Shown in pieces: positions 1-64,000 of a DNA stretch of 64,000 bases. Location of the stretch: NCBI GenBank assembly GCA_030295235.1, contig AP026148.1, positions 62,001 to 126,000 on the forward strand, read 5' to 3'. Numbering within the stretch: position 1 is the first letter of the stretch; the number at the start of each line of letters is the position of its first letter. This DNA is from Fistulifera solaris. Lineage: Eukaryota > Bacillariophyta > Bacillariophyceae > Naviculales > Stauroneidaceae. The translations under genes were made by a program, and so were the position numbers. The notes below the pieces were generated by a model that searched no databases, was not told the origin of the DNA, and saw only the letters and a program-made list of their open reading frames with translations.

Positions 1-2770
1 ACTGTGCGTAATGCAATGCAGCCAATCCCTTTTCTGAGATAACTCGATTCTGTGCATCCTGTCCAGAAGAAGCCAAATTCGTCAAGCTCAACAAGGCTTC
101 AAACTGTTGTAAATCTTTGGCATGAATGTCGCGTACAAGCGTAAGGAGAGGCTTGATGCTTCCAAGGCGTTGGGCGGCTGTCAACAGCGAAGGGTTGGTG
201 GTGATAAGTAACTTAGCAATAACATGACGAGCTTTGCGAAGCGTGTTGACTAGCGTGGGTGATGGCTGATCGTTTGTTTTATCGAAAGCGATACATCTAG
301 ATAAAACTCCTTGCTGAATCAATAAACCACGGACTGACGCTTCGTCGGCCATCCGCATCCATGTGGTCACAATTTGTTCCATCGTTGCTTCTGATGTAAG
401 ATTGGATTCGGATAAGCCAACCAGCGCGCGAGGCACTTGGGCTGAGGCACATTTGCGAATGCGTTCACGGCATGCTTCTGGTGTATCTGTATCTTTCTGC
501 ATTTCTAGTAAATCTTTCTCTTCTTCTGTCTTCCCCATTTTCTGTAGTTCATCGTACTGCTCCATTGTCACCTCTTTACCTTCAAATGCTTCTTTGCGCA
601 TTTGTAATTGCGTCACACATACCAGCTGAAATAAGTTTGCCATGGCAAATGCGCTTGTTGTGTTCGTCGTATTCGCGTTCTTATTGTTCGAAGCGAGCTG
701 GTCGCATAGTTGCACCAATCGTTCCAATGCAGGGCGCGATGCACCCGATGACCGAAATCCTGCAGCCAGTTCTTCTTTCATATCCGTGTGAGCCACTAGG
801 TAAGAGATCATTTCAATGCCACGCTCCATTGTGGCCGTGGTCGGGGAAGCAGCTGAAGTCAAGGCTGTCAACGACTTTTTCTTGTCAATCCCGCTCTTTT
901 CTTCCGCCTTCGTTGCCTCATCCGGGATGTCTTCTAATAAATCACATGCAGCCACAAGCAGTCCCATTCGTTCAAAATCTCCAGTTTCCTTATCACTCAG
1001 TCCCAATTTGGCGATGCAGGCTGCTGCCCCTCCTTTGATTTCACGATAGGGTGATTGCATGAGGATTGTCATCGTTCCTCCATCGACCCACTGCGCTATT
1101 TGGCCTCTTGCTGTTTCAATTGTCGATGCACCACTCAGAACTTCGCTGGCGCAATGCATTGCCGCAACATGTTCTGACCGAATCATTGCCGGTATTTCTA
1201 CATCCATCGCTTGCCAGGTCGACAGAGCCCAGGCACTTAATTCTTTTATATTGACCATCAATATGGCGGCAGTCAACAACGCATGCTGCATGGCGAGATG
1301 CAGATCCTGAGTCGAGAAACCGTACATATCGTCAATCTTTTCGTCTTCCTCTACTTCCATGATGGCTTGAATCTTTGGAGATTCTAGTAGTGGTGCCAAA
1401 ATTAGTTGAGTGTTCTCGGTTTCAACCGCTTCCAAAGCCCGAATCCAGCGACCCACAACTACAATCAATTCTCGTCGCAACGGAAATGCTGCAGGTTCGC
1501 AACACTCACGAAACAGCAGTTGTCGCAATTGACTGTTCACATCCAGTAATTGACGACTTCGCTCATACGCCCACGCCTGGTCACGTGTCTTGCGCTCCGT
1601 TTCATGTTTACGATGGACTGCCAACTCTTGGGCGGTCATCGAGCGAGTATCGGGTTGCAAATTAGGAAGTGTTGGGTCCGTATGATGATCCAAGGAAGAT
1701 CGAATCCAAACATACCGCTCTGTTCCGCACGTCCAAGTACTCAGTACATCCAACACCGCACGAACGATCAACTCGTGAGTTTCGTCTGAATTATTGCTTT
1801 CCAACGATTCCAGCACGACACGACAAGACTGCTCCAATAGATCACGCTGAACATACGACTCCTTCAAAACAACGCGGTTTGCTTCATCGTCTCTATCCAC
1901 ATGCAAGCAAATACGTGACCATAAGGCCAGACAACTAATCATGACGTCCGTTTGCTTCGCGGCAGCCGCTTCTTGCACACGTATCTTCAACCACTCCTGC
2001 GTGTCGGCTGCACGAAAGTGCTTTTGACAAAAAGCAGGGTGTTGTGCGGCGCGACTGAGTACAAGAATGACACCATGACCGTCGTAATCGATTTGTCGAA
2101 AGACATCGAGCGGCAGTTCCATGCTGACCTGGACCAAGTCGTCGTTTAAGAGAGCGAGTAGCTTTTGAAAGAGTACCGTTGCTTCCTTTTGCGATGGTCG
2201 CTGTTGCAGTTCCTTCATAATTTTTGCAACTGGACTGTTATTTTGATTCGCGTTTTGTGTTTTGTGAATCATCCGTATCGTTTGAAGCAAATCCTGTGCC
2301 TGTTTGTTCGTCGGCTCATACTGCAAAAGACGAAGCAAATCTTTCGCCGCATCTTGCAGCAAGTCATGTTTCTTACTATCGTCGCTGGGATCCTTCTGCT
2401 GATCTTGTGTTGCAGATTGAATCGTAAAGGTCATCCAGAGAGCTTTAGCTCGTCGAAACCACAATTTGCACAAAAGAGATGTCGGCAGATCTGCGTGAGG
2501 ATTCTCTTCGGTGATGCGAAATGCTTTTGAGCAGTCGTCAATGCAATCCTGATACTGCATTACATTGAGAAAGCACATGGCTCGATTCGAAAGCAGAGTA
2601 GCTTGGAGTGTGAGAGCATCTTTCGGCAAGCCACCGACACATCGATTGAGCGCGACGAGACCTTGACCGTACGACGCGATGGCCGACGACCAATCCTTGC
2701 TTTGAAAATGCGCATTGCCGATAGTTTTGGCTTGTTCGGCTTGCTCGATGTAACTTTGATCAGACGGCAT
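1..2770 (-). CDS. UNC-45-like myosin chaperone (TPR + UCS), 3' end outside window
   Basis: Reading the minus strand from the ATG at 2770-2768 gives about 923 codons without a stop, running off the window at base 1. Residues about 5-110 form TPR-type helices (for example SNRAMCFL, and WFRRAKALW later on). A long, mostly helical armadillo-like region follows, and the last residues seen include QFEALLSLTNLAS, the kind of motif found in the UCS domain of UNC-45 proteins. UNC-45 proteins use the TPRs to bind Hsp90/Hsp70 and the UCS domain to fold myosin motor domains. The visible length is already near that of animal UNC-45, so only a short C-terminus should be missing. A myosin heavy-chain gene lies 6.5 kb away on the same strand. 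It could be another TPR-ARM co-chaperone, but the order of domains favours UNC-45. Confidence 0.75.
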   Translation of the reverse strand, partial: MPSDQSYIEQAEQAKTIGNAHFQSKDWSSAIASYGQGLVALNRCVGGLPKDALTLQATLLSNRAMCFLNVMQYQDCIDDCSKAFRITEENPHADLPTSLLCKLWFRRAKALWMTFTIQSATQDQQKDPSDDSKKHDLLQDAAKDLLRLLQYEPTNKQAQDLLQTIRMIHKTQNANQNNSPVAKIMKELQQRPSQKEATVLFQKLLALLNDDLVQVSMELPLDVFRQIDYDGHGVILVLSRAAQHPAFCQKHFRAADTQEWLKIRVQEAAAAKQTDVMISCLALWSRICLHVDRDDEANRVVLKESYVQRDLLEQSCRVVLESLESNNSDETHELIVRAVLDVLSTWTCGTERYVWIRSSLDHHTDPTLPNLQPDTRSMTAQELAVHRKHETERKTRDQAWAYERSRQLLDVNSQLRQLLFRECCEPAAFPLRRELIVVVGRWIRALEAVETENTQLILAPLLESPKIQAIMEVEEDEKIDDMYGFSTQDLHLAMQHALLTAAILMVNIKELSAWALSTWQAMDVEIPAMIRSEHVAAMHCASEVLSGASTIETARGQIAQWVDGGTMTILMQSPYREIKGGAAACIAKLGLSDKETGDFERMGLLVAACDLLEDIPDEATKAEEKSGIDKKKSLTALTSAASPTTATMERGIEMISYLVAHTDMKEELAAGFRSSGASRPALERLVQLCDQLASNNKNANTTNTTSAFAMANLFQLVCVTQLQMRKEAFEGKEVTMEQYDELQKMGKTEEEKDLLEMQKDTDTPEACRERIRKCASAQVPRALVGLSESNLTSEATMEQIVTTWMRMADEASVRGLLIQQGVLSRCIAFDKTNDQPSPTLVNTLRKARHVIAKLLITTNPSLLTAAQRLGSIKPLLTLVRDIHAKDLQQFEALLSLTNLASSGQDAQNRVISEKGLAALHYAQ

Positions 2771-4135
2771 GAGAGAGGTTCAGAAGAATAAAACTCAAGA
2801 TAGTTATAACAAGAATACCAACTTCATCGTGACTTTAATGAGGGCAAGAATGGCGCGAACTAGAGAGTGTCTTGACAAGGAAAATGTCCCGATGACCCGA
2901 CGGACGGGAGTACGGACGAAACTCTTCATGTCATGACGTCAGTATATTCCACGTGGACCCATTGACAGACGGCCGACCGCGCGAAGCCTTCATTCGGCAC
3001 GACTGTGTTGGCACGCGCGAGTACCATTTACGAAAGAGTAAAAGAGAGGTACGAGTGACAGGCCTTTTCTGCAAAGATCGCACCAATCAGAACCTTCGAA
3101 TGAGCAATGACGCACTTGATTGGGTTCTGCGTGTCAAGCTATGACTCCATGAAAGTGTATGGCTAATTTTTTCTACTTTCGTATTCATTCTGGATCGCTT
3201 TCTGTACATCTCGTAGAAAAGCCTACGAGAAGATCCAAACCCACGCAGAGCCATCCAACGAGATCCAGGTTTATGATGACCCTTGCAAGGACGCTCGCTC
3301 TTTTTTTCGGGGAGATTTGCATGGCCTTCATTTTCTTTTCGGTGGTGCTCCGCACACCTCGTCGCGCACAAGATCGAAAAAATCATGGCGTCGTTCGAAT
3401 TCCGTTCCATTTTATCACTCTAAATTTGTAAGTACTTTTGGTTTGTTTCACGCTCCATCGTAGTGAATTTCCTCGTCCACCAGTACCGTATCACGTCCGC
3501 CGCATCACCCAGCGAGATCACCATGGCGGCTTGGAGGGAAATTGAAGCGGCTTTTTTTCTTGTTTAGTTGAAAAGCATCGCTTCAGGAGTCTCTCAGCTA
3601 CGAAAGTGATCGGCCTTTGAAAGGAAACTCGCAAATGTTTCAACAATTCTGTCATAGAGAGATGTTGCAAAAAGGGCGGGAACTCTCATCCAGCTCGTTT
3701 GAATGCTCCACACGATTGAACTGTATGTGCTCGAGAACTGGAGCTGATCACTTTATTTTCGTTGAGGACGATGTTCTATCTGAAATAACGTTGCAGAGGA
3801 AGCCCTGGGATGCCATGGTGTCCTGAATGGGAGGATTCAGCAAGACAACTACGTTCAGATATTTTTCTCGTTGGTTTTTGTACTGCGAAGCACGTAGGGC
3901 TCCCATCGTTATCATTGATAAGGATCATCCAGTGTTTGCGAGCGAAGATGGCTATAATCATGTTTGACTTGCCCTGAAAGGCCATCGTCGATCGATTCGT
4001 TCATTTTGTGAGCGATCTTGTCAATCATTGACTCACGCTGTTCATTCTTCTCTTTTCATATCGACACGAACTTTCATCAACAGGAAGCCATTCAACTTAC
4101 TATTGATATAGAATCCCGACTTTCTATAAATCAGG
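2771..4135. other. Intergenic region between divergent UNC-45-like and p300-like genes
   Basis: This 1.36 kb stretch separates two divergent genes and probably holds both promoters. Short open frames on both strands at 3087-3431 overlap each other and resemble no family, so I do not call them genes. The only motif I would name is the TGACGTCA palindrome at 2934-2941. Confidence 0.6.
2934..2941. promoter_or_regulatory. CRE-like palindrome TGACGTCA
   Basis: A perfect 8-base TGACGTCA lies 164 bases upstream of the UNC-45-like start codon. In diatoms TGACGT/ACGTCA cores are known CO2/cAMP-responsive elements bound by bZIP factors. An 8-mer is easily found by chance, so the role here is an inference. 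Confidence 0.3.
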
Positions 4136-7100
4136 ATGACGGTGGGAACCGCTTCTGGTGGTCCTTCTGCGACTGCCGACGTTCATATTACAAGAAGAAT
4201 CATCTCTTCGATCGTCTGTCGTGAAGATGCCGATGTCGAGGTGGACGCGAAGAACGAATACAAGCATGTCGCTCATCCTGCACATCATCTAGCACTGCGT
4301 CGACAAGTATCCAACGAGGTGCTGTCCTCCTGTGGAAGCGACGATGACAGTGTCCCACTCAAGAAACCTCCTTCCCATAACTCAGCTTCCTCGTCTCCGG
4401 TGCACTGCTGTCATCCCGCGAACACGGAGAATAACTTCTTGCCGCGCAAGCGTCTTTTCACCAATCCTCTCCATGATACGAAGATGTTTGAGCACCACAA
4501 GCGAGCCCTGCAACTTGAGGCCGAACTGCAGCCCCTTCGTCTCATTCTTTCGCGACTCATGGCTCATCCCATTCACAATCGAAAAGGGTTGTTTAATACA
4601 CCAGTTGATCCTGTAGCGCTGGGTTTGCTGGACTATTACACTGTCATCACAAAGCCCATGGACTTTGGGACGATCAAGGCGCGGTTGCATGCTCTGGCCT
4701 TTTCGTCGCGCGAGCAAGTTGTAAAGGATATTCGTCTCGTTCTTCAAAATGCGATGACATACAATCCTCCTCATCACATTGTGCATTCGTCTGCAATGAA
4801 GCTGATGGCCTTTTTCGAAGAGCAGTTGAGTGCGTTTTGTCCAGATATGGCACTCGATCCGGTTGCGGTTGGCGGATCCGCTTCAGTTGCAGCGGTGGAA
4901 CCCTCTGTACATAGTAATCAAGCCACCCGCTGCAACACCGGTTCTGAAGAATTGTTACGTGATGTACCGAACAAACGCAAGAAACGAGGCACTCGTGTCA
5001 TCACAGGACATGACTGTTTTTCTTGTCAGGGGCGCACGTGCGCTGTATGCCAACAAGGTTGTCTCCATTTGGAGCCGACGCTGCTCATTTGTAATGGTTT
5101 CGCCTGCGCAGGAGCTCGCATTCGCAAAGCTGCCACCTATTACATTGCACCGGATGGAAACCGACAGTATTGTCAGAAGTGTTACATCGGATTACCGGCT
5201 ACTCTTCCCGATAATCGTTACAAGGCAGACTTGCTCAAGCGAAAAAACGACGAAGAAACGGTGGAGCGTTGGTTGACCTGTGTCAAGTGTCAACGGGGTG
5301 TTCACGCCGTGTGTGTCTTGCACAACGAGTATTTAGATGCTGCGGATACCTTTGAATGTCCCGAGTGCGTATCGATGGTAGTTATTCACGAACCGTCCGT
5401 CAAGTGCGTAGAATCAAATACCAGTTACACATTTGCGAGTGGCGAGGATTTGCCTGTTCGAATGTCAGACCTCATGTGTTCGTCGATGCATAATTCCTCG
5501 TACACTGCGGACAGTCTTCCCGAAACGATTGAATCTGCGTTCCTCCAGTGTAAAGTCCGAGAACGGATGATTCTTCCCGATTACCCCAACGCCGAAAAGA
5601 CTGTAACGGTTCGCGTCATTTCAGATTGCGCGCGTGCCTTCACTGTCCCGGATGTGATCCGCAAGCACTTTTGCATGCCCACAACGCAAGGAATGCCGCC
5701 GCAACGTGTTCACTATAGATCGAAAGCCATCGTTTTGTTTCAAAAGATTGACGGATTGGATGTCTGTATTTTTTGCATGTACGTTCAAGAATATGACGGC
5801 CAGGACGAGTACGAAGATGCTTCGAGTCCAGTGGATACGAAGAAGCGCGTCTACATTGCGTACATTGATTCGGTTGAGCACTTTCAGCCTCGCGCTTGTC
5901 GCACCAAAGTTTACCAAGAACTGCTTGTGAGTTACCTTGCTTCAGCACGCAAGCGCGGCTACGATACCGCTCATATCTGGGCGTGTCCACCGTCTCGAGG
6001 AAACTCTTTTGTTTTCTGGAATCATCCTGCTTCTCAAAGAACACCTACACGTGAACGCCTCGTCGCGTGGTATCATGATGCACTGAGCCGCGCTGTTGAG
6101 TGCGGCGTCGTCACTGATATCCAGAGCTTGTACGAAAGTGAGTTTCAGGGACGCTTGGAACCTTTGGAAGGTACCGATGCAGTCCTTGGCTCTAAAATGG
6201 AGTGTCCTCCGCTGCTGGATGGTGACTTTTGGGTCGAAGAAGCAGTGCGCGTACATCAACTTCATTCTCAACGCGTCCTCAGAATCACCAAGATCGATTC
6301 TTGCGACAAGCGCCTTTGTCCAGCTACCGAAGTTGCTAATGTTTTGAGAGACAAGATTTTGGCCCATCCCATCTCGACTTTCTTTCGCCGGCCCGTCAAC
6401 GCGGCGGCGCTCAAGTTGAAAGACTATCATGACATTATCACGCGGCCCATGGATTTGGGCACAGTGTATTCTCAACTTGTCCTTGGTGAATACATCACGT
6501 TGCGAGATGTTGTCCGAGATGTCGAACTTGTCATATCAAATGCTACTACATACAATCCTTCCGGTAATGTGGTGCATGTGAACGCTCTTGAATTACATCG
6601 GCTATTTTTCAGAGAGATCGAAGCACTTGTGTCTAAGTGGTCGGCAACGACTTTATCTTGGGAAGTATTTGCGTCGATGAGCATGAACTTGGATCACACC
6701 CTACCGTGCACAAGTACGGAACCTTTACTCAACACTGTGGCACCTGATTCTTATGTTGAGAAAACAGAAAAGTCGTTGGATAAGCCTGAAGTGCATCTTC
6801 TCTCCGGCGGCGCTGACGCTGTTCAGAGAAGGATGGTCGGCAACGACGTTTGGCTTTTAGACAAGCGCAATCCACTCAAGAATCCCCAGCCGAAGAGCAA
6901 TCCTCGTCGAAGAAAGTCGGTACCTAATGAATTAAATGACGAGCCTCCAGCAAAGCGAAGGCGACAGTCCTGGCTAGCGGAAGAGGTCGGCGCTTCCGTT
7001 CGCTTGCATCGTACTTGTTTCTTCAGCTGTTCCCTCACACCTACAAATGAACAAGAAAAAACCTACGAACAATATACTCAAAACTACACACCTTCTACTA

Positions 7101-7483
7101 TCGATCGGCATGTGTCCTCGTCAACGATTGCAGACATGAGACATGCACTACTTGAATTCTCCCAATTTCGCAACTTAGAGTTCGACACTCTCCGCCACGC
7201 CAAGTATAGCTCCGCGATTTTGCTGTTTCATCTTCACCACGATCGAGCACCTGGAACGATCCCTGAGTGCTCCTCTTGTTCGAAGCCCATCGCTGATGTC
7301 CGTTGGCATCGTCTGTCACGTGTCACGGAACGACGATTGTTTCAAGCAGTGCGCCATCCCGTTGGACGGCGACCGAAACGCACGAAACCGTATGAACCGG
7401 AAGAACTGTGCGAGGCGTGCCACACGACGTCCTCCGATCCGGATGATTTTATTCCAATCCCGGTGTCTTTTAACGCGGCGTAG
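4136..7483 (+). CDS. p300/CBP-type histone acetyltransferase with two bromodomains
   Basis: 1115 residues, ATG at 4136. Order seen: bromodomain about 135-225 (DYYTVITKPMDFGTIKARL); cysteine-rich CBP/p300 RING about 288-365 (ATYYIAPDGNRQYCQKCY); PHD finger about 380-412 (CQRGVHAVCVLH, then CPEC); first half of the KAT11 catalytic domain about 470-700, with VYIAYIDSV, GHIWACPP-like AHIWACPPSRG and RLVAWYHDAL, which keep the Trp and Tyr used in p300 catalysis; a second bromodomain about 738-825 (DYHDIITRPMDLGTVYSQL); then LEFDTLRHAKYSS about 1013, matching the C-terminal part of the p300 catalytic domain, and a degenerate ZZ-like finger (CSSC, RWHR, CEAC). It should acetylate histones and transcription factors in the nucleus. 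The second bromodomain sits inside the catalytic domain, where human p300 has its autoinhibitory loop. Basic stretches near 925-945 (PRRRKS, PAKRRRQS) could be nuclear localisation signals. Confidence 0.9.
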   Translation: MTVGTASGGPSATADVHITRRIISSIVCREDADVEVDAKNEYKHVAHPAHHLALRRQVSNEVLSSCGSDDDSVPLKKPPSHNSASSSPVHCCHPANTENNFLPRKRLFTNPLHDTKMFEHHKRALQLEAELQPLRLILSRLMAHPIHNRKGLFNTPVDPVALGLLDYYTVITKPMDFGTIKARLHALAFSSREQVVKDIRLVLQNAMTYNPPHHIVHSSAMKLMAFFEEQLSAFCPDMALDPVAVGGSASVAAVEPSVHSNQATRCNTGSEELLRDVPNKRKKRGTRVITGHDCFSCQGRTCAVCQQGCLHLEPTLLICNGFACAGARIRKAATYYIAPDGNRQYCQKCYIGLPATLPDNRYKADLLKRKNDEETVERWLTCVKCQRGVHAVCVLHNEYLDAADTFECPECVSMVVIHEPSVKCVESNTSYTFASGEDLPVRMSDLMCSSMHNSSYTADSLPETIESAFLQCKVRERMILPDYPNAEKTVTVRVISDCARAFTVPDVIRKHFCMPTTQGMPPQRVHYRSKAIVLFQKIDGLDVCIFCMYVQEYDGQDEYEDASSPVDTKKRVYIAYIDSVEHFQPRACRTKVYQELLVSYLASARKRGYDTAHIWACPPSRGNSFVFWNHPASQRTPTRERLVAWYHDALSRAVECGVVTDIQSLYESEFQGRLEPLEGTDAVLGSKMECPPLLDGDFWVEEAVRVHQLHSQRVLRITKIDSCDKRLCPATEVANVLRDKILAHPISTFFRRPVNAAALKLKDYHDIITRPMDLGTVYSQLVLGEYITLRDVVRDVELVISNATTYNPSGNVVHVNALELHRLFFREIEALVSKWSATTLSWEVFASMSMNLDHTLPCTSTEPLLNTVAPDSYVEKTEKSLDKPEVHLLSGGADAVQRRMVGNDVWLLDKRNPLKNPQPKSNPRRRKSVPNELNDEPPAKRRRQSWLAEEVGASVRLHRTCFFSCSLTPTNEQEKTYEQYTQNYTPSTIDRHVSSSTIADMRHALLEFSQFRNLEFDTLRHAKYSSAILLFHLHHDRAPGTIPECSSCSKPIADVRWHRLSRVTERRLFQAVRHPVGRRPKRTKPYEPEELCEACHTTSSDPDDFIPIPVSFNAA

Positions 7484-8072
7484 CTTACGATACGCTTCCA
7501 TCAGTTTAGAGTTACTACTTAGCGATTTGAGTCATTGATTTCTGATTGCCAAAAGGATGTCTTAGGAAATGATGTGCTTGATCTTCGCTCGGACCAATAT
7601 GTTCTAAAGGGGGATACATTTAATTCAGGTAGTTTTCTTTTCCATAGCGACATCACAGTGTCTCGATTTTTCGAGCTGGACTTTACTGAACTACGGTTAC
7701 TCCAGCAAAGAGTGGTAGACTGAATGTTGAAATATTGGTGCCAATACATTCAGCGGCAATTTAGACCTAGCGAAAAGCGTTGCGAATCATCGTTATGCTT
7801 CCTAATTTACTATTAACCAAACTGTACGCGGAACAATACAACGACTGTGTTTCAGTCATGAATCATGAATCACGATGCGATACTTGATTAATGATTTCTC
7901 AGTATGCCGTCTGTTTGGCGTCCGCCACAGTTCCATCACCACGAAGAAATGCCGCGTTAATGCAAACGTCACGCAACACGCAAAACATCGTCTTACAACA
8001 TTCGATTGACAAACCATCAAAAACAACAAGAACAAGAGGAAATATAATCAAGTTTTCTTTTCACCGTTCACC
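7484..8072. other. Intergenic, AT-rich
   Basis: 589 bases between two genes on the plus strand. The stretch just before the next ATG is A-rich and probably carries the promoter and 5' leader. I see no further gene. Confidence 0.5.
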
Positions 8073-9167
8073 ATGAAGATGAAAAGAACACTTTTTCTAT
8101 CATTAATAAGTCTATTCTCGTGGGAAAGCGCCGATAGTTTTCTGGTCTTGACGCCTTCTTTGCAAATAATTAACAATAGTATTTCGCGTCCTGTGACCTC
8201 ACTGGGAGCCATTGCAGCTTTAGCCAAGAAAGCCAAACAAAATGAACTTCGACAATATGTAGAAGCTGGCGTTCCCGATTCTGTCATGAAGATCTATCAA
8301 GAAATGCAAAACAGATATAAGAATATTGATTTGCTCGCAACGGACTTGCCCAACAAACTGCAACAAGAATTGACACGCCGCCGAGGAACGCTGACGATTA
8401 TCGCAGAATACAATCGTAAAACCCGATTCACAGATTCGGGAATTATCAAAGATCTCTATGATCCCGAAATTGTCAGTCCTATTTTTCGGGAATATCTCGC
8501 GAGTGCGATTGCCGTGACGGCCGATGAACGCATGGGAGCGTGTGATTATTCGACCTTGGAAGCTTTTGTAAAAGAACAAAAACGAGCGCATATGGAAGTT
8601 CCTGGTCCAATTATGGTTATTAATAATGATTTGATCCTGGATGAATTGCAAATTGCGCGTACGGTTGATGTCGGAGCCGATGCGGTTGTTTTATCGGCGG
8701 CAGTTCTGGAAAAGGATGAACTTGAAAAGTTGCTCAAATGCGCTGCCGCAGTTGAAGTGGAAGCTATTGTTGCGGTCACATCGGCGGAGCAAGCCCAACA
8801 AGCCATTGATATGGGGGCACGCATGATCTCAGTACAAGGAATTAGTGACAATGAAGAGCGCGCAGCATTATTGCAAAGTTTGAAAATGCCAGAGGGACGA
8901 ATTGTCACCACCATCTGCAACTTGGGTGCAGCAAAAGGTAAAGGGGATTTACAAGAAATCGAAGATGCTTGGTTTCTCAGAGACAAAGGTTACAACTCTA
9001 TTATTGTGGGAGAAACTCTATACAAATCTGGTTCGCTAGAGATTGAACACCCCGGAGTCATTATTCGAAGTATGAAATCGAAAAGTAGTCTTAAGTTTGC
9101 GTCTCCTAAAGCATCGAATGGCCGTGGAGAGGGCGCAAGAGAGTATCTTGGTGATATTTTGATGTAA
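8073..9167 (+). CDS. IGPS-fold pseudoenzyme, probably plastid-targeted
   Basis: 364 residues. The N-terminus has a hydrophobic signal peptide (LFLSLISLFSW) and then SADS-FLVL, like the diatom bipartite plastid presequence that cleaves just before a Phe. From residue about 100 the sequence follows the beta/alpha barrel of indole-3-glycerol-phosphate synthase: IIAEYNRKTRF, VINNDLILDELQI, GADAVVLSAAVL, EAIVAVTSAEQAQQAI, GARMISVQGIS, IIVGETLY. In true IGPS the equivalent positions carry two catalytic lysines, a catalytic Glu, an Asn and an ESGI motif; here they are Asn, Asn, Ala, a Gln/Gly pair and CNLG. It therefore keeps the fold and some phosphate-binding pattern (VGETL) but probably not the reaction of tryptophan synthesis. 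It converges with the myosin gene, 138 bases away. Confidence 0.75.
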   Translation: MKMKRTLFLSLISLFSWESADSFLVLTPSLQIINNSISRPVTSLGAIAALAKKAKQNELRQYVEAGVPDSVMKIYQEMQNRYKNIDLLATDLPNKLQQELTRRRGTLTIIAEYNRKTRFTDSGIIKDLYDPEIVSPIFREYLASAIAVTADERMGACDYSTLEAFVKEQKRAHMEVPGPIMVINNDLILDELQIARTVDVGADAVVLSAAVLEKDELEKLLKCAAAVEVEAIVAVTSAEQAQQAIDMGARMISVQGISDNEERAALLQSLKMPEGRIVTTICNLGAAKGKGDLQEIEDAWFLRDKGYNSIIVGETLYKSGSLEIEHPGVIIRSMKSKSSLKFASPKASNGRGEGAREYLGDILM

Positions 9168-9305
9168 TGCGCACTGCATTTATGAAGTGATGACGACATA
9201 CGAATTTTGTAATCGTATCGAGTTGTCTCTTGATAATTGTTGAAGCAACTTTGGCGCATAATTACTAGCATACCCATGTTAATGAGTTAAATTTGACTAT
9301 TCTAA

Positions 9306-12300
9306 TTACGTGATGTTAATCGGAGTCGCTGTCGGAACTATCGTCGTCCGCCGTTGCGGCAGTCTTCTTGCCGCTGGAGTCGACTTCGACGGAGGTGATG
9401 ATGCTGCTGCCGCCGCTTTCTCTTTGGCGGCTTTGGCTTTCTTGGAAGCACTTTCCAAAGCAGCACGTTCGGCCTTGGCTTCCGCCTCGCATTCAAGTGC
9501 CAGAATAACGACATCCTCGACAAGTTGTGCATCTCTGGATTTGTCTTGGATGGCTCCGACAATTTGGGCCATCGTCTTCTGGTACGCTAGACGAGCTTCA
9601 GCTTCCGCTAAGTAGTAAGCCTGGCGCGTCTTCAAGTCGTCTTTCAACTTCTCGAGCTGAGCCTTGTATGCTTCGACGTTCTTGATCAGTTTCGCGTTTG
9701 TGGCATTCAACTGTTTAGCGTGATCGTTCAGCGCCTGGAATGATTGACCAGCTGAGGCATTGGCTTCCATGAGTCTTTGGTTGTTCTCTTTCAAAGCCTT
9801 GAAATCCTTTCGCATCGTGTCGTTTTGATTACGAAGCTTTTGATTTTCGCGGCGCAGGTACTCGATAATCTTTCCACTTTCTTCGATCAACGACTGTTGC
9901 TGAGCGGCCTTCTTCTGTTTATCTTTATCGTTCGCCAGCTCTTCCTTGATTTTCTTTCGGTACTCTTCCATTTCTTTCTCAGCTGCTTCACGTGCATCTT
10001 GGACCTCTTTCATTCTCTTCATTTCTGCTTCGTGAACTGCGCTTTCGAGGGACTTGATCTTGTTTTTCAAAGCGTCCTTCTCTCGCTGTGCCTTCAACAT
10101 CTCCTTGAATTTTGGACGCCACAAGAAAGTACGCACGTGCGCTTGGATTTTAATCGCGGCCTTGAGTTGCTTCTTCGCCTTCTTCTTTGCTCCTTTCTTT
10201 GCTTTTTCTTCTTTTGTTAAGCTCTTTTCTGGCCATGTAGCATCGCCATGCACACTGAATTGGAATGGCAAGCTTGCCTCGAGATCGCATTTTCCTGCCC
10301 TGCGTTTTCTTACGGACAAGCCAACCTCGTGACGTACGTTGTAAGTCTAGAGCCCACTGTTCCCAAGCTTCCATGCGCTTTCCTTCCAAAAATTCAAGGG
10401 CGCCCGTCTTGAAGTATGCGCGTGTCTTACCGACGACAAAAGCCGGCTTTCCCGTTTCGTCCTGAAGTGGCTTCAACGCGGCCGTCAAAAGTTTAGTAAC
10501 TTCATCTTTGTAGTCGACTTTGGACTTGTCTTTCTTTCCTTTCGTTTTGTTGATGACCTTGAAGCGTTCGACGCACGCTCGATGGTCGAGTCGATTTGGG
10601 AAGGCGGTACGTGAAATTGTTACAGCTGCTACCACACCTGCACATCGAAGCTGTTCAACGGTTGTCATGTGGTACATGATATTGGGCCTCTTGATTGGAT
10701 TCGGCTTGATGCATCGAATATAACGCGATTGTGTCTCGTTGAGCTGCTTCATCAATGATGTCAACTGATTCTTGAACTTGTTCCACAGAGTATCAGACGC
10801 CATGTTACTTTTACCGCGTTTCGGACCAGCACGGACAGCAGTGGACTCGCCGCTTCCATCGTCTTTGGTCATACTATCGTTTTGCATATGGTTGGCAATG
10901 ATGTCGTTGCTCGATTGCTTGGCGATTTCGATCAAGTCAGGGGCGATAGTGTCCTGATTCACCTGCAGAAAACCGTTGGCATGATAGACAACCTTTCCAG
11001 CGTAGTGATGAATACCGAAGTCGAGTGGTCCAAGAAGTCGATCTTGGACTAGGCATGGGGATGTCTTGTTCGTATTACACGCCTTGTACACGAACTCTTT
11101 GTCACTACCCTTGGGTCGAACACATTCTTCGTTGAGCATGGCCAGTAACCCAGCGCGGCCTTCAATGAGATCAAGCACGTCACTATTGTCGTCATAAAGA
11201 ATGTCATCCAAAGCAATGCCTTCGAATTTGTATTCTTCCTGAACTGCTTTAAAAATATCTTTTGTGAACTTTTGCTGAAGTTTCTCGTTCGCGTAGTTGA
11301 TGGCCAACTGCTCAAACCCGTTCACTGGGAACGATTCGAAACCGAAAATATCCAAAAGACCAATGGTGCAGAAATCAGATTTGCGGGCGCCCTTGTAGTT
11401 CTTTTCAGCCATAGTAGCATCGTTGATTTCTCGAACAAGCCAAAGGAAAATTTTGGAATAAATTTCCTTTCCAAAAGCCTCGCACGAGTCTTTGGCGGCG
11501 TCGGGCTTCAAGGGTACTTTGAAGACTTCGCCACGCGCGTTCATGGTTCGTTCCACCAAAGCCTTTTCAAGCTCGGTGGGATTAATACCGATGAGCTCTG
11601 CGAGACTATTGAATTCCGACTTGCTCGTCACACAAGATTTCTCCGTATCTCCTCCCGGTGGTCCGAATGTGATATTTCCGAGTTGAAGAACGCACGCGAT
11701 AGCTCTCCACAGCGTCATCAATGAATCACCAGTAACACCGACTTTGGCAAGACCTTCCACGGTCTCATAGAAGTGATCACCATCACTCTTCCCTTCAATC
11801 GAGGTAGTGTCCGTATGACCGATAACTTTGAACGAGGCATTGGTAGTCCCCTTGAGTCCTTTCCAAATCTTCACCTTATCGGCTTCCTTGGCGGCAATCA
11901 TTTGGTAAAAAATGTGGTACGTTCGTTCCGACTCGTCGTGTGTCATAATACGACTCTTTTCAAGAAGGTAAACCTCACATTTACTTCCCGCGATTTTGCA
12001 GTGCGGGACGCGTTGACCCGGCGCAACGTTTGCGTCACGATCGAATTGCAACATGATGTATTTTCCGAAACGTGAGGAGTTGTCATTACGACGGGTCTTG
12101 GCGTTACCAAAGGCCTCCAAAAGAGGGTTGGACTCGACGACACGCTTGACGACCTCGTTGAGACCATCACCCCTTTCTGTCCCGTGGGTCCTTTTTGAAC
12201 GGACGCCATGTGATTCATGCAGATCTTGACGGTTTCCGTCTTACCAGCACCGGATTCACCGGAAACGAGAATCGACTGGTTGCAGTCATCGACAGCGAGA

Positions 12301-12962
12301 CCTTTGTAGGAAAGTGCCGACGTCTCGTATATGTGTGGATCGAGTTCTTTACGAGGATCCGAATCACCGGCCTTCCACACCATCTTGTTCGCGTATTGAT
12401 CTTGCATCTTGTCGGTGTAAAGATGCGTCAACCATTGGTAAGGGTTAATCGCGATTACGATATCACCCGTGCGAGTGTAAGGGAAACCTTGTCGATGACG
12501 TTCCTTCAAGTTATAGAGGATGGCAGCCTAAAAAACGAGACGATGTGTAAGCTCTACGTGCAACAAATAAGAACAAAATAGAAGCGTCGAAAGGCTTCGC
12601 ATCCTACTTGATATCCGCAAAGATACTTCTTCTTCGAGTGAACCGGCTAAATATGTACTCACCTCGTGCAAGAAAGGCAAGTCTACCATGTCTTCTTTGA
12701 GCGTAAGAACACCTGCCTTGTCAACGTTCGCCATCGGCAAGGTTCCTCCTTCATATTCTTTGAGTTTCACGACCTTATCGGTCCATTTCCTAGCATTCTT
12801 GCCTCCATCGTTGGCGATTGCCGCTTCGTCATCGTACGTCGGAATCGATACAACCGCTTCCTTGTCGGTTTGCGATTTCAGACGCGCCGGCAACCACGCA
12901 AGGTCTTTGTCTTTCACATACACATTGTTACTTGTGGCTACAGAGCCACCATCTTTGCCCAT
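9306..12962 (-). CDS. Myosin heavy chain, one intron, two apparent frameshifts
   Basis: ATG at 12962. Exon 1 runs 12962-12663 (100 codons, LAWLPARLKS start of the motor); a GTGAGT-TAG intron fills 12662-12528; exon 2 runs to 9306. The motor has the P-loop SGESGAGKTET, switch I NAKTRRNDNSSRFGKY, switch II LLDIFGFESF and the EQLRCAGV reactive-thiol region. The neck has three IQ-type motifs (LQRTSRGWLVRKK, IQCAWRCYMARKEL, IKIQAHVRTFLWRPKF), and the tail is a coiled coil of about 200 residues with an Ala/Lys-rich end. The whole protein is about 1175 residues. Two shifts break the frame: one base missing at the C4 run 12170-12173 and one extra at the T4 run 10212-10215. Both restore the expected motifs on each side, so I read them as sequence errors, though a recent pseudogene is possible. 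I do not assign a myosin class. Confidence 0.88.
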
Positions 12963-13865
12963 TTTTCAAAAGATCTTTCTTCTTTTGTGAATGAACAAGA
13001 AGACTTTTGTGTTGTAATGATGTTGTGAGAGATTTGAGGCAAGAAACAATAATAAAATGCCTTTTTTCGTTTCAAGATCTCCCCGCACGGCGCAAGAGAG
13101 GTTTGTGACGATGACCCACTCTCTGTTGCTATAGTTCGCTAACGAGAGTGTACAAGATGACGTGATCGGAATCAATTCACTAATGACTAATGACCCCCCA
13201 GACTCAAGAACCTCACGGTGCGCCGAATGACCCTTTGCTACACTTTTGTCAATAATAATTTGCGGCGTCTGTTCTTCTTCGACTTATTCTTTATCCTGTT
13301 CCCTGCTGCAGATCATTTTGTGTGCTTCCAGTGTCGATGTCGACCAACATCGCAATCTCACCAAAATCAATTCCTCCAGCCAATCAACGGTTTTTTTTAT
13401 ATTCGAGAGGTTTTGAAAACAAAAAGAGATACACTGCCTTGACTTTTTTACGTGATGTTCACGTAGCTCCCGTCGGAATTTTGTCGATGCAGGTGCGCCC
13501 TGACGCTTGTATCATTCGTCAACACGTTTTTGGGCCCGGTTTTACGCCAATAATGTGATCATCATCCCCTACGGGAAATATTTACTTTAACTGCAAACGT
13601 AAAAAAAGAGGAAAGATGCGACCTTTCAAAAGTCTACGTAGCTTGGGCTTTGTAAGGTTTAGGGAAATTTATCGACCTACCCGTATGTAAAATGGATAAT
13701 GGAACAAACCGAAATTCTATCAAACTAGAGAAGGCGAAGAGATATGAACAACTTAGAGTTGGTTATGTAGTGTGGAATTTAATTCTTTTCATGGATCTTT
13801 TCATGGAAAGTATGTGGATCATCCAAACAATGGATCGGTGGCTCGTCGGTTTAGTTTTTCTTTCT
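12963..13865. other. Intergenic region upstream of the myosin gene
   Basis: 903 bases. Holds the myosin promoter; a single TGACGT lies at 13158-13163. GGGAAATTTATCGA at about 13660 recurs in inverted form near 16945 and 17160. The short plus-strand frame at 13692-13910 overlaps the membrane-protein gene in antisense and is not called. Confidence 0.4.
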
Positions 13866-14315
13866 CTAGCCATCAAACATCCTCCATTGCAACCGCAGAA
13901 GGATGAATGATATCGTTGATAAAAATGCGCTTCCAATAAGCCATCCTCTAGTAAAAGGTCTACCCGCTTCATCGCGAATTTCTTGAGAGTTCTCTCTTTC
14001 GTTTTCGAGAGAAATTGTCATGATGGCGATAACAATTTCCAATACACCTGTCGACAACAAAATAAGTAGTCCTTCGAGAACAGTAACCGACCAAAATCCC
14101 ATGACGTAAAGGTGCTGCAGCTGAAGGATGATGCCGATGGAAGTCACCTGAGAGTATGCTCCAACGACAGATCCAAGAACAAACATAAGCTTGCGAATCG
14201 CACGATAGCCTTTCTTGTCGTTCCGATCCATTTCGTCATCGCCCCATGGGATTGTGCTCCGAGACTTCTCTGTCGTAGAGTAGCTATCGTGATGCATGGT
14301 TAGGAAGTGAATCAT
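13866..14315 (-). CDS. Small membrane protein, unknown function
   Basis: 149 residues from an ATG at 14315. I do not recognise the family. A charged, soluble N-terminus of about 40 residues (DDEMDRNDKKGYRAIRK) is followed by three strongly hydrophobic segments (about 43-64, 74-103 and 128-144) with a polar loop rich in Glu and Arg between the last two. This pattern suggests a membrane protein with three or four spans. No intron and no clear partner among the neighbours. It could be a fragment of a larger transporter-like gene. Confidence 0.5.
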   Translation of the reverse strand: MIHFLTMHHDSYSTTEKSRSTIPWGDDEMDRNDKKGYRAIRKLMFVLGSVVGAYSQVTSIGIILQLQHLYVMGFWSVTVLEGLLILLSTGVLEIVIAIMTISLENERENSQEIRDEAGRPFTRGWLIGSAFLSTISFILLRLQWRMFDG

Positions 14316-15320
14316 CTTATCCAGCGGATGTTTAACTGAAGGAAAGAGGATGAATGAGCCGATCCTGGTGATTGCGAACTTGCAAATAATGAGCGCGCTA
14401 GTGATCGCCTTTTATATCAATCGAACTCCAAAAAAGCTTGTATGTGTCCAGCTTGCACCGAAAGCTCCTTTGAGTAGCGGATAAATGATTCGAAGTCAAA
14501 ACGTGCAGGTTATTGAACAAGATCGATCTTGTCAATCGAATTTATGCCTCATTCATCCTTCATGGCGTCTCTTCTCCGCTTCTCCGTGTGTCGTGCCCGG
14601 TTCGTGGTTTGCTCTTCCCTCTATTTTCCCCACCCGAAGTTGTCACTGAAAAGCGAAACGCTGGCGTGTTGCACGTCGCACGTTGCACGTAGCCCGCAGT
14701 ACTTATCACAGAGGGAATCGCAAGTACAGAAGGATCCCCAATCAAGTTCTGTGTTTACTCAATCTAACAACATGTGCAGCAGCTATAGCAGTGACTTGTG
14801 ACGAACGACCGGTGAATTTTTTTAGCAGTTACAAGTACTTAGTGAGAGTGCACAATTTACAGAGGCGGAGTCCGTCGCGGGTCTGGGCGCGGGTTAATGT
14901 TTCAAGTTTTCATGAGATGATTCACGGCACGGCGCGGCGCAAATCTTGGAACGGCGTTAAAAATCTGCCGCGGCACAAATCTGTCTCAGAATCACTGCGT
15001 CCACTAGGCCCAAGGCGTAATCTGCGAGGTGCGGAGTTTTGCATTTAGAAACATAGCAATAATTCTGAAACGTGCTCATATCTGCATTCAAATATCTATC
15101 ATTTGTACAGTACAAAAGCATTTCATAGAAGTTTGTGCGTTTCTACTATAGCTGATAATGTATCTTTTTATTGATTCTGAGACAGATTTGTGCCGCGGCA
15201 GTTTTTTAACGCCGTTTCCTCAGACTTTTAGGTCTACGTACAAAGTACCTGGTAGACAAGAATATCCACCGCCCTGTACTTTGTTTTCATCTAACAACAA
15301 ACTAGGCTGCAAAACTTATC
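14316..15320. other. Non-coding stretch with an inverted-repeat element
   Basis: About 1 kb with no gene I can support. It contains the 47-base inverted repeats at 14948-14994 and 15172-15218. GC-rich words such as GGCACGGCGCGGCGC just outside the left arm look like partial copies of the arm. Confidence 0.5.
14948..15218. repeat. Foldback element: 47-bp near-perfect inverted repeats
   Basis: Left arm 14948-14994 contains ACGGCGTTAAAAATCTGCCG and ends in TCTGTCTCAGAATCA. The right arm 15172-15218 is its reverse complement, with only two or three differences. The 177-base centre has no open frame. The form is that of a MITE or other foldback element, or of a hairpin-forming transcript. I see no clear target-site duplication and no transposase in the window. 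Confidence 0.7.
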
Positions 15321-15910
15321 CTAAACATCCCTATTACTGTTGTTTTGATGGTCGAACACCCTTTCTGCAAACATCGATGATGTCTTCTGCTCTTGTTCAG
15401 ACAATTGGGGGTCTTGGTGACTGTGTTGAAAGCAATATTTGTTTTGCATCTCACAGCGCCGACATGGCTGTCCATCAGTGCAGGTACCAAAACAAGCACT
15501 AGTCTGATCTGGTGCCTTCCTTGCATTTTGATTCCCATTCGTGCTCCCACCGTGCTCTTTTTTTCTTCGTATGAAACTCGAATTCTGATGAACGTGTTGA
15601 AAGCAGAACGTGCCTTGCTTCTGACAACGCTTACACGATTGTCCATCGGCGCCCGTACCAAAGTTGTGCTTTTCACGAGAATCTTTGGTGAAGGGTGATG
15701 ATTTCGATTTGTTGTTTGTAGATTTTTTGTTCCCTTCTCTGAAAATCGCGGATCCTGATGCACATGCTGAAAACAAAACTTGCCTTGCACCTGACAACGC
15801 TTGCATGGCTGTCCATCGGCGCGAGTGCCAAACATGTGTTCTTTATAAGATTCATTGGCGGCACTCGGTTTCGCGCGTTCCTTTTCGTCTTTATGAGCGG
15901 CTGCCGCCAT
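15321..15910 (-). CDS. CCCH-module repeat protein (three modules), one frameshift
   Basis: ATG at 15910 (MAAAAHKDEKERAKP). About 196 residues once a shift at the T6 run 15723-15728 is bridged by one base. Three copies of one module are seen: FGTRADGQPCKRCQVQGKFC, FGTGADGQSCKRCQKQGTFC and FGTCTDGQPCRRCEMQNKYC, each followed by FQH. The spacing C-x2-C-x6-C-x2-H suggests one metal ion per module, likely zinc. Linkers are Lys/Ser-rich and of low complexity. The module also occurs at the end of the J-domain gene 1.7 kb upstream, so the two genes share ancestry. The motif is reminiscent of small GxxC...C..H families of unknown function. No reaction can be assigned. Confidence 0.6.
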
Positions 15911-15934
15911 CGATGTTGTCAGAATAAAGGCACT

Positions 15935-16105
15935 CGCCCAGATTTTATGGGGACGTAAAAACTTCACCCGCCCAGCTTTTATGGACACTTTATCTTCGTA
16001 AAAAAAAAACAGCACACTCCCAGATTTTATGGATACGAAAAGACAGCACACGCCCAGATTTTATGGAGAGGTGAAAACAGCACAGGCCCAGATTCTATTT
16101 TTTTT
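15935..16105. repeat. Tandem repeat, about 34-bp unit, five degenerate copies
   Basis: CCCAGATTTTATGG-type words start at about 15937, 15971, 16018, 16053 and 16087, each followed by an A-rich segment and AACAGCACA. One copy is stretched by a poly-A tract. The array lies 25 bases upstream of the start codon of the CCCH-module gene, so it may be part of its promoter or leader. Confidence 0.65.
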
Positions 16106-17330
16106 GGACATCTTTTGGGGGCGCGTAAAAAATGAAGTTGGGAATGATACCAGGTAACACACAATAGCGACCGACACCCACAGCATTATCAACAATGATC
16201 AATGATCAATGCTCCTTTTGCATTTTGCATTTTTCATTCATGTTCATTCTTTATTCCTTCATAACTATTACGCCAATCATGAATGCTTCCAAAACTCTGC
16301 ACACCGAACAAGTAGCGCATTTTTACCGCAGCAGAAGGTCTTTCACCTACAAGCCACTTCGCGACCCGGTCGCACTCTCGAAGAACGGACAGCACTTTAA
16401 CGAAAGTTATGCCGGTCGGTAGCAATGACTCTTTGCACCTGATCAGAGAGCCTTGTGCTTGTAAATTTGCAACAAGGAAGACGAATCCTTTCATTTGGCT
16501 ATCTTCGGTGTCAGAGATAATCCATTGTCGGGACTCTTGGTGGCTTTATGAGCACCTAGACTACACTAGAGGTCTTCAAAATAATTGTCGTCGTGACAGT
16601 GCATAACGACGGCGTCGACGTTTAGTGGAGTTTGCTCCGTCGGCGGTGGGTTTTGCCAACTTAACGCTGAGTACGAAGCACACTAGTCTTCTAGCATCAC
16701 GATCTTTCACCATGGAATTGATTTTTGGAATTGTGAGTTCGGTGATCAGGGCACTCTTTTCGTCGAAAAACTCGAAAAGCGCACATCATCGTTGGTATCC
16801 TTGCATTTTGCAATCAATATACTATTAAGCGATGGAAATCTACGACGTTGATGGCACTCCGGAGTATGACATTGCAGTGCAGTCAAACATAGTCGAAAAA
16901 TAATGAATGATTTATGTCCAATGATCCGGGTCTCCCTCTGTCGATAAATTTTCCCTACGGGGGTCTGCGTGATTTTTACGAAGACAATCGCAACATGGTA
17001 TCTGTCGCCTTTTTCATGTTTGGTGTTCCCATTGATGTCGATTCTTGCTTTATAGTCTCTATGGAGGCATGTTGAATTTGCTGAAATCAAGTTTGTCTCT
17101 GTCGGACCCAAATTTTATTGAGATCGAATAATTGGATAAGTTCCGGGTGCTTTTTTACATCGATAAATTTCCAACGGTGCCTACGTGGATTTTACGTACC
17201 ATTAGTCAAATACAAGCGTTGCGTTGTAAACTTTTAAACCTTACACATATATTTGATGTCTTAGCCTTATAAACTTATTTGTTGGCTCTCACAGGAGCCT
17301 GCTACGAAATCAGACAAACTGGGGATTTTG
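16106..17330. other. Intergenic between the two CCCH-module genes
   Basis: No gene is supported. A degenerate 38-base motif starting TCGATAAATTT and running into ...ACG is present twice, near 16940 and 17160. Short frames on both strands overlap each other and match nothing known to me. Confidence 0.4.
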
Positions 17331-17594
17331 TTAAGTGTGTTGAAAGCAATATTTGCCTTGCTTTTCACAACGCCGACAAGGTTGTCCATCGGTAGCGAGT
17401 ACCAAAACGAGCATGACTCTGACCCGGTACCTTCTTTGCACTTTGAAGCCAGTTTGCGCTCGCATCGTGCTTCGTGTCTTGGGCACAAAAAGTTGGAACC
17501 TGATTCACATGTTGAAAGCAGAACTTGCCTTGAGCCTGACAACGCTGACACGGCTGTCCATCGGCGCGTACCAAACGAGTGTTCTTTACGAAAA
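17331..17594 (-). pseudogene. Decayed CCCH-module tail behind the J-domain gene
   Basis: Two further modules can be read, but in different frames: ADGQPCQRCQAQGKFCFQH at about 17500-17565 and TDGQPCRRCEKQGKYCFQH ending at 17334. To reach them from the J-domain gene the frame must shift near 17675-17681, again at 17561-17570 and again at 17389-17398. The last module is followed at once by TAA (17333-17331), where the paralogue has a His codon. These lesions are not in long homopolymers, unlike those of other genes here, so this is probably real decay of a once longer protein. Confidence 0.6.
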
Positions 17595-18536
17595 TCATGA
17601 CCTGCGTCCGGAAGGTGACGGTCTCGAGTGTTCCTTTTGTTGGTAGTACGAGACTTGTTCAGGTTCTCCTTGTGAAATTCGCGGATCCTGATCCGTATGC
17701 TGAAAACAAAATTTACCATACATCAGACAACGCTGACAAGGCTGACCATCAGCGCGTGTCCCAAAGACAGCTTCTTTCTCTTGCCAGCACGGTGGTGTTT
17801 TCACATTCTTCTGTGGATTCTCACTCCAACTCCACTGGCTGTCAGTCTTGTAATTCTGTGGATTCTCATTCCAACTCCACTGGCAGTAAGTCTTCTCATT
17901 GTGTGGTTTCTCATTCCAACTCCACTGGCTGTCAGTCTTGTAATTCTGTGGATTCTCACTCCAACTCCACTGGCTGTAAGTCTTCTCATTCTGTGGTTTC
18001 TCATTCCACTGGCTGTAAGTCTTGCCATTCTGTGGATTCTCACTCTCATGGCTTTCAGTCTTCAGATTCTGCGGTTCCCCACTTGGCTGGCTGTCAGTCT
18101 TCTCATTGTGTGCTTCTCCACTCGACTGGCTTTCAGCTTCTTCAGCCCAAGCACTTGCATTTGCACTTTTCGAATTCTCGTTCTCTTTGGTACTACCACA
18201 TGAGGCGTCTTCTGCAGATGAAGGCTGGCTGCTTTCCTTGTTTGCCTTCTTGTAGAATGGGAAACCTGATTCTTGCTTTGGTTCTTCTGAATGCGATTTA
18301 GCCCCGTAGAATTTTTGTTCCCAGTCGTAATCTTCTCGATAATCACGAAGAACCTCGTAGGCTTGATGGATGCGTTGAAATGCTTCCGTGAATTCCTTCT
18401 TTTCTGCAGTAGATGCTTGAGGATGTTTGTCAGGATGCAATTTTTGCGCCCATTTCAAGAACGCCTGGCGAATTTCCAATGCAGTAGCATCTTCATTTAC
18501 TCCCAAGATATCGTAATAACTCTCTTCGTTCAGCAT
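17595..18536 (-). CDS. J-domain protein with Trp-rich repeats and a CCCH module
   Basis: ATG at 18536 (MLNEESYYDILG); the longer open frame upstream begins with TTG and is not needed. 313 residues. Residues 5-75 are a J-domain with the HPD motif (LHPDKHPQ), so it should stimulate an Hsp70. A Ser/Glu/Asn-rich linker follows. About eight copies of a 12-15-residue repeat come next (ENPQNYKTDSQWSW and variants), and then one module FGTRADGQPCQRCLMYGKFC-FQH with spacing C-x2-C-x6-C-x2-H. The reading frame stops at 17595 shortly after this module; two more modules lie beyond in broken frames. The repeats are also visible in the DNA as a tandem array at about 17800-18060. The substrate of this co-chaperone is unknown. 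Confidence 0.8.
   Translation of the reverse strand: MLNEESYYDILGVNEDATALEIRQAFLKWAQKLHPDKHPQASTAEKKEFTEAFQRIHQAYEVLRDYREDYDWEQKFYGAKSHSEEPKQESGFPFYKKANKESSQPSSAEDASCGSTKENENSKSANASAWAEEAESQSSGEAHNEKTDSQPSGEPQNLKTESHESENPQNGKTYSQWNEKPQNEKTYSQWSWSENPQNYKTDSQWSWNEKPHNEKTYCQWSWNENPQNYKTDSQWSWSENPQKNVKTPPCWQEKEAVFGTRADGQPCQRCLMYGKFCFQHTDQDPRISQGEPEQVSYYQQKEHSRPSPSGRRS
17800..18060. repeat. In-frame tandem repeat inside the J-domain gene
   Basis: Units of about 36-45 bases with the core TTCTCATTCCAACTCCACTGGC and alternating CTGTCAGTCTTGTAATTC or TGTAAGTCTTCTCATT. They encode the Trp-rich peptide repeats. Near-identical copies suggest recent expansion by slippage or unequal exchange. Confidence 0.75.
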
Positions 18537-19428
18537 GGTAAAGTGCGTGACAAAATGGGGAGATTGTGATTGCTTCAAGCTCAGGGAACGACTTTTTGAA
18601 AATCATTCAACAACACGAATGAATGCAGAAAGATTTTTTTCTCCTAAAAACTCAAAATAATACTACGTAATCATAACCAACGGGAGGCAGTACGGTTCAC
18701 ATTTGTTCATAATCGGTCCCGAGCAATGTGAAAAGTGATAAGATGCTTATGGGACGCTTCAAACGCTTAGTCTTGGAGATCAACGTTAGGGCCTATTTTT
18801 CGTAGATTAGTGATCAATAACCTTACGAGTACAAGTACTCCGTACTCTAGACCTATTTTAGAATTTTTTAGAATTCACTTATTCACTTACTCACTTCACC
18901 AACTCAATAAGATCGCAGATTGCAGATTTCGCGTCCTCTTTTTTCTCAAGCATGTCAAGCTTGTCGGCCTTTGACTTGTGGTAGAATAGAAAATGAAAGC
19001 CCAACTAGAGGTCTATCTAGTATCTAGTCTAATATCATTCATTTGTTGTCTTTGCCTTTCTCATTTTTTTGCCTTTTGCATCACATCAATGTTCTTCAAG
19101 ACGGAAAAGTAAGCCTACGTAGCCACCCCCGACTCAATTGGCTTCTGTCACGATGAAATGTCGTAATACGAAAAAGTCGTCTACCCTTGAAACGTTAAAA
19201 AATATACCGGTGCGATACGATCAACGAGTGATATTTAGGGCGCGGAGTCTCATCGAGACGCGTCCCCATCGCGACTCCACCGGCGCCACTGATGAAAAAA
19301 GAGAACACGAGAGTGCAAACGAATGATTGCATGTAAGTTGAAAACGCTGTATCATTGCTCTCTTCACTCTATCTTTCTTCTGAGCAACATTACACTCTAA
19401 TCGTCGCTGTAATTGCGTTGACAAGAGA
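18537..19428. other. Intergenic between divergent J-domain and fucose-salvage genes
   Basis: 892 bases that should hold two divergent promoters. A short run of CACTTA-like words is present at about 18875-18900. I see no gene. Confidence 0.5.
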
Positions 19429-22400
19429 ATGCAAGAAAGCTTTCCGTTCGATCATGTGGTGATTACATTTCCAGATACGCGAGCCGCCGAAGCGGCCCGA
19501 CAAGGTCCTTTTCTACACATTCGTCGAAAGTATCCTCATACACGTCTGATTGCGACGACCGATCCTCACGATGCGCGCGTCGGGAGTGGAGGAGGTACGC
19601 TGGCTGCCTTGCCTGTGGAAGGAAGCACCGTCTTGATGTTGCACGCGGGAGGACAGTCGAGTCGGTGTCCGACACAAATGGTACTGGGAAAGGCCTGGAC
19701 GTCACTGCCGACGAGAGAACACCAGTTAATTACTCCCATTGAAGTCTGGATACAGCAATGTCATGATTTGTTCCAGGGAATACCCAAGGGGGCGTTGGTT
19801 GTCGTGTCTTCCGATACTTTGTTGCAATTGCCGCATTCGATACGACCCCAATGGTCTTCATATGAAGGAGTTCTGGGCTTAGCGGTACCGGCTCCTCTAC
19901 ACACGGCTCAGAATCATGGTGTTTTTTCTTTAGCGACACATGATAACAATCATCATTATTACAACGACGACAGCGAACCGTACGTAGCATCGTGTCAGGC
20001 TATCTATCAAAAACCGTCTCTTGAGGTACTGGAAACCATTGCCATTCGACAACACGCTTGGATTGACACAGGGGTTATTGTATTCTTTCCATCCGTCGCG
20101 CGATCCTTACGGCGACTCGCACAAAGTACTCTTGCGGCCTGTACAGCTTCGGGTTTGGAGACCATGTGGAAACGAGAATCGTCGGGAGAATCGCTGATGC
20201 ATTTTGCGCGGCGAGCGGCGCTTCCAGTGGATCTGTATACTCATTTTCTACAAGCTTTTCGGTTAGAAGAAGGATCCTCACTCATGTCGGAGAAGAAGCG
20301 GCGGTATTGCGAGAAATATCGTGCGGACGGAATCTCCCTGGGAACGTTAGCATCCATATTTGATACGCTGCATCGGCATACGTTGCGCATTCTGGCATTT
20401 CCAAAAGGGAAATTTCTGCATTTGGGGACAACGCGCGAACTAGTGGAGTTTTACGCCATGGCACATCCGCCTACACGCCAGAAACGGAGAAAGGAGGATC
20501 GCCTGCAGCTGTGTGCTAGTTTTTGCGAACATTTGGGGCTTACCCATCGTTTACATGCACTTACAATTCTTCCGGAAGGAAGTGATTCGGACAGCAATAC
20601 AGTGAATCCTTCAGCCATTATCTACCATAGTATCATTGAGAGCACGTGCGAGGAGAGTTGTATAGGTGCCAACACAATTATTGAGCATTGCTCCATCGAA
20701 ACCGATCACGCCCTCAGAATAGGACGAAACTGTCTGATATCGGGGCTGCGATATTCTGCGAAAAATTCTACTGGTAACGGTGATATACCATTCACGGTCC
20801 CCGACGGAACCTTGATCCAGGTACTTCCCTTGCGAGACAACAAGGGGAAAACGATTCAGTTTGTTCATATGGTTTTGGGCATTGACGACGCGATTGAGCA
20901 TAAAAGAACTCTATATGGACTCGCATTCGAGCGATTTCTATCTTGGACTTTCCTTTCGGACGAAGATGTGTGGCCAGACGAGGAAACGGAATCGAAGCAG
21001 ACGTTATGGACAGCAGAGCTGCATCCCATCGTTGAAAGCGGGCTCTCTAGTGCCTCGGTTTTCTCATGGCTATTTGCATACACACAAGGGAAGAAAACGT
21101 CTGAGCTGTTAGATTGGGAAAAAATAAGTTTGAGCCGATGGAAGTCGAGTCGAAGACTTTCCTTAGCGCAGATTCGGAATATGGCAGACGCTTCCAAAGA
21201 GTTTTCCTACCGCCAGAACCTGATTGGAAGGGATCTTCCGAACGCCAAAAGACTTTTAATATCGAACATATTTGACGCCTTGATGAACCGCGAACTCAGC
21301 CCTCTGAATCTGCAATCTATCTTGAATGATTTTGCCGCAAACGGGAAATTTGACGACGTACAAAGGGTGTTACTAGTCTTGATTGAAGTCATCTCCAGAT
21401 CTTTGCGAAATGAGGCTTACGATATTTGCGGACAAGCATGCGCAGTGTCGAGCTCGTTTTTGAGCGACTTTAACTTAATCGCTTCTTCCTGTGTCCAACA
21501 GTTGAATGAGATGCTTGGCCAGATCACCTGGGAGGGTGCGTCATTTGTTGATATTGCCCGAAAGGTCATCGATGAATGTGACACAATAAAGTCAAGCAAA
21601 GATTCCTTCAACGTTCTATCATTATCAATTATGTTGGAGCAAGCAAGTTTTGCGATGACTCGAAAATGCATCTGCGATGTGGCTAGTCAATGGCAACTCT
21701 CCACTCCCACAGAATCGATACTGAATCAGTGGGTATTGGCAACTGCTCCTGCTCGGATAGATTTTGCGGGAGGTTGGTCAGATACTGCTCCCATTTGTTA
21801 CCATGGTAGTTCGGTGGTGGGGGCCGCAGTGACAATAGGTGATAATGTTTTGCCACTCTCTTGTCGCTGCAGAATCGTGTCGGGAGGCAGAGGGGTGTAC
21901 TTGTGCACGGAGCAAAGAAATCTCGTGTCGGGAGCACTTGAAGCGTGCGCAAGCCAAACCTTATCGCGTTTCCACGACTTACAAGATTTTCGTTACCCTG
22001 AGGCTTCATGTGCATTGCTCAAGTGTGCGCTCTACACACTGGGGATGATGCTTCCAGCGGACCATTCCGAGGATCTCCAGTTCAATATGAATGTTTTTCA
22101 AGAGGCACTAAACTCATTTTGTGGCAGTCGCGAAAGCGACGTGATGCTCGAAATTATTTCTACGTCTCTTCTTCCTCATGGATCGGGGATGGGTACATCA
22201 AGTATTCTTGGCGGTTGCGTTCTTGCTGCTATACTACGTTGCGTTGGGAAAGGCATAAATGACATTCGCAATTATCAGCATTATTTGATCGAGCATGTAT
22301 GTAGATTAGAGCAGCACCTTTCGACAGGAGGTGGTTTTCAGGATCAAGTGAACGGGCTGATCGGCGGTGTCAAAATCGTTCGATGTGAACCAGACACTTT

Positions 22401-22977
22401 CCCTCTACGGTTGAACATCGAACAGCTAGCCTTACCGAGCGATTTCGAGGCAACAATCAATAAGCGTCTACACATCGCATTCACGGGACAAACAAGACTT
22501 GCAAAGAATATTCTTCAAGACGTTCTGCGACGTTGGTCAAAAAGAACGAAAGAGATTACAGAGACTGTTGAAAAGCTTGTTCTTGGTGCTGAAAGCGTGC
22601 AGGAGGCTTTTCTTGACGGAGATATCGAGACAGTGGCAGATTGTGTCAACGATTATTGGAATCTCAAGAAAGTGATGGCGGGGCCGGCAAGTGGTGTCGC
22701 CCCTCCTCAGGTGGAAAACGCCATCGACAAACTAATGGAAAAGGGATTGGTAGCTGCGGCTAGCCTTTGCGGTGCCGGTGGCGGGGGATTTTTGGTTGCT
22801 ATAAGTACAGAAGAAAATGTTACAAAGGATGAGCTAGATGCAGCTTCCATTAGCGAAAGTGGATGCAATTTCGTGTGGCACGAGTGCAAAATATGTTCAC
22901 AAGGTCTATCAGTCCAAGTACTTGAAAGCAACGAGCGGGGCTATTTCGATATCAAGTGGCACAAAATTGGACTGTGA
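19429..22977 (+). CDS. FKGP: Bifunctional L-fucokinase / GDP-L-fucose pyrophosphorylase
   Basis: 1182 residues, single exon, ATG at 19429. The N-terminal 500 or so residues are the nucleotidyltransferase half: a Gly-rich loop GSGGGTLAALP near residue 50, and HAGGQSSRCP near 75. It should make GDP-L-fucose from L-fucose-1-phosphate and GTP. The C-terminal third is a GHMP kinase: APARIDFAGGWSDTAPI near 775, the ATP loop LPHGSGMGTSSILGG near 913 and CGAGGGGFLVAIS near 1115. It should phosphorylate free L-fucose with ATP. Length and domain order match the plant and Bacteroides fused enzymes. The product feeds fucosylation of glycans; fucose is a common sugar in diatom exopolysaccharide. A linker of about 270 residues between the halves has low similarity to anything I know. 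Confidence 0.92.
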   Translation: MQESFPFDHVVITFPDTRAAEAARQGPFLHIRRKYPHTRLIATTDPHDARVGSGGGTLAALPVEGSTVLMLHAGGQSSRCPTQMVLGKAWTSLPTREHQLITPIEVWIQQCHDLFQGIPKGALVVVSSDTLLQLPHSIRPQWSSYEGVLGLAVPAPLHTAQNHGVFSLATHDNNHHYYNDDSEPYVASCQAIYQKPSLEVLETIAIRQHAWIDTGVIVFFPSVARSLRRLAQSTLAACTASGLETMWKRESSGESLMHFARRAALPVDLYTHFLQAFRLEEGSSLMSEKKRRYCEKYRADGISLGTLASIFDTLHRHTLRILAFPKGKFLHLGTTRELVEFYAMAHPPTRQKRRKEDRLQLCASFCEHLGLTHRLHALTILPEGSDSDSNTVNPSAIIYHSIIESTCEESCIGANTIIEHCSIETDHALRIGRNCLISGLRYSAKNSTGNGDIPFTVPDGTLIQVLPLRDNKGKTIQFVHMVLGIDDAIEHKRTLYGLAFERFLSWTFLSDEDVWPDEETESKQTLWTAELHPIVESGLSSASVFSWLFAYTQGKKTSELLDWEKISLSRWKSSRRLSLAQIRNMADASKEFSYRQNLIGRDLPNAKRLLISNIFDALMNRELSPLNLQSILNDFAANGKFDDVQRVLLVLIEVISRSLRNEAYDICGQACAVSSSFLSDFNLIASSCVQQLNEMLGQITWEGASFVDIARKVIDECDTIKSSKDSFNVLSLSIMLEQASFAMTRKCICDVASQWQLSTPTESILNQWVLATAPARIDFAGGWSDTAPICYHGSSVVGAAVTIGDNVLPLSCRCRIVSGGRGVYLCTEQRNLVSGALEACASQTLSRFHDLQDFRYPEASCALLKCALYTLGMMLPADHSEDLQFNMNVFQEALNSFCGSRESDVMLEIISTSLLPHGSGMGTSSILGGCVLAAILRCVGKGINDIRNYQHYLIEHVCRLEQHLSTGGGFQDQVNGLIGGVKIVRCEPDTFPLRLNIEQLALPSDFEATINKRLHIAFTGQTRLAKNILQDVLRRWSKRTKEITETVEKLVLGAESVQEAFLDGDIETVADCVNDYWNLKKVMAGPASGVAPPQVENAIDKLMEKGLVAAASLCGAGGGGFLVAISTEENVTKDELDAASISESGCNFVWHECKICSQGLSVQVLESNERGYFDIKWHKIGL

Positions 22978-23095
22978 AAGTCGATACTTAGTTTAAGCGC
23001 GTTGACACTTGTACAAACTAATCCAATCTAAACTAGGAAGCTCGATTTTTAGGTCGCGCACAGATGGTGAAAAAGCAATGACCATGCCGTAAGTA

Positions 23096-25542
23096 TCACG
23101 TGGCAAAGGGATTCGCTGTCGGTGGCGGCGGATCGTCTTTGAAAATGCTCATCCAAAGTCCAGAGTCTAGCAACGAGGCTTCGTGGGCACCGAAACCATC
23201 GTCATGACCAAACAAATCATCGCCGTGGATCGAATGTCTGGTTGTTCCATAATGGGGTGCTTCATGCGACGCAGAAGTGCTAGGATGGTGCGTATCGGCA
23301 AATGGATTTGTTGTCTGCATATAAACATCTCCAAACAAGCGAGAAAGCGGCGCTTGATGAACCGAATGGGCATGGGATGATACAGAGTCATACAACCGGT
23401 GCGACGATCCATAGACATCGGTATTTTGATTCAAACTCAATGCACTCCCTTGGGTTGTAAGTCCACCAAATCCGGGAGGAGGATTCACTACAGCAACTCG
23501 CAAATTAGACGACGCGAGAGGGTCCACGTGCTCTAATTGACGAAGTGGTGGCCGGGGAAGGTTACTTGGCTTTTCGATGACAGGGTCGGCATCGGAAGCA
23601 TCCATGGGCGCAATACGAGAGACTGATCCTTGCCCCTTTGCCCCAAGAGATACCAAGGAAGAAGTAATTCCGGACCATCGTCAGACGACTTGTGATAAAC
23701 CACAGGGGTATTCAAAGCTTCCATGGCAATGGGAGCAGCTTGATCATCGACTCCATTAGCAGTATTGTCGAATTCATCGTCATTACATAGTAGCATACCA
23801 TCATCAGACCCGCCTTCCCTATCGTTTGATTCGGTATGAATGTAAACATTACGCTCTGCGTCAAACTGAATCGGCCGCGCGAAAGCAGAATCTTGGTCAT
23901 CAGCCCATTTGCGTCCCAGAGCGAGTAGGCGAAGCACCTTGATGCGATTCTGGTCGGCATTATCGGCGTTCGACTGCACACTGGCACCACTAGTAAGTGT
24001 AGACGCTGACTCCTGGGCTTTGCCTTTCCCTTTTCGAAGCGAGCAAAGCTCTCTGATTGCATCCTCGTCCGAAAGGCGACCCCACGATGAAAGTTCAGGC
24101 GCAAACATAGCGAACGGAAGAAATCCACGCAGCTCTAAATATTCTTTCAGTAGAAGAGCAGTCTCAGTCATCGACTCTTGTCCGGAGTAAGACGAGGACT
24201 GCATTAGAATATGGTTCAGAACATCCACAATAGCTATCCAAAATTCCTTTTCAGCTTCCGTATGTAAAGTAACGAGATTGGGCCCCGGACAGTCATCATC
24301 GAAGCTCTTCCACTCAGGAATAGGTCGCGTGGAAACGTATTCAGCAACAATCATCATGGGAACCAAGCAGCGGTAGGACGAGTGGGTCTTCTTTTGCTCT
24401 TGACCCTTGTTTCCGAAGGCCCCCAAAACCCGCTGCACTAAAGCCGTCCCCAACCACAATGTGGACACACGACAGGCCCAGGCAGTTGCTTGCATCATTG
24501 CATGGCTATTCGCTACCGATCCAGAACGTGCTCGCTCGGCGAGTGTTTCGGAAAATGCGTGAATAGTGACCAATTTACACAACAGACTATCACCTAAGGC
24601 GGAGTTTTGGAGAAGTTTCGTGAAAAACGTACGGCAATCCTCCATGTGTTGTAGAATGCCAACTTCAGGAATCTCTTCGGGTAAAAAACCATTGAAGAAA
24701 ATGGAATGCAATTCGCAAAATTTGGCTAAGAAGTACTTGCTGCTGGCGGACTTGGGATTTGATGAAGCTGACAGCTGCTGCTGGGTTTCGTGCTGGTTAA
24801 GCCATTCCTGATTGCTTTCAAATAGTCGCGCTAAATTCTTCGCCGAAGTCATGAAGGGATCGGTCGTCACCGAGATACTGCGCGCATACCAGTAGAGAGT
24901 AATCAAGCACTGCCCTGTTGGATCTGCTTGCGATAGGACGACGGCCAGCTGATTCATGGCGTGTCCGATACCTGGTCCTAGTTGGATGGCCCGATAGTAG
25001 GCTTCTTGAGCTTTTCTGGTGTCCCCACAGTATCGATACAAATCACCAAGTTGTACGATCATCGATATCAAGCATTTCATGATCCCTGCCGGTGATTTCG
25101 ACGCACGTGGACGATCTGTATCATCATCGTCGGACTCTTCTTCTTCTGAAGCTTGCGTACCGGACACTGCAGGGTACGCTTTCATCAACTTGTCCTCCAA
25201 AGATTCTATCATGAATTTGTACAGACTGATTGCTTCTGACAAAGTCTTGACAAAAGCTTTTTCATCTGACTCAAAATCTTCTCCTCTGCGCTTTAATTTG
25301 TCTCGCGATGCACGGAGGGCCCGGATTCGATCGTAAAAACACAGACGCCACAAGCGATCGACAATACCATACTCACAGGCAAATCTCGGGTCTGTGAGAA
25401 TCAAATCGGTAAGATATTCACACACTTTTATACGAAGTTGCATTGCAGCTTTATCATTCGATTTTAGCTGTTTGAGGCGGGCCTCAAATTTGAGGGAATC
25501 GTCGTGCCGCTTTTCCAGGTATTCTTCCCGTGAGACCTTCAT
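23096..25542 (-). CDS. EST1/SMG7-like TPR protein, one apparent frameshift
   Basis: ATG at 25542. The N-terminal 300 residues fit the 14-3-3-like and helical-hairpin region of EST1/SMG5-7: LGDLYRYCGDTRKAQEAYYR, then AIQLGPGIGHAMNQLAVVLS and YWYARSISVTTDPFMTSAKN. These proteins bind phosphorylated UPF1 in nonsense-mediated mRNA decay. The C-terminus is disordered, with PPPGFGGL, NPFAD and a closing NPFAT. The first frame ends at 23533 and the natural continuation lies in another frame from about 23656, reached by adding one base in either of two C4 runs, 23633-23636 or 23641-23644. The full protein is then about 815 residues. I judge the break an assembly error. No PIN domain is seen, so it is nearer SMG7 than SMG6. 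Confidence 0.75.
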
Positions 25543-26651
25543 CGTTTTTGAAAGCTCCAGTACAGCTATCGAATCCTGGTGGCTCAGCTCCTTTCAGAAA
25601 GGTAATAAAAGCAATCGCTTGATGTTTGGATACGTAAGAAGTATCTAGGTTCATAAGCCGGCAAACAAGGAATTAAGATTCGAAGGCGTTTTCTGGAATA
25701 AAAAATGCGATGCGTTCAACTCTCCTTCCAAAAATTCTCCTTGTTGCTCTTCGATCCACTACCAAATGAAAATACAATTAGGTACGTCAAGCAAATCACT
25801 TAGAAGATGAAGCAAACAGCTTCCCAAGTGGAGCAATGTTAAAATTATTTTTATTTATCAGTTTTGAGCGCGATCGAAGCGAAAACAAGGGGAGAGAAAA
25901 CGGTCTTGCATCTACTCGTCCCCTTCGTCAATGATCAAAGCAACGTTTGAATGCAACGTCATGCAAAAATTATGTACTCCGAGTACATAAAAAATCACTC
26001 TAGTCACACCCGTTTTCCCCTCTTAAGGACACTGTAATGTACCAGGTACCAGGTACTTTGTGGTAAACGGCTGTCACGGACGGTGCGGGAAATTGTGTAC
26101 TTTCGCGTAGGCCCCTGTAGAGAAATGTACCAAGCAGAGGTGCGTTCCCGTGTCTCCCTCACCTGTCACTCATGGAGCTTACGGGTGGAGGACAAACCAG
26201 GACAAACTGAGAAAACAAATAACCTTAACGCTTGTAATGATAGATCTTCATCTGGAATGCGGAGAAGCTGAGTTTTGTCTTTTGTCGTTATAATCGGAGT
26301 TGCAGGTCGCAGTTGCCTATTGTCTGGTACTCGTATTGACACTGAGCATTAAGCAGTGAGTAGTTCTTATTTTTTAGTCATAAACAAATAATGAAAAGAG
26401 GTAAAAACTCCGCAAGCAAACAGCAAACAAGACAACACAACACAACACTTGCACACGATTACCCATCCGTACCAGGCATTCTAGATTCTGGAGGTTGAAA
26501 GTTGAAAGCTGGTTTTGCGGTCTCTCTTTCCGTGTTTTATCTTTTATCTGACGACTAGTCTCAAGGTAAAGAGAGAAGAGAGGCTAACCAATGAGGAATA
26601 ACCTAAAGAGCTTAAGCCATCATTTTACACTTCGTCACGCCTCAGCACACT
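25543..26651. other. Intergenic, 1.1 kb
   Basis: Contains overlapping GGTACC palindromes (ACCAGGTACCAGGTAC at about 26041-26056) and an AT-rich segment. No gene is supported. Confidence 0.5.
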
Positions 26652-27314
26652 ATGATCTATGATACTCAAAGCGAGGAAGAGTTTTTATGCGTACTACAAG
26701 CTGATTCTCGTTGGGCCTTAAAACTTTTCAATACTAAAGGCCCTAAGAGATTTCTCGATCTTCAACTTCCGAGTAGTATTCCGTATTCCGAGTGCGAGTC
26801 GTCTGCCGTTGTGAAAGTTGAACATCCATCCTCCATCCTTCCATTCCTCAGAATTGCTTGGCCTATGAAGTCAATTTCGCTTCGAGCTCATTCATCAACA
26901 AACTTACGAGGCCAACGGCAAACGGCAAACGGCAAAAAAAGTCCAACAATGAATCCAACGTTGAGAGAATATTCACGACCTTTCCCGATCGTTTTATCTG
27001 TCCATAATGATCGACAAATGAGTTCGCTCACACAATTTTCTGACTTGTCGTTATCGGAGGAGTTTGAGGAGGCTTTCGAGAACGATGGACGACAGGGCCG
27101 CTGCCGAAGTGCGTCGTCAGCGCCTTCGCAAGATAACATTTCCTCGCACCGAAATGTCTCACAAAAAGGCTCGTTGCCTAAGATTGTTGTAAAGCCAATG
27201 ATCGCCGACTCTTTGCAGGGAAAAAGCAATCCGAATTGGAAACCTATGGCATCGCTTGACATTCCACCTCTTCGAATCAATCGATCTATTTCTGTTGAGA
27301 ATTCTACGAACTAA
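26652..27314 (+). CDS. Hypothetical Ser-rich protein
   Basis: 220 codons from ATG 26652, or about 122 from an inner ATG at 26949. No family is recognised. The second half is polar, Ser/Asn-rich and probably disordered, with an acidic patch SLSEEFEEAFEND that might be a short linear motif. No signal peptide or membrane segment. The amino-acid make-up after the inner Met looks protein-like, but this is the only support. Confidence 0.35.
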   Translation: MIYDTQSEEEFLCVLQADSRWALKLFNTKGPKRFLDLQLPSSIPYSECESSAVVKVEHPSSILPFLRIAWPMKSISLRAHSSTNLRGQRQTANGKKSPTMNPTLREYSRPFPIVLSVHNDRQMSSLTQFSDLSLSEEFEEAFENDGRQGRCRSASSAPSQDNISSHRNVSQKGSLPKIVVKPMIADSLQGKSNPNWKPMASLDIPPLRINRSISVENSTN

Positions 27315-28215
27315 AGACAGCAACTCCCTTCTCTAATAGCACAACCAGTATCCAATAAGAAGACAACCTTCACTTAAGTATTAAAAGTGCACTGCGCATG
27401 TCTATCTACGTAGTTTCGTTGGACTCGAGACTCATTTGAAACATGAGAAGTGCGACACAAAAGAGGTACGAGACAATCACCCGCACTCCGAATCGTATCC
27501 GCGTTCGCTTTCCACAGCAACTCGGAAGCACAAAGACACTGGGCTTGTCATATTCTCTAGCTAACGTCTTAGCTTCAGTCGGTCAAAATTCGCAAGTTTG
27601 TCGTTCGTTATAGCACGCTACCTGGTAGGGGAGTCGGTTGAAGGGCAAGGGAAAGGGAAACGACTTTCGGCAATCGAAATTGAAACGTGCCCTCACTGTC
27701 ATTCGTTCAGACATGGTTGACCGAGAATTACTTTCTAAATGTTAAATACCTGTTTCTGACTTATTGTAGTCAACCACGGCAAAGCTTGCACTTGTTCCGT
27801 TATAGTTCGATGGCGAATCTGTGCACGTTTGGAATTTTGGATGTACAGTGTACTTCGTCCAACGTTCATCGGGAGCGCGTCTCAATCGTAGAAATTCTAC
27901 GGAACGTGGTAGACAAAAGATCCGACAGAAATAAACGCTACTAAGTATAACAGAGCGCGTAGACGAACGATCGTGGGAAGTTGTCTCTTCTCTTCGTTCG
28001 CAAAACCAAAACTTGTGACAGCAGTTTGTTGATGATAATATTATAAAACAAAACGAGAAAAGAAATTTTACCAACTGATACGATTGTTACTTTGAAAGAA
28101 AAAAAGGGTAAGAATGAAGACACGGACAAATTAAAACAAGAAAATGTTCGCTATGAAATGAATTGCAGCTGCTAAGTCTCATGAAATCTTTTTCCGTCAT
28201 AACAGAACAACAACG
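27315..28215. other. Intergenic, 0.9 kb
   Basis: Lies between two plus-strand genes and should contain the promoter of the beta-propeller gene. Small frames on both strands overlap and look random. Confidence 0.5.
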
Positions 28216-30858
28216 ATGACTACTCGAGACATAGAGAAAGGAGGAAGTGATGCTCTTCCCGAGGGACCAACGACGGCTTCCAGAGCTAGCAACAAATCGT
28301 TTCCCCTTTGGAAGATCGCAGCTGCCATTCTCGCGGTTGGACTCGTTGTCTTTGCGATTGCCTTCCCCGTGGCTCGTTCTCGCGATGATGACAGAAACGA
28401 CAACACGAGCGGTATATCCGGTACGATTGACACCGGCAATGAAGAGAATTCTCCCTCGACCAGCCAAGCGCGCGAATACACCTCCACTGGAGGTCCTTTC
28501 AATGTAACGTTGGGTCTTTTCAGCAAAGAAATTGTTGGTGGATACAGTGATTCGGAGTCGTTGGAGAATGATTTATCAAATGTTGCAATGTTTCTTCTCA
28601 ATGGTCTTATCAAACGAAATACGGGACATATAGAAAGTGACAGCGGAACTGAAATGCCAGTGGGAAGTGAGGGAGGTCCCAAGGAGGAATTTGCCGAAGG
28701 AGCTCCTGTGGCAGCAGATGGAAGCGCTGGAGGTGATACCGCAGTCGGTGACTTGGACGACTTTGGTCAAAACAACCAAGAAGATGATGTGGAAGAAGGT
28801 GACATGATGGTCTCGAACGGTGCGGTCGGTACGTTCATTGTATCAAATTGAGAGCCGACTTGCTATTTGACTCTCACTTGTTGTTATTGTGCAGTGTTTG
28901 CCGCTAATGGTGGCGAGATTGTGGCCTGGGATGCAGCCTCCGGTACATTGTTGACACGTATTGAAATGCCGCCTATTGAAGTAGAAGACACGTCGGGCGC
29001 TGTTGCCGAACCAGCAGATGGCACAGTAACTTCAACAACGAAATCATCCATGATGCCAGGATACATGAGTTACACGCCATCGGTTCGTCATCTGCTGATT
29101 GAAGAAGGCAGATTGATGGTGATCGTTGAAGGCTACGGGCAAATGTTTCGCGATGAAATGATGAAAGCGGACGGCGGATCACCGGTCATGTATGACTATA
29201 AGGCCACCAACATTCGACTCTACGATATTGTTACACCGGAAGAAGGAGTTCTCAAGTTGCATAGCGAGAAGCACGTCAACGGCCGCTTCATGAGTGTTCG
29301 TTCTATCAATGGCAACGCCCATATTGTGACACACTCTGGACTAGATACCTACACGCACTTGATTGACCCGTACGAGAGTTACCAGTATCCCGACTTGACC
29401 ACGGAGGAGTACGTTGCCTTAGTGAAAGAGAAAGCTGGAGAAGAAGCCATTCCGAATTTCGTCTCTAGCCTGATGGCAGAATTAAAGGAACCGACTGGAA
29501 CGATGCCAAGTCTCTTTCGTCTTGCTATGATGCAGTCAGAAGCATCCGATAGCAATGTCGAAGAGCAAATCTTTTCAGATGGTGTGGTCAACTCTGTGGC
29601 GTTGGTCTATTCCTTCAACATGCTAGGAGAGGATCCGCTCAGTGAACTTGCCATAACGTCTTCGGGATCCTTCATGGACTCTTGGTACATTCGCGTGTAT
29701 TCTTCGGACACAACCATGATCTTGGCGGGTGATGGATGGGAATATGATGCCGAAACTGGCGGATCCACGACATCAACTCATCTTCTCGGTATCAATCTCA
29801 GTGGTGCTACCTCGAATCCTGGTTCAATCGGAACGGTCGAGGGATACTTTCTGAACTCCCATTCACTTGATGTCGTCGATAACGTTCTTCGCATTGCCAC
29901 CACGGTTCAGGACATGATGTTCATCGAGCCGATGCCCTTGGTCATTGAAGAATCGGAGAGCGGCAGTGACGGCAGTGCCCGACGCGCACAGAGCGAGGAA
30001 TCCAGCACCGAAAACTACATTATCAATCTTGACTTGACGGCCGCCGACGGAGAAATGAAAGAACTTGGCCGCGTTCAGCTGGGAAAGCCCAACGAAGTTT
30101 TCACATCCGTGCGTTTCTTTGACAATGTTGCTTACGCCGTCACCTTTGAGCACAAAGACCCGTTGTACGCCTTGGACTTGTCGGACCCGAGTAATCCGTC
30201 CATTCTTTCGGAACTAAATGTGACGGGTTTCTCAAGCTACTTGCATTCGTTGAATCCTCCGGAAAACACTTTGTTGCTCGGCATGGGACAGGAAGCCAAC
30301 GAAACGGGTACGATTGTGGGTTTTCAAATTTCCATCTTTGACTTGGCCGATACGAACGCACCGAAACTTCTTCAGCGTCACGTTGTGGAGAATGACGAGA
30401 ACACGTATTCTTCCAGTGCTTCCGAATGGGATTTTATGTCGACTCGTGTTGTCAATGGCCGTCTCATTATTCCTCTCGACATTGATAATTGGGAAGACGA
30501 GACCAAGGCTTTCCACGGCTTTGCTGTGTTTACTGTCAGTGAGAACGGCATTCAGGAAGAGTGCCGTATTGCTCATAAAGTTCAAACGATGATTTACCCC
30601 ATGGTAGACGTGGCGCCTGACAGCAGTGTCGCGGGTGACAGCGGAACAGGTGATGCGATCGAAGGCGATGTTATGCCGGGGATGTGCTTTTGTGGCAGTG
30701 AGCTTCCACGCCGTTCAATGATCTTTAACGGTGATTTGATGACAACGCAAGAATCGACTGTAAAATCGACTGACATGGATACTTGCGCTGGAGTTTGGGA
30801 ACTCGATGTCTCGAATGAAAATGCTACCAACACAAACTGCTGCGGATACATTGCTTGA
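28216..30858 (+). CDS. Membrane-anchored beta-propeller protein (secreted WD-like type)
   Basis: Two exons, 28216-28828 and 28895-30858, joined across a 66-base GT-AG intron to give 858 residues. The join reads NGAV-VFAANGGEIVAWDAASG, in frame. Residues about 37-55 are one membrane span (IAAAILAVGLVVFAIAF) after a short Lys/Asp-containing N-terminus, so a type II anchor with the bulk outside the cell or in the lumen is likely. An acidic Gly/Asp/Glu-rich linker follows. The remainder resembles the secreted beta-propeller family (Pfam Beta_propel) of bacteria and archaea: repeated blades such as NIRLYDIV, LYALDLSDPSNPSIL and ISIFDLADTNAPKLL. It may bind cell-surface partners; no catalytic motif is seen. 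The family is mainly prokaryotic, so ancient transfer is possible. Confidence 0.8.
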
Positions 30859-31520
30859 GCACGGATTGCCTGACTTGAAACGTTTCCACCTTATATCTTC
30901 CATCCATCCAATGATCCATTCATCTTTTCTTCATTTCAATTTCATGTTACGTTACTAAATAGATTAAGCTGTATTCTAACTCAAAGTGTTATTCGATATG
31001 GTTTGTGTTGTTGTTGTTGTTGCGGTGCATTTATTCATGACTGAAATGCAGTCTGTCCAGAAATTCTGGACCAGGTGAATTTCATTCAAACAGAAAATAT
31101 GCAGTGATCCAGAAATTCTAAACAAGTTGTATTTCATTCAAACAGAAAATCTGCACAGTTCCAGAAATTCTGGAGCAGGTAAATTTCATTCATACAGAAA
31201 ATCTGGGGTCGGTCCACAAATTCTGGACCAGTTGTATTTCATTCATACAGAAAATCGGGGATTGTCCAGAAAGTTTGGACCAGGTGTATATTATTCATAG
31301 AGATACTTGGGGATGGTCCAGAAATTCTGGACCAATTGCTCTTGAGTCTATAGTCTATGGTAAGAATAGAGGCGATGATTTTGGCAACAGTTTCGCTGTG
31401 AATAATAGAGATAATTATCGCAATTGATCTGAAGATAACGACAGGCAACGAAGATAAGTGGTCCAAGAGCAGAGTAACGAGATTTGCAGCATGATTTGTT
31501 TAGACTCTTAAATACAAGAG
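30859..31520. other. Convergent 3' region with a palindromic tandem array
   Basis: Lies between the 3' ends of the beta-propeller gene and the first protease gene. Holds a GTT microsatellite at about 31005-31022 and the 52-base repeat array at 31055-31340. No gene. Confidence 0.6.
31055..31340. repeat. 52-bp tandem repeat with palindromic core, 5.5 copies
   Basis: Units begin with TCCAGAAATTCTGGA, a perfect 15-base palindrome in copies 1 and 6, and continue with CAGGTGAATTTCATTCA and CAGAAAATCTG. Starts are near 31055, 31108, 31160, 31213, 31264 and 31316, so the period is close to 52. Similar cores recur at 58.4-59.2 kb. Confidence 0.8.
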
Positions 31521-33142
31521 CTAAGGTCTCGCTGCGTTCTGTCGCACGACGCGAATACACCCCTGGATGTTGAGGAACCAACAGAGAATTTGATTCCATG
31601 GATTTCCTCCGCTAGGACATGGACAATCATTATCCGCCACATGATCGATCGGCCGACAGCCTACTTGCGATTGCGTCCCTAAACCCGCCCATGTATACAC
31701 TGCATCAAACATATCTTTGCTCATGACAGGACCGACGTTGGCTCCACCAGACCCTCCGGCATGATTTCCCAATGCTATATTCTCTTTAGTTAACAATGCG
31801 CTTCCTGACATGCCTCCAGCAGTATCGCAGTAATATCGCAAGTAATGCGCACCATTCGAGCGAGCTACAAACAGAAAAGACAAGTGACGCGTCTGGTGAG
31901 TTGAAAAACTCACAGTTAGCATTGATCACGCAGCACCGCTTTCCCTTTCTCACCTGGTGGAGAGCATGGCCCAGAAGTCGTCATTTCACCGCGTCTAAAG
32001 TCGTACGGGTAGCCGGTGATGGTAATATCGGCTATTCGAGGGTCAGTGACACCGTTGCTCGAGCTGATGATACTATCGATTGCAACGTAGCCCACAATAT
32101 CTCCTGGCTTTCGGGGGGAGAGAAAAAAGGCTAGAATAAGACGAGGGCGAGGTCCAAAACAAGTTTTTGGGAATCAATGAAAAGGTACGTACGTAAACTT
32201 CATCACAGCCCAAATCCGGGCGATTGATTGGCTTGTAAGTGACCACAGCCATGTCAAAAAATCTGCTTTGCGTCTCTCTATACTCTCCGAAAGCCGTAGC
32301 ATAATCCACTTCCCACATTCCAAACGGTTCGAGATGTTGATTGGTTTCCGAGTCAAAGTATCGCCCAGGCGCAATCCGGGTAATAGGCATAGGTCTTCCT
32401 TCGTTGAAATTCCACACGCAGTGTGCCGCAGTTAAAGCAGAAGTCCGTGAAATCATAGTGGCAGTACAAGAATTGTTGCCCCACCTATAATCGCTGGCAC
32501 CGATGGCTCGAAAAGGGTAGAGAGTCGTATCGGGGACCGCTGAGCGTGTATCGTTCCCTATTATAATCAGGTTTCGGTTTTTGACAATAAACTCATATCC
32601 GTCCGCAAGACCTTTGTATAACATCGTCGGTCCCATTGTATCATTGAGTAGGAATAGCGCGACGCATATTCATAGCCGTCGCTGGTAATTCGTACATAAT
32701 GCCGATCGATGCCCATCTCATCCACTTCGTATTCGTCATCAAAAGCCGTCATATTCTCCAAATTCTCTATCTTTTTGGCGTATCGCGTGCGCTTTGTAAC
32801 GAATCGAAACTCTTCTTCCGCAAATCGGGTAATAGTGGCTTCATCGATGACTTCCGAGTTCATAACGAACGCCGATTCTTCCAAGAGACTGTCACACGGC
32901 CCCAAACTATCCAATTCGATGCCCTGAAAGCCGATGAGTTAGATAAATAGGTATGAAACGCAATCTTCTGTCAGTGCACCTACTTGACACCAGGCCAAAC
33001 ACTCATTCGCGTACGTTAATCCGTCAGATCCGCAGACGGCCGGACCCATGAGGGTCGCATCCAAGCTGCATCCAGCACTACAATTGTAGTCGGCACGAGC
33101 GAGCGTGAAGGAAGCGGCTAGTATTGACCAAGTTCGAATCAT
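31521..33142 (-). CDS. Kazal-V8 peptidase copy 1, one apparent frameshift
   Basis: Four exons: 33142-32984, 32923-32193, 32107-31954, 31864-31521. Signal peptide (WSILAASFTLARA), then a Kazal-type domain with six Cys (CSAGCSLD, PAVCGSDGLTYANEC, WC, GPC). The peptidase domain has the His in LTAAHCVW, the Asp in FDMAVVTYK and the Ser in GGMSGSALL, as in the V8/S1B group of secreted serine peptidases. The C-terminus has the CPCP and ILCWFLNIQGCIR Cys pattern shared with copies 2 and 4. One base is missing near 32635-32645; after it the frame resumes with GPTMLYKG, as in copies 3 and 7. No long homopolymer is there, so the copy may be truly broken. It should be a secreted endopeptidase with a built-in inhibitor domain. 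Confidence 0.82.
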
Positions 33143-34076
33143 GGATTTCGTGTGTGTGTTTGTGTGTGTGTGTTGATTATGAACCAGAGATTTATAAACG
33201 ATTGGATAAGGAAAATGAAGGAATACTTATTTCTTGTCTGTGTTTGTGAAAGAATGAAGACATTTTTTCATTATTTTTTGTTCTCGTGTCGTGTTTTGTC
33301 AAGAATTGGCGACTTTCACTTTTTAGTAAGCCCTCGATATTTTTAGCTAGGACGCATATGTCGCAGACTCTCACAAATCGCCAAAACGATGTCAATCTTG
33401 GGTCGATCACAAAAAATCGGCCAAGCAAGAAGACCAATAAAGAACCAATTCTGATGAGATAGCAATTCAACGATCCGTCATTGCATATCTCCACACGACC
33501 ATGGCGTTGTGGTTAGGGTTGTACCGTGGCTCCTGTGACTTGGAGCAGAGAGGAATGGCAAACGCTAGCTCGGAAGGTCTCTCCGACTTGCAAGCCTCAT
33601 GAGCGTGCCAATAATGTGGAAAGCGCCTGTTGTGAGGTTGGTTTTCTCAAATTATCTCAATTTTTTTTGTTAAGTAACACTTTTCGAAGTTTGGAAACGA
33701 TAAGGGACTGTACTATACAATTGAAAATGAGAGGATGAGGTTGATGTTCAAAGAAGAATTTTATAAAAGACGACGAGGAGTCCTTGACTTGTTGATTCTC
33801 ACGAACAAGCCATCTTGATTCAAAGGACACAGGCCGCTAGTCTTCGGTTGATTTTGCTATCAGTCCTAGAAGAAATGGACTTAATTCACTTCGACGTCGA
33901 CAATCAATGGAGAAAAGAGCCTTTTTAAGCGTCGAAAGAGCGTCCGTTTCTCTGGATAAGCATCTCGTAATAGGGACCAGGATGTTTTTGTTTCAGCACA
34001 TCGCATTCGGATGGTATAACTGCCGTGATGAGAGTCATTCTATTGACTCAAAACAACATTGCTTGCAATGAGACCG
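33143..34076. other. Intergenic between peptidase copies 1 and 2
   Basis: Upstream of copy 1 is a TG-rich microsatellite at 33151-33172, overlapping the likely promoter or leader. The rest shows no gene. Confidence 0.5.
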
Positions 34077-35718
34077 CTACACACGACTTTGAAGTGACGG
34101 CAAACACGCTGCAAGGTTGCGGATCCAGCAACGAACGCGACTTCTTCGATTATTGGTGTATTGCGCGCAAGGACAAAAGGTGGATCGCAACTGGCAATTG
34201 AGAGGTTCTTGGTTCGCAAGTCCGGCACCTTGATAAACAAAATCAAAGTTGATTCGGCTGAATACCACCGCACCGTTCGCGCTGCCAAACCCCATATTGT
34301 GAACACCTAAGATTTGGTTTTCAGTGGTGAGCAGCCCGGTTCCGCTGCTCCCTCCTTCCGTATCACAGTAATGAAGAATGTAGTTTGGACCGTAACTTTG
34401 AGCTTTGACAAGTAACGAAGATTTTGAGCGCCAACAGCAAAGCTAACTAGCAATGAAGAGTTTTGTACGTACGTGGATCTGAGCAACGACCGGACGTGAC
34501 CATCTGTTCGTCGAAATCGTAAGGATAACCTGTTAGAGTCATAGTTTGTAATCGAGTATCGGTTACTGATGTATCAGTTCCTGCAACGAGATCAATTCCC
34601 AAATAGCCGACAATGTCACCCGGCTTATGTATCAGCGAAAGATAGAGAAAGAGTCCAAGTGAGATGAGGCGTTCCATGTAGCCATCCATCAATTGTGCTG
34701 TAAAGGGCCAAGGATACTTACGTAAACTTGGGTACTGTCACGGCAGGTATAGCGTGTTTCGTTGCGTGGCTTGTAAGTTACGACTGCGATATCCGCCGTC
34801 CTGCTCCTATTAGCGATGTATGCTTGCATCACGGTCACGTAGTCGACGTCCCACGTGCCAAAAGGTTCCGCAGTTTTGTCGGGCTGCGTAAGATCGATGT
34901 AACGACCCGGTGCTATCTTTTTCATTGGTCTCCAGGTCTTGGAGCTATAACTGTAGGCACAGTGCCCTGCTGTAAGACCCGATCGGCGCGAGATCATGGT
35001 TGCTGTACATAACGTTGGATTATTGTAATCCACTGCTCCAATGGTGCGATAGGGAAAAACCGAAGTGTTTCCTATCACGGAGCGAGTGTCAGGCCCGATG
35101 ACGTCTAACTTCCTGTGACGAAGATTGGATGAAGTATCTTCGACGACACCCCGATACGGCTGAGTTGATGTCATCTTAGTAGAAGAACTCGCCTTGGCAA
35201 TAAATTTGTAGCCCTCGTGAGTCACACGCACAATACTCTTTGTAGCGGACTCTTGAAGGGGAGAAAATATATTGAATTCATCCTCTGCCGAGCCTTCTTC
35301 AACGATCGGTTCCGTAGAAAACTCGATTTCCTTTGTAACGAAACGAAAGTTCTCTTTCGCAAACCGATTCATGATAGCACGCGTAATGATTTCGGAGTTT
35401 CCAGAGAAATCAGGCATCGCGATTCTATCGGCATCTCCCGAGCATGGCCCAGAGGTGAATTTTCTGACGCCCTGTAGTTGACGGAACAAGTGTTAGGACC
35501 GCTAATAACCTAATAGCACTCATCAGACCACTAACCTGACACGAGGCAACGCATCCGTTGACATACGTAAGCAAGTCTTCTCCGCATACTGGACCTCCCA
35601 TGATAGCGCTATCGAGAGAGCACCCAGCATCGCAGTTGTATTGTGCAACAACGCCGGCAAAACTAAAAGCGAGGATAAGGTATGCTGCAAGTACTAGATT
35701 GTTCGAAAGTTTCAACAT
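34077..35718 (-). CDS. Kazal-V8 peptidase copy 2
   Basis: Four exons: 35718-35536, 35471-34722, 34623-34473, 34402-34077; 469 residues, intact. Signal peptide LAAYLILAFSFAGVVA, then Kazal Cys pattern NCDAGCSLD, GPVCGEDLLTYVNGC, SC, GPC. A pro-like segment includes MNRFAKENFRFVTKEIEF, which recurs in copies 1, 3 and 4. The triad is LTAGHCAY, ADIAVVTYK and GGSSGTGLL; the residue after the catalytic SG pair is Thr, not Ser. The C-terminal Cys tail (CPCAQY, RCWIRNLAACL) is present. All introns sit at the same places and phases as in copies 1 and 4. Expected to be secreted. Confidence 0.9.
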
Positions 35719-36808
35719 GTTAGGCCTTTTTGTTTCGTTTCAAACTTTCTTCTTGAATGAAAATTGTTGGCTTTCTCTTTGCGAGCAAATCTTAGTCCAA
35801 AATTATCAACTGGCGCGTTTTCAAATGCCAATGACATGGTCTCGATAATGAGGACGACAAATACACTTTTTGGTTTTCCGTTGGACTGTCATCACGATTA
35901 GATAGAAAAATTAGTACAGAGAGTCTTACCAAAAACGACGATCCGGTATTCCAACTGCGCTCAATTATTCAAAACTTGCGCTAATTATTGTATTACATAG
36001 AGTGACTAAGCCTAAGTACTTGAAAGCATTCGTCTAAGATAGGCTTTAGATTTGCTTAACAAGGGACTGCAGACACAAAAACAAGAGTGTCATCTACAGA
36101 GTTAATTGTGATGTCTCATCGTCACACAGGCGTCCAATCAGATGCAACCTATTGCCTTTTCGCGCACCTTCAATTTCGCGAACGCAACATGAGAAATGAG
36201 AGAAAGTTCGGTTGTGTTGTTATTCAAGTGATTCAAGAGAGGAAAAGCATTCGACAATCCTCTAATAATGCACTTTGCAGGTCATTTATCTGCAGGATGC
36301 GCTGCTGGCGTGACTTTGGTTGGCGGTAGGATCAATGCGACTTTCATTTCTTTCTGTTAACCAAGTTGAAGCAAGGGCTGATTAATAGAAAACTGGCAGC
36401 CCCACTTGATAAGCAAAACTATCGGAGAGCAAAGCAGAGAAAACGTTTAATCGACCACGACATGCAAGTTGAATTCACTCGAAAAACCCATCTTCGTTAG
36501 AAGTGATCCTGCCTCATCGTTCCACACGTTTCTTCGCATATATCAAGGTCAAAGATTCTGTGCAGTTTAATAGAGAATACGCTTTGCGGGGCCGGAAGCG
36601 ACCCCATCACCCATCAGCGTTCTTTGCTGGCTGTTCATCGAAAAATGGCCGCTGGGTGTTGAATAAACAATGGAACTACATTGTGAAATCGACGTTTTCT
36701 AGTGCAAAGTATTTTTCTTCGTTCGGGTGCGGTTGGTTGAAACGGGCTTAATGATGCAGATTATGAGTTATACACAAACCTCGTTGGTCAGAAGCATGAA
36801 GTTGATAA
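35719..36808. other. Intergenic between peptidase copies 2 and 3
   Basis: 1.1 kb with no supported gene; short plus-strand frames look random. Confidence 0.5.
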
Positions 36809-38366
36809 CTAACGGCCCAGACAAGCACCAAAGTTGCGTAGATTACATATCAGTCGTGCAATTCTTCTACTACCGAACTCTGCACATGTGCAAGTTTGGG
36901 GCGCTTGACTCGTTAGCCCAGCCCAACTGGAAACTATGTCGAAATATTCGGGAGTCAAAACCGTGGCTCCATTGACTCGACCTGGTGCTATAGGATTGTT
37001 ATGCGCTCCATTATGGACGCCCAACACTTTGTTGTCATTCGTCAAAGTAGCGGCGCCACTCATCCCGGGCATAGTGTCACTTTAAAAGTACGTCCATGAG
37101 AAGCCAGACATAACCAATATTGTTTGATCGAACCGCCATAGATCACTTACCATGTGTGATAGATATACTTGGGCTTGGTGGAGAATGCTGTGCGAAGAAA
37201 AAGTCAAAGTCATGTGAGTATAGTCGGAAATGACCAAGTATTCATTCACTTGATACTTACGTGCATTGGGACAGAGCCCTGTTGTGATCATCTTGTGTTT
37301 CATATCATAAGGGTATCCTGTGATGGTCATGTTCGAGAATCGCGCATCAGTGACGTTCGAATTATCTTCTCCTACACGGTCTATTGACAAGTATCCAACA
37401 AATTCCCCAGGGTAGACCGAAAAAATACCTAGAAAACGCCTCCTTCGTTTCTTGAACGTAACTACACCCATGTCATAGATTTCATTGCCTGATTCCTCCC
37501 ATCCCTTAAAATAGGATGTGTAATCAACATCCCACGTGCCGAAAGGCTCCGTGGTATTATCAATCTGCCCCGGATCATAAAAACGACCCGGAGCGAACCG
37601 AGTAACGTTAAAAGTCATTTTGGCCGCTCTATCGTAAAGACAATGCGCCGCGGTTATACCAGAAGTCGGACTTATCATGGTAAGAGTGCACCCGGAATCG
37701 GAGAAATCGAAATCCAACCCACCCATGGTCCGATAGGGAAAGATAGTCGAGTCTGGAACCATCGTCCTCGTGTCTTCCCCAATCACCACTAATTTTCGCT
37801 TGCGAAGACGCGGCTGATTCTCAGCAATACGACCTTCGTAAGAAGGCGTGGGACCTTGGATCTTGGCAAATGACTTGACTTTCGAAATGAACTTGTATCC
37901 CTCACTGGTGACACGTACGGTATCAAATCCATCCGGCGATACAGACGATGAAAACACATTCGAGTTGTGTATGAAATCGCGAATCGGATCCCTTGAAAAA
38001 TCAATCTCTTTCGTGACGAATCGGAAACTTTCTTTCGCAAATCGACTCATAATTTCACGCGTAATTACTTCGGTTTGCCCCGAAAGATCAATCTGTTCGA
38101 GGCGGTCTCCTTCACCCCCACAAGAGCCCGCAGTGAACTTGACGCCCTATACGAACGACACGTTAGTCTCATCAGCGATGAAACTATTCAACGGCAATGT
38201 CACTTACTTGGCAAAACGCGAGACATCCGTTTGCGTAACTTATTCCATCGGATCCGCAAACGGGTTGCCCCATTAGGGCAGGATCGAGACTGCAACCCGC
38301 ATCGCAATTGTATTGTGCCGCTGCAGGAGCGACCCAAAGGATGAGAAGAAGTAAAGCGTTCCACAT
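36809..38366 (-). CDS. Kazal-V8 peptidase copy 3 with changed intron pattern
   Basis: Exons 38366-38208, 38146-37261, 37187-37151, 37079-36809; 450 residues. Signal peptide LLLLILWVAPAAA, Kazal domain NCDAGCSLD, QPVCGSDGISYANGC, FC, GSC. Triad ITAAHCLY, YDMGVVTFK, PGMSGAATL. The intron found after the VY codon pair in copies 1, 2, 4 and 5 is absent here: the coding sequence runs through FKKRRRRFLGIFSVYPGEF. A new 71-base intron (37150-37080) splits the Cys codon of HTCDTMPGMSG, five codons before the catalytic site. The 37-base exon between introns is the smallest in the window. The basic patch KKRRRR replaces the usual Asn/Arg/Cys loop. The last Cys motif (TCTC, LICNLRNFGACL) is kept. Confidence 0.88.
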
Positions 38367-40342
38367 GTTGCCCGTTCCCTTGGAAGATCTCGGTTTTCGA
38401 TTTGGAAAAGCAAAGTCTTTTGGAAATGACAGCACCTGCCGATGCAACGCTGAAGAACATTTCCAACTGAAGTCATTCGGCGGGGCTGGCTCGGAGCAAT
38501 TTCGAGGGCTTCATACAAAACACGTCTAAAAACTTCGTATCATCGTGTCTGTACTTGGGCACGCTATCAAAGAAGTCCGCGAGGACATCAAACCATTTTG
38601 GCAAGACCGGTAAGTACTAAGTACTTATATTTATATTAAACAGGAAACGCGCTAACCGACCATTTCCTATCAATAAAAGTATCAACGGCTGCCAAGTATG
38701 GAGCTGGGAGAGTGAAGCATTTTTTCGCAATGACTTCCTTTCATTTTTTCTGTTTTCAAACTGGATAACAAAGACCTCGTTCTATAAATGGAGCCGTTGC
38801 TAACTATCAAACGGTCGACTCCGAAATCTATGTTCCGAGAAAAAGTAGCCGTAACAACGGAACTCGCATCATGCGTGTTTGTTTGTCGTTGTACAAGGTA
38901 TGTGCAATGTGATGTAATTGATGATGAAGGAAAAAATTGTTTGTGTCATCAAGAGCCGTGGCAGTGAGCAACTCGAAAACGACTATGTAAAGGGCCGACC
39001 ATAATATACCATCGAGGGTTTGAGAGATATTATAGCGACAATTGTACTGGTCAATCGGAAAACCATGTAGATATTTTAGGGGAACGATCTACCATCGCGG
39101 CTGTGAGACACGCAAGAGCCACCACCACCACCACCAAAATAGATTAAGTTTATGTGACTCGAAGCGGTTTGCTAATGTTCTTCAGCGAAAAAGATGTAGC
39201 GGCTTTCGTCCATCTTGTCAAAAACGCCCTGGAGAGCTCAGATTCTTTATCGACCGTGAGGAGGCGTTTACTGCCATCGAATTCTTGATCAATACCCAAC
39301 AGAAAAGGCCCCCAGACATGGATCAAGGATTTGCATTCCAATTCAAAATAGGATGCAGTTGAGCCACTCGCCTTACCGCAACGGCCCTCTGGTTTGATGT
39401 GAAAGTTCTCTTCGATCGTGCTCGTCCATCCTTCATGGTCGGCTAGAGCGTTCATGAATTTTAACAAGATCGACCCAACTGCAGTGAGATTCACGGGAAA
39501 TAGGTACATATCTTCCATTGGAGAGTCGACTACCATGGCCTTGAAACTTGATGATGCAATTTTCATTGTTCGAATAGTCGGGTGCGAAAAATTGTCCCTG
39601 TATTACCTTCTCTTCGGACTGAGTGCGAGTCGAGAAGGCATACGCTACTTCTGCTGTGAGCTGAGCTACGCCGACATTATAAAGATGCTCGATGCAATGA
39701 ATTGCAATTTAAAATTATAGCTGAATGTCTCGATTCATCTAAAAGGATCTCACAAAGATTGTGTTCGACTTGAAGCCCCAATCAGCAAGTCGCAAGAGCC
39801 CTAGTCAGCCCGCTTTGCTTTTCCGAATGAAGACTACGTCGCCAAGCCAGTATTTGACAAAAATGGTGTTGGGAGCAATGCTACCAGAAATAAATGGCTC
39901 TCTAGCCAACATTATTGCCTATTGCTTTTGATTAATTTCTGGCAATATGGCTTTTTTGTCTGAAAGACGACTGAAAGCAAGAGGGATGATAGTGGATCCG
40001 AACCGAAGATTTGGCTTTTTATGCTGATGAGGGATCAGTCACGACCTAGCGATTTGGTGAGATTCAAAACTCTTTGAAGTATACCTCGTTCAACATTCAG
40101 ATTAACCTGCTTCCTAATAGTCGAAATCGCCTGTTAGATAAAGTGTATACTTTTCGCTTTAGTTGCTAAAAGGTCGTCGATAGTTGCACATTGCAAATAC
40201 GGTTCCTAGAGTTGATAGCTCTTCTTTTGTGAAGTTAACGCGCTCATTGCTAATTTGAGTTTAATGTACAATCGCCCGCGATGAGGGAAAGTTGAGGCAG
40301 GGCTTTGAAGGGCATGATACGCAGCAGGATGCAAAGAATTCA
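38367..40342. other. Intergenic between peptidase copies 3 and 4
   Basis: 2 kb. One minus-strand frame at 39150-39566 is listed separately; the rest has no gene. A CCACCACCACCACC stretch is at about 39120-39135. Confidence 0.45.
39150..39566 (-). CDS. Hypothetical protein, weak
   Basis: 138 codons from ATG 39566. No family recognised, no signal peptide or membrane span. The composition is protein-like (for example YLFPVNLTAVGSILLKFMNA), and it could be a small gene or a fragment of an older one. It lies isolated between two peptidase genes. Confidence 0.3.
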   Translation of the reverse strand: MKIASSSFKAMVVDSPMEDMYLFPVNLTAVGSILLKFMNALADHEGWTSTIEENFHIKPEGRCGKASGSTASYFELECKSLIHVWGPFLLGIDQEFDGSKRLLTVDKESELSRAFLTRWTKAATSFSLKNISKPLRVT

Positions 40343-41976
40343 TCAGATTCGGTTCGCGCTTTCCAGTGCCAGTCGCAAACAACCTCTAAAGTTAATAAAC
40401 CAACAGATTGCCCGCTGGGACGGATTGCTTTGTGATGAGCAGGGACACGTGTTTGATGCTGAGCATACGAATGCCTGTTGATTTGCTAGTCCTGCCCAAG
40501 TAAATACGGAATCATACAGTTTGTCCTTCAGAACAGCTCCTCCATTGCGACTAGATACCCAATTTCCATGAGCATGAACACCGACAGCAACATTGTTGGG
40601 GAGTAAGAAGCTACTCCCGCTCATTCCCGCAACCGTGTCGCAAAAATGCCAGATATAGTGCGAACCGCCCGACAAAGCTATCAATCAGAGAAAAAGATGA
40701 GCGTCAGTATAGATTGCAACATTTTTTCTCGTATCTTGTCGCTAATTTTTCCACTTACCTTCGCGAGAACAGGCGTTCGAGGTGACCATCTTCCAAAGTA
40801 GTCGGAAGGATAGCCAGTAACAATGAGAGCGGCCAAGCGCGGATCATTAACGACTGAACTTGTTCCTAAGACTCGATCGATACCAACAAATCCTACTACA
40901 TCGCCCGGCTTTGTAGGGAACGAAGAGCCTAGGTTAGGCCACGGAATTTCAGTGTATTGCGAATCCACATGAATGATACTTACGTAGACGTTTGAGCAAC
41001 CGAGATCGGGACGATTGGATGGCTTAAACGTGACGACAGCCATGTCAAAGTTTCCATCTTTTGAATCTTTGTACTCCCGGAAGGTTGTCGTATAATCCAC
41101 ATCCCACGTTCCATAAGGATCTATCATACTACCAGTCGAAGCATCCACGTAACGTCCTGGAGCCACTTTCATCATCGGAAGCGGTTCGTTGGTACTCGTT
41201 CGCCAAACACAGTGGCCGGCAGTTAATGCTGAACTTCGAGAAATCATTGTTACTGTGCAGACGCTAGTCCCCTTGGTATAGTTATAGTCCGCGGAGCCGA
41301 TGGCGCGAAAGGGAAAAGCGGTCGTATCGGGGACAACACTTCGAGAGTCCGTTCCGATGACAATCAAATTACGTTCACGAAGAAGCTTTCGGTCAACTTG
41401 GCCAGCAAGACCTTCGTTCGCAACACTGGAATTTGGAATGCCAGTCGATGCTGTTGACTCCAAAGGCGCCATAAACTCGTAACCTTCGCTAGTAATACGC
41501 AAAACGTGAGGATGAAGAGGGACGTCGAGGCGATCCACCAAGTCGGATTCTACGACATCTTCGTAATCATCGAGCTGTGTTGCAAATTTGACTCGCTTGG
41601 TCACAAACCGAAAGCTCTCGTGCGCGAATCGATTCATAACATCCATTGTTATCACGTCAGCACTTCCCGGAAAATCAAACCCAGACAATCGGCTTTCATT
41701 CATTCCTTCGCATGACCCGTAATTGAATTTGGTGACGCCCTGTATAACAATCCGATCAACGAACCGTTAGCCTTCTTGTCTGATCAATCACGCATTGCAG
41801 CACGTTTGCGCACTTACTTGACACCACGCCACACAAGCGTTCTGATAAGTGAAGCCATCGTCGTCGCATACAGATGGACCCATGATGCTTCCATCGAGAG
41901 AACATCCTGCGTTACAATCATACTGTGACGCCACACAGGTAAACGAAGACAGAATGAACAAGAGAGTCTTTCGCAT
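40343..41976 (-). CDS. Kazal-V8 peptidase copy 4, one apparent frameshift
   Basis: Exons 41976-41818, 41739-40984, 40908-40759, 40677-40343; about 466 residues. Signal peptide LLFILSSFTCVASQ; Kazal domain DCNAGCSLD, PSVCDDDGFTYQNAC, WC, GSC. Pro-like block MNRFAHESFRFVTKRVKF. Triad LTAGHCVW, FDMAVVTFK, AGMSGSSFL; the residue before the conserved Gly is Ala, not Gly. The second intron (40983-40909) is in frame without a stop, so failure to splice it would add 25 residues rather than end the protein. In exon 3 one base is missing near 40789-40797; beyond it the expected MVTSNACSRE follows in the new frame. The Cys tail (CPCS, ICWFINFRGCL) is present. Confidence 0.82.
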
Positions 41977-42910
41977 TTTGTCTCGTCCAAATTTAGATGA
42001 ACGTCAAGGAAAGCAGTAGAGACGCTAAGGAGTCGAATTATCGATCGGTGGATGATAATGACGAAATTGTTGCTGAGGGAAAGGTCTTTGCTTTTCCGCG
42101 TTGAGACCTTGGCGCGGGCCAAATTTTCTATAATTGGTGATTAGTCTTAATTACCCAAAATTACCCCTTACAAAACTGTAGAGTAATTTCGTTCGCGGTC
42201 TATTAACTTGTTTCGTAAATTGATTATTCTGTAAAAAGTACTTAAAGTATAGTATGTTTCTGTAGTATGGTGTTCGTCTCTATTCTTGTTGATCTCTTGT
42301 TATCCTGTCGTCCGTCATCGGCATTGGACATGGAGGGAGATTTTTGATTTGATGTCAACATGTGCAACGTGCACCTTCCAATCCCAACGGAAATCTATCG
42401 GATGTCGTTTCTTCGGAAGAGAACGAATAAACGTCCATCAGTCACATTCAAAACCTTGTCACCAGGATTGCGAACACCATGCAAACCTCTTTTTTTTTCT
42501 TCCAGGAACTGCAATCCATTAGAGTGGCGTTCGCCATCAATCAGACTGACATTTCAAGATGAGGGCGTTTCTTGCCGATTGCAAGGTCGAAAACAGCAAA
42601 TGCACTTTCTCTCGTGGCGAACTGCGAATTGTCCGATGATGATGACAATGACAACAGAATCAAATCGCTAGAGCTACATTGAAAAAATGCCGAGCTCCAT
42701 TTTCCTCAAGACCGAATTCACCTTCCTGTGAACCGTCTACGGGGAAAAAATATTCCGTAATAGAGAACCAAAGCGACTATGGACGAACACACCAATGCCC
42801 CCTTTTTATGACTCGCAAGGTGCAATTGCAGTTTTAACGAAAACAGGGAACTAAATGAAGAATGGTGACGATATACCTGCATCTTCCTTTTTCCTCATTC
42901 GTATCATCCG

Positions 42911-42958
<48 letters not shown>

Positions 42959-43217
42959 CGACGACCCTCTAGCTTTCAAAAGGTGCAAAAATACTCTTGA
43001 AACAAAGTTGTTTTGTACTGCTTTGTGCAAGTATATAAATGCGATTGAGAACATTTGAATCTTTCCACACTATAGGCGTTCAGACGATATCAAAACATTC
43101 TAGATTTCTTCGATTGCTATGCGAGTTAGTAGGCATCCTTCGGTAAGCTAATAATCGTTTACGCGATAAAGCAGACAAAAAAGTAGATTAATTCGCAGAT
43201 TATTTTTACATCAGTTG
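41977..43217. other. Intergenic between peptidase copies 4 and 5
   Basis: 1.24 kb. Contains a (GAT)n microsatellite at about 42911-42960 that makes artificial poly-Asp and poly-Ser frames. No gene is supported. Confidence 0.55.
42911..42960. repeat. (GAT)n microsatellite
   Basis: About sixteen uninterrupted TGA/GAT triplets lie in a non-coding region. Confidence 0.85.
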
Positions 43218-45464
43218 TCATTTCTTGCCACCTTTACCACTTGAGCTCTTCTTGTAGTGCTTATGGTAATTATCAGAGTCAGAGGCACTACTGTACTTTT
43301 TCTGTTTCTTCTTTTTACTGCTCTTGCCGTTACCTGGATAGGGTTGTAGTACCGGAGCTGCGACTGGACTCGTGGGACTTCTGACGGGTTGGGTGGGAAG
43401 AATGTCGGCAGTCGGGGCCACAAAAGCAGGTGCAGTCACGGGGCTGGCGACGGGCAATGCCTGCGGTACGGCGACAGGGAGCACAACGGGTCTGGGAACG
43501 GGCACGATCTCTGGCACGGGAGCAGGTAACGTAACGGGACTGGCGACGGGCACTGCCTGAGGTACAGGTGCTGGGGCCACAACGGGTCTGGGAACGGGCA
43601 CGATCTCAGGCACGGGAGCAGGTAGCATTACCGGGCTGGCGATGGGTACCACCGGAGGCACGGGAGAGGGAAGCACCACCGGGCTGGATACGGGCACGAT
43701 CTGAGGAACCGGAGCCGGGAGCACAATAGGGCTAATTACTTTTACTGGCTGTGACGCTGGAGCGGGCTGTGGTGCTGCTACTGGTCGAACGATAGGGCTG
43801 ATGACTTTCACTGGTTGAGACGCTGGAGCAGGTATTATTTCACGTGTTGGACCTGTAACTTGAGAAGGGGCTGGTGCCGGCAGAACGATTGGAGACAGTC
43901 CTGGTGAAGGTTGTCTCTGCGGAGTTGAGACGGGTCTCTGAACCGGAGGAGCCACAGGTTGTACAACTGGTGATAATACTTCAGTTCGTGAACACAAGGT
44001 TTGACCTCTCCCATGTCCCGCCCATTCATAGATAGATGCGTACAAGCGCGTCGTCATCATCACAGCCCCATTCACGCTTGATGATGCGGTTTGAACGCCA
44101 TGGGTGTGAACTCCCAGAGCAATATTGCCCTCGACTAAAACCGAGCTCCCAGAATTACCTCCGACGGTGTCACAGTAATGATTGATGTAATTAGGCCTGC
44201 GACTTTCAGGAGCTAGAACGGAAATTGGGAAGTTATTACGTGAGCTGGCAGCGATAGCTAACAAACCGAAGGAATACTATTGACTTACCTCGATCGCATG
44301 GACCGGATGTCGCCATCTGGCGATTATAGTCATACGGATAGCCGGTGATCACCATCGTCGACAAGCGGCTATCCACAACTCGTCCATCTACTTCAGCTGG
44401 ACGATCGAGTCCTACATGCCCTAAGGCATCTCCGGGCTGAGATGGAAAAGAGAGTGAGAGTGAGAACGTAGCCTTGCGTTGGCAAGCGCAAACCCAGAGA
44501 TACTTACGTATAGCTCCTTGCAGGTAGAAAGATTGTTGCGGATACGGGGCTTATAGGTCACAACCGCAATATCGAAATTGGTATGACCAAACTGCTGAAA
44601 GTTTCCAAACAACGAAACATAATCCACTTCCCAAGTTCCAAAGGGTTCCGCTGTCCCGTCTCTTTTCGTGGCGTCACGAAATCTTGCCGGAGCAATCGCA
44701 GTCATATTCATTGGCGCCTTCCTGTTCGTATTCCAGACACAATGCCCAGCCGTCAGTGCCGAGGTGCGGCTGATGAGCGTCAACGTGCAACCTCCTTCTC
44801 CCCACCAATAATCCGCGTTTGCTATAGTACGAAATGGGTATCGAGTTGTATCCGCAACTGGAGTTCTTGAGTCTTGCCCGATCAGGACCAACTCTCGTCT
44901 TTTGCGTGTGCCATCATCCTCGCCGTCGTCTTCCAAGCCGTTTTCGCCCAAAAGTCCCAGTTGTGGCGCAACTGGCTGGAGGAGCGCTTCCTCTTCAAAT
45001 GTTAGTGTCGTTCTGTACTCGTATCCTTCGGGCGTGAACCGATAATTTGGAACAAACTGGTCATCCATTTCCTCCAGAAAATCATCGTCTGTTTCATTAA
45101 TCATTTGCTCCTCGAGCAAGTAGCGGATATCTTCTTCAAAATTAGTCGACGGTAGGCGCTTTCCAACGAAACGATAATCCGAGAAGCGTGTCATGGTACT
45201 CATGGGGATAACTTGTGGCTCCGACGACACGAAGGACTCTTGGAAAGGATCTTCTCCTTCGCAAACACCCAAGCTAGCAACTGTAATGTTCTGGCATACC
45301 GCCAAACATTCGTTTAAATACGTGAGATTGTCTCCTCCACACACAGGTGGACCCATGAGACTAGCATCTAGACTGCAACCGACGTTACAATCATACGTTG
45401 CTTGTGAAGCAACGATTGAAAGAAGGGATGCCAATGAAACGAGATGTAGAAGAGACTCTTTCAT
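43218..45464 (-). CDS. Kazal-V8 peptidase copy 5 with Pro-rich stalk and Lys/Ser tail
   Basis: ATG 45464 (a GTG four codons upstream is in frame but not used). Exons 45464-44508, 44436-44289, 44212-43218; 699 residues. Signal peptide LLHLVSLASLLSIVASQ; Kazal domain DCNVGCSLD, PPVCGGDNLTYLNEC, VC, GVC. Triad LTAGHCVW (His about 241), FDIAVVTYK, GGNSGSSVL. The intron between Kazal and peptidase parts is missing. Instead of the Cys tail the last 260 residues are a repeat of 14-20 residues (LPAPVPEIVPVPRPVV and variants), then a charged end with KKKKQKK, SSASDSD, HKHYKKSSS and GKGGKK. Such a stalk and tail suggest attachment in the cell wall; this is inference. The shared parts place it firmly in the family. 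Confidence 0.9.
43330..43950. repeat. Coding proline-rich repeat array in copy 5
   Basis: Repeated units with GGAACGGGCACGATCTC on the plus strand and related variants encode the stalk of peptidase copy 5. Units of about 42-84 bases are similar to each other, so the array is likely to vary in length between alleles. Confidence 0.75.
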
Positions 45465-45986
45465 GATGCAGTTCACTTGATTTAGCTTGTTCTTTCGATA
45501 ATAATTCCGATTGTTTTGATGTGTTTGATATATTTTTTGGTTTGTGTCTTTATTGCTGGATGTTTAGTTGATAATTCTGTAGAATGATCTGAGAAAGCAT
45601 TTTGAAATTGTGTGGACTTGTAGTCTTACTTTCGCTCCGCCTAACGCTTCATTTGTTCGCCGCTATAAATGTGCATCCGACAATTTGAATAGAAGTTGAT
45701 CTGCAGATACAGTACGTCTCTCAACCGCGAATGTTCTTTTAAAGGGTTAGCGATCGGCATCCTCCGTTGACTACCGCATACGACATCCGTCCGTCCGTTT
45801 GCTCGATTGGAGGGAGGAAGGAGAAAGGAGACACTAATTATTACCGGTACTGGTACTGTACTGGTATGGTCCGTCGCCCGCGTCGTGAACGAAAAGAACA
45901 ACAATAACACAGCAACGATGAAAGGGCCACAACATACTTTGTATTTGACCCTTTCTTTCACTCCTCTTTCAATTCTCGAGACTGCA
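45465..45986. promoter_or_regulatory. Shared promoter region of divergent peptidase copies 5 and 6
   Basis: 522 bases lie between two divergent start codons. A run of GGTACTGGTACTGTACTGGTA-like words at 45843-45870 has internal symmetry and could be an operator or a simple repeat. The two genes could be controlled together; this is inferred from position only. Confidence 0.4.
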
Positions 45987-47472
45987 ATGCCTTCAAGAAC
46001 CTTTCTTTCGCTCTACAGTCATTCAATTTTACTGCTCATCCTCTCTCTGACGCTCTCTAGCAGTCAATCGTCTTCATCTTATGATTGCGAAAACGAGGGA
46101 TGCTCATGGGAGACGGTCCCTCCTGTCTGCGGTGTGAACGGCGTTACCTATGCGAATGAGTGTTTGGCTTATTGTCAAGTGAGTACCAGGTATTTGTGCT
46201 GCTGCCTTTCAAAGCGTCTGTTTCGCTGCTTCTTTCTGTCTCGAATAGAGGATGTTCTGTTGTCAGCACAAATGTTTTTGCAGTCAGTTCTATCTGCACT
46301 TCCTAACTCATTTTCGCTTTTCATCGCAGAATATAGAGATCGCTTTCATCGGTCCTTGTTCCGAAAGCGGCAGTATTGCTTCCACCCCTTATGACGATGG
46401 GATCAATGCAACTATTTCGATCATGCAGCGGTTTCAAAAGGAGAATTTCATGCTGACAGAAAGACGGAATTTAGCTGATCTCGTGCTTCCAGAATACAAT
46501 CCAACATTCCATTCCGAGATGAGGAAAGACGAGATACCTCTCGAACAACAACCCATGTTGTGGAGTCGGTTCACGTCTGATGGTTATGTCTATACGGCGG
46601 TGGTTACAGACGAGAGTAACAAACGGTTTTTACAAGAGTTGCCAACAAATTACGAGTCACATAACAATCGCTCCTTGATTATAATTGGTGCCGATACGCG
46701 AAAGATTGTCACTAACAATCACAATCGCTTGCCTTACTCGCCCATTGTTGAGTTAGATTACGGGTTTGGAAATTCAGAAGGCGGCTGTACCGGGACATTG
46801 ATAGGGAAAAGTTCGGTTTTAACGGCGGCTCATTGTTTGTATAACTTTGGCCGCAAAGAATACACGAATCCCTTACGCATGGCACCTGGTCGATATCGTC
46901 AAGGTACTAGTACAATTGAACCTCATGGACTCTTCGGCTTTCGCTACTCGACTATTTTTAGTGTTTATCAAACGACGGGAGATGGGCGTTACGATCTAGG
47001 CGTCGCTACATACAATGCAGACAGTCAAGGTCGGTTTCCCGGTCAACTCGCAGGTACTCTTTGTTTAACAGAAGCCGCGACACAAAAGCTTACGGCGGAA
47101 ACAATTCTGGCCGGTTATCCGATGGATTTCCCCGACGGAAATCTAGTAGAATCGAGGGGCTGCAAATGGCGTCTTGAGAATGGGATCATTTCACATGACT
47201 GTGATACGACAGGAGGACAAAGCGGAAGTCCTATCGTGTCCTCGATGTCTGAAATGCTGGGACTGCACATCGGATATGATCCCAATGCTCCTACGATCAT
47301 CAACACTGCGCTCGGCTGGAACAATGCTACTTACAGCTCGGTGTACGCGTGGGCTCCCGATGCCAGAAGTTGTCCGGATCGAAGATTTTGTAGCAACTGC
47401 CCTGTCCTTGAGAGATCTTTGATGCGTGCACTGTGTTCTCTGGTCTGCCGGGTGTTCGGTAATGCAGAATGA
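45987..47472 (+). CDS. Kazal-V8 peptidase copy 6, most divergent copy
   Basis: Exons 45987-46178 and 46330-47472; 444 residues. Signal peptide HSILLLILSLTLSSSQ. The Kazal domain has CENEGCSWE, PPVCGVNGVTYANEC, YC, GPC; the expected reactive-site residue is Trp, where all others have Leu. Triad LTAAHCLY (His about 232), YDLGVATYN (Asp about 286), GGQSGSPIV (Ser about 362); GQSGSP is the closest match in the set to classical V8-type enzymes. Only the first of the family introns is kept. The C-terminal Cys region (CPDRRFCSNC, LCSLVCR) is related but rearranged. It is the first plus-strand copy. Confidence 0.9.
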
Positions 47473-47656
47473 AGTTTGAGTTTGCGTTGGTATTCTAAAC
47501 GATCTTTAGATGGAGGAAAGTAACGCACAACAGCAGAGAAACGCCAAGTCCGTGGTTGCTTTATCGCTTGATGAAAGATTATGGATTAAGCTAGATGCAT
47601 CCTAATGTTTGATTTCGAGGGAGAGGATGGTGCAATACGTACTTAACCGGAGCTGA

Positions 47657-48973
47657 TCATGCTAAGTCGCGATCTTTTCGGGTATCCTTTGGCTGCGTCT
47701 TCTCGAGTATCTTGCTGCAAACTTTCCAGGCTTGAACTGATGTTGTGTGTAACGAGCACACGGTTCGTTGCAGTTGCTGCTGTTGTCGAAGAGACTGGTC
47801 ATGCGAATAAGCCATTTGTCGCAACTCATGATGGAGCTTATGCATCTCATGTTGAAGCATCATAATTTGATTTTCTTGACGCTGCAACCGATCTTGTAGC
47901 AAAGTGATTTGGTTTTTCCTGACCATTATGAAATGGAAGATATAATGCGCGAAGCTGAGACTGAAGGAACTCTAATGATTGAGCTTGACCTGGAAACTCA
48001 CCGTTAATTAACGGTCCGAACTCATTCCCGGACGCAATATGACCCTGAGACCCATAGAATGGCTCAGCAATTCCCCCTGGGCAGATGGGTTTGGTTTGGC
48101 ATGCCTCCCGACGGCACAGCGTATCGTTGACTCGTGAACCTTTGTTGCACTGAGATCGGACGAATGGGCACTTCTCCTTGAAGTCTGCTTTTCGGTACAT
48201 CAATGGTTTCCGTAGAGTCTTTGTTCCTTGATTCGCGGTTGACAATCTTTTCTCGGGAACGTATGTCGGCTATCGCTGTCGCCCCGGACGGCTCCTCACC
48301 CGATGAATCCAAGAGATAAATTGTCGTTTTGCGCTTCCGTCGGTTGCTCTCCGTATCGTTCGCCTTTTTCTACTCGAAAACGGCATCTTTGCTTTTCTTC
48401 TTGTCAGTAGTGCTGCTCTCCTGCACATAGCACAAACACATTTGTAGGTCGCGAAGCTGGCACTGAATGACCTCCATTTGTGCTGCCAGATTTGACTCGC
48501 TTCGCCTCCGTTGTTCAAAGGCCCAAATTCATTGAGAGAGAGGCTGCCGAGTCCCGTGATGCTTAAGTTTCCGTCTACATTGTTTTGGTTGGTTATGCCT
48601 CTTAATTGTGGACGGCTGAATCCATGCACGTGGTGCAAGAACTTGAGTAGGTCGTAGTATTGAGATTGAAAGATTTCTAGCTGTTGCACCACACTCGATT
48701 GAAAGCGACTTGCATATGCTTCGGTGTTCAACGAAACAAATCCATTTAGGGGGACACCATATTTGTGAGGCCCACCGATGAATCCTGCTATTCGGAAGCC
48801 TCTGTCCGTGCTGTTTTGGTTAGAAATGCCTCCCAATTGTTTTGCGACTCTCTGTTGATTCAATCCTTGCTCAAAGGAGCCGGATTCTGAACATGGGGTT
48901 GCTGAGCGGATTCCGGATCGTCACCATTGATGGAGGGGTGCGGCTTGCTGTCTTCCCTTCGAGTTAGCGACAT
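47657..48973 (-). pseudogene. Broken coiled-coil repeat gene
   Basis: Reading from ATG 48973 (MSLTRREDSKPH) the frame changes at least three times before a Gln-rich coiled coil ends at about 47657. Pieces that belong together are QLGGISNQN, QLRGITNQN and NEFGPLNNGG, which recurs as NEFGPLING. Each is followed by a helical stretch (QLEIFQSQYYDLLKFL; QMEVIQCQLRDLQMCL; LEFLQSQLRALYL). A basic segment NRRKRKTT lies between. The C-terminal coil is RLQRQENQIMMLQHEMHKLH. Breaks fall near 48880-48910, near 48500, a stop near 48370, and at the T5 run 47913-47917. Some are homopolymer-like, others not. A former DNA-binding or scaffold protein is possible; I do not recognise the family. Confidence 0.5.
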
Positions 48974-50169
48974 CTTTCTCTGATACTTTATCTATTTGGA
49001 TTTTTGGCTTCTTCGGTCGTTGAGATTTGCTTTTACTTTGACAATTATTATCTTCACGGTCTTTTTCATTTGATTCACAATCAAAAATCTGCTTTCGGGC
49101 GCCGAAGAATCTGTGTCCGGTGGCCGAAAATTCTCAATCATTGTCGGACGATTCCTGCAGCTGTACCACGCCGCGCTTCTTTTTGTCGTTATTGATCGCA
49201 TTTATCAGCTTGGGATCAGAAATGACTCGAACACAGCTCTCTTTCTTATTTGTAGTAGTGCAGGGTGCGCTGGACGTATCCATGTTGGCTCTGATGGGTT
49301 TAAAATAGAGCGAAGTGAGCTGTCGTTTTCAATCCAATCACAACACACCAGTAGTGGTGCGGAAACTATAAGTAAGTAGCTGCATGAATTCATACAATTG
49401 TTGCATGGCATGATGCGGAACGAGTATTTCCCGTGGACGCTGAGGCGGGAGTCGCCTTCAAGATGTCGCCGAATGTCATCCATTCCCATCTGTATTGACG
49501 TACCTGGACGCTTGTGCCTTATTCCTAATCATCGTTCTCTGTATCAAAGAGTCTTTCAAATGAGAAAAGATGATTTTTGAGCAATAAAGGATTTACTTGT
49601 ACACGGTCGAGTGCTCGTCGTGAAGAAAAATGAATGATGACGATGATGATGATAATGATGATGATAATAAAATGATGATAATAATGATGATGAGAGATCC
49701 TCGCATCTGACGAAAGAAGGGCGAAACGATTGTATCCCGTTTACGCAAACTCGTGTTTAAATGAACTCGGTGCGACGGTCATTTGCTAGGATGTGACACA
49801 CACACTGTTATTGTACGCGAAAAACTTAGACGTGGATACCGAAAGCCCATCAATACCGTTTGGGACTCTTGCTCCCTACTCGGTACTGGAAAATTGAAGT
49901 TTGACAAAGAAATAGTACTAAGAATTTAGAAACGATGCTGTTTCCGTCACAGGAGGCAGTACCGATACTTGTAGTTGTCGTGCGAATTTGTCTTTCAAAG
50001 TCCGAAATTTTGAAGTCAACGGTCACATCGCGCTGACAAGGGCACAAGCAACGGCGCACTTCGTATGCGGCAACTAAAACGAAAAAGTCACCACGGAAAA
50101 AAAGAAAGCACAACAACAATAACGACCGAGAGCCTCGCAGTGCTTTAAATAAACACTTCCACAATCAAC
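48974..50169. other. Intergenic upstream of peptidase copy 7
   Basis: 1.2 kb with an (ATG/ATA)n microsatellite at about 49630-49695. Short frames in both directions at 49000-49490 are overlapping and unsupported. Confidence 0.5.
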
Positions 50170-51700
50170 ATGACTTGTTGTTCGTTTATCAGTATATCAA
50201 TAGCTATAATATCAGCGAGTCTGTTCGCACCGAGCTGTCTCGTTGTGGTCGTTACGGCACAAGAAGTTCAACAACCGACCTACGATTGTCGAACAGGATG
50301 TAGTTTAGATGCCAACATCAATGGACCTCCCGTTTGCGGCATCGATCAACTGACTTATTTAAATGAATGCTTAGCGGTTTGTCAGAATGTGGCGATCGTA
50401 CATTACGGTCCCTGCGATCAGGATGGTTCGCTTTCCGAAAGTGAGCTCTCCACCGATTCGGAGGTAGTTACTATGGAACTCATGACACGTTTCATATCAC
50501 GAGGATATCGTTTCGTGTCAAAAAACACCAGATTTCTTAGTCAACCAGAGAATACAGAAGAGTCGGTTGTTGTAAACGAGGCCGAAAGCGCGACTGTTAG
50601 GGTTGTGGAAGACATTGAGCCGTATTTTGTTCTATTCACTCCCGATGGATATGAATACGCCTATCGTACCACTGACTCGTTGCCTTCGTATCCTGGACCG
50701 ACACCGCTGTATATGGGCATGCAGCAGCTGCGGCGACGTTACCTAGCTATCATCGGGGCCGACACCCGCACTGCCATTTCAAATACCCAAGCCTATCCGT
50801 ATCGGACGATCGGCGAGGCCGACTTTGGAACGCTCGAAGGCGGCTGCACTTTAACCATGATTTCGCGGAATGCGGCTATCACAGCTGGGCACTGTGTCTA
50901 CAATTACCAGAACAAAGTTCCTATTCAAATGAAGCGCATTGCGCCGGGAAGGTATAGAGACAGTTCCGGTAACACGGTCGAACCATTCGGTACCTGGGAA
51001 GTTGAAACTATGCAAACCTTTGGGCAATTCAAATCCACGGGAAACATGACGTTCGATATGGCAGTGGTGACCTTCCAACCAGAGACACGTGACAACATGC
51101 AGAACTGCCCTTATGTGTATCCTGGAGACGTTGTGGGGTTTTTGTCATTAGATAGAGCGCAAACGAGCGGAGGACGCATCAGTGATAGTCGACTGGCGTC
51201 TTCCACGATTACCGGATATCCTGCAGACTTTCCGAACGGCGTCATGGCAACTTCAGGGACCTGCTCCAAAGGTAAGTTTTATGTGATTCGACTCAGTTGC
51301 GGCGTGGCTCTACGAACCGTTACCCTCACTCTTTGCATTTCCCAAAGCATGGCATTCTAATCATGAACAATTCGCCTACCATTACTGCGATACTTTCGGC
51401 GGGAACTCGGGCTCAGCCGTCATTACGAGCGGAAACGTCGTAATAGGAGAACATGCTTATGGTTTCTACGACAACAATAACGTCGCGTTGAATAACGGAG
51501 CCGTTATGCTAACAGGTCAACTCTACGACTCGGTTTATGATTGGGCTGGCTTGGGAATTTCACAGGAAGCTTGTGGATTCATCGCAGGACCAGAACCTAG
51601 TGCTGATTGTCTGTGTACTCAATTTGAGGACCGATGGTTTCTTCAAATCGTGTGCTTCATTTTGAATCGCGACACATGTTTCCGGAGAAACGCCAACTAG
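50170..51700 (+). CDS. Kazal-V8 peptidase copy 7
   Basis: Exons 50170-51271 and 51348-51700; 484 residues, intact. Signal peptide with a hydrophobic core SIAIISASLFAPSCLVVVV. Kazal domain DCRTGCSLD, PPVCGIDQLTYLNEC, VC, GPC. Block MTRFISRGYRFVSKN corresponds to the pro-like block of the others. Triad ITAGHCVY (His 241), FDMAVVTFQ (Asp 296), GGNSGSAVI (Ser 388). Only the last family intron (51272-51347) is kept; the first two are absent without a scar, for example YVYPGDVVGF is continuous. The C-terminal Cys tail is complete (CLCTQF, VCFILNRDTCFRR). The separate position, 2.7 kb beyond copy 6 and past a broken gene, suggests an older duplication or an insertion between them. Confidence 0.92.
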
Positions 51701-52349
51701 AGAACTGGTGAAAATTTAAAGGAATGCAAAGGCGCAGACCGCCAGCGATAGATTTTCCCTTACTTTTCTTATTGAACGCCGTTCTAATGACTACTAAATA
51801 TCTCTCGACTGAGTGACCGACAGAAACACGTCGTAATGGAAAACAAACTATTATATAAGTCGCTATGATTGCGCACCATGATAACTGATGAACTGTCTAG
51901 TGCGTTCATAGTAAGGTCAAAAGCCCACAAATTAAGAAAGCAGAACCCAAAGGCCATGAACATTTGTTTCGACTAGTCTATTGTGTTTTCGGCACTACGA
52001 GGCCCAAGTAAACCTTCACCTACACAAACCATCGGTAGAATAAAAATGCTAGCTATTTTTTAGTGCAAAGATGAACGCAGATCGATCGATGTCCAATCGA
52101 ATGAGTCGAATCAAGCAAGACACATAGCTTCCTTGTTGTACACCATGAAACATCGTCACTTTGTTTGTTTGGAAGTAATACGAGTAGCTAGTAATATGAC
52201 AATCTCTCTATTAGGTGGATTAAGCAATGGTGGTCTTTGTACACAGGAATGAAGCAACAACAAACGTAGAAAAAGTGTCGTGGAGTATTGGCATGACTGA
52301 TCTAATGGACACAACCGAATGGGACATTAAAGCAGGGACGTGTGCTTCT
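51701..52349. other. Intergenic, convergent 3' ends
   Basis: 649 bases between peptidase copy 7 and the methyltransferase gene. No gene. The plus-strand frame starting at 52227 is antisense to the methyltransferase. Confidence 0.5.
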
Positions 52350-53429
52350 CTAAAGTTTCTCCAAAAGCCACATGCCGACATGACCGGGAACAAGGTTTTC
52401 GTAGCTCTTGAGTCGGAAGCCTTTTGCGTTGCCCAATTGATTATGAATGTTTCGTTGATATTCGAGAACGTACGGTTCACCCGCCAGCATCGATGGAGAT
52501 GGCTCGTAATCGGTGGTAATGTCGATAACGGCGAGAAGCGCTCCTTTCTGCAACAATCGATTGCTTTCAGCTACAATTTTTTCTCGTCCTTCCAATGGAA
52601 TTTCGTGAAAACCGTACATGATGGTCACGAGATCATATGACGCTTCAGGAAGGTTGGTCTGTTCAGCATTGACTTGCTTGAACTGTAGTTGCTTCTCGGT
52701 TTCCTCGACTGTTGATGTTTGGGGTCCAAACCACGAACGAAGATCGAGTTTGCTGCGCATGAGTTGTTTCGCCGACGAAATGTGTCCCACCATAAAGTCA
52801 GCCATGGAAACCATTTCGGCCGATGTATCGACACCAATGATCGACTGCGCCTTGGGGAAATTCGCATAAAGTTCTCGTGTCGAAGTACCAACACCGCAAC
52901 ATAGATCCACAATCTTGGCTTGTTCCGGAACTATTTCCGCGAGACGGCCGCAAACCTAATGAGCGGAGAGTAGCAGACCGGTAGGTGAGTTACATTAGCT
53001 AGACGAAAAACGTGTCATTTCCTTCTTCTTTCAGTTCATACGCACCTGCTTTCGAACATTGACTCCATCGTACGCCACAAAGTCAATGAGTTTCGTGACT
53101 CCAATAGCCATGGCGGCATGCAAAGCACCAGTCGGGCCGGTATTGCCGAGACTGTGAATGCGCTGATCGAACCAGTATTCACGGCATGTCATTGCTGCCG
53201 ATTGAGAGTCGTCTTCGTCTTTGGTACGAAACTTGGGTAACAGGGAAGGATGAATACCCGTAATCGAAGCCTTATTGTAGTAGTGATCGTGTTCAATCAT
53301 GGCTCCTTGTAGAACACGTCCTTGTTCTTTTCGAATGACTGGTTTGTTGGGTTCAAATGCGGTCACCTGATAGTGACAACTCGTCCCGAGCAATGCTCCA
53401 AGAGTAAGAATAGAGAACGATATTTTCAT
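52350..53429 (-). CDS. SAM-dependent methyltransferase, probably plastid-targeted
   Basis: Exons 53429-53046 and 52955-52350 around a 90-base intron; 329 residues. The N-terminus has a signal peptide (FSILTLGALLGTSCHYQ) then VTA-FEPNKP, which fits the diatom plastid cleavage motif with Phe. From exon 2 on there is a class I methyltransferase fold: motif I VDLCCGVGTSTREL, acidic motif II IIGVDTSAEM, and YDLVTIMYGFHEIP, with GALLAVIDITTDY later. Conserved LCCGVG and FHE are typical of UbiE-like and small-molecule enzymes, but the substrate cannot be told. A conserved N-terminal helical part (YWFDQRIHSLGNTG) precedes the fold. Confidence 0.82.
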
Positions 53430-54878
53430 GTTGCGTGGGTCTGCGTTTAGTTTGTGTGGTTAGTAGAAAAGGAAAAAGGCGATTGTAAGGGTTCTAATGA
53501 TGGAAATGATACCCCCAAAGTCAGGAAGAACAAAGCAATGATCGATTTTTCAAAGAACAATTCTCAAACGAAGGGATTCGAACAAGAATGAAATAGAAGA
53601 ATGAAACAGACAGCCAATGAGAAGGCTTCAACCCGAGATGACTTACCTGGATTCATTCGCTTTCAATGCAGAACAGTTTCGAGCTTATCCATCAACAAGA
53701 AATGACATTTATGTTCTCGTTTTGGTTTCCACACCGAAGGAATTCTTTCCAAACGGTGCCATCATCCATCAAAACCGAACATCAACAAAAAAAAAGAAGA
53801 AAAAAAAGGCGCGAGCGTCTCACGAATGGACCAGACGAGGTGTCTCGGCCAATGAGTACGATCTTCTCTGTTTCTGCCGTGGACGAGCGTCAACCGCATT
53901 GGGCCCAGTACAGAACAGTCGATACGGTACTCTGACATCTCTCGTAGGCTGTAGTTGATACTCCCAGTTCGGTATTTGGGTAAAACTTCGGAAATGCTGA
54001 GTCATTCGGAAATCGGAAACCGTTGTCATCAGCCCCCAGCCCCTCTCCCCTCTCCAATTTGCTGTCATCATTGCCATGGGCCATGGTACCAGGTACCGGT
54101 ACTCCGAGCTGATTTCACAAGTCAGCAGTCGGATTTAGTGCCGGTTTCACAGTTGACACGCACACTCCCAGATGAAACGGTACTACCAGGTACAAAACGT
54201 GCTCAAGAGAGAACGCTTTGAAGTTTCGTGAATTGCGAATTGAGTAATGCGAAAAAAAAGGTGATGTTGTGAGTGCTGTTTTAAAATGACCCAAGAAAGC
54301 AATCGAGATGAAAAGAACGAAATAGAGAGAGAGAGAGAGAGGGACTTCAATAATTTATTAAAGCGTCGATGACGACGCAATAAATGGGAATGTTGTAACA
54401 TTAACTCCAAAGGGCAAACGCCAACTCACCACCTCAGTTAAGGTTGATCTTGCGTGGATTTCCCAGCTAGAAAGCTCCAATGCAGATGAACATTATGTCA
54501 TAGTCTCACCGGCAATTTCGTGGTAAATAAAGTTGATTGTTGTCGAGCCAATGCTATCAATTAAGTCGATTGAAAAAGATCCTAACGGGCTAACACTAGC
54601 GCTAGTGGAGGAACACCACGAATTATCATGTGAAGTCGGGTCAAGTCTTGTGATGTATATCAAGTCTTCTTCAAAAGCTTATACCCATTTTATGTATCTC
54701 GTATTGTGTGTTTCGTTTCCGTTGGGATTGACAGAATGCTTCTACCTGCCATCACAAAAAAAAAATCGGGACGCTCTTTTCTCACCAACACCATCGTCTT
54801 TCTTTTCGTTACAATTCATTTCCTCGAAAAAAACAAAAAAACAATCAGGATTGATTACTCACTTGACAAGAAACAGAG
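53430..54878. other. Intergenic, divergent promoters
   Basis: 1.45 kb between divergent methyltransferase and aspartase genes. GGTACC palindromes at about 54086-54105, an (AG)n run at about 54323-54343. A plus-strand frame at 53617-53958 contains poly-Lys from an A-run and is not called. Confidence 0.5.
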
Positions 54879-56572
54879 ATGAACTCCGAGGCTTTTACTG
54901 TTAATACAGTGGAAGAGAAAAAGACCGCAGATCACGACGACAATATGTCGTTGTTGTTCCGCGAAGAGCACGACTTGATTGGGGATGAACTCGTCCCCAT
55001 CGATGCCTATTACGGTATACAAACACTCCGTGCGATGCGCAATTTCGATATCACCGGTGTTCCTATTTCACATTTCCCACAGCTGATCCGTGCACTGGCC
55101 ATGGTCAAAAAAAGCAGCGGGGCTCGCGAATATGGAATTGGGGCATTTATCGAAACGAAAAGGCAACGCGATTGTTGCGGCGTGCGATGAAGTCATTGAA
55201 GGAAAACTGCACGATCAGTTTCTCGTCGATTTGATTCAGGGAGGAGCCGGGACTTCGACGAACATGAATATGAATGAAGTCATTGCCAATCGAGGATTGG
55301 AGATTATGGGTTACAAAAGGGCGAGTATCATCATTTGCATCCCAACAACGATGTCAACATGTCGCAATCGACTAATGATGTGTACCCTACGGCGGCGCGT
55401 CTGGCGATGGTCTTTAGCGATGATCCCCTCATCGAAGCTGTCGCGAGATTGCGGGAAGCATTGGATAAAAAAAGCAGAAGAGTTTGATCATGTTCTAAAA
55501 CTAGGACGAACGCAATTGCAAGATGCCGTGCCCATGACACTCGGCCAAGAATTCCATGGATGGAGTGTAACGTTGGGAAAGGACATGAAGAGTATGCAAG
55601 AAGTAGCACATGAGTTCTCGGCAGTCAACCTAGGAGGCACCGCCATCGGAACCGGCCTCAACACAGACCCCAAGTACATTTACTTGGTCATGAAGAAACT
55701 GCAACAAGTGACGGGCGTCAATGTCGTGAGTTCCAGTGATCTGATCGAAGCGACATCCGACATGGGAGACTTTATTACTTTTTCCGGTTTGCTGCGCCGT
55801 CTTGCCGTCAAATTGTCGAAGATTGCCAACGATCTCCGCCTCTTGTCGAGTGGACCTCGTGGCGGTTTCAATGATATCAACCTTCCCGCCATGCAGCCTG
55901 GATCTTCCATCATGCCAGGAAAAGGTAAGTTTGTTGAATGTTCCGACTTAATAACTCTATTTTAACTAACACAACACGGCTTTATCGTTTGCAACAGTCA
56001 ATCCCGTCATTCCGGAAGCAGTCAATCAAACAGCATTTCAAGTGATTGGAAATGACTTGGCCATCACCATGGCAGCGGAAGCAGGTCAATTGCAGCTCAA
56101 TGCTATGGAACCCGTCATAATTTACAACCTGCTGTCGAGTTTGCGCATGTTGACGAATGCGTGTGACATGTTCACCGAGCGTTGTATCAAAGGAATTACC
56201 GCCAATGTCGACAAATGCGAAAAGATGGTTCGCGACAGTATTGGTATCGTAACGGCATTTTCACCATTTATTGGGTACGAAAAGTCTTCGCAGTTGGCAA
56301 AACAAGCTTTACAGACTGGTCGGAGTGTTGTGGACATGATCAAGGAAGACAAACTGTTGGACGAAGAGAAGATTGAAATCATCATGCGCCCGGCGAATTT
56401 GACCGGGCCTAGCTCGTTGTTTAGCGAATCTCAGCTGAAAACGGTGGACAAGACGGGTACGCATCTTCGTCAGAGTTCCTTAGCAGACTTTCGTGCTTTG
56501 GAGAAGGAAACGAAGGGTGCTGCAACACACGTTCGTTACTACTCGTTGGCCGATTTGAGCGCCATCCAGTAA
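54879..56572 (+). CDS. aspA: Aspartate ammonia-lyase (aspartase), three apparent frameshifts
   Basis: ATG 54879. Exons 54879-55924 and 55998-56572 around a 73-base GTAAGT intron. It starts with an AspA-type segment (DELVPIDAYYGIQTLRAM), has GGAGTSTNMNMNEV, then the conserved QSTNDVYPT helix, LGRTQLQDAVP, and the superfamily signature SSIMPGK-VNPVIPE, split by the intron. Aspartases turn L-aspartate into fumarate and ammonia as homotetramers. The frame is interrupted three times: one extra A in the A7 run 55107-55113, one base missing at 55315-55321 (A4G3), and one extra A in the A7 run 55467-55473. With these bridged about 539 residues result, longer than bacterial AspA owing to N- and C-terminal extensions (SLADFRALEKETK end). 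All three lie in homopolymers, so errors in the assembly are likely. Fumarase C is related, but the motif set favours aspartase. Confidence 0.85.
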
Positions 56573-57024
56573 CGCGAAAGATGCGTTCAAAAGCAAGTCT
56601 CAATCATAAAATGGAAGTCCAGTGTATGGCTCTCACATAAATACAATAGATAATTACAGAACTAGAGTAAAGAAAGGATAGACAAGCAAAAAATAGGCAA
56701 CTCAAAGAATGCTTTTTTTTGTGGAACGGATCCTCAAAACCCATCCAGAAATAGTGATTTGTTAAGTGGTAAGCATAGCCTGAGTGAAAGTTTCTGTCTA
56801 ATCTTAGTTTATAATTTATTTAAGCTCCTTGTTATAGCATTTCAGAATGATTCAAAGGCTACCTATGATTTAGTATAGCTCAAAGTGTTGACGACGTTTC
56901 GCCATGACTGAAATGCCGTCTTGAGACACGAATTAGCGCCGCGCTTAATTCATCGCTATGTTTTATTGCGTGGATGTTGTTGTTGACCTGAAAAGATAAC
57001 TATGATCATTGATCCTCTACTACG
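56573..57024. other. Intergenic
   Basis: 452 bases. No gene or notable motif. Confidence 0.5.
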
Positions 57025-58235
57025 GTGGATCTTCCAACCGTTGTTCTTCACTCAATCGCTTTGTACATCCCCGACGGCGTTTCGTTGTGTTGCTTCGAGA
57101 GCACTTGTCAACAGACTCGTCCAGCTGTGAGAAGCACAACAGCTCCGTGGAATACACTTTATTGCCAACGATGGAGCTATTTGAACGGCGAGCCTCCGTT
57201 TGATAGACAGGCGTACGGGGGCGGCATTTGAAAGATCAACGAGCTCGCAAGGTGTTTCAGCATCTGATTCAGCGTTCTCTCGAGCCTTCCGATTGCGATC
57301 ATCACGAAGCGGCTATGGATGAGGCGGCCGCTGACCAAACCACATATCATTTTTATGACATGTGGAAAGAACTAATTGACGTCTGTTGGGAATTTTACGA
57401 CCGAGCCATGTCGGAAAGTGAGCGTGAAATAGCCCGTACTCTGTTGACGCATCAGCAGTTTGCTTCTCTTTTTATTGAGCTCGCGCATAATGTTTCCGCA
57501 CGTCATCCAAAATCTTCTCTCGATCGCATAGAAGAATTCGCCATCCGGGCATGACTTTGCGAGGAAAGAGATTCGAGAGACTTTGAATGTCATAGCACAA
57601 GCAGCTCACACACGTGCAGGCAACACCAAAAATGCTGCTCGATCGTTGAAGCTATCAGTCAGGTAATCTTTCAAGAACAAGGGTTTTCGGCAACTATGGT
57701 AGAAGATTGCCGGGTTGACGATTTTATGATGCACGTTGCGTTGCAGCGTAAACAAGCTTATTCTGTGATGCTCGCTCTTGTGTACCTCTGCGTAGCGCAA
57801 AGACTGGATCTAAAACTCGACATTGTTGCTCTACCGGGTCTTGTCTTAGTGGGTGTTCGCACTGCGAAGTGCTTTATCGACGTGGAAAATGGTGGACGCG
57901 TGCTACAAAAGAGAGATCTTGTAAGCATTTGCAATTATCGCGGTGTTCCTTTTATGGAGCATTTTGTTACCTCGGTGCCTTCCCATGAAACGTTTGATCT
58001 CATCTGTACCGGAATGATGCAGGGTATTGGTAACGCCGATGAGGCGGGTGAGGAGTTCAAAGAAACGACTTTGTTACGCATGCTCATGAGAACAAATTTG
58101 AAGATGATGGTGCATGAACCTTACGAGTCCGACAAAATCTTGAAACATTGTTTGGAGACTTTGTCTCGCAGATGGATATTGATCATGAAGTCGCTTCATT
58201 GTCATCAAAGAGTGAAACGCATCTGTTTTCTCTGA
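57025..58235 (+). pseudogene. Relic of an FBXO21-like gene
   Basis: Three consecutive frames align with the intact paralogue at 59372: YCQRWSYLNGEPPFDRQAY with CCFEST (57025-57231), then YDMWKELIDVCWEFYDRAMS (57228-57554), then DDFMMHVALQRKQAYSVMLA, LVYLCVAQRLDLKLDIVALP and FIDVENGGRVLQKRDLVSIC (57696-58235). At least two frameshifts separate them and the F-box start is damaged. The block around 57555-57695 can be read only in a third frame. Divergence from the intact copy is high, so the duplication is old. A multi-exon functional gene is less likely, as no good splice sites are seen at the breaks. Confidence 0.7.
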
Positions 58236-59268
58236 AGTCTACGGTAACGGTAATTACTATATCCTACCAGAACGATCTAGCTCAACAACTTTGAAAAAAA
58301 AAACAAGAAAGCATCGGTAACTTTGTGACATGTATCGAGAAATAGATCAACTGTTTTTGTTGATGGAAAAACGAAATTCACTGCCTTCAAAATTTCTAGA
58401 ACGTACACAGAGTTCCCGCTTTCCAAACACGCCCGCTCCAGAATATCTGGAAATGACAAAAATTTCTGTATGAACAAGTACGTTTGCTGTAAGATGAAAT
58501 ATTCCCTAACACGGAATTTCTGTAAGATCAAACAACTTTTTCCAGATTTTCTGTAAATAGCGGAGAATTTCTCTGTGATCGCCTACACATACACCTATTC
58601 CAGAATTTTTGTATGACAGCAAAAACAAAAAAAATCCAGAATGCCAAAACGGTTTCAATGCCAAGACGGTTTCCCCCTCATTGGGAAACGGGCTCTGGAC
58701 TTGCCCCTACTAGCACTAGAGCTCTAGAACCAGAGCCTACTCAGCGAAGTGCCAGATTGGAATATATATGACAAAATGAAACGCAAAATGGAAAATTCAG
58801 TCGAATGTCAAAATTATATTCTGACTTAATAGGAAATTAGGAATAAGAATTTAAAAACCGAAAGTAATTGTTATTCCAGATTTTCTGGAACGCGTCCACA
58901 GAATCTCAGTATGATTGCAAACAACCTCTCCAGAATTTCTAATCCTGCCGCCGAATTTCTGTATGATCGCAACCACCGATGATTGCAGAATTTCTGGAAT
59001 AGGAACAGAGTTTTCCAGATTTTCGGGGAAGCCTACACAGAATCTCGGTATGATTGCAAACGCCGATTCCAGAATTTCTGTAACTTCAACAGAACTTTTG
59101 TTTGACAGCAAAACTGATTTCCAGATTCTCTGAAACGCGTTTACAGAATCTCGGTAGGAATGCCAACATTGAGTCCAGAATTTCTGTACCTGCTGCTGAA
59201 TTTCTGTATGCTCGCAACCATCGAATTTCTGGAACCTTCCTTTTTGTCTGCCGCTCTCGACGATTTGA
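58236..59268. repeat. Irregular array of CAGAATTTCTG-type palindromic repeats
   Basis: Between about 58390 and 59240 some twenty copies of a word like CCAGAATTTCTGG or CAGAATTTCTGTATGA occur, with linkers such as TGATTGCAAAC and GATCGCAACCA. The repeats yield open frames on both strands (for example 58851-59324 minus) that I take as artefacts. The core resembles that of the 31-kb array, but the unit length is less regular. A gap without repeats covers about 58620-58870. Confidence 0.7.
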
Positions 59269-59371
59269 TTGTCCTTATTGCAAGAGTTACCTACGGCGAT
59301 GCTGTATTGCATCGCTTTGAACATTCCCGACGACGGCGTTACTCTCTTTCGCTATTCTACGAGAAAGCATC
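59269..59371 (+). pseudogene. Duplicated 5' scrap of the FBXO21-like gene
   Basis: Bases 59273-59345 repeat the first 70 or so coding bases of the next gene, 107 bases further on (TTGCAAGAGTTACCTACGGC and onward). The start codon is TTG where the gene has ATG, and the frame would be SLLQELPTAMLYCIALNIPD. It is a recent partial tandem duplication without a function that I can see. Confidence 0.75.
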
Positions 59372-60616
59372 ATGTCAATATTGCAAGAGTTACCTACGGC
59401 GATGCTGTATTGCATCGCTTTATACATTCTCCCCGACGGCGTCACTCTTTGTCATTTCGAAAGCACTTGCCGCAATGTTCGTGCGGCCTTGCAAAGTACC
59501 ATGGATCCGTGGCATGTTTTGTATTGTAAACGATGGAGTTTCCGTGATACAGGCATGTCATTCTTCGACAAGCAAGCTTACGCAGAACGACACGCGAAAG
59601 ATCGAGAAGCGAAACATTTGTGTCAAAGTATCCTTCAGCGTGCCGCAACGGCAGATCCTTCAGAAGATGTGAAAGCAAAGGAACAAGCAAACGATAAAGA
59701 TTTTCGACGACTTTTTGCCATGGGAAAAGATATTTTCGACGAATGCTGGACCGTTCACGATCAAATTCAGTCCGCAAGCGATCGAGAACGATCTAAGACT
59801 CTCTTGTTGCATCTGCAATTTGCGGCGATCATCACCGACTTGGTCAACTCGATTCATTACCAACGACCTGCATCATCCGATGAACGATTGGAACAACTAG
59901 CTATCTTAGTAAGTTTGTTGGCTTGTAACGATGCTTATCGCAATTTCGACCAATTTGCGGAAGAAGCGATACGGGCACCGCTCGAAGCCATGGCGCAAAC
60001 GGTTCGCGAACGCTTGACTGGAAGATCCTCAACAACTGCGCAGATTATTGAAACAATCCACCAATTATTCTTTCTCGAAGAAGGCTTTTCGGGGAACACG
60101 GAAGACTACTATAATATTGAGAACTCGTTCTTGCATTTCGCATTGCAACGAAAATGTGCCATCCCGATGACGCTAGCGATTCTGTACAAAGGCGTGGCAA
60201 GGAGGCTAAATGTGGAAGTGCATATTATCGGCCTTCCGGGGCAAATTGTCGTAGGAATTCCGGCGTTGGGCTATCATGTCGATGTATTCAACGGTGGGCG
60301 TGTCTTACACAGGGAGGATCTCGTTGAAATTTGTAACAGTAATGGCCACGCATTTCACGAAGAATTGTTGGATCCGTTATCTCCGGAACGTACTGTGTCG
60401 CGTATCGGTCACAACATTATGACTTGTGTTGGGCGGGCTGCAGGCAATGTTACTGCAGCTGCTAGTCCCTCAGCATTGCGTTTGATCATGGCCATTTCGC
60501 TGAATATGACACTACGTGATCCGCGTCAAACCGAATTGGTATTCGGGCAATGTCACATGAGTCTAGTGAATAGATGGAATCGATTGTATGGAAGGAGTGA
60601 CGATGAACAGCTTTGA
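59372..60616 (+). CDS. FBXO21-like F-box protein with transglutaminase-like (SirB1) domain
   Basis: 414 residues from ATG 59372, single exon. Residues about 3-50 resemble an F-box (LQELPTAMLYCIALYILPDG, FESTCRNVRAAL, WHVLYCKRW). The rest matches the SirB1/transglutaminase-like core-2 fold: NSFLHFALQRKCAIPMTLAI, then LYKGVARRLNVEVHIIGLPG, YHVDVFNGGRVLHREDL. Human FBXO21 joins the same two parts and is a subunit of an SCF ubiquitin ligase. Here the fold keeps the R-x-IP-x-T and GLPG patterns but a catalytic Cys-His-Asp set is not evident. Unlike FBXO21 there is no YccV-like domain at the C-terminus. A decayed paralogue and a 5' scrap lie upstream. Confidence 0.82.
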   Translation: MSILQELPTAMLYCIALYILPDGVTLCHFESTCRNVRAALQSTMDPWHVLYCKRWSFRDTGMSFFDKQAYAERHAKDREAKHLCQSILQRAATADPSEDVKAKEQANDKDFRRLFAMGKDIFDECWTVHDQIQSASDRERSKTLLLHLQFAAIITDLVNSIHYQRPASSDERLEQLAILVSLLACNDAYRNFDQFAEEAIRAPLEAMAQTVRERLTGRSSTTAQIIETIHQLFFLEEGFSGNTEDYYNIENSFLHFALQRKCAIPMTLAILYKGVARRLNVEVHIIGLPGQIVVGIPALGYHVDVFNGGRVLHREDLVEICNSNGHAFHEELLDPLSPERTVSRIGHNIMTCVGRAAGNVTAAASPSALRLIMAISLNMTLRDPRQTELVFGQCHMSLVNRWNRLYGRSDDEQL

Positions 60617-61134
60617 AATACGGTCATGGGTTGCGCAACTGTGTTTTCCTTTTCGCATTGCAGAAAAATAATAAAGTGAGACTGCTGTCTACGCCCCACG
60701 GCCTACAAGATAATAGATTGGACACATTCCGCACCGATAAAACCAGGTAGAATCGAAAAAAGTCCTAGCGTCTCGAACTGCTGATCAATTTGGGGCTGTT
60801 TGTTAACATTTCTTTTGAAAATGCGTTAGTACATTACAATAGATTCGTTAAGTGGTCTTACTTGAGTTAATCGCTTCACTAGATTGTTCATCGTTAAGTC
60901 GGCGGCTGGTTAAGAGACAATGATTAAACAAAAAGATCCCCAAGTGCATCATCTGCGGTGTCTGGCACGTAATATAATATTTCGCCGCTGAGAAATTAGT
61001 AAACCTCGATAAAATTTGTATCCTTATAAACACATGATTCGTGAATCTAATCCAACAAATGCCTCCCCCTCATTAATTGCTCAAGTAAGCAAATTTGTCG
61101 GAGGCTATGGAAATTAAGCATGGCTGTGGAAGTA
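60617..61134. other. Intergenic, convergent 3' ends
   Basis: 518 bases, no gene. AATAAAG-like sequence at 60667-60673 could serve polyadenylation of the FBXO21-like transcript. Confidence 0.4.
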
Positions 61135-64000
61135 CTATTGCTCGCCTAACCCAAGCTCGTCTTCCATGTCGAACTCTACGTCTTCATCATCGAACGCTTC
61201 CTCGCCATCGTCTTCTAGCACTTCATCCTCGTAGTCATCTGCGTATTCATCTTCATATTCCGATGACGCATACTCAGTGTCGTCGGTTTCATCCGGCTGA
61301 ATAACGACGCTTTTGTCTTCCATGATCTTGAGCATCTGTGTCTCAAAATCCAGTAACATCTGATCTCGGTCTTGCGGGTGTATATCCGTACAAAGGTACA
61401 TCTCTTGACGATAGTAGCTTAGCGTTTTCAGTAACTCTTGCTTTTCTTCAACGGGCCTACCCTCAATACCATTGTCGGCCAGATCCTGCATAGTAGCGCT
61501 AATTTTCGAAAAAAGTCCAGGGCCATATTTTGCTTCGTGCTCATCGGCCATTTGCGGATATCCCATCTTTCTTAACGCATATGCGTTGTCACGGCGACCT
61601 TGTTGATACCAGTAGTCCTTTACGTAATCCCAGTTGTGGTAAGGGCGCCACCAGAGCTTGGGGTCGTCGTTTGTCTCCATAAAGGGTCCATCAGCGATTA
61701 TCTTGTCGGGCAAGCCCATTGGAATGTCCACCATTTTGGCATAGTCAGGATGGCCAAAAGCGCTCAGTAAGAGTGTTTCCGATGTCATGGCTCGTTCATT
61801 GGGATCTAACGGCAATGCCATGGTTTCCGGGAACCACATGAAATCGATCATACGCAAGAGACTCACTTTTTCAGGATGGTATGCCTCTAAGAAATTCTGC
61901 AGTTCACGCAACCGCTTCACGGCCTGACCGAGTTCATAGCCCGCCAATGCTTCTGGCCACGGGTCTTCGTCTGGCATGACAAAGTCTTCGTAGACAAACA
62001 AATCACCACGAATCATGTAGTACGCATACATAGCACACATGGCTTTCTCAAAAGGAACATCCAGAAAGTATTTTTCATCACCCCAGTCGAACCTTAAAGC
62101 GTCCAACTGAGCTTTCCGCTCAGGTACATGTTTCACTTCGAGACTCCCATCTCGAATTCGACGTACTATACTACCTAGTTGCATGCCACCCAAATGTTCG
62201 GGCCACCTGTCTATTGTTTTCAGCACTTTAGGAGCCGCAACGGTAGCGACTCGTGCCCGAGCAGTGACTAATTCTTCCTCTTCTTCCACCTGCTGCTCTA
62301 AGCGGCGAATTTCTGCAGCAATTATGTCTTCACCACTGTTGTCGCGGAATTGGCTGTTTCTGCTACCACGGTCATCGTCACCAAAACTCGCAATGGCCGC
62401 CGCGGCACGCGCATCGAGATCAAATTGATCAAAAGCATCCATCCCATCTTCATAATCGTCGTCATCCTCGTCCAAATCCAAGAAACCAGTGATTTCCTTG
62501 GGTATGGGTACAACAAAGAACACATCGTCATCCTTTTCATTCTTTGTAGGCTCGAAAGTCAAATTGCCATACATAGCCTTATACACGGTAAGAGCTTCGA
62601 CGACATCTTCAAAGACAAAGTCATCACCAAAGTCATCATTGAACCATGGAATATCTTTTGTTTGTTTTCCTTTTATGACTCTCTTATTGGGAGTCAAGCC
62701 TTCGATGATATTGACCTCCAGGGCCCGTTCGGTGGCCTCTTTCAAACTCTCATCCAACGTGCGTTCTTCGATGTATTCTTCTTCGACCGAGGAAGCTGGT
62801 GTCGATGACAGAATGTCTGCCCCGGACGCCATTCCTGAAGATGTTTCCGGCATTCGCGCCCCATCAAAATTCCAGCCAGAGGCCGAGGCCGAAAAATCGC
62901 CATCCTCTGAGTACACACCATCGCCCGCATCAAACGAGCCTTCCAGTAGCGCTTTGAAACCGGCATCCTCTTCGTCCTCACCGCCCCACTGCGTCGCTCG
63001 ACGTCGCGTGCCTCTCACTGGAGGAGTCCAAGCGAATCCCAAATCGTCTAGCATCTTTCGGCGCGACGGATAGTTATTCACAAACGTTCCTTGGGATCGA
63101 ATAGCATTGACACGTGCCCCTAAACGTAATCCCCACGTTGCTTCCGGCCAGCGACGGTCATTCTTGGGCACAGCAAAGGGTTGGGGGACCAATAAATCTC
63201 CATGAATGGATTTATAAGTTTGCAGCGCTAGATACACATTTTGAAAGCGCACATCATTGGCGGAGCCTGTCGCATCGAGCTCATTGACATCATTGTATTT
63301 ACTATTGTCGGTCTTTGCGGGTGAATTCCTGCTCGATTGTTTGGGCGTAGCGGATGATTCGGTCAGATACTCCCTGGTTTCCTCTTGGTAATTACCATCA
63401 ACAACGTCCACATCCGCAGTATCATTCTCCGCATCCTGTGTTCGATATCCGACTTCCGCAAACGCTCGTTGCGCCGTTGGATTCTGCGGAATGACAGTAT
63501 CACGTACTACCGGCCAAAATCGACCCAATGGCATGCCATGCACTTCCTGTGGCCACGGATCTTGCGCGGGCACGGTGAAAGTATTGGGAATCTCCGCATT
63601 GCTGTCGCTGTTTTTATTATTATTATTATTATTCAGTTTTTGATACGTCTGATACGCCAATTTGACTTGCTGCCACGAGACTTGTTGCGGTTCCGATTTA
63701 TTCGAGCGCAATTGCCAAACAAATCCCAATTGCTCGAGGGCTTTTCTTCGTTCCGGAGTCAAGTATTTCCCCGTGGCACGAATTTCGGCCACAACTTTTC
63801 CCAATTTGAGTTCATGAGCAGCTTCTGGCCATGGTTTAATATTGGGAACGACGAACCGTTGCGGTACTTTAAGATCACCGAACGCGGCTTTGTATAAACG
63901 AAAGGCTGCGAAAATTGCTTTCCATTCGGCTTCGTCGTCGTTGTCGGCGTTGTTATTATTATTAGCGTTACCGTTTGATTGACTCAAGCGTGTTCTCCAT
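61135..64000 (-). CDS. Protein with five helicase-associated (HA) domains, 5' end outside window
   Basis: The frame is open from 64000 down to the stop at 61135, at least 955 residues, without a Met near the upstream edge (the listed TTG at 63987 is not needed), so the start lies outside. Five copies of the HA domain are seen, of the form Y-K-x3-G-D-L-x-VP-x-F-VVP...WPE...LG-x-x-V-x-x-IR...L-x-x-LGF-x-W. They start near residues 22, 106, 250, 470 and 700 (counting from 63987). Examples are YKAAFGDLKVPQRFVVP, YKSIHGDLLVPQPFAVP and YYMIRGDLFVYEDFVMP. Low-complexity Asn runs come from ATT repeats. The C-terminus is very acidic (EYEDEYADDYEDEVLEDDGE). HA domains accompany helicases and are greatly expanded in diatoms; a nucleic-acid-binding role is likely, but no helicase motif is present. 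Confidence 0.85.
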   Translation of the reverse strand, partial: WRTRLSQSNGNANNNNNADNDDEAEWKAIFAAFRLYKAAFGDLKVPQRFVVPNIKPWPEAAHELKLGKVVAEIRATGKYLTPERRKALEQLGFVWQLRSNKSEPQQVSWQQVKLAYQTYQKLNNNNNNKNSDSNAEIPNTFTVPAQDPWPQEVHGMPLGRFWPVVRDTVIPQNPTAQRAFAEVGYRTQDAENDTADVDVVDGNYQEETREYLTESSATPKQSSRNSPAKTDNSKYNDVNELDATGSANDVRFQNVYLALQTYKSIHGDLLVPQPFAVPKNDRRWPEATWGLRLGARVNAIRSQGTFVNNYPSRRKMLDDLGFAWTPPVRGTRRRATQWGGEDEEDAGFKALLEGSFDAGDGVYSEDGDFSASASGWNFDGARMPETSSGMASGADILSSTPASSVEEEYIEERTLDESLKEATERALEVNIIEGLTPNKRVIKGKQTKDIPWFNDDFGDDFVFEDVVEALTVYKAMYGNLTFEPTKNEKDDDVFFVVPIPKEITGFLDLDEDDDDYEDGMDAFDQFDLDARAAAAIASFGDDDRGSRNSQFRDNSGEDIIAAEIRRLEQQVEEEEELVTARARVATVAAPKVLKTIDRWPEHLGGMQLGSIVRRIRDGSLEVKHVPERKAQLDALRFDWGDEKYFLDVPFEKAMCAMYAYYMIRGDLFVYEDFVMPDEDPWPEALAGYELGQAVKRLRELQNFLEAYHPEKVSLLRMIDFMWFPETMALPLDPNERAMTSETLLLSAFGHPDYAKMVDIPMGLPDKIIADGPFMETNDDPKLWWRPYHNWDYVKDYWYQQGRRDNAYALRKMGYPQMADEHEAKYGPGLFSKISATMQDLADNGIEGRPVEEKQELLKTLSYYRQEMYLCTDIHPQDRDQMLLDFETQMLKIMEDKSVVIQPDETDDTEYASSEYEDEYADDYEDEVLEDDGEEAFDDEDVEFDMEDELGLGEQ

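Follow-up and report, generated by a model that had tools for sequence, protein, structure and literature searches.

At positions 31521-51700 of the window, by which we mean the whole 64,000-nucleotide stretch of Fistulifera solaris contig AP026148.1 that was analysed, we recovered seven multi-exon genes, A to G, spliced by GT-AG introns of 60-151 nt. Genes B, C, E, F and G present an uninterrupted reading frame from ATG to stop, and the products of B and C are exactly identical to database proteins.

31521..33142, minus strand: gene A, 4 exons (33142-32984, 32923-32193, 32107-31954, 31864-31521)
34077..35718, minus strand: gene B, 4 exons, 469 aa, sequence of FisN_9Lh370 (P0007)
36809..38366, minus strand: gene C, 4 exons, 450 aa, sequence of FisN_9Lh369 (P0006)
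40343..41976, minus strand: gene D, 4 exons
43218..45464, minus strand: gene E, 3 exons, 699 aa, with a long C-terminal extension
43221..43973, minus strand: gene E, Pro-rich repeat together with a Lys/Ser tail of 37 residues (13 Lys, 9 Ser)
45987..47472, plus strand: gene F, 2 exons, 444 aa
50170..51700, plus strand: gene G, 2 exons, 484 aa

All seven copies, two reading frames being needed for A and D, combine six Kazal cysteines, a middle block and the His, Asp and Ser motifs of a peptidase, and the spliced models thus bear out the cluster of seven Kazal/V8-like peptidase fusions reported in a preliminary description of this DNA. The signal peptide ascribed there to every copy is visible as a hydrophobic N-terminus; its assignment is a call made by eye from these N-termini. 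As read from the sequence, the chain order is hydrophobic N-terminus, Kazal, propeptide and V8/S1B peptidase, in putatively secreted proteins. Gene F is the copy diverging most (alignment judged by eye), and the Pro-rich repeat with its Lys/Ser tail is confined to the E pair among the seven homoeolog pairs.

Genes A and D each carry one frame break, located in exon 2 between the middle block and the Arg-x-Leu (R-x-L) site in A and near the end of exon 3 in D, while their homoeologs are open (462 aa for A; 465 aa, P0060, for D). For B, E and F it is the homoeolog on the other contig that is broken, once in each case. Such breaks could signify a decaying tandem array, in which a number of copies have lost their function and the fusion is without current use. 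We consider this very improbable, as each of the seven pairs keeps at least one open homoeolog, dN/dS is 0.06 downstream of the break in A, and every break (A, B, D, E and F) is a single frame shift past which the gene remains readable, a pattern that fits consensus errors. Throughout, dN/dS is well below 1 for all domains, with the Kazal being the most strongly constrained; the family domains are under purifying selection. Retention of seven paralogs in both subgenomes of an allodiploid points to an extracellular role, with nutrition, defence or wall turnover as candidates.

The Kazal domains are distributed as follows.

32894..33082, minus strand: A, Kazal C1-C6, intron-split; PF07648 and PF00050 above cut-off in genome searches
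35442..35634, minus strand: B, Kazal, six Cys; Pfam under cut-off
38120..38306, minus strand: C, Kazal; PF00050 above cut-off
41710..41916, minus strand: D, Kazal, six Cys
45261..45389, minus strand: E, Kazal, six Cys; Pfam under cut-off
46086..46359, plus strand: F, Kazal, intron-split, C2-C3 gap 8, Trp at C2+2; PF07648 and PF00050 above cut-off
50287..50415, plus strand: G, Kazal, six Cys; Kazal_1 above cut-off in genome search; used in structure comparison

Six cysteines with Kazal spacing and motif are present in all seven genes. The Pfam scan, run at curated cut-offs on five of the seven window proteins (B, C, E, F and G), placed the Kazal of C and F above cut-off and that of B, E and G under it, and a six-frame genome search with Kazal_1 recovered A, C, F and G above cut-off and E under it. 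Across the whole genome, 10 Kazal_1 (E<=0.1) and 5 Kazal_2 (E<=0.001) matches were found, all within the cluster or its homoeolog. Comparison of the modelled structure supports a Kazal fold, weakly in score, the first five matches aligning 40-45 residues at an rmsd of 1.5-4.4. Together, cysteines, Pfam matches and fold agree with the original reading of the N-terminal Cys domain as a Kazal. In common with the classical inhibitors (OMTKY3, LDTI, infestin and SPINK1) it has six Cys, the VCG.D..TY motif and the fold; it differs from these in a C2-C3 gap of 11 or 8 residues, in an almost invariant Leu at C2+2 and in the fused peptidase. The gap is 11 in six of the seven window Kazals versus 7 in P0071 and P0134-P0137, and the inhibitory loop may thus not be canonical.

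Regarding the peptidase, the His-Asp-Ser triad motifs are present in all seven genes, exemplified by G:

51398..51415, plus strand: G, catalytic Ser motif GGNSGS (His motif 50881-50895, Asp motif 51052-51066)

Pfam Trypsin or Trypsin_2 lies above the curated cut-off in four of the five scanned proteins, with C falling under both (15.5 vs 20.6 and 22.9 vs 27.6, respectively). Modelling indicates a chymotrypsin fold nearest to glutamyl endopeptidases, the closest known structures being BIGEP (1p3c), V8 (1qy6/1wcz) and Esp (4jcn), a bacterial V8-like group that we take to be S1B. The S1 pair Thr190/His213 (Thr at S-5, His at S+15) is found in all nine open F. solaris proteins, and the V8/S1B assignment of the preliminary description is consequently well supported by triad, fold and S1 residues. 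The His at S+15 is absent in P0071, P0074, P0134-P0137 and P0148 and displaced, by an indel or by one place, in P0070 and P0138, so that specificity for Glu cannot be extended to every member of the family. Moreover, His213 by itself does not prove a Glu preference, according to the available part of PMC5508998.

Between the two domains, the propeptide carries an MxRFxxExFRFVTK block and ends at the R-x-L site, the predicted point of maturation.

50482..50523, plus strand: G, propeptide middle block MTRFISRGYRFVSK
32550..32576, minus strand: A, R-N-L / IIIGND, predicted maturation site
35094..35114, minus strand: B, R-K-L / DVIG, predicted maturation site
37778..37798, minus strand: C, R-K-L / VVIG, predicted maturation site
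41353..41373, minus strand: D, R-N-L / IVIG, predicted maturation site
44877..44897, minus strand: E, R-E-L / VLIG, predicted maturation site
46669..46689, plus strand: F, R-S-L / IIIG, predicted maturation site
50737..50757, plus strand: G, R-Y-L / AIIG, predicted maturation site

R-x-L is present in all seven window genes, at the domain border and after a signal sequence judged by eye. Among 36 family proteins, eight lack the exact motif at -3..-1, and in an eighth gene pair (L016, L017) its position is not exactly conserved. The structure model of B predicts a pLDDT <50 at residues 176-187. On balance, we favour seven secreted zymogens of V8/Bacillus-type (S1B) glutamyl endopeptidases, activated at R-x-L and with the Kazal aimed elsewhere. 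The conserved site suggests switch-on by a cut there: the floppy linker would end in Arg-x-Leu, and the residue directly after Leu would become the N-terminus of the mature peptidase, completing the S1 pocket as in this enzyme type. Considering that the pocket needs this new N-terminus, the enzyme should stay inactive until another protease cuts R-x-L; cleavage after the next residue (R-x-L-x) would also be compatible. The earlier proposals of the middle block as a propeptide and of a timed zymogen agree with this reading. Cleavage would also release the Kazal-propeptide half, with no Cys located between the Kazal and R-x-L in any of 21 proteins that could tether it.

In the diatom, the cutter is plausibly the RXL precursor endoprotease, described as yet unknown in the accessible portion of PMC5525289. 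Silaffins, cingulins, silacidins and frustulins are RXL-processed diatom precursors and, as far as the available text of PMC4557024 goes, share with our proteins secretion and an R-x-L at a domain border. The cluster differs in encoding enzyme precursors rather than biosilica proteins, and in having R-x-L in non-diatom relatives too. Indeed, green-alga P0148 and P0134-P0138 carry the motif too, either exactly at the site or offset from it by one residue, and the cutting enzyme may thus not be the diatom RXL protease. As activity is expected only after the cut, the peptidases could offer an enzyme-based read-out for the diatom R-x-L processing protease.

The Kazal is probably not directed at its own enzyme. 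By Cys register with OMTKY3, P1 is presumably the hydrophobic C2+2. Of 21 complete Kazals, 19 have Leu at this position, one has Met and one Trp, and Leu should not fit the Glu pocket implied by the Thr190/His213 pair of the attached F. solaris peptidases. Self-inhibition, as previously suggested, would have the same-chain Kazal loop occupy the active site until the linker is cut; sharing of one chain and the strong constraint on the Kazal speak for it, as does an Asp or Glu at C2+3 in all nine open F. solaris Kazals, since a one-residue shift by the lengthened loop could yield an acidic P1. We nevertheless judge it improbable. An acidic residue often occupies P1', the place of C2+3 in this register, the Leu is identical in P0071, P0134-P0137 and P0148, whose peptidases are without the S+15 His, and the Kazal lies beyond the R-x-L site with no tethering Cys. 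V8-type zymogens are, furthermore, already kept inactive by an unformed S1 (PMC5508998, available part).

More likely, the Kazal would restrain Leu-directed serine proteases, either the activator or microbial ones, or act as a binding module, and its fragments are possible baits for the protease bound. An unlikely but specific version is a brake on the activator, where the P1 Leu mimics the Leu of R-x-L and the inhibitor of the activating protease is freed on cutting; if so, the R-x-L endoprotease would be a serine protease and the Kazals natural baits for finding it. It is possible, if somewhat doubtful, that the Kazal is instead a non-inhibitory extracellular module for anchoring, matrix or partner binding, or folding, comparable to proposals for HtrA1 or follistatin. 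Congruent with such a role, follistatin-type entries appear among the structural matches, the C2-C3 spacing is altered, the loop is conserved rather than fast-changing, and the eighth pair has lost Kazal Cys3 (L017 also Cys6). Against it speaks the Leu at C2+2, whose retention in 19 of 21 Kazals from diatoms to a green-alga MAG seems to exceed what a scaffold would require. Precedent exists in HtrA1, where, in the accessible portion of PMC5740065, a Kazal-type motif precedes the trypsin-like domain of a secreted protease (IGFBP-Kazal-trypsin-PDZ), and the statement that no described family has this order was hence too strong. No PDZ match was detected at E<=1 in the five window proteins scanned, and the diatom proteins differ from HtrA1 in being nearest to glutamyl endopeptidases and in their propeptide with a conserved cleavage-type site.

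The favoured zymogens would add a eukaryotic, algal branch with its own switch to the V8-like peptidases, and differ from the bacterial enzymes (1p3c, 1qy6/1wcz and 4jcn) by the N-terminal Kazal, the R-x-L before the mature end and a C-terminal Cys tail or Pro-rich extension. Finally, a chain from an entry that contains complement factor I is among the structures matched by the Kazal part; we infer this chain to be factor I itself. This animal protein, which has other domains, likewise places a Kazal-like module ahead of its serine protease domain.

The cluster of seven Kazal/V8-like peptidase fusions proposed in the preliminary description is borne out: seven genes, under constraint by dN/dS, occupy positions 31521-51700, A-E on the minus strand and F and G on the plus strand. 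Their introns are GT-AG and 60-151 nt long; one splits the Kazal domain of A-D and F right behind the Cys5-Gln pair and is missing from E and G. The products of B and C are identical to the database proteins FisN_9Lh370 and FisN_9Lh369. The surroundings of the array comprise the following features.

28867-30858: Beta_propel (PF09826) protein adjoining the array, 265.7 bits
31055-31334: tandem repeat of 52 bp, 5.4 copies, at the edge of the array
59037-59188: second array with a 52-bp period
59372-60616: Transglutaminase-like (Transglut_core2) protein

In the 51.7 Mb genome (G000), the window's contig, C26, has a syntenic homoeolog, C25, with 81-88% identity over each gene's main aligned piece, as expected since the available text of PMC5935921 describes the F. 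solaris genome as allopolyploid. Querying the genome with P0005, a database Kazal-peptidase fusion, yielded 38 matching stretches; apart from one weak match on C1, they belong to seven gene pairs shared between C25 and C26 and to an eighth pair divided between C27 and C29. Profile matches to Kazal_1 (10 at E<=0.1) and Kazal_2 (5 at E<=0.001) all fall inside the C25/C26 clusters. The eighth pair (L016 on C27, L017 on C29) carries an upstream Kazal-like exon from which Cys3 is gone in both loci, and Cys6 too in L017, while R-x-L, the predicted maturation site before the peptidase, is absent from the exact place.

As assembled, 9 of the 14 genes are open, with at least one open member in every one of the seven pairs; A and D have a single frame break each, and their counterparts on C25 are open; for B, E and F it is the C25 counterpart that is broken, once in each. 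Downstream of the break in A, dN/dS is 0.06, a value that favours an assembly error or a break of very recent origin. Comparing homoeolog with homoeolog (Nei-Gojobori, gene pieces treated separately), we obtained dN/dS values of 0.05 for the Kazal domain (281 codons, six of seven pairs; F omitted, as its homoeolog breaks within the Kazal), 0.15 for the propeptide (744 codons, seven pairs, A partial) and, in the peptidase, 0.10 (1736 codons, seven pairs; B and D up to a point before the break, E minus its tail). Judged by this selection, the fusion genes are real and functional. In arms-race inhibitors the reactive loop is variable, whereas here the Kazal domain is the most constrained of the three parts.

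By sequence, the cluster products are S1B zymogens with a Kazal domain in front and a predicted R-x-L switch. In B, mature residue 1 lies directly behind R-K-L, as extrapolated over three residues from the 1p3c alignment; the alignment of G, beginning at mature residue 2, is consistent with this placement. In the predicted structure of B (49 sequences, pLDDT 85.6, pTM 0.84), the only segment with pLDDT below 50 is residues 176-187, surrounding the R-K-L site. R-x-L occupies -3 to -1 in 28 of 36 family proteins and Arg stands at -3 in 33, counts that include several closely related, non-independent proteins and only 13 with a complete Kazal pattern, the remainder being mostly fragments; elsewhere in these proteins R-x-L occurs at 0.31% of positions. 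Among 97 other relatives, 64 of them with a readable site (unreadable in 33), none has R-x-L at -3 to -1, 11 have Arg at -3, and one has R-x-L farther upstream. Glu precedes the site in 44 of 64 in the database set, which would suit self-cleavage, a pattern not common to the GTDB loci (2/20). RXL is a diatom processing motif in the available text of PMC4557024, PMC5525289 and PMC9650480. The motif also lies at or beside the site in P0134-P0138 and in P0148, from a green alga MAG (Monoraphidium minutum), and on these sequences R-x-L is not exclusive to diatoms, P0148 being possibly contamination.

Kazal-peptidase fusions in the database include P0005, P0065, P0069-P0071 and P0073, and existing entries are named hypothetical, serine protease, V8-like or Kazal-like; our literature search found no paper on the combination of S1B zymogen, Kazal and R-x-L. 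No match in the protein database searches was labelled as another diatom, about a quarter of the proteins there carrying a name. P0148 has the same architecture as the cluster, hinting at a wide or transferred distribution, or at contamination; its alignment with P0005 (25% over 456 columns) extends from the Kazal across the middle block into the peptidase, and with B just the peptidase and Kazal pieces align. In P0071, P0135, P0136 and P0138 the order is Kazal, propeptide, peptidase and Ricin_B lectin, and the first three lack the S+15 His (His213 of the Glu-specific S1 pocket).

The Kazal is complete in 21 of 23 tabulated proteins (9 open F. solaris, 14 database). At the residue two after Cys2, which we take to be P1 by the register of OMTKY3, 19 of these carry Leu, the exceptions being Met in P0005 and Trp in F; with F. 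solaris removed, Leu stands in 11 of 12. Control multi-Kazal proteins have it in 4 of 12 domains (Besnoitia P0139) and 0 of 4 (P0176), pattern counts in which domains may be missed. P0071, P0134-P0137 and P0148 keep both Leu and R-x-L (shifted by one in P0148) with peptidases devoid of the S+15 His, so Leu tracks the activation site and not the pocket. On this basis the Kazal could be a brake on the activating protease, its P1 Leu mimicking that of R-x-L, a role we consider improbable; the Leu may also be kept for structural reasons.

Of the nine open F. solaris proteins, seven have a C-terminal C-x-C...C...C tail: B, C and G of the window (within 34077-51700), where Pfam gave no match over it, together with the homoeologs of A, C, D and G. 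By pattern, the tail is also present in 11 of the 36 family proteins, some the same as those of F. solaris. E has another extension in its place.

43221-43973, minus strand: Pro-rich repeat of E with a 48/96-bp period, then a Lys/Ser-rich tail

The tail spans 37 residues (13 Lys, 9 Ser) and resembles in sequence the Lys clusters by which silaffins are directed to silica (PMC9650480), suggesting by analogy that E may be a wall-anchored protease.
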